Assembly: GCA_012837715.1 (NCBI GenBank) | Contig: DUQR01000046.1 | Coordinates: forward strand, 1 to 39,780 | Length of the DNA stretch: 39,780 nt | Reading direction: 5' to 3' | Origin: Bacillota bacterium | GTDB lineage: Bacteria > Bacillota > UBA4882 > UBA10575 | Shown here: positions 1 through 39,780 of the stretch, piece after piece | Layout of the letters: each line of letters opens with the position of its first letter | Position numbering within the stretch: the first letter of the stretch is position 1 | Position numbers and translations under genes: made by a program | Notes under the pieces: generated by a model | What the model was told of the DNA's origin: nothing | Databases searched by the model: none | Seen by the model: only the letters and a program-made list of their open reading frames with translations

Positions 1-2
1 AT

Positions 3-800
3 TTGTACAAAGCCATCGATTGGCCGTGGATGACCGATGGTGGCGTCACTTTAAGGATGGGCTGGACAGAAGAGAAGGGTTTTACCAACGACCGGTGGGG
101 GGACCGGTTTGACGAGGGGTTACTGGCCACCCTCCTGGCCATGGGTTCACCGACGCACCCGATTTCCCCGGCGGCATGGGACGAAATTGACCGCTCGGTG
201 GAGCATACTAATCCGTACACCGATGAGACACATATTGCCTTGAAAGCTGAAACCCTCTTTGTCTACCAGTTCCCCTTAATCTTCTTTGACCTTCGGGATA
301 CGACCGACGGTCATGGGATTGATTACTTTGAAAATGCCGTGAAAGCGACCAAGTACAACCGGGACTATACGATGATTACCCATGCTGACAGGTATGGGGT
401 CTACGGGGAGGCCTGGGGGTTAAGTGCCGAGGACAAACCCTATAGCGGCTATCATGCCTATGGCGCCCGGGAACTGAACGAAGACGGCACTATTGCGCCG
501 TACACCTCGGTCTCCGCCTTGCCTTTTCTCCCGGAAGAGGCGATGGCGTCAATAAAGGCAATGGTCAACAACTTCCCGCGGGTCTACGACAAATACGGTT
601 TTCACGCCGGATTTAATCTGATTCATGAATGGGTTGAGGAACTAGGGCCATGGTATTCCCAAAACTACATCGGGATTGACCAAGGGGCCATCTTGCTCTC
701 GATCGCCAACTACCAATCGGAGTTGGTGTGGAAGTATTTTATGAAAAATCCTTACGTCTTAGAGGCGTTAAAGCGGGCCGGCTTTGACAAGTATCAATAA
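3..800 (+). CDS. PF10091 glucoamylase-like enzyme, C-terminal part (5' end outside window)
   Basis: The frame is open to the left edge, so this is the C-terminal 265 residues of a larger protein. The pattern GSPTHPI near residue 50, a WGLSA...GY.AYGA stretch around 140-160, a SVSALPF...EEA block and the ending IGIDQGAILLSIANY...LVWKYFM are the signature of the glucoamylase-like domain PF10091. That domain is found in endo-beta-1,2-glucanases (GH144) and in the cyclic beta-1,2-glucan synthase middle domain. It faces the GH94/ABC/GH35 operon tail to tail, which suggests a shared substrate. Family is secure; the exact substrate is inferred. The localisation signal, if any, lies outside the window. 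A strong terminator follows. Confidence 0.85.
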   Translation: MYKAIDWPWMTDGGVTLRMGWTEEKGFTNDRWGDRFDEGLLATLLAMGSPTHPISPAAWDEIDRSVEHTNPYTDETHIALKAETLFVYQFPLIFFDLRDTTDGHGIDYFENAVKATKYNRDYTMITHADRYGVYGEAWGLSAEDKPYSGYHAYGARELNEDGTIAPYTSVSALPFLPEEAMASIKAMVNNFPRVYDKYGFHAGFNLIHEWVEELGPWYSQNYIGIDQGAILLSIANYQSELVWKYFMKNPYVLEALKRAGFDKYQ

Positions 801-904
801 AATGGGGTATCGCATCGTTTCCAGGATGGGTAAATATTGCGTTAGCAGGAAAAGAATAATTTTATCAAGGCATATTAACGAATATAAAGACACCTTAAAA
901 CAAT

Positions 905-936
905 AACAGCGGTTTCCTTTTTGGGACCGCTGTTTT
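905..936 (+). terminator. Rho-independent terminator after the PF10091 gene
   Basis: AACAGCGGT (905-913) pairs perfectly with ACCGCTGTT (926-934), with further C/G pairing inside the loop, and is followed by a short T-run. It ends the rightward gene. On the opposite strand the hairpin is followed by ATTGTTTT, so it may also stop the leftward GH35 transcript. Confidence 0.8.
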
Positions 937-949
937 CCATGCCATGCCT

Positions 950-981
950 GCCAACCGGCTTTGCTTGGCTGTTGTTTTTTT
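950..981 (+). terminator. Second terminator-like hairpin
   Basis: GCCAA (950-954) pairs with TTGGC (965-969) and a run of seven T follows. It is weaker than the hairpin at 905 and probably acts as a back-up. Confidence 0.4.
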
Positions 982-1010
982 GTCCGCTTCGAACTTTCTT
1001 GGTGGCCGGA

Positions 1011-3425
1011 TTATTGCCAAGCGAGGACGATCAATTGCTCCCGGTCGCCCTGGAGGGTTAATGCATAATAGTGGTCCCTTGCTTGAACGGCGACCGGATG
1101 GCCATCAATGGTAACCTGGGGCGGCGAAGAGCTGGAAAAGAGCAACTCGCATTCGTCAGGATGAAGCGGTTGGACCAAAATTTCCACCCGCTCCGTTTGG
1201 CGGTCGATCTTCAGCACTTCCCCCGTGGTCCAGAGGAGAGAGGCATCATGAAGACCAAGGGGATAATGGACCGGGATGATTAGGCCGCGGACCGGAGGGA
1301 GGCTTACTGTTTTTACCGTCGGCAGTTTAATACCCATATTCGCGGCAAGGCTTTCCAGATTAACCTGGGTTTGCTGGTGAACCGGGGTATAGTTCAGGAT
1401 AAAAAGGAAGGCGTAATCCTTTCCGAGCCGTAAATGATACTGCAGTTCCGGATTGGTTAATTTAACCAAAGAGGATTCCGGCGCTAAGGCGGCCAGTTTT
1501 TCCAAGGCGGTAAGGTGTTCCGCGATGTTATAACCAAAACAGGTACCAAGCAAAGTGACTTGGCCGCGGCCAATCCGGCGGGTCAGACCGCAACAGGCCC
1601 CGTCGGTGGTGTAGGCAAATTTTTCTGTTTTTCCGGGGATAGTGCGCTCTGGTTCAAAAACGCGGATCGGTGACAAGACGCTAATATCCTTCAGCTCAAA
1701 GAGGGCGATTTTGGCTTCTTCGGGAATCATCTTCCGGGGAGTGCCTTCGGTCAGACCGAAACTTTCCTTCATCAGGGTACAGGGGTTAAAGTTTAGATCG
1801 CGGTCGGGTAGACCCGGCCAGATAAAGAGGTGTCCCCCTTCTTTCACGTAGTTAACCAGTTGCGCTTGAGTTTCCCGATCCATATATTCCAGGGCTAAAA
1901 CCCACAGGCGGCGATGGATTTGGGGATCAACCTTGGTTAGCTTCGGATCAATAAATTCAAATTCACGGTTTTGTAAGACCATCATCCGGAGAAAGCCATC
2001 AAAAAAATAGGTGTTGCGCATGGTTTTTGGATCATAATGCAAATCGACGGCTGCAGGGTCGATTTTGGGAACGCCGCCAAAAACCGGGTAAAAGAATTCA
2101 TCATAAAAGTAAGGTTGATAGAAGAGAACCCCGGTCTGGACCGGCTTTTCGGTTTGGATTAAGGCCGGACCGAAGGTCCTAATGATCTGCCCCAACTTCT
2201 GGGCGACGGGATACAGTTGGTTTTCGGTGGCTTCTGTTCCCAGCGGGGTCTCCCAATAGAAGGTGGGTCCTAAAGCGCCACGGCCTTGCGGGTTTTGGCC
2301 TTGGGAGAACATATATAAGTTCATCCCGGTCATCCCCCGGGCCAGGCAGGCCAGATAAAACAGGTCCATTTCATTGGGAAAGGTGCGGACATTATGTTCT
2401 CTCGTCCCCGCCTGTAGTTCGGCGGACCAGATGGGTTTCTGTCCGCCTTGGACGGCGCGAACCAGCTCATTGATGATTAGATCGTCATGTAAATTACGAT
2501 AGGTCGGGTTTTCGGGGATATGATCGATTCCGAAAAGGAGTTCGGGGTGGCGTTGAATGATCTCCGTGTAAAAGGAGATGTTGACCGGGTATTCGGTGCC
2601 CCGGCCAAAGACCCAGCCCGGTATATTGTGAAACAAGAGGAGATCAATCCCGCGACTACGGATCTGTCCAATCAGCCTGGATAAGTATTCCGCGTAGTAC
2701 CAACGGTGGAAATCATGCCAGTCCCGCCAACGCACCAATTCCCGGCTGGTCGAGGCCGGGTTTACCGGCGGCGCGACTTCATTAAAATCAGGATAATTGC
2801 TCCGGTAAGCTTTATTCAGCTTGTCGATGGTTTGATATTGTTTGCGAAGATACCGATGGTAATAATTGCGGACCGTCGGGCTTGTGTCCGCCGTCCCGGC
2901 CAACCAATTAAAGAGCCCAACTTCGTTACAGACTTGCATCATAATCAGTGGACCGCCCTTGGAGATTTGGTATGGCGCCAAGAGCGGGAGAACGGCATCA
3001 TACCATTTTTGCACGTACTCTTGGAAGACCGGGTGCAAATAGGTAACCATATCAAGCCCTTCGGCCTTAATCTGCGGGTGGGCCTTTAATAACCAGGCGG
3101 GAATCCCCCGGTCTTGAAATTCAGCCAAGATGTAGGGGCCCGGTTTGACTAACATATATAATCTTTCATCGACGGCGGCTTTGATAAAGCCAACCAGATC
3201 CCGTTGGGGGTTGGTTTCCCCTGTGAAATCAAAGCACCCCTCCGCATATTCATGCCAAGACCAAGGGATATAGGTAGAGACGGTAGTGGCGCCGGCCGCT
3301 TTTAATTTTCTGAGGTGAGTGGCCCAGAGTTCACGTTTCAGGCGGAAGTAATGGATCTCTCCGCTATAAAGAAAAAATGGCTGCTTATTTAGATAAAAGC
3401 TTCTTTGTTTGGCAGTAAAAATCAC
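1011..3425 (-). CDS. GH35 family glycoside hydrolase (beta-galactosidase-like)
   Basis: 804 residues without a signal peptide, so cytoplasmic. SGEIHYFR at residues 21-28 opens the GH35 TIM barrel. The acid/base glutamate is E168 in QVCNEVG (the usual form is QVENEYG), and E336 in KPIWSAELQAG fits the nucleophile. The GTG start at 3425 has AGGAGG just upstream. It is the last gene of the leftward operon, about 120 bases after the second permease and behind a small intercistronic hairpin. Family knowledge says exo-acting beta-galactosidase; the altered motif and the operon leave room for another beta-glycoside, for example trimming imported oligosaccharides alongside the GH94 enzyme. Family is sure, substrate is not. 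Confidence 0.88.
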   Translation of the reverse strand: MIFTAKQRSFYLNKQPFFLYSGEIHYFRLKRELWATHLRKLKAAGATTVSTYIPWSWHEYAEGCFDFTGETNPQRDLVGFIKAAVDERLYMLVKPGPYILAEFQDRGIPAWLLKAHPQIKAEGLDMVTYLHPVFQEYVQKWYDAVLPLLAPYQISKGGPLIMMQVCNEVGLFNWLAGTADTSPTVRNYYHRYLRKQYQTIDKLNKAYRSNYPDFNEVAPPVNPASTSRELVRWRDWHDFHRWYYAEYLSRLIGQIRSRGIDLLLFHNIPGWVFGRGTEYPVNISFYTEIIQRHPELLFGIDHIPENPTYRNLHDDLIINELVRAVQGGQKPIWSAELQAGTREHNVRTFPNEMDLFYLACLARGMTGMNLYMFSQGQNPQGRGALGPTFYWETPLGTEATENQLYPVAQKLGQIIRTFGPALIQTEKPVQTGVLFYQPYFYDEFFYPVFGGVPKIDPAAVDLHYDPKTMRNTYFFDGFLRMMVLQNREFEFIDPKLTKVDPQIHRRLWVLALEYMDRETQAQLVNYVKEGGHLFIWPGLPDRDLNFNPCTLMKESFGLTEGTPRKMIPEEAKIALFELKDISVLSPIRVFEPERTIPGKTEKFAYTTDGACCGLTRRIGRGQVTLLGTCFGYNIAEHLTALEKLAALAPESSLVKLTNPELQYHLRLGKDYAFLFILNYTPVHQQTQVNLESLAANMGIKLPTVKTVSLPPVRGLIIPVHYPLGLHDASLLWTTGEVLKIDRQTERVEILVQPLHPDECELLFSSSSPPQVTIDGHPVAVQARDHYYALTLQGDREQLIVLAWQ

Positions 3426-3469
3426 TTTTTAACCTCCTGTAAACTGATAACCGTACCCGGGGTTTTGCG

Positions 3470-3497
3470 TTGTCTTAGCTTTAACAAGCCAAGACAA
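3470..3497 (-). other. Intercistronic hairpin between permease and GH35 gene
   Basis: TTGTCTT (3470-3476) and GCTT (3478-3481) pair with AAGC (3486-3489) and AAGACAA (3491-3497), with one A.C mismatch. There is no clear T-run, so RNA processing or partial attenuation before the last gene is more likely than termination. Confidence 0.4.
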
Positions 3498-3548
3498 AAG
3501 ATTGATAGTCTAAGAAATCCTTTTTCTTGATAACAACGTAAAAAGCTT

Positions 3549-4424
3549 TTACCCTTTTATCCCTGTTGTCGAAATCCCTTTGACGATGAATTTTTGTCCG
3601 GCTAAGAAGATCAAAAAGAGTGGTAATAAAACCAGCACCGCCCCAGCCATAACGACGCCAAAAGTTGTGCTGGCCTGGTTTTGCCCAAAAAGGGTATAAA
3701 GGGCGACTTGCAGCGTGTACATACTACTATCCGTCGCAATAATTGCCGGCCAGAGAAAGTCACGCCACATTCCGGTAAAGTTGAGAATGCCAAGGGTGGC
3801 TAAAGCAGGTTTGAGTAAAGGAATGATGATCTTAAAGAAGATCAGCCCTTCGCTGGCCCCGTCAATCCGGGCGACCTCACATAGTTCATTGGGAATGCCC
3901 AGCATATATTGGCGGAGAAAAAAGATATTAAAGACATTGGCCAGCGGGGGGATGATCAGCGCACGATAGGTATTGAGCCAGCCCAGAAAATTGATGGAAA
4001 GATAGTTCGGGATGAGCGTGACCTGTGAAGGAATCATCATGGTTGCAAGAAAAATCATAAACAAAAGATCGCGACCGGGAAAACGTAATTTTGAAAAAGC
4101 GTAAGCCGCCATCGCCGGGACTAAAAGCGCGCCAATGGTGTAAGAGACAGTAACGATTAAGGTGTTTTGGAAGGCTTTGGCAAAATCGATCTCTTGTTTG
4201 AAGAGGTTGATATAATTTTCAAAGGAGATGTGTTTTGGGATTAACCGCGGCGGTATCTCGAAGATGGCCTCTTGGCTTTTGAAAGAAGTCGAAATCATCC
4301 AAAAGAGGGGGAGTATTGTGGAGAGGAGGCCAACGATTAAAAGCAGATAGATACCGATCTTAAGCAGAAGCTCTTTCGGCGGCACCCGTTTTTTGAAGTT
4401 GCGGTTAATAGTCGCCGCTTCCAT
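3549..4424 (-). CDS. ABC sugar transporter permease, MalG/UgpE type
   Basis: About 291 residues with six predicted membrane segments. The EAA loop that contacts the ATPase reads EVARIDGASEGLIFFKIIIP, as in carbohydrate uptake (CUT1) permeases. I choose the ATG at 4424 because AGGAGGG sits six bases upstream; a TTG two codons earlier falls against the ribosome site. It lies 18 bases after the partner permease. No ATPase gene is present in the operon, which is normal for CUT1 systems that share an MsmX/MsmK-type ATPase. Confidence 0.93.
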   Translation of the reverse strand: MEAATINRNFKKRVPPKELLLKIGIYLLLIVGLLSTILPLFWMISTSFKSQEAIFEIPPRLIPKHISFENYINLFKQEIDFAKAFQNTLIVTVSYTIGALLVPAMAAYAFSKLRFPGRDLLFMIFLATMMIPSQVTLIPNYLSINFLGWLNTYRALIIPPLANVFNIFFLRQYMLGIPNELCEVARIDGASEGLIFFKIIIPLLKPALATLGILNFTGMWRDFLWPAIIATDSSMYTLQVALYTLFGQNQASTTFGVVMAGAVLVLLPLFLIFLAGQKFIVKGISTTGIKG

Positions 4425-4442
4425 AATCAACCCTCCTAAAAG

Positions 4443-5321
4443 TTAATATTGTTGGTCACCGAATTTAATCTGCAGTAAGGTGACAATAAAAATAAAGGCA
4501 AAGAGAATATAGGACGAGGCCGCCGCATAGCCCATTTTGAAGTAACGGAAGCCATTTTCGTAGATGAATAAGACAATCGTTTTCGTCGCATCCATTGGTC
4601 CTCCCCCGTTCGTCAGGGTTAATGGTTCAGTAAACAATTGAAAACCACCGATCATCGAAGTTATGCTAATGAATAAGGTGGTTGGCGCCAGGAGAGGGAT
4701 GGTGACATACCGAATTTTCTGCCATCGGTTCGCGCCATCAATCTCCGCCGCTTCGTACATTTGTTGGGGAATATTTTGCAGTCCGGCCAGGTACAGCATG
4801 GCATAATAACCCAAACTGCGCCAGACCACCAGCCCAACAATGGCAAGCATGGCGAATCTTACGTCCGTGAGCCAGCCGGGGCCTTTAATACCAAACCAGC
4901 TTAAAATATGGTTTAGGATCCCGTAGTCCTTGCTGACTAACCAATACCAGACCGTCGAGATGGCGATTCCATCACTGATGTAGGGCATAAAATAGCCCAT
5001 CCGGAAAAAATTGCGTAGTTTGATGAGGGGCAAATTCAACAGTAAGGCCAGGGTTAATGAGAGGACCAGGACCAGGGGCACCATTAAAACAACAAAATAC
5101 AAGGTGTTAACGATGCATTTTAAAAAAAGCTCATCTTGCAAGAGATAACGGTAGTTTTTCAAGCCGATAAATTTGGCGTTTCCCCAGTTGACTAAGGAAC
5201 GGACATTGAAATCGGTTAAACTAATATATAAGGAAAAGAAAACCGGAAAAATGACAAAGCAAAAGATAATGATCAGCGAAGGTGAAAGAAACAAGAACGG
5301 AGTCAAGTACTTTTTTCTCAC
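4443..5321 (-). CDS. ABC sugar transporter permease, MalF/UgpA type
   Basis: 292 residues, six predicted transmembrane helices beginning KYLTPFLFLSPSLIIIFCF. The EAA motif is EAAEIDGANRWQKIRYVTIP. The GTG start at 5321 follows an AAGGGGG ribosome site. With the neighbouring MalG-type permease it forms the membrane channel of a CUT1 importer fed by the binding protein encoded just upstream. Specificity cannot be read from the permeases; the flanking GH94 and GH35 genes point to oligosaccharides. Confidence 0.93.
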   Translation of the reverse strand: MRKKYLTPFLFLSPSLIIIFCFVIFPVFFSLYISLTDFNVRSLVNWGNAKFIGLKNYRYLLQDELFLKCIVNTLYFVVLMVPLVLVLSLTLALLLNLPLIKLRNFFRMGYFMPYISDGIAISTVWYWLVSKDYGILNHILSWFGIKGPGWLTDVRFAMLAIVGLVVWRSLGYYAMLYLAGLQNIPQQMYEAAEIDGANRWQKIRYVTIPLLAPTTLFISITSMIGGFQLFTEPLTLTNGGGPMDATKTIVLFIYENGFRYFKMGYAAASSYILFAFIFIVTLLQIKFGDQQY

Positions 5322-5363
5322 CTGTCTTCCCCCTTGTAAAATTCTGGCTAAAAGCCGGATTGC

Positions 5364-5387
5364 TGGGCGAAGGGCATGCTTCGCCCA
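5364..5387 (-). other. Stable hairpin between binding protein and permease genes
   Basis: TGGGCGAAG (5364-5372) and CTTCGCCCA (5379-5387) form a perfect 9-bp stem with a six-base loop and no T-run. In this position, after the binding-protein gene, such hairpins commonly protect the upstream mRNA so that the binding protein is made in excess over the permeases. That role is inferred. Confidence 0.5.
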
Positions 5388-5426
5388 ACAATAAAGTCCA
5401 GGGTTTTTGGTGATTTGGAGTGAACT

Positions 5427-6647
5427 TTAGTAATCAGCCATGATCTTTTCCAAGTCTTTCGCCAGAAGTTGGCAGGCTTCCAGTGGTGTTCTAACTCCAT
5501 AACAAGCCTCTTGGATGCGGGTATTAAGCCGGCCTTCAATCTCTGGCCATTGCGGGACGACCGGTGGCGCCACCCCTTCCTTCAGTTGTTCAAAAACGAT
5601 CTTCATGAGTGGGTCTTTTTCCGCGGCGATGGCCATGGCTTCCATATTCGCAGGAATGGAACCGGCTGCTTCGCGCCAATGGTCTTGAATCTCCGGTCGA
5701 CTCAGAAATTCGATCAGTTTCCAAGCGGCTTCTTTGCGCCGGGCGTCTTTAAAGATGGCTAGACCACAGCCGCCCATGAAAGAGGCACGGGTTTTCTTCT
5801 TCGGCATCAAGGCAATCGACCATTTACCATCCAATTGGGGGGTTTCGGTGCGGATCAGGTTCCCCTCCCAAAAACCGCCAACAAAAATAGGCAGCCTTCC
5901 ACTGGCTAAATCTTGCCTGATATTAGAGCCGCCAGTATCAAGAAGGGCGTATTCATTCTTAAAGATATCAACGAGCCATGCCACCGCCTCCACAAAGGCC
6001 TCTTCAGTTACGGCGGGGCGTCCGTTTTCATCAAAAATCCGGCCGCCATTGGCCCAGATAAAATTCATGGTGACCTGCCAGTTGCCAGCGGCCATATTGA
6101 CGGCGTGCTGGTTAGGGCCTCTTGCCCGTAATTTCTGGCAACAGTCAATAAATTCATCCCATGTATCCGGAAACTCTTTATAGCCAATTTCCTCCAGAAT
6201 ATCGGTGCGATAAAATAAAAATCTTGTATCCGCATACCAAGGGATACCGTATGGTTTACCGTTTACAATATAAAGATCGCGACAGGCCGGAAAGAAATCA
6301 TCCAGCTTTAAGCTCTCTGATTTCGCCAAGTAGGGCGAGAGATCTTCCAAAGCCCCGGCGATTGTAAATTGGGCCATATAAGTCGAACCCATCTGAACAA
6401 GGTCGGGGACGGTGCCGCCGGCCACCGCGGTGATCAGCCGGTCGTTTGCGGCTGACCAGGGAATTACTTGGAGTTTGACTTTAATTCCCGGATTTTCCGC
6501 TTCAAACTGGGGCAATAGCTTACCAATGTTTTGGCCTTCCACACCCATCGCCCATAGGGAAACTGTTTCTACGCTTTTCCCGCTGATCGGAATAGTTCCC
6601 ATCAACAGGAGAAGCAAGAGGATAACCAACAATCCTGATTTTTTCAT
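5427..6647 (-). CDS. ABC sugar-binding protein (extracellular, family 1)
   Basis: About 406 residues. An N-terminal Lys-rich segment and Leu/Ile core (MKKSGLLVILLLLLLMG) form a signal peptide; there is no lipobox cysteine, so it is either released or held by the uncleaved signal. The body has the SBP_bac pattern: WAMGVEG, FEAENPGIKVK, PWYADTRFLFYRTDIL, and a C-terminal KEAAWKLIEFLSRPEIQ. ATG at 6647 is chosen because TGGAGG lies seven bases upstream; the earlier ATG at 6653 abuts it. It is the solute receptor of the CUT1 importer and sits between the triple-module protein and the permeases. Confidence 0.92.
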   Translation of the reverse strand: MKKSGLLVILLLLLLMGTIPISGKSVETVSLWAMGVEGQNIGKLLPQFEAENPGIKVKLQVIPWSAANDRLITAVAGGTVPDLVQMGSTYMAQFTIAGALEDLSPYLAKSESLKLDDFFPACRDLYIVNGKPYGIPWYADTRFLFYRTDILEEIGYKEFPDTWDEFIDCCQKLRARGPNQHAVNMAAGNWQVTMNFIWANGGRIFDENGRPAVTEEAFVEAVAWLVDIFKNEYALLDTGGSNIRQDLASGRLPIFVGGFWEGNLIRTETPQLDGKWSIALMPKKKTRASFMGGCGLAIFKDARRKEAAWKLIEFLSRPEIQDHWREAAGSIPANMEAMAIAAEKDPLMKIVFEQLKEGVAPPVVPQWPEIEGRLNTRIQEACYGVRTPLEACQLLAKDLEKIMADY

Positions 6648-6674
6648 TTTCATCCCTCCATATGATTAATCCCG

Positions 6675-8285
6675 TTAGTCGGCCATATAAATTCCATCAA
6701 TATAAAAAGGTTTCGTAATCGGGATTTTAAGACCATCTTGATCTGTAGCCCAACAGATAATGTAGAGGTTATAGAACCCGTTTTCAATAACCTCCTTCAT
6801 TGGCGGAGAAAGGGGATAATGCACCTCATTCCATCCTTTTACGGCTTTTTGCGGTGAAGCAATGCCATCGATCCAGCTCCAACCTTCGTTGCTGTCGGCC
6901 ATTCCCAGGAAGAAATCGGTCAATTCACAGTCTTCCGGTATATAGAAATTGATTACAAGTTCGTTGTGGTTGTTCCAGAGCGTAGTCCGCTCACCGGTTA
7001 AATCAAGGGCAACTTTCGTCTCAATCGCATTGCCACTGGGGATAACTTGGCAGGAGAAATCTCCCTGGAAAACAATGTCTGCATTCAAGATGAAGACTGC
7101 GCCGGTGTTATCATTGGTGAATTTGCCGATTTCGTCTTCACTTTCCATCTCCCATAGGTAATCAATCTTATCCAGTTTAACACCATCGATATAAAAAGGT
7201 TTCGTGATGGGGAGTTTGCGCCCATCGGGATCAGTGGCCCAGCAGATAATATAAAGATTATATTTGCCGTTATGGATAACATACCGCATTTTATCGGAAA
7301 GGGTATAATGAACTTCATTCCACCCTTTTGTGGCTATGTGGTCAGATTGCACTCCATCAACCCAACTCCAACCATCATTACTGTCGCCCATCCCTAAAAA
7401 GAAGGTGTTTAGTTCGCAATCATCGGGAATATAGAAATTAATAATTAATTCCCGATGACCGTTCCACTGATTTACTCTGGGGCTTGTTAAGTCCAGGGCG
7501 ATTTTAGTTTCAATTGCGTCACCACTGGGGATTACTTTACACGAAAAGTCGCCTTCAATCGTATAGTCCGCACTGAGCTCGAATTGGGCCCCGGTATTAT
7601 CATTGCTATATTTGGCAATTTCGTCCGCGGTCTCCATCCGCCAAAGGTATTCTGATTTGATTTGTTTGGGGGGCATAATCAGATAAGCGCCATCCAGATG
7701 GAAACTGTCCTCGAGCGGGACCCGCACACCATCTTTGGCCCCGACAAAACTGATGAAAAGAGCGTACTTTCGATCCACGGAAATTTCTTTCATGAATTGT
7801 TCATCAATATCAAAGACCAAGGTATTCCAGCCGGATTTAATTGCACCGGTCGCATTTTGGTCTAGTTTAACAGTTTGGATTACTAAACGGTCCTCAGTCA
7901 CATCCACCAAACCCAGGTAGAATTCGGAGGGAATAACCAAACTATCTGCGGAAAAGTGGACATTAAGCGCTATTTTTTGCGCTAGTTTCCACTGGGTGAG
8001 GTTTTCTTCACCGAGGAGCGGGAGAGTTACTTTGGTGATTAAAGACTTGCCGTTCGGGGTGACTTTAACCGAATTGTTCCCTTGAAAAAGCGGTTCTTTA
8101 GCCAGCGTAAAAGAACAACCAGTCTCATCATCCCCGTAAAGCTCCACCTCGGCCTTGCTTTCCATGGTTAATAAGTAATAGGGGGACTGATCGTTTTCTC
8201 CCGCCGATACCGTTGAGAGTGAGATTAATACCAGCAGTAAACATGTCACCCGCATCACGATTCGGGCTGACATTTGATCTGACAT
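6675..8285 (-). CDS. Secreted protein with three tandem ~165-residue modules, unknown family
   Basis: 536 residues. A signal peptide (MRVTCLLLVLISLSTVSAG) precedes three homologous modules at about 37-205, 213-375 and 377-536. Modules 2 and 3 are nearly identical in plan: YLW.ME...EI...(T/S)NDNTGA, FSC.VIPSG.AIETK.ALDLT, INFYIP.DCEL..FFLGM.DSN.GWSW, GWNEVHY.LS, YNLYIICWATD, P.TKPFYIDG. Module 1 is diverged but keeps DDETG, the GWN core and F.LDG. The alternating beta pattern and aromatic residues suggest a jelly-roll carbohydrate-binding fold. It lies between the GH94 and binding-protein genes of a sugar operon. I do not recognise the family; an accessory glycan-capture role is inferred. The start region carries a tandem 12-base duplication. 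Confidence 0.85.
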   Translation of the reverse strand: MSDQMSARIVMRVTCLLLVLISLSTVSAGENDQSPYYLLTMESKAEVELYGDDETGCSFTLAKEPLFQGNNSVKVTPNGKSLITKVTLPLLGEENLTQWKLAQKIALNVHFSADSLVIPSEFYLGLVDVTEDRLVIQTVKLDQNATGAIKSGWNTLVFDIDEQFMKEISVDRKYALFISFVGAKDGVRVPLEDSFHLDGAYLIMPPKQIKSEYLWRMETADEIAKYSNDNTGAQFELSADYTIEGDFSCKVIPSGDAIETKIALDLTSPRVNQWNGHRELIINFYIPDDCELNTFFLGMGDSNDGWSWVDGVQSDHIATKGWNEVHYTLSDKMRYVIHNGKYNLYIICWATDPDGRKLPITKPFYIDGVKLDKIDYLWEMESEDEIGKFTNDNTGAVFILNADIVFQGDFSCQVIPSGNAIETKVALDLTGERTTLWNNHNELVINFYIPEDCELTDFFLGMADSNEGWSWIDGIASPQKAVKGWNEVHYPLSPPMKEVIENGFYNLYIICWATDQDGLKIPITKPFYIDGIYMAD

Positions 8286-8343
8286 TTGATCGCCTCCTTA
8301 TTTTTATCATAAGTTTTGATCATAGCCATTAAACGGAATTCTC

Positions 8344-10713
8344 CTAAAAAATCACCTCCACGTGGTGAACGGCGCCATCGTTGTGCGGGTAAATTTTCGC
8401 ACCGTCGGTTTGGACGCCATCCACAACTATTTTTTTCTCTTCGCCGGTTACGGCCCGCCGGAAAGCAAGCTGGTAGAGGGCACCCCGGTAGGGTCGGGTG
8501 ACACGGAACTCTGCCCATTCGTCAGGAACCTGCGGGTTAATGATCAGACCATCCCAATCGGGGATAATCCCGCAGATCCCTTCCATGGCGACCAGAAACA
8601 ACCAAGTGGAAGAGCCAGTGTACCAGGTGAATCCACCCCGGCCGAAATGGGGTGAATCGGGGCCGTCAACATTACCGGGGGTCACATAGGGCTCGGCTTT
8701 ATATAAATCCGGATTAAGTCCCCGGTAAGGAGGGAGAAAATTTTTATAGGCTGTATAGGCCTGCTTTTTCTTCCCTAGCTTGCAGGCGGCCAAGATACCC
8801 CAGGTGGCGGCATGGGTGTAAACACCGCCGTTTTCCCGTAATCCCGGCGCGTATCTACTTAAATAACCGATTTCCGTCTGCGGAGTCTTATATGCGGGGT
8901 AAAAAAGGAGCGGTCCGTATTCACGGAAGAGATAAGTCTCCATCGCGCAAAAGATCTTTTCCCTTCGGTCAGGAGGGGCGATATCATTAAGGATGGCCCA
9001 GGATTGGGGGTTAAGAAAGATTTTTCCCTCTGCACAATTCTTACTCCCGAGGATGGCGCCATTATCACAGACGGCCCGGATATACCAGTCGCCATCCCAA
9101 CCATATGTATTGATTCGCGTCTTTAGTCGTTCCGCGGCGTGTAAATATTGTTCTTTGCGTTCGGAGTCATTACTTTTTTCCGCCACAACTGCAAATTCTT
9201 TTAGAATACCGGATAAGAATTGGGCCAACCAGATGCTTTCGCCTTTGCCTTCAACACCCACCGCATTCATGCCGTCGTTCCAATCCCCGTCGCCAATGAG
9301 GGGAAGCCCCCGCGGACTGAGCTGCGCCAGGCTAAAGCTTATGGCTTGACAACAGTGTTCATAGATGCTGGCTGGCGTTCCGTCTTTGTAAGGGACTTGT
9401 TCTTTGAGAAAGGCAAAATTGCCAGTCTCTTTTAGATATTTGATTACCACGAAGGGCAACCACAGCAGATTATCGGAGATCTTATTCTCCATCGCTATTT
9501 CTGAAATCGGATGCCACCAATGGTTTACTCTTCCTTCTGGAAACTGGTGGGCGGCATGCATTTTGATCTGTTGTTCGGTCCTGGCCGGGTCGATGTATAA
9601 AAAAATCTGGCTCGCCTGAAGCTGGTCACGGAAGCCATAGGCGCCACCCGCTTGGTAATAGCCGGTCCTTCCCCAGATATGGCCGGAGAGGGTTTGGTAT
9701 TTCAACCAAAGATTATTCATCAGATTGAAGCCGGGATCGGGAGTTTGAACAGAAGTGGTTGTTAAGAGTTGTCGCCAAAACTCTTTCGTGGCGGTGAAAG
9801 CTTCCTCTACGGCCATGGCGGATTGATATTTCATGCTCAGTTCGCTGGCTTGTTTTTTGTTTTCTTGCGCTACGGCGCCCAGAAGGTAAATAAGCTCCAC
9901 TTTTTGACCGGGAGCGATCACGACCTTGTTGTGAAGGCTACCGATGGGGTCAGTCCATTTGCCGGAGGCGCCACTCACAGCGCCCTTAAGAACGGCGGCC
10001 GGTTTCTCGATGCTTCCGTATAAACCCAAAAAATTTTCCTTATCGCCTTCGAAACCGGTGACGGGAAGATTAACACTGTGAAAAGCGTAGTATTCCCAAT
10101 TCCGGTTCCAATGCTGACCCTTTGCATTCGGGATCTCCCATAAGCGTTTTCGCGCGAAGAGGGTATTGCAGTCTTCATCAAATTGGGTCTCAACAAAAAG
10201 ACGGTGAAACTCACGGGCGTGGTCGGGCAGGCCTAAACACCATTCGAGGTAGGTGAAGAGGGAGAGATGTTTCTCCTGCCTACTTTGATTCTGTAGTTGG
10301 ACTCTCCAGATTTCCAGCGGCTCCTCCGGCGGGACAAAGATCGTAAGCGTGCTTTTGACCTTTTGATAAACCGAGCTGAATTTGGAGTAACCGATACCAT
10401 GGTTTACTTGGTAAAAATCGGGTTGGTGGCAAACAGGCTTCCAAGTAAGCGACCAGAATTGACCGGTGTCTTCGTCGCGCAGAAATAGGTATTTGCCGGA
10501 ATGATCTTGAATCAGGTCCTGATCCCAGCGGGTGATCCGATTGTGTGAAGCATGGGTCTTCCAACTGTAACCGCTACCAGTCTGCGAAAGGATAACCCCA
10601 TAATCACCCGGGCAGATGATATTCACCCAGGGGCGGGGGGTATCCGGCCTGGTAATAATATATTCGTCACCAGCATCATTAAAATATCCATATTTACTTT
10701 GAAATTGGGCCAA
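8344..10713 (-). CDS. GH94 family glycoside phosphorylase
   Basis: About 789 residues, no signal peptide, so cytoplasmic. The N-terminus YGYFNDAGDEYIITRPDTPRP followed by NRITRWDQDL and YLFLRDEDTG is the GH94 N-terminal beta-sandwich. The (alpha/alpha)6 barrel contains GDGDWNDGMN at about 474-483, which holds the general-acid aspartate. GH94 enzymes split beta-glucosides with phosphate to give alpha-glucose 1-phosphate. Known specificities include cellobiose, laminaribiose, chitobiose and beta-1,2-oligoglucan, so the substrate is open. TTG at 10713 is chosen because AAAGAGGTG lies six bases upstream; longer forms start inside that site. An operator palindrome lies 24 bases upstream. Confidence 0.9.
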   Translation of the reverse strand: MAQFQSKYGYFNDAGDEYIITRPDTPRPWVNIICPGDYGVILSQTGSGYSWKTHASHNRITRWDQDLIQDHSGKYLFLRDEDTGQFWSLTWKPVCHQPDFYQVNHGIGYSKFSSVYQKVKSTLTIFVPPEEPLEIWRVQLQNQSRQEKHLSLFTYLEWCLGLPDHAREFHRLFVETQFDEDCNTLFARKRLWEIPNAKGQHWNRNWEYYAFHSVNLPVTGFEGDKENFLGLYGSIEKPAAVLKGAVSGASGKWTDPIGSLHNKVVIAPGQKVELIYLLGAVAQENKKQASELSMKYQSAMAVEEAFTATKEFWRQLLTTTSVQTPDPGFNLMNNLWLKYQTLSGHIWGRTGYYQAGGAYGFRDQLQASQIFLYIDPARTEQQIKMHAAHQFPEGRVNHWWHPISEIAMENKISDNLLWLPFVVIKYLKETGNFAFLKEQVPYKDGTPASIYEHCCQAISFSLAQLSPRGLPLIGDGDWNDGMNAVGVEGKGESIWLAQFLSGILKEFAVVAEKSNDSERKEQYLHAAERLKTRINTYGWDGDWYIRAVCDNGAILGSKNCAEGKIFLNPQSWAILNDIAPPDRREKIFCAMETYLFREYGPLLFYPAYKTPQTEIGYLSRYAPGLRENGGVYTHAATWGILAACKLGKKKQAYTAYKNFLPPYRGLNPDLYKAEPYVTPGNVDGPDSPHFGRGGFTWYTGSSTWLFLVAMEGICGIIPDWDGLIINPQVPDEWAEFRVTRPYRGALYQLAFRRAVTGEEKKIVVDGVQTDGAKIYPHNDGAVHHVEVIF

Positions 10714-10736
10714 TCCTTGCACCTCTTTCTTCAAAA

Positions 10737-10748
10737 TTAACCGGTTAA
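10737..10748. promoter_or_regulatory. Operator O2, TTAACCGGTTAA
   Basis: A perfect 12-bp palindrome in the gap between the lacI-type gene and the GH94 gene, identical to the one at the repressor promoter. A central CpG in an A/T-flanked palindrome is the usual LacI-family operator form. Confidence 0.8.
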
Positions 10749-10762
10749 GTTCACAGTAAAAA

Positions 10763-10792
10763 ATTAAAGGGCTTGACAGGAGGAACGCTCAA
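10763..10792 (-). promoter_or_regulatory. Possible internal promoter for the GH94 gene
   Basis: On the minus strand TTGAGC (10792-10787), 18 bases, then TTTAAT (10768-10763) sit at the end of the repressor gene. Operator O2 would then lie just downstream of the transcription start. The match is only moderate. Confidence 0.35.
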
Positions 10793-11765
10793 CCAAACTA
10801 GTTTTTAAGACCACTCTCCGTTGGGCCGGTTTTTCTTTGTAGATGAGCTGAAAAATAATCTCCGTTGCCCGTTTGCCCATTTCTTCAATGGGTTGTTTGA
10901 TCGTGGATAGAGGCGGTTCAACCACAGAAGATGCTTCGATATCATCGCAGCCGATGATCGAAAGATCTTGAGGCACTTGGAGACCTACTGACCGCGCTGC
11001 CGAAAGAATACCAATCGCCATTTGGTCATTGGCGGCGAAAACGGCGGTAGGTTTATTTTGTAAACGTTGTAAGGTAAGGAATGCTTGATAACCCCCTTCA
11101 CGTTTAAAGTCGCCCTGGCAAACCAGGTCTTCCGAATAGGAGAGACCATGATCCTGGAGTGCTTGACGGTAACCGCGAAAGCGTAATAAACTATCATTTG
11201 AGCTTTGCGGCCCGCCCACAAAAGCAATACGTTTATGACCCAGCCTGATCAGGTGTTCGGTTGCTTTGTAACCTGCTTCAAAATTATCCACATTTACCGT
11301 ATAGATGGATTTGTCCTCGAACGTCGAGTCGATCAAAACAAAGGGTATCTTCCGTTTTTTAAGGTTAACAATATAATCCAGGTCCAAAAAATAAGTCATC
11401 AGAATGATCCCATCGACCCGCCCAGTGGTAAACAGATCTACCATTTCCCGTTCCTTTTCGGGAAGGGCATGGGTGGTGCAGAGGTTAAGGGTAAAATTAT
11501 ATAAATTGGCAGTTTCCTCCACCCCGCGGACCACTTGGACGTAAAAATGGTCGCTAATATCCGGGATAATTAACCCTAACATCTCGGTGGATTTTCCGGC
11601 CAAGCCACGGGCAACGGTACTGGGATGGTAGTTCATTTCCTTCATGATTTTAAGGATTTTCTGCCGTGTTTCTTCGCTAACCCCTGGTTTATTGTTGATA
11701 ACATAAGAGACAGTTGCCTTTGTCACATTGGCGGCTTTGGCAATATCACTAATGGTTACTGGCAA
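10764..11765 (-). CDS. LacI-family transcriptional repressor of the sugar operon
   Basis: 333 residues. The helix-turn-helix VTISDIAKAANVTKATVSYV at residues 3-22 and the hinge helix HPSTVARGLAG precede a periplasmic-binding-protein-like effector domain (LGLIIPDISDHFY, GRVDGIILM, RIAFVGGP, TAVFAANDQMAIG, STIKQPIEEMG). TTG at 11765 is chosen because GGAGGGTGAT is directly upstream; an earlier TTG at 11780 lies before that site. It is first in the leftward operon and its own promoter carries the operator, so autoregulation and induction by a sugar are expected. CcpA-like global function is unlikely given the local operators. Confidence 0.92.
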   Translation of the reverse strand: MPVTISDIAKAANVTKATVSYVINNKPGVSEETRQKILKIMKEMNYHPSTVARGLAGKSTEMLGLIIPDISDHFYVQVVRGVEETANLYNFTLNLCTTHALPEKEREMVDLFTTGRVDGIILMTYFLDLDYIVNLKKRKIPFVLIDSTFEDKSIYTVNVDNFEAGYKATEHLIRLGHKRIAFVGGPQSSNDSLLRFRGYRQALQDHGLSYSEDLVCQGDFKREGGYQAFLTLQRLQNKPTAVFAANDQMAIGILSAARSVGLQVPQDLSIIGCDDIEASSVVEPPLSTIKQPIEEMGKRATEIIFQLIYKEKPAQRRVVLKTSLVERSSCQAL

Positions 11766-11781
11766 ATAATCACCCTCCAAC

Positions 11782-11793
11782 TTAACCGGTTAA
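11782..11793. promoter_or_regulatory. Operator O1, TTAACCGGTTAA
   Basis: The perfect palindrome overlaps the predicted transcription start of the lacI-type gene and abuts its ribosome binding site. Binding here would block initiation of the whole operon. Confidence 0.85.
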
Positions 11794-11797
11794 ATTA

Positions 11798-11826
11798 ATT
11801 ATATACACTAGTAATGACTTTGTCAA
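11798..11826 (-). promoter_or_regulatory. Consensus sigma-A promoter of the sugar operon
   Basis: On the minus strand TTGACA (11826-11821), exactly 17 bases, then TATAAT (11803-11798). Both hexamers are perfect. Such a strong promoter under operator O1 fits tight repression and high induction. Confidence 0.9.
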
Positions 11827-11890
11827 TTTCTTATTGTTGACGGTAAAATAGACCACTAAGCGACCTCCGTTATATTCTAAGTAGATGAGA

Positions 11891-11906
11891 ATATAATATA
11901 TAGTGT
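11891..11906. promoter_or_regulatory. NrdR-box-like motif 1
   Basis: ATATAATATATAGTGT matches 14 of 16 positions of the published NrdR consensus acaCwAtATaTwGtgt. It lies in a 350-base gap between the lacI-type gene and tRNA-His, with no ribonucleotide reductase gene in view. A 21-codon frame (ATG at about 11931, no ribosome site) lies between the two boxes and is probably chance. Confidence 0.5.
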
Positions 11907-11996
11907 TCACACCAAAAAGATGAAGGAAAAAGCGGCCTTGCCCCAAAAGCAATACGCAAGAAGCTTTTTAGGGTGTAATCAATAGTAAGGATTCTA

Positions 11997-12012
11997 GCAC
12001 AATATATAGTGT
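11997..12012. promoter_or_regulatory. NrdR-box-like motif 2
   Basis: GCACAATATATAGTGT matches 15 of 16 positions of the NrdR consensus. It lies 106 bases from motif 1, a larger spacing than the roughly three helical turns usual for paired NrdR boxes. The remaining gap up to the tRNA promoter shows nothing else I can identify. Confidence 0.55.
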
Positions 12013-12082
12013 TTGACTAAAAGTAGGCTGTCAAAATATTGTATTAGAATTGCTAAATCGGAAAAAGCCCGAAAGAAAGATA

Positions 12083-12111
12083 TTGACGAATCAACGGTGA
12101 TGTGTTATTAT
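12083..12111 (+). promoter_or_regulatory. Promoter of tRNA-His
   Basis: TTGACG (12083-12088), 17 bases, then TATTAT (12106-12111). The predicted start is a few bases before the tRNA. Confidence 0.75.
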
Positions 12112-12125
12112 ACTATTTGCGAATG

Positions 12126-12202
12126 GTGGGCGTAGCTCAGCTGGTTAGAGCGCCAGGTTGTGGCCCTGGAGGTCGAGGGTTCAAATCCCTTCGCTCACCC
12201 CA
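12126..12202 (+). tRNA. tRNA-His (anticodon GTG)
   Basis: The acceptor stem GTGGGCG/CGCTCAC, D-arm TAGCTCAG...GAGC, anticodon stem CCAGG/CCTGG with loop TTGTGGC (anticodon GTG), and T-arm GAGGGTTCAAATCCCTT are all present. The 3' CCA is encoded. G at 12125 can pair with C73 as the extra 5' G-1 that histidyl-tRNA synthetase needs. It is a single gene with its own promoter and terminator. Confidence 0.98.
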
Positions 12203-12217
12203 ACAGCGATGATTATG

Positions 12218-12238
12218 AGGGCAAATTAGCCCTTTTTT
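12218..12238 (+). terminator. Terminator after tRNA-His
   Basis: AGGGC (12218-12222) pairs with GCCCT (12229-12233) around a six-base loop, followed by six T. Confidence 0.85.
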
Positions 12239-12293
12239 ATTTTAATTTTTTGGAAAAGATACCCCTGTAGGCATTAAATTATTCTGCCATGAA

Positions 12294-12593
12294 GTGGGTG
12301 AAAACTTGAACTGGAAAGTGTTCTTTCTGGCTTTATGTACGATCTTCCTGGCCGAACTAGGCGACAAGACCCAATTAGCTGTTTTTTCTTTGGTTTCGCA
12401 GTCCCGGGCTCCCTGGGAAGTTTTTCTTGGCGCTTCGTTGGGCTTGGCTTTAGTCACCTTAATAGGTGTGCTCTTCGGTGGGGTGCTGACCAAATATATT
12501 CCCCCCATATATATGCGCTTGGGCGCCGCTTTTCTCTTTATTGGGATCGGAGTTTATACTCTGTGGAAAGTCTGGATGGAAATGGGCAAATAA
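12294..12593 (+). CDS. GDT1/UPF0016 family cation transporter, half-size
   Basis: 99 residues with three hydrophobic segments. The family motif E-x-G-D-K-[TS] is present as ELGDKTQLA at residues 21-29. Full members carry two such units; this one has a single copy, as in some bacteria where half-size subunits pair. Members export Mn2+ or Ca2+. The GTG start at 12294 has no good ribosome site; TTG at 12306 with GGGTGA just upstream is an alternative. No second half is seen nearby. Confidence 0.85.
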   Translation: MGENLNWKVFFLALCTIFLAELGDKTQLAVFSLVSQSRAPWEVFLGASLGLALVTLIGVLFGGVLTKYIPPIYMRLGAAFLFIGIGVYTLWKVWMEMGK

Positions 12594-12623
12594 ACCTCTG
12601 CCGGCCATGAGGGAGGGGATGAA

Positions 12624-13001
12624 ATGACCAAAGGGGATCGCTGGTTATTGTTACTCATCATTACAATAGGCCTTTCCTTACTGGCCTGGCGAACCTGGAG
12701 TTTTCCCTCATCCCAACGGCAGGTTCGGATTTTTCGGGATGGGGAACTGATCTCCAGTTTTTATTTACAAGATAAGGAGAGCCGTACAGAACAGATCAAG
12801 CTGGACGGCGGGGTTGCGACCTTGGAAGTTCAGGGCGGCGCAGTCCGTTTGGCTCCGAACAGCGCTCATTACTGTCCCCAGCGGATCTGTGTGCAAACCG
12901 GATGGATTAAACAACCGGGGGAATCGATTATTTGTGCCCCTAATAAACTGGTTGTTCGGATTGAAACTATGGAGGACGGGATCGATGCGCTCAGTCGATA
13001 A
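12624..13001 (+). CDS. NusG domain II-containing protein
   Basis: 125 residues: an N-terminal membrane anchor or signal (WLLLLIITIGLSLLAW), then the NusG_II fold with RIFRDGELI, VATLEVQGGAVRL, the conserved cysteine-containing YCPQRICVQTGWI and an ICAPNKLVVRI ending. In Clostridia such proteins are exported, usually with a small membrane transporter or lipid-modification genes. Here the start codon of the downstream methyltransferase lies inside its last codons (17-base overlap), so the two are translationally coupled. A GAGGGAGGGGATGAA ribosome site precedes the ATG. Function unknown. Confidence 0.85.
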   Translation: MTKGDRWLLLLIITIGLSLLAWRTWSFPSSQRQVRIFRDGELISSFYLQDKESRTEQIKLDGGVATLEVQGGAVRLAPNSAHYCPQRICVQTGWIKQPGESIICAPNKLVVRIETMEDGIDALSR

Positions 13002-13770
13002 TGGAGATCTAAGCCAAGCTTATCGGGATTTTGCTCTGGTTTATGATGAGATGATGCAGGAACTAGATTATCCGGCGTGGGTTGAATATGTCCTTTTTCT
13101 GTACCAAAAACATCGATCTTTTTCCGAAGCTCCTGGCCGCGTGTTGTTGGATTTAGCCTGCGGCACCGGGAGCTTTATGGCGTTAATGATGGAAAAGGGA
13201 TGGCGGGTAACGGGGGTCGATCAAGCCCCCTCCATGTTGGCCATTGCCGAGGATAAACTGGGGAACATGAAAGGCGAGTACCAGCTTTTTGCCCAAGATC
13301 TTCGTGCCTTGGCCCTGAACGAACAATTTCCGTTAATCACTTGTCTTTGTGATAGTTTGAATTACCTGCTGCTTGTGGATGATTTGCAACAGGTTTTTAT
13401 CCATATTTACCAACATCTCCTCCCGGGCGGGATCTGTATCGCCGATTTTAATACCGCTTATAAATACCGGGAGGTTTTAGCCAATAATACCTTTTGTGCC
13501 GTATACGAGAATTCTGCCTATATTTGGGCCAATTATTTAGAGCCCGCCGCCCATCTTTGCCGGATGGAGATTGATTTTTTCCACCGGGAAAAGGGCGAAC
13601 TTTTCCGGCATTTCCAAGAAATCCACTGGCAACGCTGGTATGAGCCGACCGAGATCGAAGACCTGGCCCGAAAGGCCGGTTTTGCGCAAGTCCATTGTTA
13701 TTCTGCTTTTACCCGGCAACCTTGCCGCCCGGAGGACGAACGTATTTTCTTTGTTTTTTCCCGGGAATAA
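12985..13770 (+). CDS. Class I SAM-dependent methyltransferase
   Basis: 261 residues. The SAM-binding motif VLLDLACGTGSF lies at about 53-64, then GVDQAPSMLAIA (motif II) and LLPGGICIADF (post-IV). The ATG at 12985 is supported by GGAGG nine bases upstream; the frame is open further back but that stretch overlaps the NusG II gene. The C-terminal half (YRE...CRMEIDFF...EI.WQRWYEPTEIEDL..KAGF) is common to small-molecule methyltransferases of the Methyltransf_25 group. Substrate unknown. Confidence 0.88.
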   Translation: MRSVDNGDLSQAYRDFALVYDEMMQELDYPAWVEYVLFLYQKHRSFSEAPGRVLLDLACGTGSFMALMMEKGWRVTGVDQAPSMLAIAEDKLGNMKGEYQLFAQDLRALALNEQFPLITCLCDSLNYLLLVDDLQQVFIHIYQHLLPGGICIADFNTAYKYREVLANNTFCAVYENSAYIWANYLEPAAHLCRMEIDFFHREKGELFRHFQEIHWQRWYEPTEIEDLARKAGFAQVHCYSAFTRQPCRPEDERIFFVFSRE

Positions 13771-13829
13771 AAAACGACACACCTTTGCTTTGCACCGGCA
13801 TATACTAGAACAAGGGGAGGGAGGCTGGG

Positions 13830-14099
13830 TTGCTAGCAAAAACATCGGAACTGCGCGAACGGGAGATCATCAATATTTTAGATGGAAAGAAACTCGGTTT
13901 TACCAGCGATTTAGAGATAGACCCGGCTACAGGCAAGATCATAGCCTTGGTCTTACCTGCTCCCGGACGTTTGCGCTGGTTATTGGGGAAAACCGAGGAA
14001 ATCATCATTCCCTGGCGGCAGATTAAAAAAATAGGCACGGATGTCATCTTGGTTGAACTACCCGAACAAGTCGAAGCAAATTCCTATATTGATCTTTAA
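13830..14099 (+). CDS. YlmC/YmxH family PRC-barrel sporulation protein
   Basis: 89 residues with LREREIINILDGKKLGFTSDLEIDPATGKI and a conserved EIIIPWRQIKKIG.DVILV ending, typical of the YlmC/YmxH family found in endospore formers. The TTG start at 13830 follows GGGGAGGGAGG. It is a single gene closed by a hairpin. Its presence supports a spore-forming Bacillota origin; the molecular role is not known. Confidence 0.9.
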   Translation: MLAKTSELREREIINILDGKKLGFTSDLEIDPATGKIIALVLPAPGRLRWLLGKTEEIIIPWRQIKKIGTDVILVELPEQVEANSYIDL

Positions 14100-14160
14100 T
14101 CTCCTTGCGGCGGCGGGAGATTTTGCTTTTCAAAAGCAGGGGACAAGCCCGTCCTTGTCC
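14098..14160 (+). terminator. Three consecutive hairpins after ylmC-like gene
   Basis: AATCTCC (14098-14104) pairs with GGAGATT (14116-14122) and is followed by TTGCTTTT, the likely terminator. TGCTTTT/AAAAGCA and then GGACAAG (14141-14147)/CTTGTCC (14154-14160) form two more short perfect stems. Their purpose is unclear. Confidence 0.55.
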
Positions 14161-14246
14161 AATTAAAGATGGAAAAAGTTGTACTTATTTGTCGTTATCT
14201 TTATGGCTGGGAACTGTGACGGAGACAAGCGGATGGAGGGAAAGGA

Positions 14247-14927
14247 TTGACTAAGGGAATTGGGGATTTTCATACTCATACTTTTCTCAGTGACGGTGTG
14301 CTGTCGCCTAGTGAATTGATCCGACGGGCGGTGGTGAAGGGGTACCACCTTATCGGCTTGACCGATCATGTCGGCGCCGCTACCATGGAACGGGTTATAA
14401 AGGAGTTACGGGCGGAGAGTGCTTTAGCGGAAGAGTACTGGGGAATTAAGGTGCTTGTTGGCGTGGAATTAACACATGTGCCAGCTGGCGCCATCCCGGT
14501 TCTGGCCAAACAAGCAAAGAGCCTCGGGGCAGACTTGGTGGTGGTCCACGGTGAGACCCTTGTGGAGCCGGTCGAACCTGGCACGAACTGGGCGGCGGTA
14601 AGTTGCCGGGAAGTTGATGTATTAGCCCATCCTGGTTTAATCACGCGGGAAGAAGCGGAATTGGCGGTAAAACACGATGTTTTTCTCGAACTCACAGCCC
14701 GTCGGGGACATGCCTTCGCCAACGGACATGTTCTTTCCTTAGCACGGCAAACTGGGGCCAATCTGGTGCTTAATTCAGATAGCCACCAGCCCGAGGATTT
14801 ATTGACTTGGGAGTTTGGGTGCCGGGTAAGCCAGGGGGCAGGTTTATGCGCGGTGGAAGCTGAACAGTTACTGGTTGAAGCCCCGCGGAAGCTTCTCCGG
14901 AAGTTGGAAGCCCAGACCAATAGCTAG
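14247..14927 (+). CDS. PHP-domain phosphoesterase
   Basis: 226 residues, one PHP domain. Metal-binding motifs are visible: DFHTHTFLSDG (7-17), LTDHVG (39-44), VGVELT (near 73), VVHGE, DVLAHPGLI and LNSDSHQPEDLL. This set matches histidinol-phosphatase-like PHP proteins of Firmicutes and archaea. TTG start at 14247 with GGAGGG six bases upstream. Its stop overlaps the stop region of the convergent SatD gene by four bases. Substrate unknown; no histidine biosynthesis genes are adjacent. Confidence 0.88.
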   Translation: MTKGIGDFHTHTFLSDGVLSPSELIRRAVVKGYHLIGLTDHVGAATMERVIKELRAESALAEEYWGIKVLVGVELTHVPAGAIPVLAKQAKSLGADLVVVHGETLVEPVEPGTNWAAVSCREVDVLAHPGLITREEAELAVKHDVFLELTARRGHAFANGHVLSLARQTGANLVLNSDSHQPEDLLTWEFGCRVSQGAGLCAVEAEQLLVEAPRKLLRKLEAQTNS

Positions 14928-15622
14928 CTCCGTTTTGAGGCCTCTTTGTTTTTCTGTTCTTTTTTTAGATCCCAAGGTAAGAGCATTTTCCAACGGGCTT
15001 GCGTTAGGAATTCATCAATGACAGCACAGACTTCCAGGTAACGGTCCCAGCGGGCATGCTTTAACCGTTGACTGATGGCAGCCTGAGTTACCCCTAAGAG
15101 TTCGGCCATTTCGACTTGGGTCCGGCCGTGGCGGACAAGCTTTATCGCTTCCCGGTGGGCTTTACTCCAGTTGTTGCGGAGGTCGCTTTCGATGGCAAAC
15201 AAGGTATTGACGGTTCGGGTCAGGAAGGGGGAGGGGAGACGGACTGCGATATCGGTACTACTGTTGGCCGTATCCTTGAGCGCCCGGTTCACCCTGGTCC
15301 ACGCGGGTCCGGAATCCTCGTAGGTATCCATTTCCTGTTTACCATTGACACTGCCGACCCCTAACGCGTAAGCGAAACGCAGCGGATCCATCTCTAAATC
15401 GGTCAGTTGAATCAGTTGTACAATTCTGGGCGCCTCTTGGACCTTAAGGACTCCTTTAATCTCGGTCCCATCGGCAAAAAATTTACCGGCGAGAAAAGGT
15501 TGGAAATAATTGTTAAGTAAAGTGGCGGTCTCCTGTAAAACATCGGTGGCAACCCCTTCCGGGGAAAGTGAACGTCTCTTTTTTAGTCTTAGCTTAACTG
15601 CGGCGTAAAGAGTAGGGGGCAT
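14924..15622 (-). CDS. SatD family protein with C-terminal helix-turn-helix
   Basis: 232 residues. The N-terminal part (TLYAAVKLRLKKRRSLSPEG...FADGTEIKGVLKV) and the centre (RFAYALGVGS...DTYEDSGPAW.RVNRALKD) match SatD-like proteins. Around 175-200 a helix-turn-helix reads GRTQVEMAELLGVTQAAIS. ATG at 15622 is preceded by GGAGGGG; an in-frame start further upstream has no such site. SatD proteins are poorly characterised; DNA binding is likely. A palindrome lies about 50 bases upstream. Confidence 0.8.
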   Translation of the reverse strand: MPPTLYAAVKLRLKKRRSLSPEGVATDVLQETATLLNNYFQPFLAGKFFADGTEIKGVLKVQEAPRIVQLIQLTDLEMDPLRFAYALGVGSVNGKQEMDTYEDSGPAWTRVNRALKDTANSSTDIAVRLPSPFLTRTVNTLFAIESDLRNNWSKAHREAIKLVRHGRTQVEMAELLGVTQAAISQRLKHARWDRYLEVCAVIDEFLTQARWKMLLPWDLKKEQKNKEASKRS

Positions 15623-15673
15623 CCTAACCCCTCCTTCTGCATTCAAAACTATACTATATAATTCGTAATCATC

Positions 15674-15687
15674 AGAGGAATTCCTCT
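15674..15687. promoter_or_regulatory. Perfect palindrome AGAGGAATTCCTCT upstream of satD-like gene
   Basis: A 14-bp perfect palindrome lies in the divergent gap between the satD-like gene and the M48 operon, next to A/T-rich -10-like sequence on the minus strand (TATATAGT near 15650). It is a candidate operator, possibly for the SatD protein itself. Confidence 0.45.
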
Positions 15688-15865
15688 AATTATAAGATCG
15701 GATGCTAATAATATTTTTAGCGGAAATATGGACAAAACCCCTGTTTACTCCGGCTATTACTCGAAATAACCCTTATTTTGCGGGAAAGATCAGAGGGGGC
15801 AGGGGAAAAGATTTCCTTCGCGAATAAGGATTAAGTCGAGAAGAAGCTGTAGTAAGGGGTGATGG

Positions 15866-16032
15866 TTGGTGTCGGCGGAAGAAGAGCGGGCCAAACTATT
15901 CAGCCTTTGCGGGGACTTACCGCCCCGTGATTATCTGGTCTTTTCCCGTTTAATCGACAAATTATCCCACCGCCCTTGGAAACGGCGGCGATGCGCAAAG
16001 AAGTCATGGCTTTTCTCCGGCAATGGCTCTAA
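15866..16032 (+). pseudogene. Small unknown protein with an apparent one-base frameshift
   Basis: TTG at 15866 (or GTG at 15869) after AAGGGG opens SAEEERAKLFSLCGDLPPRDY followed by LVFSRLIDKLSH. Near 15972 the natural-looking continuation moves to another frame: PPLETAAMRKEVMAFLRQWL then stop at 16032. Reading CACCG as CACCCG would restore a 55-56 residue helical protein. In the uncorrected frame the protein runs to 16084 with an Arg/Trp-rich tail. It sits just upstream of the M48 protease gene. Family not recognised. Confidence 0.4.
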
Positions 16033-16099
16033 ACTGGAGGCAGTCGCTCACGCTGGTTACTGGCGGCTTGAGCGCAGTGATTAGAAAGGAGAGGTGAAA

Positions 16100-16843
16100 A
16101 TGGGGCGCCAGAGAAAGTATTTACTTTTGTGGGGCCTGATTTTTGGACTGGCCTTAACCTTAAGTTTGACCGGATACGCCGGTTTCTTTGACGATTTAGA
16201 ATTAAGCCTGGAAAAACAGATCGGCCGGAGCGGTTACGAAAGTATTATTGCCGAGTATCAAGTGGTTAGGCTTTCGCCGGAGGAAGAGGAGCGTTTACAG
16301 AACATCTTTGACCGTCTGGTCGCGGCCTGCGGGCGGAAGAACGAACTGGAATTCAGCCTGACAGTGGTGGAAGACGAGACCGTCAACGCCTTTGCCTTAC
16401 CGGCCGGCTACATCTTTGTCCACACCGGACTGTTGGCTTACGTGGAAAACGACGGGGAACTGGCGGGGGTTTTAGCCCATGAAATTGCCCATGTCGATCG
16501 GAAGCATAGTATGAATGCGATCAAACGCCAGCTCGGAATGGCCCTATTATTTCAATTATTCTTTAGAGACGCCGGGGAAGAGATGGCGAAAATCGGGAAT
16601 TTGGCGCTTAATTTGACCCAATTAGGGTACGGCCGGGAGGCCGAGTACGAAGCTGACCGTTACGGCGTTTTCTTCATGGAAAAGGCCGGTTACTCTCGGG
16701 ACGAGATCCTAAATTTCTGGCGTCGACTGGTTGAGCAAAGTGGGGGCGGGAAAGACCCGGCCATCCTCCAGCTATTCTCCACCCATCCACCGACGGCAGA
16801 ACGGATTAAGAAAATTGAGGACTTGCCCACACCTGCGCTGTGA
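16100..16843 (+). CDS. M48 family zinc metalloprotease, secreted
   Basis: About 247 residues. A signal peptide or anchor (YLLLWGLIFGLALTLSLTGYAG) precedes an M48 domain with the zinc motif HEIAH at 127-131 and the third ligand E184 in EADRYG, plus FALPAGYIFVHTGLL and the THPPTAERI ending. ATG at 16100 has AGGAG eight bases upstream; a GTG two codons earlier is less well placed. It resembles BepA/YfgC-like quality-control proteases without a TPR tail, and probably acts outside the membrane. Confidence 0.9.
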   Translation: MGRQRKYLLLWGLIFGLALTLSLTGYAGFFDDLELSLEKQIGRSGYESIIAEYQVVRLSPEEEERLQNIFDRLVAACGRKNELEFSLTVVEDETVNAFALPAGYIFVHTGLLAYVENDGELAGVLAHEIAHVDRKHSMNAIKRQLGMALLFQLFFRDAGEEMAKIGNLALNLTQLGYGREAEYEADRYGVFFMEKAGYSRDEILNFWRRLVEQSGGGKDPAILQLFSTHPPTAERIKKIEDLPTPAL

Positions 16844-16902
16844 TTTTGATTACCATCCGTGACCTCCGGTGAGCCCAGAGGGAAAGGGAGGGTGTGTTCT
16901 TG

Positions 16903-18441
16903 TTACTCCCACTCGATTGTGGATGGTGGTTTTGAAGTAATGTCATAAACGACCCGGTTGACATGGGGGACTTCATTTACGATCCGGTTGGCGATGCGGG
17001 CCAGCACTTCCGGGGGGAACCGGTACCAATCGGCGGTCATCCCATCATGGCTAGTTACGGCGCGGAGGGCAATGGTATAGGCGTAGGTGCGTTGGTCGCC
17101 CATTACCCCAACCGACCGGATATCGGGCAAGACGGCAAAGGCTTGCCAAATTTCCCGGTAGAGTCCGGCTTTTTTGATCTCTTCCACAAGAATGGCGTCA
17201 GCTTCGCGAAGCAAGTCCAGTTTTTCCCGGGACACCTCGCCTAACACCCGGATGGCCAGCCCCGGGCCAGGGAAGGGATGCCGCCAGACCAACTCTTCCG
17301 GGATTTGCAGTTCGGAGCCGACCCGGCGCACTTCGTCTTTGAACAAGTGTCTTAGCGGTTCAATTAGTTTAAAATTTAAATCTTCGGGAAGGCCGCCAAC
17401 GTTATGATGGGATTTGATCACGGCGGCGGTCTCGGTCCCGCTTTCAATCACGTCGGTGTAGAGGGTGCCTTGGACCAAGTAATCAATCTTCCCTAATCGG
17501 GCGGCTTCGCGTTGAAAGATCCGAATGAACTCATGGCCGATGATTTTCCTTTTTTCTTCCGGATCCCTGACTCCAGCCAGTTTAGTTAAGAACTCGTTGG
17601 CGGCGTCCACTTTAATCACTTTTATGTTATAGAGACGGGTGAAGGTATCCATGACCTGTTTAGCTTCATCTTTACGCAAAAGGCCGTGATCCACAAAGAT
17701 ACAGGTGAGACGGTCGCCGATGGCCTGGTGGACCAGGATGGCCGCTACGGAACTGTCAACTCCGCCGGAAAGACCGCATACCACTTGCTCATCGGGGCCA
17801 ACCGTTTGCCGGATTTGCCGGATGGTGTCTTTGATGAAAGAACCCATGGTCCAGTTTCCGGTGAGGCCGACGATTTTAAAGAGGAAATTTTTGATTAGAT
17901 CCGTACCGCGCGGGGTGTGGAGTACTTCCGGATGGAACTGGACGGCATAAAAGCGGGCTTCGGGATTGCCCATGGCCGCAACTGGTGTATTTGCAGTGGT
18001 GGCAAGAACGGTGAACCCGGGCGGCGCCGCTTCCACTAAGTCGCTATGGCTCATTAAGACGGTCAATTCCTGATCTAATCCGGCAAATAGATCGTTCTCC
18101 ACCGCTTGCAGGGTGAGCTTAGTTTGGCCGTATTCGTGGCGTTCGGCCGCGCGAACGACACCCCCTAAATCTTTAGCCATCATTTGCATACCGTAACAGA
18201 TCCCGAGAATCGGCAGTCCTAGCTGGTATAGGCGGTGGTCGACGCCGGGCGCATCCGGGGCGTAAACACTATTCGCTCCCCCCGAGAAGATTAAGGCCCG
18301 GGGATTTAGGGCTTTAATCTCTTCTACGGATGCGCGAAAGGGTAAAATCTCACAATCCACTTGCAGTTCCCGAACCCGGCGGGCGATTAGTTGGGTGTAT
18401 TGTCCACCAAAGTCAAGAATAACTACTGTTTCGTGCGTCAA
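16903..18441 (-). CDS. guaA: GMP synthase (glutamine-hydrolysing)
   Basis: 512 residues, the normal length. N-terminal class I amidotransferase with catalytic C82 in GICYGMQ and H170/E172 in QFHPEV; ATP-pyrophosphatase P-loop GLSGGVDSS at 223-231; C-terminal dimerisation domain ending PPSTIEWE. It converts XMP to GMP. The TTG start at 18441 follows GAGAGGGGAAG. No other purine genes are adjacent and no purine riboswitch is seen in the 250-base leader. Confidence 0.98.
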
Positions 18442-18587
18442 TATTCTTCCCCTCTCTTATCTTCAGCCTTATCCCTAAATTTTAATTTATTCCATAACAA
18501 AAAGAAGATTCCTGCGCTTAGGCGTAGATTACTTTTAGTTTATCCGTTTTTTAACTTTTCTTAGCCAAAACTTTGGTTTTCCACGTT

Positions 18588-18614
18588 AAAGCAGGTTGCC
18601 AAGCCTGCTTTTTT
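18588..18614 (+). terminator. Orphan rightward terminator in the guaA upstream region
   Basis: AAAGCAGG (18588-18595) pairs with CCTGCTTT (18604-18611), followed by T to 18614. It points rightward, but no rightward gene lies between the M48 gene and here. It may end an unseen small transcript or block readthrough toward the DUF5320 promoter. The rest of 18442-18690 shows nothing I can identify. Confidence 0.55.
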
Positions 18615-18693
18615 AGATCCAGCGAATTTAAGATTCAGAGGGCTAAAGGATTGGCAGTTTTTGGTGTTGAGTCTGATAAAAAATATTTAATTA

Positions 18694-18722
18694 TTGACAT
18701 ATGCCCATAACTAAAGTAAAAT
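18694..18722 (+). promoter_or_regulatory. Promoter of the DUF5320 gene
   Basis: TTGACA (18694-18699), 17 bases, then TAAAAT (18717-18722). It is embedded in the inverted repeat described separately. Confidence 0.8.
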
Positions 18723-18737
18723 AATTATGGGCATATG
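18698..18737. promoter_or_regulatory. 13-bp perfect inverted repeat spanning the promoter
   Basis: CATATGCCCATAA (18698-18710) and its exact complement TTATGGGCATATG (18725-18737) are separated by 14 bases. One arm overlaps the -35 box and the other the transcription start, the layout of a two-site repressor operator. The DUF134-type regulator encoded at 21216 is the obvious candidate ligand, since these families co-occur. Confidence 0.7.
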
Positions 18738-18778
18738 ACAACAATGGTCAATAAAAAGGACAGAAGGAGGTGAACATG

Positions 18779-19117
18779 ATGCCAAGAAGAGATGGCACCG
18801 GACCGATGGGCATGGGACCAAAGACCGGCCGTGGGGCAGGCTTTTGCGCTGGTTTTGTGGTACCGGGCTACCAAAATCCGGGGTTTGGTTGTGGCGCCGG
18901 TTACGGTCGTGGCTTCGGCCGCGGTTACGGTCGGGGTCGGGGTTTCTGTCGCGGATTTTTCTTTGCGGGCGCGCCAGCCTGGGCGCCGTCTGGATATCCG
19001 GTATATGCACCGGCCGGAACGGAAAAAGACTTCCTCAGCCAACAGGCCGAGATTCTCGAAAACCAATTGGAGCAGGTGAAAAAGCGATTACAGGAGCTTG
19101 ATGAAGACCAGGAGTAG
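18779..19117 (+). CDS. DUF5320 family Gly/Arg/Phe-rich protein
   Basis: About 112 residues. MPRRDGTGPMGMGPKTGRGAGFCAG is the family opening, followed by a low-complexity GYGRG/GFGRG region to about residue 60 and a C-terminal coiled coil (LSQQAEILENQLEQVKKRLQEL). GGAGG lies eight bases before the ATG at 18779; another ATG is one codon earlier. The family is frequent in anaerobic Bacillota and archaea beside DUF134 regulators and NifX-like iron-sulphur proteins. Two cysteines remain in the Gly-rich part. Function unknown. Confidence 0.85.
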   Translation: MPRRDGTGPMGMGPKTGRGAGFCAGFVVPGYQNPGFGCGAGYGRGFGRGYGRGRGFCRGFFFAGAPAWAPSGYPVYAPAGTEKDFLSQQAEILENQLEQVKKRLQELDEDQE

Positions 19118-19122
19118 GGAGG

Positions 19123-19163
19123 AGCGCAAAGAGGCAGGACCTTCTTTTCTGCCTCTTTGCGCT
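19123..19163 (+). terminator. 15-bp perfect hairpin after the DUF5320 gene
   Basis: AGCGCAAAGAGGCAG (19123-19137) and CTGCCTCTTTGCGCT (19149-19163) pair perfectly around an 11-base loop. No T-run follows, so termination efficiency is uncertain; it could instead protect the 3' end of the mRNA. Confidence 0.6.
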
Positions 19164-19483
19164 AGAAAATACGCCTATTCATAACCAAAAATTATGATAA
19201 AATGTAATCAAAGATCAATTAAAGCTTTTTGCGTATCAACGCTAACGTGCCCTTGCCTCGGGTGGACACCGCAAAAAATTGCTATCCAGTGGAATAGAGT
19301 GGATATCGCTTCATTTGATAGATTACCCAGGGAAGGTTCAAACCTGATTATCGGACGATTACTCAATTGATCGATCACCAGACGCACATAGCTTAAGGGT
19401 AATGCGGCGAACAGGACTGGCTGACGCTAACGCTGATTTAGATTCGATCGTTTATACATTGAAAGCCTGAAGGGAGTGCGGAT
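19164..19483. other. 320-base intergenic region, no gene seen
   Basis: The gap before the serine hydrolase holds a -10-like GATAAAAT near 19195 and a CATAA...TTATG pair next to it. The short word ACGCTAACG occurs twice (about 19238 and 19424). No frame with a ribosome site, tRNA or recognised RNA is visible. Confidence 0.5.
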
Positions 19484-20968
19484 ATGCAAAAGGCAGTATT
19501 ATTCCAAGGTCACAAAAGATGGGTATGGTTTATCACTTTATCCATCTTAACCGCTTTGCTTCTTGCTTTGTTCTCCGGTAGTCTGCAAATCAAGCGTACT
19601 ATACGTGCCAACGTGCCGCTTGACGAATTTAGGGCACATATGGATAAACGTATTCCCGCCCTGATGAAGCTGTATGAGATACCGGGATGCAGCGTTGCGC
19701 TTGTGAAGGACGGAGAAATCGTCTGGATTGAGGCGTATGGTTATGCGGATGTGGAAAGCGGCAGGGCGTTAACAGTCGATACACCGATGAGCGTTCAATC
19801 TATTACAAAATCCGTTACCGCCTGGGGTATTATGCTGCTGGCGGAGAAAGGTTTGATTGACTTGGATGCTCCGGTAGCACAGTACTTAGCAGGCTGGCAA
19901 TTTCCGCATTCAGGCTATCCGATCGAAAAGATTACGACACGGCGGCTTTTAAGTCATACTGCTGGGATGCCATTGGGCGATTTCACCCAGATCTATGCCC
20001 CCGGCGCGGCAATGCCATCGAACCGGGCGGTGATGACCAAGGAAGCGGTGCCCACACGCGAGGCGGGGAAGGTTTTTTCCTACTCTAATGTGGGTTATAA
20101 TCTTTTGGAAATTCTGATTGAGGATGTAACAGGGCAAAGCTTTTCGGAGTATCTACACAAAGCGGTATTTCTGCCGCTGGGCATGGAAAGCGCCACCTTT
20201 GCGATTGACACAGCGGTGACGCCTTACCCACCAACCGGATACAACCTTAGCGGAAAGTCTGTGCCGGTCTATCTGTATCCTTCGAAGGCTTCGGGCGGTT
20301 TGTTTGCCACCGCCCGCGATATTGCTCGCTTTGCGGCAGCAGGAATGAAGGAAAACTCAGTTCTAAGCGGCGAAAGTATTAAGCGGATGTATAAGCCCGA
20401 AACTAATAAAATCGGCATTTACGGTTTGGTATTTGAAGGATATGGATTCGGTCATTATCTCGAAAAGCTGCCGAGCGGTTTGCGTAGCGTTTCCCATGGT
20501 GGTCAGGGCAACGGCATAATGACACATTTCCAAGCTGTGCCGGAAACGGGAGATGCCATCGTGATTCTCACCAACAGCCAAAGAAGCTGGCCATTTATCG
20601 CCGATGTGCTCAGTGATTGGGCGCAGTGGCGGGGGTTCCCGTCCGTAGGCATGGGCCGGATTATCTGGGGGCATTTGGTTCTCTCCGCCGTAATCGGGAT
20701 GCTGATTTCAGCAAGCCTGCTGATGGCGGTGGAGACGGTGGATAGCTTTAAGCGCCAAAAACGTACCGGATTTAGACTGCTTCGAGTTAGTACAGCAGCT
20801 ATTCTCCTTGGTATACTGCTTTGGTGTGCTTGCCAGGAGTATTTATTTGTAACCTCGGTTTTCCCGGTTTTATCGGTGTGGCTTGGGGCGGCGGTAGTAG
20901 TGTTTTCGATTGCGTTGCTGTGGTCGGCGCTGTCACCCGCATACTCAAGAAAGCAGGATAAACCCTAA
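19484..20968 (+). CDS. Membrane-anchored serine hydrolase, beta-lactamase/class C-like
   Basis: 494 residues. An N-terminal membrane segment (about 12-32) is followed by a PF00144 beta-lactamase-like domain: nucleophile S106 in SITK (S-x-x-K), Y200-S-N202, and HGG at 338-340. The C-terminal 110 residues hold about three more membrane helices. This layout is that of D-aminopeptidase/penicillin-binding-protein-like hydrolases of Firmicutes rather than of a classical AmpC enzyme. The active site is extracytoplasmic. ATG with GGGAG seven bases upstream. Its codon use (CTG-rich) differs somewhat from neighbours. Substrate unknown. Confidence 0.88.
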   Translation: MQKAVLFQGHKRWVWFITLSILTALLLALFSGSLQIKRTIRANVPLDEFRAHMDKRIPALMKLYEIPGCSVALVKDGEIVWIEAYGYADVESGRALTVDTPMSVQSITKSVTAWGIMLLAEKGLIDLDAPVAQYLAGWQFPHSGYPIEKITTRRLLSHTAGMPLGDFTQIYAPGAAMPSNRAVMTKEAVPTREAGKVFSYSNVGYNLLEILIEDVTGQSFSEYLHKAVFLPLGMESATFAIDTAVTPYPPTGYNLSGKSVPVYLYPSKASGGLFATARDIARFAAAGMKENSVLSGESIKRMYKPETNKIGIYGLVFEGYGFGHYLEKLPSGLRSVSHGGQGNGIMTHFQAVPETGDAIVILTNSQRSWPFIADVLSDWAQWRGFPSVGMGRIIWGHLVLSAVIGMLISASLLMAVETVDSFKRQKRTGFRLLRVSTAAILLGILLWCACQEYLFVTSVFPVLSVWLGAAVVVFSIALLWSALSPAYSRKQDKP

Positions 20969-21215
20969 CGGTTGACGGGAGAGCTACGGTAAGGACGATT
21001 GGCTGCCCACCGTCCCTTGTCCCGCCGCAAAAGGGCGCTTATGGTATAAATATTGTAATAATAGAACAGGGTTATCTTGAGTGGGGCGTTGGTCGAGCGG
21101 AAGTTTGCATCACCTTGTAAACAATAAAAAGATTCCGATACAATTGAATTTAGGCGACAAATTGCCTTAAGATTAAAAAATAGGAGCGGACCTGGCGAAA
21201 GGGGTAGGAGCGGTA

Positions 21216-21692
21216 GTGGCAAGACCGACGAAGTGGAGAAAAGTTGGCTTTATTCCTAATATACAATATTTTATTCCCTATGATACAGATCCTGCTTCGC
21301 TTCAAGAGAATATCCTGCGGATCGAGGAATTGGAAGCCCTTCGCCTTAAAGACCTTGAGGGGATGGAGCAAGAAAGTTGTGCCAAGCAAATGGAGGTTTC
21401 CCGGCAAACCTTTCAACGGATTTTAAATGTTGCCCGGGAAAAAGTGGCCGACAGTCTGATCAACGGGAAAGCCATCCGGATCGAAGGCGGGAATTATACC
21501 CGCAACATTTGTCCTGCCCAATGCCTGGATTGTGGCAAACAGTGGCATGAAAGTTACGAAAACTTCGAGCAAATAATTGATGGTGACTTTAATTGTCCGG
21601 AATGTAATTCCAAGCGGATTATCTGCGCTCGTCAAGAGAAAAAGAAGTTTTGCCGGCGAAATTGTTGGCGGCATGGGCGACTACCTGATTGA
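21216..21692 (+). CDS. DUF134 family DNA-binding protein
   Basis: 158 residues. The opening MARPTKWRKVGFIPNIQYFIP and EELEALRLKDLEGMEQESCAKQMEVSRQTFQRIL (sigma-70 region 4-like helix-turn-helix, residues about 37-72) define DUF134. The C-terminus adds cysteine pairs CPAQCLDCGKQW, CPECNSKRIIC and CRRNC, a likely zinc or iron-sulphur site. GTG start at 21216 with GGTAGGAG upstream. Its last 74 bases overlap the convergent LOG gene. It probably regulates the DUF5320 gene at 18779; this is inferred from family co-occurrence. Confidence 0.88.
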   Translation: MARPTKWRKVGFIPNIQYFIPYDTDPASLQENILRIEELEALRLKDLEGMEQESCAKQMEVSRQTFQRILNVAREKVADSLINGKAIRIEGGNYTRNICPAQCLDCGKQWHESYENFEQIIDGDFNCPECNSKRIICARQEKKKFCRRNCWRHGRLPD

Positions 21693-22389
21693 TCAGAGTA
21701 ACAGCTTCATGGGGATCGTCGGTCATGGAGAATAAATCCAGGTCTCCCCGGCTGATGCAACCGGTCTGGAGGACCGGGCCTTTTAGCCAGTCGAGTAAGG
21801 GGCGCCAGTAGTCTGTTCCGAAAAGGATAACGGGGAAATGGTCGATTTTATCGGTTTGAATGAGGGTGAGGGCTTCGAACAGTTCGTCCAGGGTGCCATA
21901 ACCCCCGGGAAAGATTAAAAAACCCAGCGCATATTTGACAAACATTAGCTTACGGACAAAAAAGTAGCGAAAACGGAGGGCAATGGTCTGATATTCATTG
22001 GCAACGGGTTCCTCCGGGAGCTCAATACTACACCCCACCGAGGTCCCGCCTACTTCAAAGGCGCCTTGATTTCCGGCAGCCATTAAACCGGGGCCGCCTC
22101 CGGTGATAATGGCATATCCGGCTTCGGCCAGCAGGCGGGCGGTTTCGCGGCAGGCTTTATAATACGGGTTTTCTGGGCCCAAGCGGGCCGAACCAAAGAT
22201 TGCGATGGCCTTTGGCAGACTGGAGAGGGCATCGAAGCCTTCGACCAGTTCGCCCAGGATGCGGAGAATGCGCCAAGGATCCTGAGTGGTGAAAGCAGCC
22301 GGTCTAAGTTCTTCCTTAGGCGGTGGTGACTGTAGTAATGCTTTATCCTCATTGGCTCTGATTTCAACAGGTTTTTTTACCGATTCCAT
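21619..22389 (-). CDS. LOG family protein (TIGR00730-type)
   Basis: 256 residues. A Rossmann fold with IAIFGSARLGPENPYY, ITGGGPGLMAAGN (about 96-108) and the family motif PGGYGTLDE. LOG proteins hydrolyse nucleoside 5'-monophosphates to free base and ribose 5-phosphate; several bacterial members are unassigned. The long N-terminal extension (about 60 residues) is common in the larger LOG subgroup. ATG at 22389 with GAGAGGGAG upstream. The C-terminal 24 codons overlap the DUF134 gene tail to tail. Confidence 0.9.
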   Translation of the reverse strand: MESVKKPVEIRANEDKALLQSPPPKEELRPAAFTTQDPWRILRILGELVEGFDALSSLPKAIAIFGSARLGPENPYYKACRETARLLAEAGYAIITGGGPGLMAAGNQGAFEVGGTSVGCSIELPEEPVANEYQTIALRFRYFFVRKLMFVKYALGFLIFPGGYGTLDELFEALTLIQTDKIDHFPVILFGTDYWRPLLDWLKGPVLQTGCISRGDLDLFSMTDDPHEAVTLINQVVAHAANNFAGKTSFSLDERR

Positions 22390-22668
22390 CTTGGCTCCCT
22401 CTCACATCATTATGGTTTTTACCATCAATATTAATTATTATTTCCTGCTCACTTCAACCTTATTTCTTCCCGGCAAGAGTTTGGGCAGGTTTTTTGATCA
22501 ATCTTGAAGCGCCGAATGGAACCGGGAGGAAAGATAAAAGAGGGGTGGAATAAAAAAAGGTTAAACATTACGGCTACCAGCATTGAGAAACGAGCGCATT
22601 AGGGCTGGGCAAGAAGAAGGATGAGGAAAGAAAGGACTAAGGATATAATTAGCACAGGAGGTAAGGGG

Positions 22669-23412
22669 ATGAACGAAGTCTTAACCACAATAAAAAAACG
22701 GAAGTCGGCGCGGGTCTTTACTGACCAAAGGATTCCGGAGGAGATGAAAGCGGAGATCTTAAACGCCGCTTTTGAAGCGCCGACCGCCGGGGCAATGATG
22801 CTCTACAGTATCCTTGATATAACCGATGAAGAACTAAAAGCTAAATTGGCGGTTATCTGCGACCACCAACCTTTTATTGCCAAAGCGCCACTGGTCCTGA
22901 TCTTTCTTGCTGATTACCAACGGTGGTATGATGCCTATTGCTTTGCCGGTTGCGGACCGCGGAACCCGGGGGAAGGAGATCTTCTTTTGGCTTGCGCCGA
23001 TGCGCTTATCGCCGCCGAAAACACGGTCATCGCCGCTGAATCCTTAGGCATTGGCTCCTGTTATATCGGGGATATTCTCGAACATTGCGAAACGGTGAGG
23101 GACCTTCTTGACCTCCCCGCATATGTGTTACCGGCTACGATGGTGGTTTACGGCTACCCGACCGAAGGGCAAAAGCAGCGGAAGAAACCGGTCCGTTTTG
23201 GCCGGGAATATCTGGTCTTTACCAATAAGTACCGGCGGCTAACCCGGGAGGAACATTGGGAAATGCATCGGGTTCGTAATGAAAAAGATGGGTTTATCGA
23301 GGAAGCCATTGACGCATACCTCAAAAGACGTTACGCCCAGAAATACAACTCCGCCTTTGCCTTGGAGATGAACCGTTCGGTGGCGGAGTATTTGCGGAAG
23401 TTTCGCTCTTAA
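22669..23412 (+). CDS. Nitroreductase-family flavoprotein
   Basis: About 247 residues. The FMN-binding opening RKSARVFTDQRIPEEMKAEILNAAFEAPTAG, an IAAENTVIAAESLGIGSCYIGDI block (about 120-140) and a VVYGYPTE ending are typical of nitroreductases. ATG at 22669 is used because GGAGG lies upstream; an ATG 16 codons earlier lacks one. The C-terminus has about 50 extra residues (FTNKYRRLTREEHWEMHR...) beyond a minimal nitroreductase. NAD(P)H-dependent reduction of an unknown acceptor is expected. Confidence 0.88.
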   Translation: MNEVLTTIKKRKSARVFTDQRIPEEMKAEILNAAFEAPTAGAMMLYSILDITDEELKAKLAVICDHQPFIAKAPLVLIFLADYQRWYDAYCFAGCGPRNPGEGDLLLACADALIAAENTVIAAESLGIGSCYIGDILEHCETVRDLLDLPAYVLPATMVVYGYPTEGQKQRKKPVRFGREYLVFTNKYRRLTREEHWEMHRVRNEKDGFIEEAIDAYLKRRYAQKYNSAFALEMNRSVAEYLRKFRS

Positions 23413-23466
23413 ATCCCAGCTCCTCACCATGGGTGTGGTATAGGTTGATTGTTTTTCAAGGTGGCT

Positions 23467-23839
23467 TTATTTACCCAAGTCCACCCAGGTTTCCTCCAGC
23501 TCTTTTAATGCGGCTAAGGCTCCGCCTTTATCTTCAGCCGCGATGTATCCTTTCATCCGGGCCAGACTATGGCGGAAATTATTGATTTCGTCCCGTTCTT
23601 CAGTGAATTGGAGGCGGCGGACCGCTTTCTGCCAGGCCGCTTCCATCCGGTTTGCGTTCTCGGCCGCCATCTGCCATTGTCCTTGGGTGACCATTGTTTC
23701 TAAAGGACGGAAGAAGGTAGGCACCGGATCCGGTAACCCGTGCGACTTCCAAAACAGCCCGCTGTTCATCAGGACTACAAAAAGGGCTAATGCTAAAGCA
23801 GGAATTACTTTGGCTAGGATAAAGCGGCTTATTTCTCAT
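23467..23839 (-). CDS. DUF4363 family protein, start region possibly frameshifted
   Basis: The body (WQMAAENANRMEAAWQKA, FRHSLARMKGYIAAEDKGGALAALKELEETW) is DUF4363. The expected N-terminal membrane segment is encoded upstream of the first in-frame ATG (23769): ISRFILAKVIPALALALFVVLMN, but this stretch has no ATG, GTG or TTG start. An ATG at 23839 with GAGGGG before it is out of frame by one base; removing one A from the AAA at 23832-23835 would join it as MRISRFILAKV. Otherwise an ATA at 23832 would have to start. It is paired with the DUF421 gene, as is usual in Clostridia. Confidence 0.75.
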
Positions 23840-23980
23840 CCCCTCTTTTCTTTGGCGCATTGGGTCCTCCCCGCCTTCGGCTGTGCTGCCGACATCCCTT
23901 GACCGCCGAACTATAGATAACCTATATTACCACATGATCAATTGGGGCGCCTTCAAGTAAAAGCAACAGTCCAATTAGGT

Positions 23981-24709
23981 TTATTTAATGCTCTGGAAAT
24001 CGCTGAGATCCGTTATTTTGGGTAATTGGTCTTGATAGCGGTTAACGTAAAGTTCGCCTTCGGTGTTGAGCAGGGCGAGAAATACTTCGCTGGGGTTTTT
24101 GATCCCCTGGGCGCTTAGTTGTTTTTCCAGCCAAGTCCGGTCCAGGTTAACCCGTTTCAAGTTGGCGTCAATAATGCGACCGTCGTAGATGAGTTCAGTG
24201 CTCAGCCCTTTATATTGCGTAGGAATCTTTAAATCGGCGGGGGTGACCGGGGCGAACTGGCTCTTTCGCAAAACCGAAATCTTTCCGTTGGTTTCTAAAA
24301 TCGCGAATTCCACCGTCTTTAAATCAAAAATATTCTGGTGGCGCAGCTGCAGTAGGAGTTCATCAAGGGTATACCGCATCCTCCTCAAATTTCTCTCCAT
24401 AATCTGACCATTCATGATCAGGATGACCGGTTCACCGTTGATATATTTGGCAACGGCGCGGGAACGCAAGGTGATCCACTGGAGAAACCACACGGCTGCC
24501 GTCCACGTGGCCAGTCCTACCCAATGGGGCCACGCCCGGCTGGATAAGTCAGTGGTGAGGGAGGCGGCAATGGAACCGATGGTAATTCCGAGGATATAGT
24601 CGAAGAAGGTTAATTCACTAACCTGTTGTTTTCCCAGGATACGGGCAAAAATCAGGAGAGTGAAAAAGGAAATAACACCCCGAAATAAAACCACTGCCGC
24701 TTCGTTCAT
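23981..24709 (-). CDS. DUF421 family membrane protein (YetF/YcaP-like)
   Basis: 242 residues. Three N-terminal membrane segments, with the family stretch ARILGKQQVSELTFFDYILGITIGSIAA, are followed by a cytoplasmic domain: INGEPVILIMNGQIMERNLRRMRYTLDELL.QLR and FDLKTVEFAILETNGKISVL. A second domain of the YetF type runs from about 160. GTG/ATG start region at 24709 has AAGAGGTGAGCG upstream. It lies upstream of the DUF4363 gene on the same strand. Members are linked to spore and stress physiology; mechanism unknown. Confidence 0.9.
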   Translation of the reverse strand: MNEAAVVLFRGVISFFTLLIFARILGKQQVSELTFFDYILGITIGSIAASLTTDLSSRAWPHWVGLATWTAAVWFLQWITLRSRAVAKYINGEPVILIMNGQIMERNLRRMRYTLDELLLQLRHQNIFDLKTVEFAILETNGKISVLRKSQFAPVTPADLKIPTQYKGLSTELIYDGRIIDANLKRVNLDRTWLEKQLSAQGIKNPSEVFLALLNTEGELYVNRYQDQLPKITDLSDFQSIK

Positions 24710-24779
24710 GCGCTCACCTCTTTTTTAGAAAATATTTGGTACCATTAGTTTCTCCTTTTGCTTGTGATCGATGTATAAT

Positions 24780-25085
24780 TCACCGGTTGATTTTAGTTCG
24801 GCCAGAAAACCCCTTTCGGAACCTATAGACTTGCCCGTGCTGAATCGGGACCGATTCCACGGGCAAGTTGATTCCTGTCACATAAGGAAGGGAGATCCCG
24901 GCGCCAATTCGTTTGGCGGTCCTGGGTGGTTGACGCAAGATCATGGTATGGTCGGTGTGATGGCCGGGCATTTTGGGGTTAAAACCCGATTTGGTCAGGT
25001 TGAACGTTCCTTGGAAGTTGGTCATATTCGTCATTACTTTGTTGATCTCCATGGTTGATTGGGTCATCGGTTGCATATTCTCCAT
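24780..25085 (-). CDS. Unknown 101-residue protein, gene contains a 40-base hairpin
   Basis: ATG at 25085 has AAAAGGAG eight bases upstream, the main reason for preferring this strand over an equally long opposite frame. The N-terminus is Met/Asn/Thr/Gln-rich (MENMQPMTQSTMEINKVMTN), the C-terminus basic (FRKGFSGRTKINR). No membrane segment and no recognised domain. Codons 72-85 coincide with a strong DNA inverted repeat (24829-24868). It lies about 70 bases upstream of the DUF421 gene on the same strand, so co-transcription is possible. Confidence 0.5.
   Translation of the reverse strand: MENMQPMTQSTMEINKVMTNMTNFQGTFNLTKSGFNPKMPGHHTDHTMILRQPPRTAKRIGAGISLPYVTGINLPVESVPIQHGQVYRFRKGFSGRTKINR
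24829..24868. repeat. Long inverted repeat inside the unknown gene
   Basis: ACTTGCCCGTG (24829-24839) pairs with CACGGGCAAGT (24858-24868); inside, GAATCGG (24842-24848) pairs with CCGATTC (24851-24857). The only unpaired bases are a CT bulge and a very short loop, so nearly 18 bp of stem fit in 40 bases. Confidence 0.85.
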
Positions 25086-25251
25086 CTAAACAGCTCCTTT
25101 TATTTTAACTTCAGAGGTAGTTTTTGATGATGGACAAATAATATGCACCATGCTGGTAGGGTGGGGTGGTCGACAAGTTTGTTCGTGAAAGCAAATTGTA
25201 TGAATTAAAACCGGACGCTAGAATGTTTGGGTTATTTCAGCCAATTCATAG

Positions 25252-25281
25252 TTGGTGTTTTAGATCCGGGACAAGTATAAT
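25252..25281 (+). promoter_or_regulatory. Probable promoter of the effector-binding protein
   Basis: TTGGTG (25252-25257), 18 bases, then a perfect TATAAT (25276-25281). The transcript would have a leader of about 160 bases, in which no convincing gene or riboswitch is seen. Confidence 0.5.
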
Positions 25282-25449
25282 TATGGTAAATAAGAAGGGC
25301 TGTCCGCATTATAAAAATCTAATGGGTACTTGCAATAGATGGCACAAAAAGTCGGGCACGGTATTTCTCCCTCGGCGGCGAAAACCAAAGGGGTAAACCT
25401 CAAATCGTTTGCACCGGTCAGAATCAAATTAATATTGGAGGGTGGACAA

Positions 25450-25896
25450 ATGCTCGAGTACAAGATCGTGGAAAAGGCACAGTTTACGGTGATGGGTAAA
25501 GCGAGGACCTTCGCCACGGATACTGCTTATCGTGAGATCCCCAAGTTTTGGGAGGAACACCTGCAGAGTGAAGAAACGAACATCGTTTGCGGGATGTACG
25601 GGGTCTGCATCGACAATGACGGGAAAAAATTTGAGTACCTGATCGCGGACAACTACTTACCATGGAACGAGGTTCCTGACGGCTATGAAACCCGGGTGAT
25701 TCCCGCCGGAACATGGGCGGTCTTCCCGTGCCGGGGCGCCTTGCCCAAAGCATTGCAGGATGTTAACACCAGAATTTGGAGCGAATGGCTGCCAAGTTGC
25801 AAGGAATACAAGCTTGCGAGAAACTATACTATTGAACTCTACGCCCCGCCGGCAATCCTTAAAATTTTTTTGATTAAGGAATACTTCCCAGCTTAA
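25450..25896 (+). CDS. GyrI-like/effector-binding domain protein
   Basis: 148 residues. MLEYKIVEKAQFTVMGKARTF, EIPKFWEEH, VCGMYGVCIDNDGKKFEYLIADNY and YETRVIPAGTWAVFPCRGALPKALQDVN..IWSEWLP are the stand-alone AraC effector-binding (GyrI-like small-molecule-binding) fold. TTGGAGGGTGGACAA precedes the ATG. The family usually ends with YTIELY...EIWIPV; here the sequence after YTIELYAPPA changes to ILKIFLIKEYFPA, so the C-terminus may be altered. No DNA-binding domain, so ligand sensing or sequestration is likely. Confidence 0.82.
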   Translation: MLEYKIVEKAQFTVMGKARTFATDTAYREIPKFWEEHLQSEETNIVCGMYGVCIDNDGKKFEYLIADNYLPWNEVPDGYETRVIPAGTWAVFPCRGALPKALQDVNTRIWSEWLPSCKEYKLARNYTIELYAPPAILKIFLIKEYFPA

Positions 25897-25923
25897 CACT
25901 ATTTGTTTGATGAGTATGGATTT

Positions 25924-25955
25924 GAAACTCGCTTTTAAGCGGGTTTCATTTGTTT
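25924..25955 (+). terminator. Terminator after the effector-binding gene
   Basis: GAAACTCGC (25924-25932) pairs with GCGGGTTTC (25939-25947), one T.G pair, followed by ATTTGTTTT. Confidence 0.7.
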
Positions 25956-26018
25956 TGAAAGTTATGCGGGTTTGAGGAAAGATAGAAAAAATATAAAGGC
26001 AAGCACTTGCATTTTTAA

Positions 26019-26060
26019 ATAACATATGTTATATAATATAAATTATATAACATATGTTAT
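26019..26060. promoter_or_regulatory. Duplicated operator of the TetR-CPBP operon
   Basis: ATAACATATGTTAT occurs twice as a perfect palindrome, at 26019-26032 and 26047-26060 (the second extends to 16 bp). Centres are 28 bases apart, close to three helical turns. Between them lies TATAAT-like sequence, and TTGCAT just upstream (near 26008) can serve as -35. This is a typical TetR autoregulatory site. Confidence 0.85.
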
Positions 26061-26075
26061 AAGGATGGTGATGAT

Positions 26076-26648
26076 ATGGGACCCAAGGTTAAATTCACCA
26101 AGGAACAGATTATCGATACAGCTTTTAAAATAGCTCAGACAGAGGGAATCGACAGTATAACTATGAGAAAAATCGCAGAAAAAATGGGCAGTTCAGTTGC
26201 ACCCATCTACGTAAATTTTAAAAACGTTGATGAACTGAAGGAAGCTTTAATGGAAAGGATTATTAGTGTTAGCCGGCAGATTTTAAAGGAGGAAAGTACC
26301 GGTAACCCCTTCCACGATATAGGAATCGCAAGTCTTAGATTTGCTGTGGAATATAGCGTTATTTTTAGAGATTTAGTAATAAAAAGTGGCAAATACATGC
26401 AAGGCTATGATGAAAAAATGATGCCGGCGTTAATTGAAGAGATGCAAAAGGATCCTGCGCTGAACGGGTTCACCGTCGAGGAGTTAAAAACAATCTTACT
26501 TAAAATGAGGATATTTCAAGTAGGGCTTTCGGTGCTGGCTGCCAACAGCTTACTGCCTAAAGAGTACACCAACCAAGATATGATAGATATCTTATCAAGT
26601 ACCGCTGATGATGTAATAATGTCAGCGAAAATGAGGAGAGGATTATGA
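26076..26648 (+). CDS. TetR/AcrR family transcriptional regulator
   Basis: 190 residues. The N-terminal helix-turn-helix is FTKEQIIDTAFKIAQTEGID.ITMRKIAEKMGSSVAPIYVNFKN (8-50). The C-terminal ligand domain is divergent. The ATG has AAGGATGGTGATG upstream. Its stop overlaps the next start as ATGA, so it is translationally coupled to the CPBP gene. It is expected to bind the two palindromes at 26019-26060 and repress its own operon. The pair is noticeably more A/T-rich than most neighbours. Confidence 0.93.
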   Translation: MGPKVKFTKEQIIDTAFKIAQTEGIDSITMRKIAEKMGSSVAPIYVNFKNVDELKEALMERIISVSRQILKEESTGNPFHDIGIASLRFAVEYSVIFRDLVIKSGKYMQGYDEKMMPALIEEMQKDPALNGFTVEELKTILLKMRIFQVGLSVLAANSLLPKEYTNQDMIDILSSTADDVIMSAKMRRGL

Positions 26649-27514
26649 TGACTAAAAAAACCTTTCGTAATATTGGGATTTTTATTTTTTTTGTTATCAT
26701 AAGCGGCTGGATAGGAGTTCTTGTGGATTCAGTTCTTATTGCCCAGCCTGAAGGTGATTCACTTGGTATGGGAATATGGCTGGTATTGCCCCTGCTGACC
26801 GCTTTTATAATCATCATTTTTTCCAAGGTAAGCCGGAAGGATATTGGCTTAAAGCCGAAGATCAAAGGCAATATGAAATGGTACTTGGCCTCTGCCCTGA
26901 TTTTCCCTGTGGTTACGGCAATTATGCTGCTAATCGGCGCGGTAACCAATTGGATAGACCTGTCCGCATTTAATCTCAAATCATTTATCATAGTTTTTTG
27001 TAGTACCTTGTTGGTTAATTTTATTATAAATATCTTCGAGGAAACCGCTTGGCGTGGTTATTTAACTTCCCAGTTAGTCAATTTAGATCTTAATGACCTG
27101 AAACTGTATCTTGTTGTCGCTTGTGTGTGGGCCCTGTGGCATCTCCCGTATTACCTGGTGTTTTTACCAGAGGCGGATCTTAGGGCAGTCATGCCTGTCA
27201 GCCGGGCTATTTATGTCGTTGTTGCCTTCACAACATTTATATCTTGGACGGTAATGTTCACAGAGCTTTTTAGGGTAACCAAATCGGTATGGCCATGTGT
27301 TATTTTACATACCGTAGAGGATTCGCTGATAAATCCTTTAGTAATATCAGGTTATATCAGTATCGCAGCCGGAAAAGAAATCCTCATTTCACCAATCAAT
27401 GGAATAATCACCTCCATTCTATACCTAGCTGTTGGAATCGGAATAAGAGCTTATAGAAAGAAAAAATATCCTGCAAATTTTGTGCCACCATCGATGTGGC
27501 GGAAGGAGTCTTAA
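26645..27514 (+). CDS. CPBP-family intramembrane protease
   Basis: 289 residues, about eight membrane segments. The CPBP (Abi) motifs are present: E132-E133-x3-R137 in EETAWRG, H166 in WHLPYYL and H in ILHTVEDS. These residues form the glutamic-type protease site seen in Rce1. Coupled to the TetR gene by ATGA overlap and followed by a small membrane-protein frame. Bacterial members are linked to bacteriocin immunity and peptide processing; the target here is unknown. Confidence 0.9.
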   Translation: MMTKKTFRNIGIFIFFVIISGWIGVLVDSVLIAQPEGDSLGMGIWLVLPLLTAFIIIIFSKVSRKDIGLKPKIKGNMKWYLASALIFPVVTAIMLLIGAVTNWIDLSAFNLKSFIIVFCSTLLVNFIINIFEETAWRGYLTSQLVNLDLNDLKLYLVVACVWALWHLPYYLVFLPEADLRAVMPVSRAIYVVVAFTTFISWTVMFTELFRVTKSVWPCVILHTVEDSLINPLVISGYISIAAGKEILISPINGIITSILYLAVGIGIRAYRKKKYPANFVPPSMWRKES

Positions 27515-27515
27515 C

Positions 27516-27640
27516 ATGAGTCAAGGGTATAGGAATGAACGTGATTACGCCGAGCCTGGCTTTATTTTGGTATTGCGGCAGTTGTATACTTTGTAAGTTC
27601 ATTGTTAATTATAAAATACCGCAATATGCCAAGGAAGTGA
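27516..27640 (+). pseudogene. Small membrane protein with an apparent one-base frameshift
   Basis: ATG at 27516 has GGAAGGAG eight bases upstream and follows the CPBP stop by one base. It encodes MSQGYRNERDYAEP and then, after a one-base shift at GAGCCTGG (about 27555), WLYFGIAAVVYFVSSLLIIK plus YRNMPRK and a stop at 27640. Without the shift the frame stops after 26 codons. The repaired product is 41 residues with one membrane helix, a plausible third member of the TetR-CPBP operon. Confidence 0.55.
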
Positions 27641-27989
27641 AATTCAGACTTATCCCCGGTATATGGTAAAAAATTAAAGATTGACAAGGGGATGGTTCCT
27701 TTATCTTTGTATGCAGGCGGTTGTTTGTAATGCTCCAATTTCGGCTAGCGAATTATTTCGTCTCCCGTTGTTTACGCAGGGGACGATTTTTTTATTTAAA
27801 GGATATATGGTTTTTTGTCGCTGCAGGTTATATGGGCTTGGGTTCAAGCCGGATTATTCTACAAAATTTGGCATCAGGCAAGGAAAAGGGGAGGCGGCAA
27901 CGAATCAGTTGTTATTCCACCGGAACAGATTCCCCGGACAGATGAGGAAGGACGGTTCCAACGGGTGAAAAGACACAGGAAGGAGGCAT
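27641..27989. other. Gap with overlapping frames but no supported gene
   Basis: Three short forward frames overlap here. One encodes a possible membrane stretch (LSLQVIWAWVQAGLFYKIWH, from about 27815) followed by a charged tail, but none has a good ribosome site. It may be the broken 5' part of the NHL-repeat gene that follows. Confidence 0.4.
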
Positions 27990-28680
27990 ATCCTTTCAAA
28001 CACGGGGCTCAACCAGATCCTTGGGCTAGACCTCAAAAATGGCAAGGCGGATGTTCTCATAGATTTGAACAAACATGGGGTGGATTCAAAAAGGTCAAAA
28101 CAGTGGCCGGAAATGGCAAAAGCGGCTATACTGGCGACGGGGGGCACCCTCTATCCGCAGCATTCGGGAGCAAAAAAAGTGGAAAATCTGATGGTCCATG
28201 GGCTTTCTGTATTGATGAAGAAAACAACATCTATATTGGAGACACGCAAAACCATGTGGTAAGGTATGCTCGACCGGAAGAGCAATACTTTGCAGACTGT
28301 TGCGGGAGGAGTAGAGTATAAGGTTAAGTTAAGAAACAGTCGTACGATCAGAAAACGTTATGAACTAATGCTTCCATCAATATGCTGGATGGATTATTGC
28401 CAAGGGATGCTCTACATCACCGACATGATTGGGGATTTGATTGTCCTAGTCAAGAGTTAAGACAGAAAAATAGTCCAAATGGACGATTGGACGATGCGCC
28501 ACGCGAAAACCCGCTCATGTTTGTGACACAATCGGTGGCATAGGCGTACCTCCGGAAGAAATCCATGAAAATGTGGTTCTTGCTCCCTGGTGGGAACCAT
28601 CTACCTTGCCGGATTTGGGGAAAGCCGATTTTTTGAATGAATCGGATTATTCGGCAGTGAAAGTATGGAGGGTATCACTT
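27990..28680 (+). pseudogene. Decayed NHL-repeat protein gene
   Basis: NHL-repeat features are spread over different frames: NTGLNQILGLDLKNGKADVL in one, then TVAGNGKSGYTGDGG...IYIGDTQNHVVR in a second, MLDRKSNTLQTVAGG and MLYITDMIGDLIVLVK in a third, and after two more shifts NGRLDDAPRENPLMF and DTIGGIGVPPEEIHENVV. At least four one-base shifts are needed: near 28085 (an A-run), 28264, 28456 and 28513. The flanking genes are intact, so decay is more likely than random error. NHL repeats form beta-propellers for protein or sugar binding. The tail segment is not recognised. Confidence 0.7.
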
Positions 28681-29444
28681 TGTCAAAGGTTGAAGAGAAA
28701 CTGGCCAAGTCATTGACGGCGGAGACCACGGAGCTCATCCCTTATCTGCCCTATCTATTGCAGGATTTATGGGAGCTTGGTTCATCGCCCCGGGATATGC
28801 TGGAGTTGATTAGAAAACACATTCATGTGTCGGCGGAAACCAAGATCCTTGATTTGGCCTGCGGCAAGGGGGCGGTAAGTGTTAACCTGGCTAAGGAACT
28901 TGGCTGCATGGTCCGGGGGATTGATCTCATTCCTGAATTTATTGATTTTGCGCGGAAAAAAGCTATAGAATACGGGGTTGAGGCTTTATGTGAATTTATA
29001 GTGGGAGATATCAACGAGGCGGTCAATGCGGAGCGGGATTATGATCTGGTAGTTCTTGGGGCTGTTGGCGTTGTGCTCGGAACTCCGGAAGAAACCATCA
29101 GGAAGCTAAAGCAGACAATAAAACCGGAGGGGTATATTCTGATCGATGACGCTTATGGTAAGAAAGGTGTTGGGGACGGTTATTGCTCAAGAGAAGAGTG
29201 GCTTTTAATTTTGGAAAAAATGAAAGTCCGGCTGATCGCAGAGAAGATTGTTGAAGAGGATGAACTAATTGACCTTAATCGTGAACAACAAGGGTTGATC
29301 CGAAAAAGAGCCAATGAACTTATGAAGAAGTACCCGGAAAAAGCCAACTTGTTTGGGGATTATATCCGAAGCCAACAGGCGGAGTGCGATCTACTGGAGA
29401 ATGATGTTATCGGGGTCACCATGCTTATCCAAAAGATGAAGTAA
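28680..29444 (+). CDS. Class I SAM-dependent methyltransferase
   Basis: 254 residues from TTG at 28680, chosen because GGAGGG lies seven bases upstream; the ATG at 28665 forms part of that site. SAM motif ILDLACGKGAVSVNLAKELG at about 56-75, then GIDLIPEFIDFARKKA, DYDLVVLGAVG and IKPEGYILIDDAYG. The C-terminal helical part (ELIDLNREQQGLIRKRANEL...DYIRSQQAECDLLEND) resembles small-molecule methyltransferases. It lies 17 bases before an MFS transporter gene, suggesting a two-gene unit. Substrate unknown. Confidence 0.88.
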   Translation: MSKVEEKLAKSLTAETTELIPYLPYLLQDLWELGSSPRDMLELIRKHIHVSAETKILDLACGKGAVSVNLAKELGCMVRGIDLIPEFIDFARKKAIEYGVEALCEFIVGDINEAVNAERDYDLVVLGAVGVVLGTPEETIRKLKQTIKPEGYILIDDAYGKKGVGDGYCSREEWLLILEKMKVRLIAEKIVEEDELIDLNREQQGLIRKRANELMKKYPEKANLFGDYIRSQQAECDLLENDVIGVTMLIQKMK

Positions 29445-29461
29445 AAAAAGGAGTATTGCTT

Positions 29462-30634
29462 ATGTATTCGTTGTTGTTGGTCCTGATCTACCTGGCCTTT
29501 ATCAGTCTGGGTTTACCGGATGCCCTTCTAGGCTCGGCCTGGCCTTTCATGTATCCCCTGCTGAAGGTGCCTGTATCTTATGCCGGCGTGCTTTCCATGA
29601 TTATTGCCGGAGGGACCATCATTTCGAGCCTAAACACCAGCCGGGTAGTTAGCCGGTTCGGCACCGGTCTTGTTACGGCGGTTAGCGTTTTGCTGACCGC
29701 AGTGGCGCTCCTGGGGTTCTCTGTTTCTAGCGCTTTTTGGATGCTTTGCCTTTGGGCCATTCCCTATGGCCTTGGCGCCGGCTCCGTGGATGCGGCTTTG
29801 AATAATTTTGTGGCGCTTTATTATGCTTCGAAGCACATGAGCTGGCTGCATTGTTTTTGGGGCGTGGGCGTTTCGATCGGACCCTATATTATGAGTTACA
29901 GTTTGACAATGAGCAATAGTTGGGAAAGGGGTTATGCCCTCGTCGGCCTTCTTCAAATTATTTTGACAGGGCTTCTTTTTCTCAGTTTGCCGCTCTGGAG
30001 AAAGCAGGCCCAAGCGAAGCGAGCAAGTCAAAGGGAGACCCCTAAAGCTTTGAAAATCCATGAGGCATTGCGAATAAAAGGGGTTAAGCAGGTGTTGGTG
30101 GCCTTTTTCGGTTATTGTGCTCTCGAGACCACGACCGGTCTCTGGGCCAGCAGCTATTTGGTCTTGCAACGGGGGGTTACGGTTGAAGCGGCAGCTAGAT
30201 GGGCTTCTTTATTCTATTTAGGTATTACGCTTGGACGCTTTTTGAACGGTTTTGTTACCGACCGACTGGGTAACCGTAAGATGATCCGGATCGGCCTGGC
30301 GATCATTGCCATGGGGTTATTGGCGGTGATGCTGCCTGTGCCGACTGGTCTTTTACCTTTGGTGGGTTTGGTTTTGATTGGTCTGGGCTGCGCGCCGATC
30401 TATCCCTGCATCATCCATGAGACGCCCAGGAATTTTGGGGCAGAGAATTCGCAAGCAATCATTGGTATTCAAATGGCCAGCGCTTATGTGGGATCAACAT
30501 TTATGCCGCCTCTTTTTGGTCTGTTGGTCAATTATATATTAATTGCCTTATATCCGTTTTATTTGAGTCTGTTTCTGGTTTTAATGGTTGTGATGACCGA
30601 AAGACTTAATCGTCTTGTCACCAGTGAAATATAG
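29462..30634 (+). CDS. MFS transporter, FucP-like
   Basis: 390 residues, about twelve membrane helices with a basic central loop (WRKQAQAKRASQRETPKALK). The first helix reads LIYLAFISLGLPDALLGSAWP, the second half has TLGRFLNGFVTDRLGNRKMI, the MFS motif A equivalent. The pattern is that of the fucose/sugar permease branch found in Firmicutes. ATG at 29462 has AGGAG eight bases upstream; a TTG two codons earlier is possible. Paired with the preceding methyltransferase. Cargo unknown. Confidence 0.9.
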   Translation: MYSLLLVLIYLAFISLGLPDALLGSAWPFMYPLLKVPVSYAGVLSMIIAGGTIISSLNTSRVVSRFGTGLVTAVSVLLTAVALLGFSVSSAFWMLCLWAIPYGLGAGSVDAALNNFVALYYASKHMSWLHCFWGVGVSIGPYIMSYSLTMSNSWERGYALVGLLQIILTGLLFLSLPLWRKQAQAKRASQRETPKALKIHEALRIKGVKQVLVAFFGYCALETTTGLWASSYLVLQRGVTVEAAARWASLFYLGITLGRFLNGFVTDRLGNRKMIRIGLAIIAMGLLAVMLPVPTGLLPLVGLVLIGLGCAPIYPCIIHETPRNFGAENSQAIIGIQMASAYVGSTFMPPLFGLLVNYILIALYPFYLSLFLVLMVVMTERLNRLVTSEI

Positions 30635-30732
30635 GTTTAGGCGCTGTTTATTAAAAGACGATCGTCAAAATAAAGAACAAGGGTTACAGGGAGTGGGAAC
30701 GGACCCCCCGCTTTGTGGAGTGGGCTAGTTGT

Positions 30733-30761
30733 GATCCACCGGCACAAGCGAAGGGTGGATC
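30733..30761 (+). other. Hairpin upstream of the oxidoreductase operon
   Basis: GATCCACC (30733-30740) pairs perfectly with GGTGGATC (30754-30761) around a 13-base loop, without a T-run. It lies in the 180-base gap before the GTG at 30817 and could be a leader structure or an operator. Confidence 0.4.
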
Positions 30762-30816
30762 CCCGTTAGATTAACATGTCCGTCGTAAACGAAAAGCTGG
30801 AAAGGGGGAAGCGAAG

Positions 30817-32145
30817 GTGAGCTTTAAATTTCGTTACCGGAGTCCGGAAGAGACTGCGCAAGCCGCTACTACCTTGGGTTTGTCGATGGGGTTTAGTACC
30901 GATTATCAAAGGTTGGGGGAAGGTTTAACCTTAGGGCAGCGGACTATCCCTAACCGCCTGGTTGTCCAGCCCATGGAAGGATTTGACGGTGTAAACCAAG
31001 GAGAACCGGGTGAATTAACCTTCCGCCGTTATTTGCGCTATGCCAAGGGGGGCGCCGGGATAATCTGGTTTGAAGCTACGGCAATCCTGCCGGAAGCCCG
31101 TACCAATCCGCAACAATTGGTGCTCAACAGCGAAACCGTGGATGCCTTTGCTCGACTGGTAGACGCGACGAAGGAGGCAGCTTGGGCCGAGTTCCGACAT
31201 GAGCCTTTCTGTATCTTACAGCTTACCCACTCGGGACGGTTCAGTAAACCGGCAGGTCAACGCCAACCGATCATTGCTGTCCACGACCGGGTCTTTGATG
31301 CCGTCGTTGGAGTGGATGCTGCTTATCCGGTTCTGACCGACGAGGAGCTGGAATGGATTAGAGATACCTTTGGGGAAGCCAGCCGCCTAGCTTACCAAGC
31401 CGGTTTTGACGGGGTAGATATTAAAGCCTGCCACCGTTACCTATTATCGGAGCTTTTGGCGGCGAAGGAGAGGACCGGTTTGTATGGCGGCAGTTATGAA
31501 CGGCGTACCGGTTTACTTAAGGAGATCGTGGCTTTGGTGAAAAATTCTCTCCCCACCCTTACTGTGGCGGTGCGTTTGAACGCGACCGATCTTGTAGACA
31601 CGGCCAATAGCTGGGGGGTAAGTCCGGAGCATCCCGGCCGGCCGGATCTGGGCGAACCATTACGGCTGGTTACGGACCTGGCTGAGCTGGGGGTGGGCTT
31701 GCTCAACATCACCGCGGGAACCCCTTATTATAATCCCCATGTGAACAGGCCTTATGATCAACCGGTGAAAAACGGGTACGCCGCTCCGGAACATCCTTTA
31801 CAAGGGGTTGACCGGCTCTTTAATTTAGCCGCCGCGATTCAAACCCACTTACCGGCGGTACCGGTCGTGGGTAGCGGTTACAGCTGGTTACGGCAGTTCG
31901 GGGGCGCCGCTGCGGCCTATAACCTAAGCCACGGCCGCCATCAGTTGGCCGGGTTTGGTCGCCAGGCCTTCGCCTATCCCGGTTTTGCCCGGGATCTACT
32001 GAGCGGCGAGGGGATGCGGCCCGAAAAAACCTGTATCACCTGTAGTAAATGTTCCCAGTTAATGCAGGTTGGCTCCTCTACGGGGTGCGTCGTCAGGGAT
32101 GCCCGGGTTTACGCCCCTATTTTCCAAAGGGCTGCTCAGGTGTAG
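30817..32145 (+). CDS. NADH:flavin oxidoreductase, Old Yellow Enzyme family
   Basis: 442 residues. The FMN TIM barrel shows LTLGQRTIPNRLVVQPMEGFDG, QLTHSGRFSKPAG, AYQAGFDGVDIKACHRYLLSELL, VAVRLNATD and VPVVGSGYSW. The C-terminus CITCSKCSQ...GC has the cysteine spacing of the [4Fe-4S] subgroup (2,4-dienoyl-CoA reductase-like) but lacks the second NAD domain. Usual HxxHGYL is here CHRYLL. GTG start with AAAGGGGGAAG upstream. First gene of an operon with a zinc alcohol dehydrogenase, a small protein and a Gfo/Idh/MocA dehydrogenase. Substrate unknown. Confidence 0.9.
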   Translation: MSFKFRYRSPEETAQAATTLGLSMGFSTDYQRLGEGLTLGQRTIPNRLVVQPMEGFDGVNQGEPGELTFRRYLRYAKGGAGIIWFEATAILPEARTNPQQLVLNSETVDAFARLVDATKEAAWAEFRHEPFCILQLTHSGRFSKPAGQRQPIIAVHDRVFDAVVGVDAAYPVLTDEELEWIRDTFGEASRLAYQAGFDGVDIKACHRYLLSELLAAKERTGLYGGSYERRTGLLKEIVALVKNSLPTLTVAVRLNATDLVDTANSWGVSPEHPGRPDLGEPLRLVTDLAELGVGLLNITAGTPYYNPHVNRPYDQPVKNGYAAPEHPLQGVDRLFNLAAAIQTHLPAVPVVGSGYSWLRQFGGAAAAYNLSHGRHQLAGFGRQAFAYPGFARDLLSGEGMRPEKTCITCSKCSQLMQVGSSTGCVVRDARVYAPIFQRAAQV

Positions 32146-32172
32146 TGAGTTTGCTCTGAAGGAGGAGAGCTG

Positions 32173-33285
32173 ATGAAAAGTTTGGCGATGGTGTTAACGG
32201 CCTTTGGGCGGAAGCTGGAAGCACGGGAGATCGAGATCCCGCCGCTCGAGGAGGGGCAGATCCTGGTGAAAATCACCGCCGCCGGGGTCTGTGGTTCCGA
32301 TGTGCATATGTATAAAGGGAATGATCCCCGGACGCCGCTCCCCATGATCTTGGGGCATGAAGGCGTTGGCGAAATAGTCGAGCTGCGAGGAAAAAGGTTT
32401 ACCGTGGAGGGGGAAGAATTAAGAGCCGGGGACGCGATCCTCTGGAACCGTGGGGTTTCCTGCGGTCACTGCTATTTCTGCGCCGTGGCCGGAACACCGG
32501 CCTTATGTCCGGAACGATGGGTGTACGGAATCACCAGGCCCTGCACCGAGTGGCCTTATCTCAATGGTTGTTACGCCGAATACATTATCCTTTCCGCCGA
32601 TACGGATCTCTTCAAATTACCCCCCGCCCTCGACCCGGCCGTCGTCGTGCCGGTCTCTTGTTCCGGCGCGACCGCCGCCCATTGTTTTGATTACATCCAA
32701 CCCCGGATCGGCGATACGGTTTTAATCCAAGGGCCCGGACCGGTGGGGATTTTTGCCACTTATTTTGCGGCTTTACATGGAGCCAAAACGATTATTATGA
32801 TCGGCGGTACCGACCGCCGTTTAGCGATCGCCAAAGAATTTGGGGTGACCCACACCCTCAACCGGAAAACCACTTCCATCGAGGACCGCCGTGAGATCAT
32901 TCTCCAGCTTACCCATGGCCGGGGCGTGGACTATGCCATTGAAGCCGTGGGCACGCCTGCGGCGGTGAAAGAGGGGGTCGCTTTGGTCCGGACCGGCGGC
33001 GTTTATTTATCGGTTGGTTTCGGTGATCCCAATGGCCGAGTGGAGCTGGACTGTTTCTTCGATTTAGGCCGGAAAAACCTGACCTATCAAGGGGTGTGGG
33101 TCAGTGCCACCCGGCATACCAGCATTGCGCTCCAGAGTGTCTTGAAAAACCCCTCCCTCTTTGCAACGCTGGTTGACCGGCGGTTACCGCTCACTGAGGC
33201 CAATTTGGCCTTGGATTTAATGGCACAGAAAGAGACCGTAAAAACGGTTCTGTTGCCCGCCGCTGGTGGAGACGGTTCTGAATAG
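32173..33285 (+). CDS. Zinc-dependent medium-chain alcohol/polyol dehydrogenase
   Basis: 370 residues. Catalytic zinc ligands in GVCGSDVH and GHEGVGEI; structural zinc cysteines in CGHCYFCAVAGTPALC; NAD-binding GPGPVGIFATYFAALHGA. The structural-zinc loop is longer than in classical ADHs and resembles the sugar/polyol and phosphonate-pathway branch. ATG at 32173 with GGAGGAGAG upstream, 28 bases after the flavoprotein. Likely oxidises a hydroxyl of the same unknown compound handled by its neighbours. Confidence 0.92.
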   Translation: MKSLAMVLTAFGRKLEAREIEIPPLEEGQILVKITAAGVCGSDVHMYKGNDPRTPLPMILGHEGVGEIVELRGKRFTVEGEELRAGDAILWNRGVSCGHCYFCAVAGTPALCPERWVYGITRPCTEWPYLNGCYAEYIILSADTDLFKLPPALDPAVVVPVSCSGATAAHCFDYIQPRIGDTVLIQGPGPVGIFATYFAALHGAKTIIMIGGTDRRLAIAKEFGVTHTLNRKTTSIEDRREIILQLTHGRGVDYAIEAVGTPAAVKEGVALVRTGGVYLSVGFGDPNGRVELDCFFDLGRKNLTYQGVWVSATRHTSIALQSVLKNPSLFATLVDRRLPLTEANLALDLMAQKETVKTVLLPAAGGDGSE

Positions 33286-33355
33286 GAAGGTTTTTATTTC
33301 ACTACAGTTTGAAATAAAGGTTATTGCAGTGGGACTAAAGCTTAGGGAGGAAGCC

Positions 33356-33606
33356 GTGGTTCCTACCTGATCCTTGAGAGCCAAGGAGAACCCGTTGAAG
33401 GCTTGGATGACCGGTGGCGTTTCCATCCCGAGCGGCCTGTTCTACGCCAATATACGCTGGAGTATGCTTTTAACGGGGGCCTACAGCACAAGCTGGGTAC
33501 CGGTGCGGCCGATCCCGGCCGATCATTTTGGTTTGAAAAGGTCTGGCAGGAATACCAAGGAAAAAAGATCTTTACCAACGAGCCGGAAAAGCAGAGCGGG
33601 AGGTGA
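33356..33606 (+). pseudogene. Small protein in the oxidoreductase operon, apparent frameshift near the start
   Basis: GTG at 33356 after AGGGAGGAAG begins V-P but stops after four codons. One base shift at TTCCTACC (33359-33364), as if CCC had become CC, opens YLILESQGEPVEGLDDRWRF followed by HPERPVLRQYTLEYAFNGGLQHK and on to the stop at 33606. The repaired protein has about 83 residues, no membrane segment, many aromatic and charged residues. It sits five bases before the Gfo/Idh gene. Family not recognised. A later TTG/ATG start within the open frame at 33403 would give 67 residues but has no ribosome site. Confidence 0.5.
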
Positions 33607-33613
33607 TTTCTTG

Positions 33614-34813
33614 ATGGGAGAACCGCTGACCATTGTCCTGGTGGGCGCCGGGGGCTACGGCAACTTTTATGTGGAGGCCATGCTAGAGGCGGAGCAACGG
33701 GATTTTCGGGTGGTGGGGGTGGTTGAGCCTAATCCTGCCGGCTGCCGGCGGCTGGATGATCTAATGGACAAAAACATCCCTTTTTACCACACTTTAGAAG
33801 ATTTTTACGCCGGGCGCCGGGCAGACCTGGCGATTATTTCCTCGCCGTTTCAGTTTCATGCTTCCCAGATCATCGCTGCGGTTAACGCCGGCAGTCATGT
33901 GCTTTGTGAAAAACCCTTATGTGTCACGGTGGAAGAGGGAAAAGCAATCATTGCCGCCCGGAAAAAAACCAGCAAACTTGTGGCCATCGGGTACCAGTGG
34001 TCTTTTAGCAGGGCTATACAGGAGTTGAAAAAGGAGATCATCAGCGGTCGGTTGGGTCGGCCCCGTCGACTGAAAACCATGGCTTTCTGGCCGCGGGATT
34101 TCGCCTATTACCGGCGGAACGACTGGGCCGGGCGGATCAAGGATCGCCAAGGCCGTTGGGTGTTGGATAGTGTGGTCAGTAATGCCACCGCCCATTTTCT
34201 ACATAATATGTTGTTTCTGCTCGGACCCAATTTCGGGGAAAGTGCCTTTCCCGCCAGCCTCACGGCGGAATTATACCGGGCGAATGCCATCGAAAACTAC
34301 GATACGGCAGCCCTCCGTCTCCAGACAGCCTGCGGGACCGAAGTCATGTTTTATGCCACCCATGCCACCTTGGAAAAAGTAGAACCAGTTTTTTTCTTTG
34401 AGTTTGAAAAGGCCGTCGTTAATTATAACCAGAATGAGGACAGGAAGATTAAAGCCACCTTTACGGACGGTAAGACAAAAGTCTACGGCGACCCCTTTGC
34501 TGGGGAGGAGAATAAACTCTGGGCAACCATTGCGGCGCTTAGGGAAGGGAAGCCTGTTCCTTGCGGGCCGGAAGCCGCGATGCCCCAAGTGGTCTGTGTC
34601 AACGGGATGCAAGAAGTGGGGGAGATAACCCCGTTTCCGCCCGGGTTAATCCGTTACCGGACCGGCGACCAAGGAGAAAAGACCGGGGTTTATGTGGCGG
34701 GGTTGGCCCAAGATTTATGCGGCTGTTATGAACAATGGAAGTTACCAGCCGAAGCCGGGGTAGCCTGGGCCCGACCGGGGAGAACCAAGTATTTCGCGGT
34801 GGACCTGGTGTGA
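33614..34813 (+). CDS. Gfo/Idh/MocA family oxidoreductase
   Basis: 399 residues. N-terminal Rossmann domain IVLVGAGGYGNFYVEAML (about 7-24), then NAGSHVLCEKPLCVTVEEG with the catalytic EKP lysine, and the alpha/beta substrate domain (GYQWSFSRAIQELKKEIISGRLGRPR). Enzymes of this family oxidise or reduce sugars and inositols with NAD(P). ATG at 33614; a TTG one codon earlier also fits the GGGAGG site. The C-terminal 70 residues (YVAGLAQDLCGCYEQ...KYFAVDL) are an extension seen in a subset of the family. Last gene of the oxidoreductase operon. Confidence 0.9.
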   Translation: MGEPLTIVLVGAGGYGNFYVEAMLEAEQRDFRVVGVVEPNPAGCRRLDDLMDKNIPFYHTLEDFYAGRRADLAIISSPFQFHASQIIAAVNAGSHVLCEKPLCVTVEEGKAIIAARKKTSKLVAIGYQWSFSRAIQELKKEIISGRLGRPRRLKTMAFWPRDFAYYRRNDWAGRIKDRQGRWVLDSVVSNATAHFLHNMLFLLGPNFGESAFPASLTAELYRANAIENYDTAALRLQTACGTEVMFYATHATLEKVEPVFFFEFEKAVVNYNQNEDRKIKATFTDGKTKVYGDPFAGEENKLWATIAALREGKPVPCGPEAAMPQVVCVNGMQEVGEITPFPPGLIRYRTGDQGEKTGVYVAGLAQDLCGCYEQWKLPAEAGVAWARPGRTKYFAVDLV

Positions 34814-34824
34814 AGGAGGAAAGA

Positions 34825-34896
34825 TTGACTATTATTTGGGCCGGTCTTTGTTGGGGCAAGTCTAACGCTGGCCGTACAGATGAAAAAGGGAAATAG
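34825..34896 (+). CDS. Possible 23-residue leader peptide
   Basis: TTG at 34825 follows AAGGAGGAAAGA, an excellent ribosome site only a few bases after the Gfo/Idh stop. It encodes MTIIWAGLCWGKSNAGRTDE and three more residues, and its stop at 34896 overlaps the ribosome site of the ABC gene. It may couple translation to the ABC genes or be a remnant. No homology recognised. Confidence 0.3.
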   Translation: MTIIWAGLCWGKSNAGRTDEKGK

Positions 34897-34907
34897 GAGG
34901 GAAGAAT

Positions 34908-35825
34908 TTGGTTGAATTAAAAAAGGTCTCGAAAAGTTTTGCCAATGTGCAAGCGGTTAACAACCTCTCCTTTACCGCGCGGGAAGGAGAGATCTTCGGC
35001 TTATTAGGGCCAAACGGCGCCGGGAAATCCACGACTATCCGCATGATCCTTGGTATTTACCTTCCCGACTCCGGGACCATTTATTTTAATGGCAAACGCT
35101 TGGTGGAAAAAGACAAGAACCGCATCGGCTATCTTCCCGAAGAACGGGGCTTATATAAACGGTTGAAAGTCAACGATGCTCTCCTTTATATGGCCGAATT
35201 GAAAGGAAAAAAAAGAAAAGAGACCCAACCGCGTATCGACTACCTATTGGAAGAGCTGGATCTGCTTAGTTGGAAAGAGCGTAAAGTAGAAGAGCTTTCC
35301 AAGGGGATGAGCCAGAAAATCCAGTTTATTTCCACCATTGCCCATGATCCGGAGATTATTTTCCTTGATGAACCTTTCTCTGGCCTTGACCCGGTCAGTT
35401 CGGACCAGCTCTTAGATTTAATTCTCGCGCTTAAAAAAGAAGGGAAAACTGTCATCCTGAGCACCCATATTATGGACCAGGCAGAACGGTTGTGTGATCG
35501 CATTCTGCTGATTAACCGCGGTTGCGAGGTGCTTTCCGGAAGCTTGGAAGAGATCAAGGCCCAATATGGCCGGCGAACCATTAAGGTCGAGTTTGATGGG
35601 GACGGGGATTTTATCTCCTCTTTGCCGCAAGCGGCTTCCGTACGCTCCTATCCCCGGTGGGCGGAGATTGATTTAAAACCGGGCATCGATAGCAATGAGC
35701 TTCTTTCCATCCTTATGGAGCGGGTTTCGATCCAAAGATTTGAATTGAGCGCTCCGACGCTCCATAGCATTTTTATCCGGGAGATTGGAAATCCGGAAGA
35801 TAAAGGAGGGGAACCGGATGCATAA
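34908..35825 (+). CDS. ABC exporter ATPase, NatA type
   Basis: 305 residues. Walker A GPNGAGKST (about 34-42), signature LSKGMSQKIQ, Walker B IIFLDEP and switch STHIMDQAE. The C-terminal DUF4162-like domain is present. TTG start with GGAGGG upstream. The downstream permease begins eight bases before this stop, so the two are coupled. Together they resemble NatAB sodium/drug exporters. Confidence 0.93.
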   Translation: MVELKKVSKSFANVQAVNNLSFTAREGEIFGLLGPNGAGKSTTIRMILGIYLPDSGTIYFNGKRLVEKDKNRIGYLPEERGLYKRLKVNDALLYMAELKGKKRKETQPRIDYLLEELDLLSWKERKVEELSKGMSQKIQFISTIAHDPEIIFLDEPFSGLDPVSSDQLLDLILALKKEGKTVILSTHIMDQAERLCDRILLINRGCEVLSGSLEEIKAQYGRRTIKVEFDGDGDFISSLPQAASVRSYPRWAEIDLKPGIDSNELLSILMERVSIQRFELSAPTLHSIFIREIGNPEDKGGEPDA

Positions 35826-37041
35826 GGTTTTCACAATTATCAGGGAAGAATTTAAGATGACCGCTGCCAACCGCGCTTTTATTCTTTTAACAATCCTTGG
35901 TCCATTCTTAATTGGGGCGATTACAATCCTGCCTGGACTTTTAGCGAATAAAGCCTTAAATCCGGAAAAGGAGTATCAAATTGGCCTTTACGTGCAAGAC
36001 CAGAGCTTTGCCGCTGAACTCAGTGAACGGTTAAGAGAAGGGAAGATTATTCTCCGACACGGAGCAGATCTGGAAAGCTTGAAAAGCCAAGTGGTCAGCG
36101 GGGAACTGGAGGGTCTTTTGGTTATTCCCGCTCACTATATGGAAGAGCGAATATTTACCTATTATACTAAGCAAGGCGGTAATCTTTACGTCACCCAAGC
36201 GATTGAAGGGGTATTAGGGGGAATTATTGTCAGTAAACGCCTGGCCGAAGAGGGGTTGGATCCGGGGCGGATCGCTAGCCTTACCGCGCGACCTTCCCTG
36301 AAAACCATGACCATTGATCAGGAAGGAAAAGAAAAAAGCCAGGATGTGATGGAAGTTCTTTTAATCGCGCTTACATTTGTGATGATGATTTATATGACCG
36401 TTATCCTCTATGGACAATCGATTGGTCGTTCGGTTTTGATGGAGAAAACATCGAAGACAGTGGAGATTCTACTCTCGTCGGTCTCCCCGTCAGCGATTAT
36501 GTTCGGGAAAATTTTTGGCAAAGGGTGTGCCGCCATTCTCCAAAGCGGAATTTGGGTTTCGATGGCGATTTTTATCGTTAAGATTGTTGGTCCCCGGTTT
36601 GGGCTGGCCATTCCGGCTGCTTTGACGGTTAGTAATTTTCTCTATCTATTTTCCTTTTTTATCTTGGCCTTTTTCCTTTATGCCGCCATTTACGCCGCCC
36701 TTGGCGCCGCCGCCGAAGATGAGCAGCACCTAAACCAGTTGCTTTGGCCGGTTTTACTCTTTCTGATCGTTCCGATGGTCATGATCTCCGGCTTGATTTT
36801 TAATCCGGAAAGTAGTATTGCCATCTTTTTTTCGCTTTTCCCCTTTACTGCTCCGCTGGTCATGTTGATCCGGGTGCTCGTGGCGGCTCCTCCTTTCCTT
36901 GAGATTCTACTTTGCTACGGCTTAATAATCGCCACTATCGGAATTATTGTCCTTCTTTCTTCACGGATTTTCCGGATTGGGATCCTGATGACCGGGAAAA
37001 AGTTCAACTTTAAACAGATTCTTTCCTGGTTATGGCGATAA
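35818..37041 (+). CDS. ABC exporter permease, NatB type
   Basis: 407 residues. One N-terminal helix, a large extracytoplasmic domain (about 45-190), then five to six C-terminal helices with the GQSIGRSVLMEKTSKTVEILLSSVSP motif of ABC-2 permeases. ATG at 35818 with AAAGGAGGGG upstream, overlapping the ATPase stop. The ABC2_membrane_3 family exports Na+, peptides or drugs; the cargo is not determined. Confidence 0.92.
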   Translation: MHKVFTIIREEFKMTAANRAFILLTILGPFLIGAITILPGLLANKALNPEKEYQIGLYVQDQSFAAELSERLREGKIILRHGADLESLKSQVVSGELEGLLVIPAHYMEERIFTYYTKQGGNLYVTQAIEGVLGGIIVSKRLAEEGLDPGRIASLTARPSLKTMTIDQEGKEKSQDVMEVLLIALTFVMMIYMTVILYGQSIGRSVLMEKTSKTVEILLSSVSPSAIMFGKIFGKGCAAILQSGIWVSMAIFIVKIVGPRFGLAIPAALTVSNFLYLFSFFILAFFLYAAIYAALGAAAEDEQHLNQLLWPVLLFLIVPMVMISGLIFNPESSIAIFFSLFPFTAPLVMLIRVLVAAPPFLEILLCYGLIIATIGIIVLLSSRIFRIGILMTGKKFNFKQILSWLWR

Positions 37042-37136
37042 GATAGAACATGTTAAAGCAAAGGACAACGCGACAAGCCCGGATCAGGACGGTGGATGGA
37101 GCATAGGTTAGGGCCGTAGTTTGGCTGGGAAGGAAA

Positions 37137-37173
37137 AACGGATCAGGAAACCCTTGCGGTTTCTTGATCCGTT
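37137..37173 (-). terminator. Terminator between convergent permease and deacetylase genes
   Basis: AACGGATCA.GAAACC pairs with GGTTTC.TGATCCGTT (one G.T position). Minus-strand reading is followed by TTTTTCC, so it ends the deacetylase transcript; the rightward permease transcript would also meet it. Confidence 0.75.
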
Positions 37174-37201
37174 AAAAACGTAGGAGGGGATTTTTCTGTA
37201 A

Positions 37202-38305
37202 TCAACTTCCAGACCGGTAGGCTTGGACCGGCAGGAGGTTGGTTAAGGGGACGATCTCATACCCTAACCCCTGTAACGTAATAATGAGGTCGGCGAGGGC
37301 GTCAACGGAAGGGGTGAGATCCTGTCCGGCTCCACCGGCGGAATGCATGAGGATAATCGACCCGGCTTGGATCTGGGTTAGAATATTCGTCAGGATTTCA
37401 TCGGCTTGTTTAGCTTTCCAGTCTCCGGAATCCACCGACCAGTTGATCATTTGGTAGCCCGCTGCCACCAAGTGATCCAAACCTTCCTCTGTCATTTCAC
37501 CGTAAGGGGGGCGGAGCAAGGCTGTTCTTTGGCCGGAGATCTTTTCAAGGAGTGCTTCGTTTTTTTGGACTTCGGCGACGATTTGCTCCGGAGTCATTTT
37601 TCGAAAATCCGGATGGCTGTAGGAGTGGTTGGCAACCAGATGTCCTTCCCGGACCATGCGGGTGACTACCCATTCCCGGCCGGGGATATTAATGCCCTTT
37701 AAAAAGAAGGTGGCCTTGACGCCGTACTGGCCCAGAAGATCCAAGATTTGCGGGGTGTATTCCAGATCGGGTCCGTCGTCAAAGGTAAGGGCTACTTGTT
37801 TACGGCTGTTGTCCCCGTGGAGGAAGACTTTTCCCGGATGTCTAGCCATTAAATCCGGGATATTCCAGACATATGAGCTTCCTCCTCCGTTGGTGGATGA
37901 AGGGCTTGGCGCCGGGTTAGCCGGTACCTTTAACCATTGTCCCCCATAGATCCGGTCGGCGGTTAAGTTGTTGCGTTGCCGTAACCAGCCCACATCGGTC
38001 TTATATTTCTGGGCGATCGTGTAAAGGCTGTCGTTCCTTTGCACGGTATAAAGGTCTTCATCGGCTAAGGTCGCGGGTGGAGGAATTAGGATGACCTGCC
38101 GGGGAAGGATCAAGTCGGCTTGGGTTAAGTGGTTATGGGCGACTAGGCTTTCTAATGAAACCCCGTGCCATTGGGCAATCTGATAAACCGTATTACCGGG
38201 TTGGACCCGATAAACCCGGGACGCCAGGGCCGGGAGGGTAAGTCCGGATAACAATAGGAAGGTGAAGGACAAAGTGAGGGAAAAACGGGCTCGCTTGTGC
38301 AACAT
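37202..38305 (-). CDS. LysM-containing polysaccharide deacetylase
   Basis: 367 residues. Signal peptide (1-29, cleavage after ALA), two LysM domains (about 31-75 and 85-127), a Ser/Pro linker, then a NodB domain with TFDDGPD (174-180), HSYSHPD (H227, H231), RPPYGE and a LMHS motif. These are the metal-binding and catalytic motifs of carbohydrate esterase family 4. It is secreted, binds peptidoglycan through LysM and deacetylates a cell-wall or chitin-like glycan. AAGGAGG upstream of the ATG. Common in spore formers. Confidence 0.95.
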   Translation of the reverse strand: MLHKRARFSLTLSFTFLLLSGLTLPALASRVYRVQPGNTVYQIAQWHGVSLESLVAHNHLTQADLILPRQVILIPPPATLADEDLYTVQRNDSLYTIAQKYKTDVGWLRQRNNLTADRIYGGQWLKVPANPAPSPSSTNGGGSSYVWNIPDLMARHPGKVFLHGDNSRKQVALTFDDGPDLEYTPQILDLLGQYGVKATFFLKGINIPGREWVVTRMVREGHLVANHSYSHPDFRKMTPEQIVAEVQKNEALLEKISGQRTALLRPPYGEMTEEGLDHLVAAGYQMINWSVDSGDWKAKQADEILTNILTQIQAGSIILMHSAGGAGQDLTPSVDALADLIITLQGLGYEIVPLTNLLPVQAYRSGS

Positions 38306-38470
38306 AAGTATCCTCCTTAACCATGATGGGCTATTTGCCGGGCGGGCGGATTACATAATATAATGCGCCCTCCTTTTTTTATTTGCGGGTTAGGTGAGGA
38401 TACCTTTAAGTAAAAGGTGGAAAACCGGAAGTTAAACACTACATAATTGTTTTGGAATTCCTTTTAATGC

Positions 38471-39046
38471 TCACACCGTAAAACTTTGCTCAGACTGCTC
38501 TTTCTTTTTCCTTTTTTCGATGGCGGCGCACCGCCAACATAAGGCTTTGTACATATCTTTACCGCCTACCAAGATCTGTTCTTTCTTGTCCACCACACTA
38601 AAACTGATATTAGCCGGAACAAAACAGTTTTCGCAGACCGCATGTAATTTAGTAACATCACTGGCGATTGCCATTAAGGCGGGCATGATCCCGAAGGGTT
38701 CGCCCTCCGAATCCATATCGAGGCCACAGGCAATAAAAATTTTCTCCGTCCCACTCTGTTCCAATTCCTTGAGGAGCCGGTAGAGCTCATCACTGAAAAA
38801 CTCGGCTTCGTCAAAACCGATTACATCATTTTCATTGATGATCTCTTCAAGAGCAGCGCGGTCTTTCCGCCCTACGGTAATCGAATCAAACTCTTTTCCG
38901 TTATGGGTTCTTACTTTTGTGGTTCGCGTGTCCAGATCCGGTTTGATCAGGGCGACCCGGCGCCGGGCAATCCGGTGACGCTCTAATCGTCGTAATAGTT
39001 CTTCGGTTTTACCTGCAAACATTCCACCAGTAATGACCTCTAACAT
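38471..39046 (-). CDS. tdk: Thymidine kinase
   Basis: 191 residues, the usual length of type II enzymes. P-loop GGMFAGKTEE (7-16), FDEAEFF, and zinc-ribbon cysteines in CENC and CWRC. It phosphorylates thymidine for dTTP salvage. ATG at 39046 has AGGAG ten bases upstream; an in-frame start 20 codons earlier lacks a site. An NrdR-like box about 85 bases upstream suggests control with dNTP synthesis. Confidence 0.95.
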   Translation of the reverse strand: MLEVITGGMFAGKTEELLRRLERHRIARRRVALIKPDLDTRTTKVRTHNGKEFDSITVGRKDRAALEEIINENDVIGFDEAEFFSDELYRLLKELEQSGTEKIFIACGLDMDSEGEPFGIMPALMAIASDVTKLHAVCENCFVPANISFSVVDKKEQILVGGKDMYKALCWRCAAIEKRKKKEQSEQSFTV

Positions 39047-39128
39047 AGCTGTTTCACTCCTAATGGGCTTTTTCCGTTGTTCTTTGCTCCAACAATTATA
39101 ATACAATCTATTGATAGCTTAACTTAAA

Positions 39129-39144
39129 ACACTATATATTGTAT
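39129..39144. promoter_or_regulatory. NrdR-box-like motif upstream of tdk
   Basis: ACACTATATATTGTAT matches 15 of 16 positions of acaCwAtATaTwGtgt. It lies just upstream of the likely tdk -10 (TATAAT on the minus strand near 39100), a position suited to repression when dATP is high. A single box is seen; NrdR usually uses two. Confidence 0.6.
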
Positions 39145-39290
39145 TATAATCTGTTTTATTAGTTGCAACGCAAAAAGCTTAAAATAACTTTTGTATTCTT
39201 TGGTAATCATAGCATAAAAAAAGGGCTTTCACCAGTTTTACCGCTATATTAAATTCAACCCGGTTTGCTGGTTTTTATGGGTCAGCATGG

Positions 39291-39296
39291 TATAAT
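39291..39296 (+). promoter_or_regulatory. Extended -10 promoter of the ABC exporter gene
   Basis: TATAAT at 39291-39296 is preceded by TGG, an extended -10, with no good -35. The leader to the ATG is about 90 bases. Confidence 0.5.
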
Positions 39297-39389
39297 GCTA
39301 GAAGGGAGTGGCTAACGTCCAGGATAGACCAGTTAATGAAGTAAAATTTTAAAGGAAAGTATAAAGTTGAAGTTGGAGGAAAACAGTTG

Positions 39390-39780
39390 ATGAGTCCAAA
39401 AATGAAAAAATTCTTCTCCTACTACCGGCCATACCTTAAGATCTTTAGCCTCGATATGATCTGTGCTTTGCTGGCGGCTGGGATTAATCTGGTATTTCCC
39501 TTAATTGTCCGCTATATTGCCATCGATTTGCTACAGCCAGCCCGACCGGCGCCTACGACTTCGTTTTTATTGATTGCTTCGGCTTTAGTGGTGATGACCA
39601 TTGCCGAGTATTACTGTAACTTTTTTATCACCTTCTATGGACATGTGATGGGTGCCAGGATGGAAGCGGATCTTAGGAATGAACTTTTTGCCCATCTCCA
39701 GAAGTTGTCCTTTAGTTACTATGACAACCAGAAGACCGGCCAGATTATGTCCCGGATTACCAATGACCTTTTCGAAATCA
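39390..39780 (+). CDS. ABC exporter, fused permease-ATPase type (3' end outside window)
   Basis: The first 130 residues are visible: KKFFSYYRPYLKIFSLDMICALLAAGINLVFPLIVRYI is the first helix of an exporter membrane domain. Later MGARMEADLRNELFAHLQKLSFSYYDNQKTGQIMSRITNDL is the coupling-helix signature of MsbA/LmrA/BmrA-type exporters. ATG at 39390 with TTGGAGGA upstream. The ATPase half is expected beyond the right edge. Confidence 0.9.
   Translation, partial: MSPKMKKFFSYYRPYLKIFSLDMICALLAAGINLVFPLIVRYIAIDLLQPARPAPTTSFLLIASALVVMTIAEYYCNFFITFYGHVMGARMEADLRNELFAHLQKLSFSYYDNQKTGQIMSRITNDLFEI

What the first reader, a model, noticed from the sequence alone, without database searches (positions are those of the whole stretch)
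6675..8285. Secreted protein of three tandem ~165-residue modules of unknown family inside a sugar operon
Modules 2 and 3 are strongly alike and module 1 is a diverged copy. The repeated INFYIP, GW.W, GWNEVHY and YNLYIICWATD blocks suggest a beta-sandwich with conserved aromatic residues. A multi-module extracellular protein encoded next to the solute receptor could concentrate glycan for the importer in a Gram-positive cell, a role not commonly described for CUT1 systems.
Basis: partly seen in the sequence, partly recalled or inferred. Interest (0 to 1): 0.6.

Follow-up and report, generated by a model that had tools for sequence, protein, structure and literature searches.

The report
Candidate beta-1,2-glucan-binding module array
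A bacterium with two membranes exports a protein made of three sugar-binding-like domains that elsewhere are built into enzymes cutting beta-1,2-glucan (a rare glucose polymer), so the protein probably captures that polymer for its import system and may found a new sugar-binding family.

Summary
The three modules are real, on the minus strand at 6675-8285. Modules 2 and 3 are 68% identical. Module 1 is a strongly diverged copy lacking the WxWVDG block.

The family matches no credible Pfam, NCBIfam or PDB sequence. AlphaFold gives a confident beta-sandwich (pLDDT 96), and its PDB fold matches are led by carbohydrate-binding modules (CBM30/44, 22, 27, 11).

The gene sits in a LacI-controlled operon whose enzymes and solute receptor all have a beta-1,2-glucan protein as best solved relative. 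A second contig, shown by a congener to belong to the same locus, carries a porin-like barrel, a GH144-CBM9 enzyme and three more module proteins. The palindrome TTAACCGGTTAA occurs four times in the 2.4-Mb genome, always in this locus.

In other Bacillota, Thermotogota and Chloroflexota, one to four copies of the module are fused to GH144, often in the same GH94-receptor gap. In a Bacteroidota/Balneolota contig a single module follows SusC-SusD.

Best reading: a free-standing array of a candidate new CBM family capturing beta-1,2-glucan or its oligosaccharides, probably in the periplasm. Binding is untested. The "Gram-positive cell" premise is wrong: an Omp85 gene is present. The gene is absent from one congener with the same operon.

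The parts
6675..8285 (-). ORF of the exported three-module protein (536 aa, ATG)
   Evidence: dN/dS about 0.11 against the G012 orthologue
8202..8285 (-). signal peptide, type I-like (...LLLVLISLSTVSA), no lipobox
   Evidence: read from the translation; inference, no predictor run
7677..8177 (-). module 1, diverged, lacks the WxWVDG block
   Evidence: profile hit 2.8e-50; long branch 2.27 in the module tree; alignment
7170..7649 (-). module 2
   Evidence: profile hit 7.5e-67
6681..7160 (-). module 3 (structure predicted, pLDDT 96.4)
   Evidence: profile hit 5.6e-67; model; fold search
11782..11793 (.). palindromic operator TTAACCGGTTAA upstream of lacI
   Evidence: 4 copies in the genome, all in this locus; also upstream of lacI in G006 and in distant L046
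10737..10748 (.). palindromic operator TTAACCGGTTAA between lacI and the GH94 operon
10764..11780 (-). LacI-family regulator
   Evidence: Pfam
8344..10734 (-). [quoted passage not shown]
   Evidence: Pfam; PDB 8rf9 2.6e-160
5427..6653 (-). solute receptor, closest to the beta-1,2-glucooligosaccharide receptor Lin1841
   Evidence: PDB 5ysb 1.6e-82
4443..5321 (-). CUT1 permease 1
   Evidence: Pfam BPD_transp_1
3549..4430 (-). CUT1 permease 2
   Evidence: Pfam BPD_transp_1
1011..3425 (-). GH35 enzyme, closest to IaSGT beta-1,2-glucosyltransferase
   Evidence: PDB 7vkw 4.3e-173, seven active-site residues conserved
3..800 (+). 3' part of a GH144-type enzyme, cut by the contig start; continues the locus held on contig C17
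   Evidence: Pfam PF10091 2.4e-56; contiguous order in G006

Best explanation
The gene encodes an enzyme-free array of a candidate new family of beta-sandwich carbohydrate-binding modules belonging to a beta-1,2-glucan utilisation regulon in an outer-membraned Bacillota bacterium. Shown by computation: the three-module anatomy, the CBM-type predicted fold, the fusion of the same module to GH144 enzymes in other phyla, and the shared operator sites. Inferred: glucan or its fragments cross the outer membrane through the porin encoded in the same regulon. Exported module proteins (three free or lipid-anchored paralogues plus this array) hold the chains near the GH144 enzymes, one of which lacks the N-terminal modules that its fused relatives carry. 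GH144 cuts the chains, and the products pass to the Lin1841-like receptor and CUT1 importer, then to GH94 phosphorolysis and GH35 transfer in the cytoplasm. Modules 2 and 3 are expected to bind; module 1 has lost the WxWVDG block and may be a spacer or bind something else.
For: Predicted structure pLDDT 96.4, pTM 0.90; the PDB fold matches are led by CBM30/44 (2c26, 1.4e-7), CBM22, CBM27, CBM11 and CBM4. Modules are fused N-terminally to GH144, often with CBM9: one to four copies in Bacillota, Thermotogota and Chloroflexota, often in the same gap between GH94 and the receptor (L046, L063-L065). Single module directly after SusC-SusD beside GH144 and GH3 in L068/L069. In 398 phylum genomes, 7 of 8 with modules also have a stand-alone GH144, against 6 of the other 390 (Fisher p 4.6e-11; genomes are related, so the p value is optimistic). 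Within the class, modules occur only in the 3 genomes with this locus. Every enzyme and the receptor have a beta-1,2-glucan protein as best solved relative. Operator TTAACCGGTTAA occurs 4 times in the genome, all in the locus, and 4 of 4 in G006.
Against: No binding data. Fold search TM-scores are moderate (0.5-0.67), and this fold also serves non-sugar ligands. The gene is missing in G006 although the rest of the locus is there, so it is not essential to the pathway. One module-bearing genome, G246, shows no GH144, though it is a fragmented MAG. The substrate rests on relatives, not on assays. The sequence does not decide between periplasm and cell exterior.
Confidence: 0.72

Rival explanations
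1. The modules bind sugar, but a different glycan (for example the organism's own envelope polysaccharide), anchoring the machinery to the envelope rather than capturing the nutrient.
For: CBMs of this fold bind many glycans. The protein has no lipobox or other anchor, so a binding module could serve retention.
Against: The family is tied to GH144 and beta-1,2-glucan genes across distantly related phyla with different envelopes, which points to the shared substrate.
Confidence: 0.12
2. The modules are structural spacers or protein-protein scaffolds that position GH144 or the receptor, without binding sugar themselves.
For: Module 1 has lost the conserved WxWVDG block. Tandem copy number varies from 1 to 4, as spacers often do.
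Against: Strongly conserved aromatic and polar positions (P42, K50, W63, W97, G110-W111-N112, Y131). The predicted fold is that of CBMs. Single modules occur as separate secreted proteins, including the slot after SusD.
Confidence: 0.12
3. One reading: a cell-wall-attached glycan concentrator for a CUT1 importer in a Gram-positive cell.
For: Exported, next to the receptor gene, CBM-like.
Against: Omp85/POTRA and a porin-like barrel in the locus mark an outer membrane. No cell-wall anchor in the sequence.
Confidence: 0.04
4. An Ig-like (CD47 V-set) or C-type-lectin domain, as weak database hits suggest.
For: Pfam V-set_CD47 over its cut-off for the whole protein (1.2e-5). C-type lectins top the PDB profile search at E 0.05 through a shared WxWVDG string.
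Against: Single modules score only 0.059 against CD47, in 2 of 23 members. The shown top 50 of the fold search are led by CBMs, with no Ig V-set or C-type lectin among them.
Confidence: 0.01

Closest known systems
Beta-sandwich carbohydrate-binding modules (CBM30/44, CBM22, CBM27, CBM11, CBM4)
   Same: Same predicted fold, similar size, tandem copies, fusion to secreted glycoside hydrolases
   Different: About 10-19% sequence identity in the fold alignments, no sequence-level match found; the associated enzymes act on beta-1,2-glucan
SusE/SusF and SGBP-type surface glycan-binding proteins of Bacteroidota
   Same: Free-standing tandem binding modules encoded in a glycan utilisation locus; in L068/L069 a module gene directly follows SusC-SusD
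   Different: In the window genome no SusC/SusD is seen in the locus but a porin-like barrel plus an ABC importer; the three-module protein has no lipobox; no sequence relationship was tested
Ignavibacterium album beta-1,2-glucan cluster (PMC8861115)
   Same: Two GH144, CGS-type GH94, IaSGT-type GH35, Lin1841-type receptor
   Different: The text read describes no module proteins of this kind, and I. album is not among the loci found by the module scan; it has a proposed TonB-dependent transporter, here a porin-like barrel
CBM92 (PMC11039641)
   Same: Can bind sophorose and sophoropentaose
   Different: Beta-trefoil fold, prefers beta-1,6-glucan; unrelated structure

Membership tests
Carbohydrate-binding module (CAZy sense) | Non-catalytic domain contiguous with a carbohydrate-active enzyme | tested here: met
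   1-4 modules fused to GH144 in several phyla; in the window protein itself no enzyme is attached
Carbohydrate-binding module (CAZy sense) | Discrete fold of a CBM type | tested here: met
   AF2 pLDDT 96.4; Foldseek list led by CBMs
Carbohydrate-binding module (CAZy sense) | Demonstrated carbohydrate binding | not testable with these tools
   needs ITC or affinity gel
A known CBM family | Sequence match to an existing family model | tested here: not met
   No credible match in Pfam or NCBIfam or PDB sequences; CAZy's own models were not available
Beta-1,2-glucan utilisation locus | GH144-type beta-1,2-glucanase | tested here: met
   PF10091 on both contigs; best PDB relatives of the G006 orthologue include XCC2207 and CpSGL; Glu aligned with the general-acid position (reading)
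Beta-1,2-glucan utilisation locus | Receptor specific for beta-1,2-glucooligosaccharides | tested here: met
   By homology only: Lin1841 far ahead of every other solved receptor
Beta-1,2-glucan utilisation locus | GH35 of the IaSGT type with its active site | tested here: met
   E176, E343, Y52, E102, N175, N275, Y378 all conserved
SGBP / SusE-F type surface protein | Lipid-anchored on the cell surface | tested here: not met
   Window protein has no lipobox; the 2-module and 211-aa paralogues do; surface exposure untested
SGBP / SusE-F type surface protein | Encoded with a SusC/SusD pair | tested here: inconclusive
   Met in L068/L069; no SusC/SusD among the genes of the window locus that were read

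The most novel reading that the evidence does not exclude
The modules found a CBM family dedicated to beta-1,2-glucan, used both as enzyme appendages and as free or lipid-anchored capture proteins that work with a porin and an ABC importer: a Sus-like capture layer outside Bacteroidota. In one Bacillota MAG (L049/L066) two modules are fused directly to a predicted outer-membrane barrel.
Probability: 0.5. Interest if true: 0.66.

Novelty: new variant of a known kind. Interest (0 to 1): 0.52.

Why it matters
Beta-1,2-glucans act in symbiosis, infection and osmoregulation. In the open-access papers searched, no binding module dedicated to them was found; CBM92 binds sophoro-oligosaccharides but prefers beta-1,6-glucan. 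If the modules bind beta-1,2-glucan, they give a specific probe for this polymer, explain the extra domains of a whole set of GH144 enzymes, and show a Sus-like capture layer combined with a porin and an ABC importer in outer-membraned Bacillota.

Tried and rejected
Pfam V-set_CD47 hit (above cut-off for the whole protein): rejected, since single modules score only 0.059 and the fold search is led by CBMs. Gene fission of a MOD-MOD-GH144-CBM9 ancestor against fusion: the GH144 tree does not resolve it. Relation of the 294-aa barrel to the 546-aa barrel-like part of L049: no BLAST hit at 1e-8; the latter is supported only by its amphipathic strand pattern (z 3.2, and 4.0 in its L062 homologue; the three-module protein itself scores 2.3) and a terminal Phe, not by a structure. 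GH35 as a beta-galactosidase or glucosaminidase: rejected, IaSGT is far closer.

Full report
Observation. The ORF at 6675-8285 lies on the minus strand (536 aa). It has a cleavable-looking signal peptide, no lipobox and three modules. Modules 2 and 3 are 68% identical, and module 1 is 30-33% identical to them; all three comparisons are far above shuffled sequence. The gene is conserved under purifying selection in G012 (dN/dS about 0.11 over 147 codons).

Operon. Gene order on the minus strand is lacI, GH94, three-module gene, solute receptor, two CUT1 permeases, GH35 (Pfam; gaps). [quoted passage not shown] That of the receptor is the sophoro-oligosaccharide receptor Lin1841. That of GH35 is the beta-1,2-glucosyltransferase IaSGT, with all seven active-site residues named in PMC8861115 conserved. 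The plus-strand fragment at 3-800 is GH144-like. The congener orthologue of that fragment, on L015, has XCC2207 and CpSGL among its best solved relatives; both are taken here as GH144 beta-1,2-glucanases (CpSGL and the Xanthomonas enzyme XcSGL from PMC12102758; that XCC2207 is XcSGL is my reading). The set resembles the Ignavibacterium album cluster described in PMC8861115.

The locus is wider than the window. Paralogous modules lie on contig C17: a two-module lipoprotein (cut by the contig end), a 211-aa lipoprotein and a 201-aa secreted protein, beside a GH144-CBM9 enzyme and a 294-aa barrel. Congener G006 carries both halves on one contig (L015), so C17 and C30 are very probably neighbours. 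G012 shows the same order with the three-module gene next to the receptor, up to the end of its contig (L014). In G006 the three-module gene is absent: the receptor and GH94 are adjacent.

Regulon. A 14-bp palindrome, CTTAACCGGTTAAG or one change from it, lies upstream of lacI, upstream of GH94 and upstream of the barrel gene. The 12-bp core TTAACCGGTTAA occurs exactly four times in the genome, the fourth between the barrel gene and the 201-aa module gene. It recurs at equivalent places in G006 (4 of 4 genome copies in the locus), in G012 (2 of 5 copies in the locus, whose contig ends before lacI) and around lacI in the distant L046. It is the likely operator of the LacI protein (inference).

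Envelope. C17 carries an Omp85/POTRA gene. The 294-aa protein has a moderate-confidence model (pLDDT 69.8) whose fold matches are 16-strand porins, including OmpM1 of the diderm Firmicute Veillonella parvula. The organism is therefore very probably a diderm, and a secreted protein without a lipobox most likely stays in the periplasm.

The module family. A profile of the modules finds them, within the class, only in the three genomes that hold this locus. Across 398 genomes of the phylum it finds eight. In most of the distant genomes the modules are fused to GH144, mostly with a C-terminal CBM9. A scan of all genome contigs adds Thermotogota (two to four modules plus GH144), Chloroflexota (one plus GH144) and a Bacteroidota/Balneolota contig with SusC, SusD, a single module, a phosphoesterase and GH3, beside a divergent GH144 gene. 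In L046 and L063-L065 the fused enzyme sits in the very gap between GH94 and the receptor that the free array occupies here. Co-occurrence with stand-alone GH144 is strong (7 of 8 against 6 of 390), with the caveat of relatedness.

Structure. Module 3 is predicted with very high confidence. Its PDB fold matches are led by carbohydrate-binding modules: CBM30/44, CBM22, CBM27, CBM11, CBM4. Sequence libraries give nothing credible. Across 23 modules P42, K50, W63, G110-W111-N112 and Y131 are invariant and W97 nearly so; module 1 lacks the W95/W97 block and has the longest end branch of the module tree.

Mechanism and status. Best reading: a free-standing CBM array that holds beta-1,2-glucan or its fragments near GH144 and the receptor. 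The fold, the enzyme fusion and the regulon are computed results; binding, its specificity and the location are inferred. Whether the free array arose by splitting a fused enzyme is unresolved.

Known context. CBM92 binds sophoro-oligosaccharides but is a beta-trefoil with a beta-1,6 preference. The open-access library searched returned no paper describing a beta-1,2-glucan-dedicated CBM; subscription papers and CAZy models could not be checked, so novelty is provisional.

Noticed in passing
L049:1074-3854 (-); same contig as L066: Two modules fused to a 546-aa barrel-like domain ending in Phe; a homologous barrel (about 50% identity) is a separate gene upstream of a two-module ORF in L062. 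Possible glycan-capturing outer-membrane channel.
   Followed up: partly
[quoted passage not shown] G012 has both. Suggests glucan consumers and producers in one genus.
   Followed up: partly
L015:9131-11212: The GH144-CBM9 gene of G006 is interrupted by a TGA codon (assembly error or broken gene).
   Followed up: no
L068 and L069: Near-identical contigs are filed under Bacteroidales and Balneolaceae MAGs, so one is probably mis-binned.
   Followed up: no
L006:3509-4141 (-): 211-aa lipoprotein is a very diverged single-module paralogue with inserts, conserved in three genomes; its role may differ.
   Followed up: no
window:6678-8285 (Pfam PF08204): V-set_CD47 scores above its cut-off on this bacterial protein: a likely automatic mis-annotation.
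   Followed up: yes
L006:6278-10637: FtsX-like permease, ABC ATPase and HlyD-like adaptor genes divergent from the barrel gene, also present beside the locus in G006; relation to the locus unknown.
   Followed up: no

Follow-up and report, generated by a model that had tools for sequence, protein, structure and literature searches.

Four closely spaced frames at positions 30,817 to 34,813 of a contig from a Bacillota bacterium (39,780 nucleotides, hereafter the window) raise the question of whether they form one oxidoreductase operon and what such an operon would be for. An earlier note on this DNA had described a four-gene operon; three redox enzyme genes are indeed intact, but the fourth is a gene tail only, and one member of the operon seen in relatives is missing. 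The locus represents a conserved redox module in eroded form, with three enzyme genes intact and a fourth reduced to its tail.

30703..30733, + strand: 3′ end of a lacI regulator gene, a probable remnant (31 bases, 25 identical to the related locus L047)
30817..32145, + strand: Fe-S flavoprotein of the Old Yellow Enzyme type (OYE), short form without the C-terminal FAD/NAD(P)H domain (442 aa, GTG start; PF00724)
31423..31440, + strand: OYE active-site stretch Lys203-Ala-Cys-His206-Arg-Tyr208, aligned with HAAHGY of YqjM
32032..32088, + strand: OYE Fe-S cysteine set C406, C409, C412 and C424 (CxxCxxCx11C, invariant in 33/33 aligned relatives)
32173..33285, + strand: Zn-dependent medium-chain dehydrogenase (ADH) of the 1vj0 type (370 aa; Pfam ADH_N and ADH_zinc_N)
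33346..33606, + strand: remnant of a fumarate-reductase-like FAD flavoprotein gene, its last 86 codons (~590 of ~670 codons lost)
33614..34813, + strand: Gfo/Idh/MocA oxidoreductase (Gfo) with a long C-terminal part (399 aa; PF01408, 76.1 bits in Pfam)

Three intact enzyme genes and the tail of a fourth

The OYE matched PF00724 (Oxidored_FMN) with 87.3 bits against a Pfam cut-off of 27, and this match together with the four cysteines upholds the earlier description of an OYE-like flavoprotein with an iron-sulphur set. Members of this family carry a His-x-x-His/Asn pair before the catalytic Tyr. In the window protein, the first His is replaced by Lys203, unlike in the HxxH-motif OYEs, while the second His and the Tyr are retained; Lys203, His206 and Tyr208 are invariant in 33/33 aligned relatives. 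An AF2 model of the OYE reached a pLDDT of 94.9, and its best PDB match was 2-naphthoyl-CoA reductase (Z 44.3), the structural match extending through residue 432. Assignment to the mycofactocin OYEs (TIGR03997; 83.7 bits vs a cut-off of 793.15) or to the bile-acid OYE BaiCD (58.2 bits vs a cut-off of 825) was rejected.

The ADH gene follows after 27 nt. Its CxxCxxCx8C motif confirms the zinc dehydrogenase with a structural-zinc loop that had been noticed before, and phmmer matched it to 1vj0 with an E-value of 2.5e-110 (372 bits), the next best solved MDR protein reaching 115 bits. The mechanical ORF of the Gfo gene begins at TTG 33374; judging from the sequence, translation likely starts at ATG 33614, seven bases past the preceding stop and behind GGGAGGTGA. 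Pfam covers only the first 254 residues of this protein, which is longer than the inositol- and UDP-GlcNAc-dehydrogenase models (302-343 positions), and in this sense the C-terminal extension ascribed to it is real. Its identity to the Gfo proteins of L047 and L033, another related locus, is 68-71%.

The frame between ADH and Gfo had been taken for an 83-residue protein of its own. This reading fails: the frame consists of the C-terminal 86 codons of a flavoprotein gene and has no ATG or GTG start, being open from 33346 to the stop at 33604-33606 with a TTG at 33403 (67 aa) as its first start codon. Its homologues are the C-terminal ends of 658-706-codon frames in other genomes and of a 675-codon frame in its own genome, and its score of 203 with the L047 flavoprotein was reached by 0/1000 shuffles. 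The operon has no complete FAD_binding_2 protein, since the window holds these 86 codons only. Structure prediction of such a remnant in complex with the neighbouring proteins would be meaningless; the stub of a key partner can pass for a small unknown protein. Flavoprotein homology upstream of 33346 in another frame, raised by DNA alignment, was rejected (449/2000 shuffles for protein, 1281 and 968 of 2000 for DNA). With no homology supported upstream of 33346, the loss begins somewhere between 33285, where the ADH gene stops, and 33346.

A complete paralogue of the flavoprotein is encoded on another contig (C2) of the same genome. With the L047 flavoprotein as query, the only matches in the draft (98.68% complete) were the remnant, the paralogue on C2 and a weak further one, with no orphan 5′ piece of a flavoprotein gene. 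The lack of such a piece argues against an assembly error as the cause of the missing part, an explanation that would suit a draft of 53 contigs and the L033 flavoprotein, which is split over two frames with N stretches. The remnant is also 53.8% identical to L047 (42/78), below the 68-77% of the neighbouring genes, although the tail is variable anyway (55% between L047 and C2); the comparison with L033 was excluded because the N stretches leave just 14 codons. We regard an assembly error as the least probable of the alternatives considered here.

The module in other genomes

The order LacI-OYE-ADH-flavoprotein-Gfo is intact in L047, which indicates that the window copy is missing the greater part of the flavoprotein gene and has probably lost the LacI regulator as well. 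The DNA of the putative lacI remnant scored 38 against the 3′ end of L047 lacI, a value reached by 0/2000 shuffles, compared with 45/2000 for the same place in L033 and 9/2000 at the protein level. No orthologue of L047 lacI was found in the source genome (best match 35%), and the sequence suggests that the regulator was probably lost at this locus. A remnant of the second Gfo-like gene of L047 behind 34813 was rejected (1123/2000 shuffles); the genome has no orthologue of that gene either (best 29%). The genes scanned around the operon encode MFS, methyltransferase, CAAX-protease-like and ABC transporter proteins, and no uronate gene was recognised beside it.

Conservation of the neighbours, on which the earlier proposal hung, is borne out by the OYE-ADH-flavoprotein-Gfo order in both L047 and L033 and by the recurrence of parts of the set at loci from several phyla. 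Among 299 sampled genomes, the flavoprotein, which has an FrdA-like fold, co-occurs with the OYE in 17/18 OYE genomes (Fisher p 8e-22), or 12/13 when counted by genus (p 1.6e-14). The two genes are linked within 2.6 kb in 10 of these 17 genomes and lie on different contigs in 7; 6 genomes with the flavoprotein lack this OYE, and G139 has the OYE but no flavoprotein. ADH and flavoprotein occur together in 11/17 ADH genomes and adjoin in the 10 besides that of the window. Within 80 OYE loci, many of them short, tblastn placed a flavoprotein near the OYE in 32 and none in 48. These neighbour counts rely on tblastn because ORF calling gave false long frames in G+C-rich loci; an ORF-map figure (37 loci with flavoprotein), whose set includes earlier loci, was not used for counts.

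At L158, L160 and L161, a PreA-like Fe-S flavoprotein takes the place of the OYE. These runs share with the module a flavoprotein of the same superfamily (a short variant), the ADH (57% identical for L160) and the Gfo class, but in the OYE position they carry a DHO_dh protein that contains a 4Fe-4S dicluster domain. Their Gfo proteins, like those of L043, L098 and L117, are just ~31% identical to that of the window. The substitution of the OYE by a PreA-like protein supports a C=C redox step, and the reductive step suggested previously agrees both with this replacement and with the Fe-S fold of the OYE.

The three remaining genes might be a dead relic left by the loss of flavoprotein and regulator. 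Two separate losses, the lack of a regulator orthologue and the presence of the OYE in only 1/7 other same-genus genomes (G001) are compatible with decay. Against it, the three frames are intact with ribosome-binding-like sites, their dN/dS against L033 is 0.077-0.131 with the window lineage changing no faster, a pattern that recent loss would also give, and OYE and flavoprotein lie on different contigs in 6 other genomes as well. We consider a dead relic very unlikely, if less so than an assembly error. The three remaining enzymes may depend on the C2 flavoprotein acting in trans, or be in the course of being lost.

Sugar-acid context and candidate pathways

In other genomes, the module neighbours tagaturonate reductase, mannonate dehydratase, KDPG aldolase, KDG-kinase-like genes or beta-glucuronidase. 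Tagaturonate reductase, mannonate dehydratase and glucuronate isomerase score above their model cut-offs, and the KDG kinases near the module below theirs. Uronate/KDG genes were present in 7/9 OYE genome regions (of these, L130-L132 represent one genus and were cut after uronate genes had been noticed nearby), in 12/80 OYE loci and in 0/20 control stretches; the other 68/80 loci have no uronate/KDG query gene within the available sequence, many being short. Pectin, xylan and uronate genes are among the neighbours, with glycosidases nearby in some genomes, and TRAP- and Tct-like transporters point to an acid; the TRAP, Tct and ROK labels and the UxuB-/UxaC-like labels in L131 were assigned by eye. 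The three substrates guessed earlier therefore fare unequally, a sugar acid being the best supported by its uronate/KDG neighbours, and a cyclitol or plant glycoside less so.

We give about an even chance to the reading that this OYE/flavoprotein/Zn-ADH/Gfo module, conserved elsewhere, eroded here and preceded by LacI in its nearest relatives, serves hexuronate-type sugar-acid catabolism. Against it count the window operon's lack of a recognised uronate neighbour, the 68 loci with no uronate/KDG query gene, the 48 with no flavoprotein, the genomes that have just one of the pair, and the low Gfo identity to L043, L098, L117, L158, L160 and L161. We infer 2-keto-3-deoxygluconate (KDG), or an intermediate close to it, as the end point of this catabolism, and the module probably helps to break down acidic sugars of plant cell walls. 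Speculatively, the dehydrogenases would form a ketone on a sugar acid, and loss of water or alcohol could then yield a conjugated C=C, which the OYE might reduce with electrons passing via its Fe-S cluster, NAD(P)H being the conceivable source where a GltD-like domain follows the OYE. The FAD protein may act on a C-C bond beside a carboxylate.

In Thermotoga, IolG and IolM oxidise the inositol ring in turn. Catabolism of an inositol-type cyclitol would analogously have Gfo and Zn-ADH oxidise a ring in turn, with an IolO-like TIM epimerase next and a product joining tagaturonate metabolism. The IolM model gave the ADH 127 bits and the IolG model gave the Gfo 69 bits, both under the cut-offs, while IolO-like TIM proteins occur in L035 and L043 and an IolB-type isomerase in L130. 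The pectin, xylan and uronate neighbours and the acid-type transporters argue against it, and neither an OYE nor a fumarate-reductase-like protein is known to be part of the inositol pathway. This remains the likeliest of the alternatives but is unlikely.

Oxidoreductive glycoside cleavage would start with oxidation by Gfo to a 3-keto glycoside; a lyase would then release the aglycone by elimination, leaving an enone for the OYE to reduce. This reading is a shade less probable than the cyclitol pathway. The Gfo matches the glucuronide-3-dehydrogenase structure 8tdi (E 7.7e-08) and, weakly, glycoside 3-dehydrogenase models, and glycosidases lie close to the module in some genomes, but a nine-protein scan (26645-37041) found no lyase/hydratase family in the operon, and KDG-type genes would be left unexplained.

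URO-D-fold neighbours could suggest 4-O-methylglucuronate demethylation, which we do not claim. HxC is the zinc motif expected in such proteins, and six OYE-linked ones (L133, L132, L130, L071, L037 and L035) have SGG at this position; a literature search returned nothing bearing on the idea.

More broadly, it is possible, if rather doubtful, that Fe-S OYE (or its PreA-like counterpart) and the fumarate-reductase-like flavoprotein, a near-obligate pair often accompanied by a 1vj0-type dehydrogenase, constitute a new flavoenzyme route for hexuronic acids across several phyla, acting on a uronate-derived acid and feeding KDG. No description of an OYE-flavoprotein module turned up in literature searches on Old Yellow Enzyme/flavin oxidoreductases with sugar-acid or KDG genes. 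Plant cell walls have pectin and glucuronoxylan among their main polymers, and what becomes of some of the acidic sugars in them in anaerobes has yet to be settled; a recurring module in which two kinds of Fe-S FMN barrel seem to replace each other, and whose partner flavoprotein is present in 17/18 sampled OYE genomes, offers a concrete candidate gene set for such a pathway gap. A passage of PMC8579813 reports that Caldicellulosiruptor lacks the conventional steps of galacturonate breakdown that follow UxaC. If the route exists, and if G226 and G296 belong to this genus, it could fill these steps.

Comparison with known systems

The window OYE shares its fold with 2-naphthoyl-CoA reductase, trimethylamine dehydrogenase and 2,4-dienoyl-CoA reductase (Z 44.3, 40.9 and 40.5 over 361-365 residues, the Cys region included). 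It differs from these enzymes in ending at residue 442 without their C-terminal FAD/NAD(P)H domain, and 42/80 of its relatives continue into a GltD-like domain instead.

The equol kit (daidzein, dihydrodaidzein and tetrahydrodaidzein reductases) likewise brings together OYE-family, reductase and succinate-dehydrogenase-like proteins, three classes that passages of PMC4381290 place in Slackia and Lactococcus. An equol-like reductive dehydroxylation of plant aglycones, with OYE, ketoreductase and succinate-dehydrogenase-like reductase acting in sequence, would accord with the OYE-SDR-flavoprotein order at many loci and with L079 and L116, which carry all three classes. The window, however, has Zn-ADH and Gfo where the kit has an SDR, no SDR in the run, a broken flavoprotein and another substrate setting; the module lies among sugar-acid neighbours in a glycan-degrading context, in which no aglycone genes were seen. 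We judge this reading less probable than a dead relic, though more so than an assembly error.

Genes of the conventional hexuronate pathway (UxaC, UxaB, UxaA, UxuB, UxuA, KduI, KdgK and KdgA) adjoin the module in other genomes, whereas UxaA/B, UxuA/B, UxaC, KduI and KDG enzymes were absent from the 9 proteins scanned at 26645-37041, and that pathway has no role for either the OYE or the flavoprotein.

ADH residues 2-363 align to residues 17-379 of 1vj0 with matching catalytic and structural Cys positions, although the partner genes are not alike. We take 1vj0 to be TM0436, which, counting from uxaR = TM0439, is probably the aldH of the Thermotoga pectin operon. According to parts of PMC3750489, the operon aldH-pelB-gnd-uxaRED-gntEK is under UxaR control, and aldH-pelB is >17-fold up on pectin. 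Among solved structures, the nearest to the ADH is probably that of an enzyme from the pectin/galacturonate regulon of Thermotoga.

Three enzyme genes and a flavoprotein stub

The earlier note had described an operon of four closely spaced genes. Its three enzymes were all found on the plus strand with Pfam matches above the gathering score, but its small unknown protein does not stand as a gene.

30817-32145, plus strand: Old Yellow Enzyme (OYE)-type flavoprotein, Pfam match above gathering score
32173-33285, plus strand: zinc dehydrogenase (ADH), Pfam match above gathering score
33346-33606, plus strand: flavoprotein stub frame, first start codon TTG 33403
ATG 33614 (likely start), plus strand: Gfo/Idh/MocA protein (Gfo), Pfam match above gathering score

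The likely Gfo start lies 7 bases past the preceding stop, with GGGAGGTGA just upstream. A pattern scan of 28400-37200 counted 12 terminator-like sites (shuffles: 12.7) and 11 promoter-like sites (shuffles: 7.0, sd 2.7), and so tells little about where transcripts end.

The stub matched no family in profile searches, and nothing convincing in the PDB (best E 0.56). It was matched in 10 of 299 genomes including its own, and in other genomes the match was always the end of a 658-706-codon frame. The second match in its own genome is on another contig, C2 (48% identity, 675-codon frame). Two of the long matching proteins were scanned, and both belong to the FAD_binding_2 flavoproteins (61.8 and 57.5 bits; cut-off 20.4), with aspartate oxidase and fumarate reductase as near relatives. 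In alignment A2, the stub occupies the C-terminus of the full flavoproteins, and its score of 203 against the flavoprotein of L047, a locus of Peptococcaceae bacterium AS20ysBPTH_5, was reached by none of 1000 shuffles. The supposed small protein is thus the C-terminal stub of a flavoprotein.

Erosion of the window copy

The gene order in L047 is LacI-OYE-ADH-flavoprotein-Gfo. The order is the same in L033, from a genome of the window's own genus, where the sequence has N stretches and the flavoprotein is split over two frames. By comparison, some 590 of the 670 codons of the flavoprotein gene are missing from the window. The LacI regulator gene was probably lost too, because 31 bases upstream of the window OYE match the 3′ end of L047 lacI (25 identical; 0 of 2000 shuffles); against L033 the DNA match was reached in 45 of 2000 shuffles. 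At the protein level the lacI match was reached in 9 of 2000. The best match of the regulator within the window's own genome is 35% identical. The window copy is an eroded operon. The three remaining genes look conserved, with dN/dS against L033 of 0.089, 0.077 and 0.131 (dS 1.5-2.3, hence rough) and a rate of change in the window lineage no faster than in others. The window-type OYE is present in one of seven other same-genus genomes.

A complete flavoprotein, 67% identical to that of L047, is encoded on C2 (L041, 1163-10823) beside a long OYE, an ADH, an IlvD-type dehydratase and a cupin. By eye, L041 also has a TRAP-like transporter. The cluster as a whole looks like another sugar-acid locus that shares the flavoprotein partner.

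Elsewhere in the window, short frames overlap at 27815-28460, and by eye their different reading frames encode NHL-repeat-like peptides. This may be a decayed gene, in which case erosion may extend to the upstream region. The minus-strand operon at 1014-11780 includes GH35/42-type, ABC transporter, GH94 and LacI-like genes, a gene content usual for oligosaccharide use.

Recurrence of the module

The module is a real gene set; the papers searched contain no characterisation of it. Of 299 genomes of the phylum, 18 carry the OYE and 23 the flavoprotein; 17 carry both, and G139 is the one OYE genome that lacks the flavoprotein. Fisher p was 8e-22 when genomes were counted and 1.6e-14 when genera were (12 of 13 OYE genera), both still inflated by relatedness. 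Ten pairs lie within 2.6 kb and seven on different contigs; 12 of the 23 flavoprotein matches are full-type (>1000 bits) and 11 variant (206-271 bits). The ADH occurs in 17 of the 299 genomes, 11 of them with the flavoprotein, and in all of these except the window's (10 genomes) the two lie within about 1.1 kb.

An OYE-alignment scan of 84,980 species genomes gave at least 562 confirmed relatives, and neighbours were counted by tblastn over the 80 loci kept. The flavoprotein was present in 32, there on the OYE strand, and in 24 of the 50 loci whose sequence continues for 5 kb or more downstream of the OYE. Other neighbours were SDR (30/80), Gfo (17), LacI (8), KDPG aldolase (8), TIM epimerase (7), 1vj0-type ADH (6) and KDG-kinase-like genes (6). 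In 42 of the 80 loci the OYE extends into a GltD-like domain, a sign that these enzymes may draw their electrons from NAD(P)H. Three loci (L158, L160 and L161) have, in place of the OYE, a DHO_dh protein that carries a 4Fe-4S dicluster domain and adjoins a flavoprotein variant, ADH and Gfo; this protein is PreA-like yet scores under the PreA cut-off (for L160, 218 bits against 335).

Several loci show further settings. The planctomycete L104 (9998-12640) encodes a fusion of OYE and GltD-like domain (881 aa); behind it come SDR, KDPG-aldolase-like, BNR_4, flavoprotein and KDG-kinase-like genes. L159 (8651-16688) has the flavoprotein and ADH in the absence of this OYE, adjoining a weakly IolB-like cupin; a TRAP transporter and genes resembling enoyl-CoA hydratase, CoA transferase and MaoC were assigned there by eye. 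A URO-D-fold protein repeatedly adjoins ADH and flavoprotein (L133 7673-8722; L130 19060-19998; L132 7320-8468; L162 4219-5250, identified by BLAST alone). Methyltransferases carry the zinc motif HxC; the proteins of L133, L130 and L132 have SGG at that position.

Uronate neighbours and possible substrates

In other genomes, the OYE lies near tagaturonate reductase (656-658 bits; cut-off 359), mannonate dehydratase (526; 191), glucuronate isomerase (627; 387), a UxaA-like dehydratase (281-306 bits with the galactarate dehydratase model; cut-off 731), KDPG aldolase and KDG-kinase-like proteins. A fixed query set, some members of which (UxuB- and UxaC-like of L131) were named by eye, detected at least one uronate/KDG gene in 12 of the 80 scanned loci and in 7 of 9 OYE regions of further genomes, the latter biased upward because L130-L132 belong to one genus and were chosen after uronate genes had been seen nearby. 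None was found in 20 control stretches of 20 kb each from four of these genomes. Eleven of 30 OYE genomes gave no match to either the KduI or the UxuA family. One of them is the one-contig G248, which has a cluster of OYE, Gfo, TIM protein, flavoprotein, KDPG aldolase and KDG-kinase-like genes. Other neighbours are GH9 and GH10 (L054), GH28 (L117), beta-glucuronidase (L160), a rhamnogalacturonan-lyase-like protein (L158) and GH39 with acetyl xylan esterase (L161). The earlier proposal of a dedicated route, for example for a sugar acid, is partly supported.

Within the tagaturonate reductase/UxaA-like cluster of L130, 5755-6561 encodes an IolB-type isomerase (223 bits; cut-off 205) that might serve as an alternative isomerase for uronates.

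The OYE model (pLDDT 94.9) fitted best to 2-naphthoyl-CoA reductase (Z 44.3, 361 residues, 2.0 A), followed by 8pun, trimethylamine dehydrogenase and others including dienoyl-CoA reductase; Foldseek alone ranked 8pun first. All 33 relatives aligned keep its four Cys, Lys203, His206 and Tyr208 unchanged. Lys203 stands in place of the anchor His and might accommodate a carboxylate or keto acid. The L047 flavoprotein model (pLDDT 83.3) matches the fold of fumarate reductase (Z 42.2, 544 residues, 3.7 A). It retains one His and one Arg of its relatives, which bind one carboxylate there, and has Gly in place of their other His, which suggests a monocarboxylate substrate.

The nearest solved relative of the window ADH is 1vj0, probably Thermotoga TM0436. 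PMC3750489 describes a Thermotoga pectin operon under UxaR control, with >17-fold induction on pectin; by our own count from its operon order, with uxaR as TM0439, TM0436 would be aldH. The enzyme kit of the module is similar to the equol genes.
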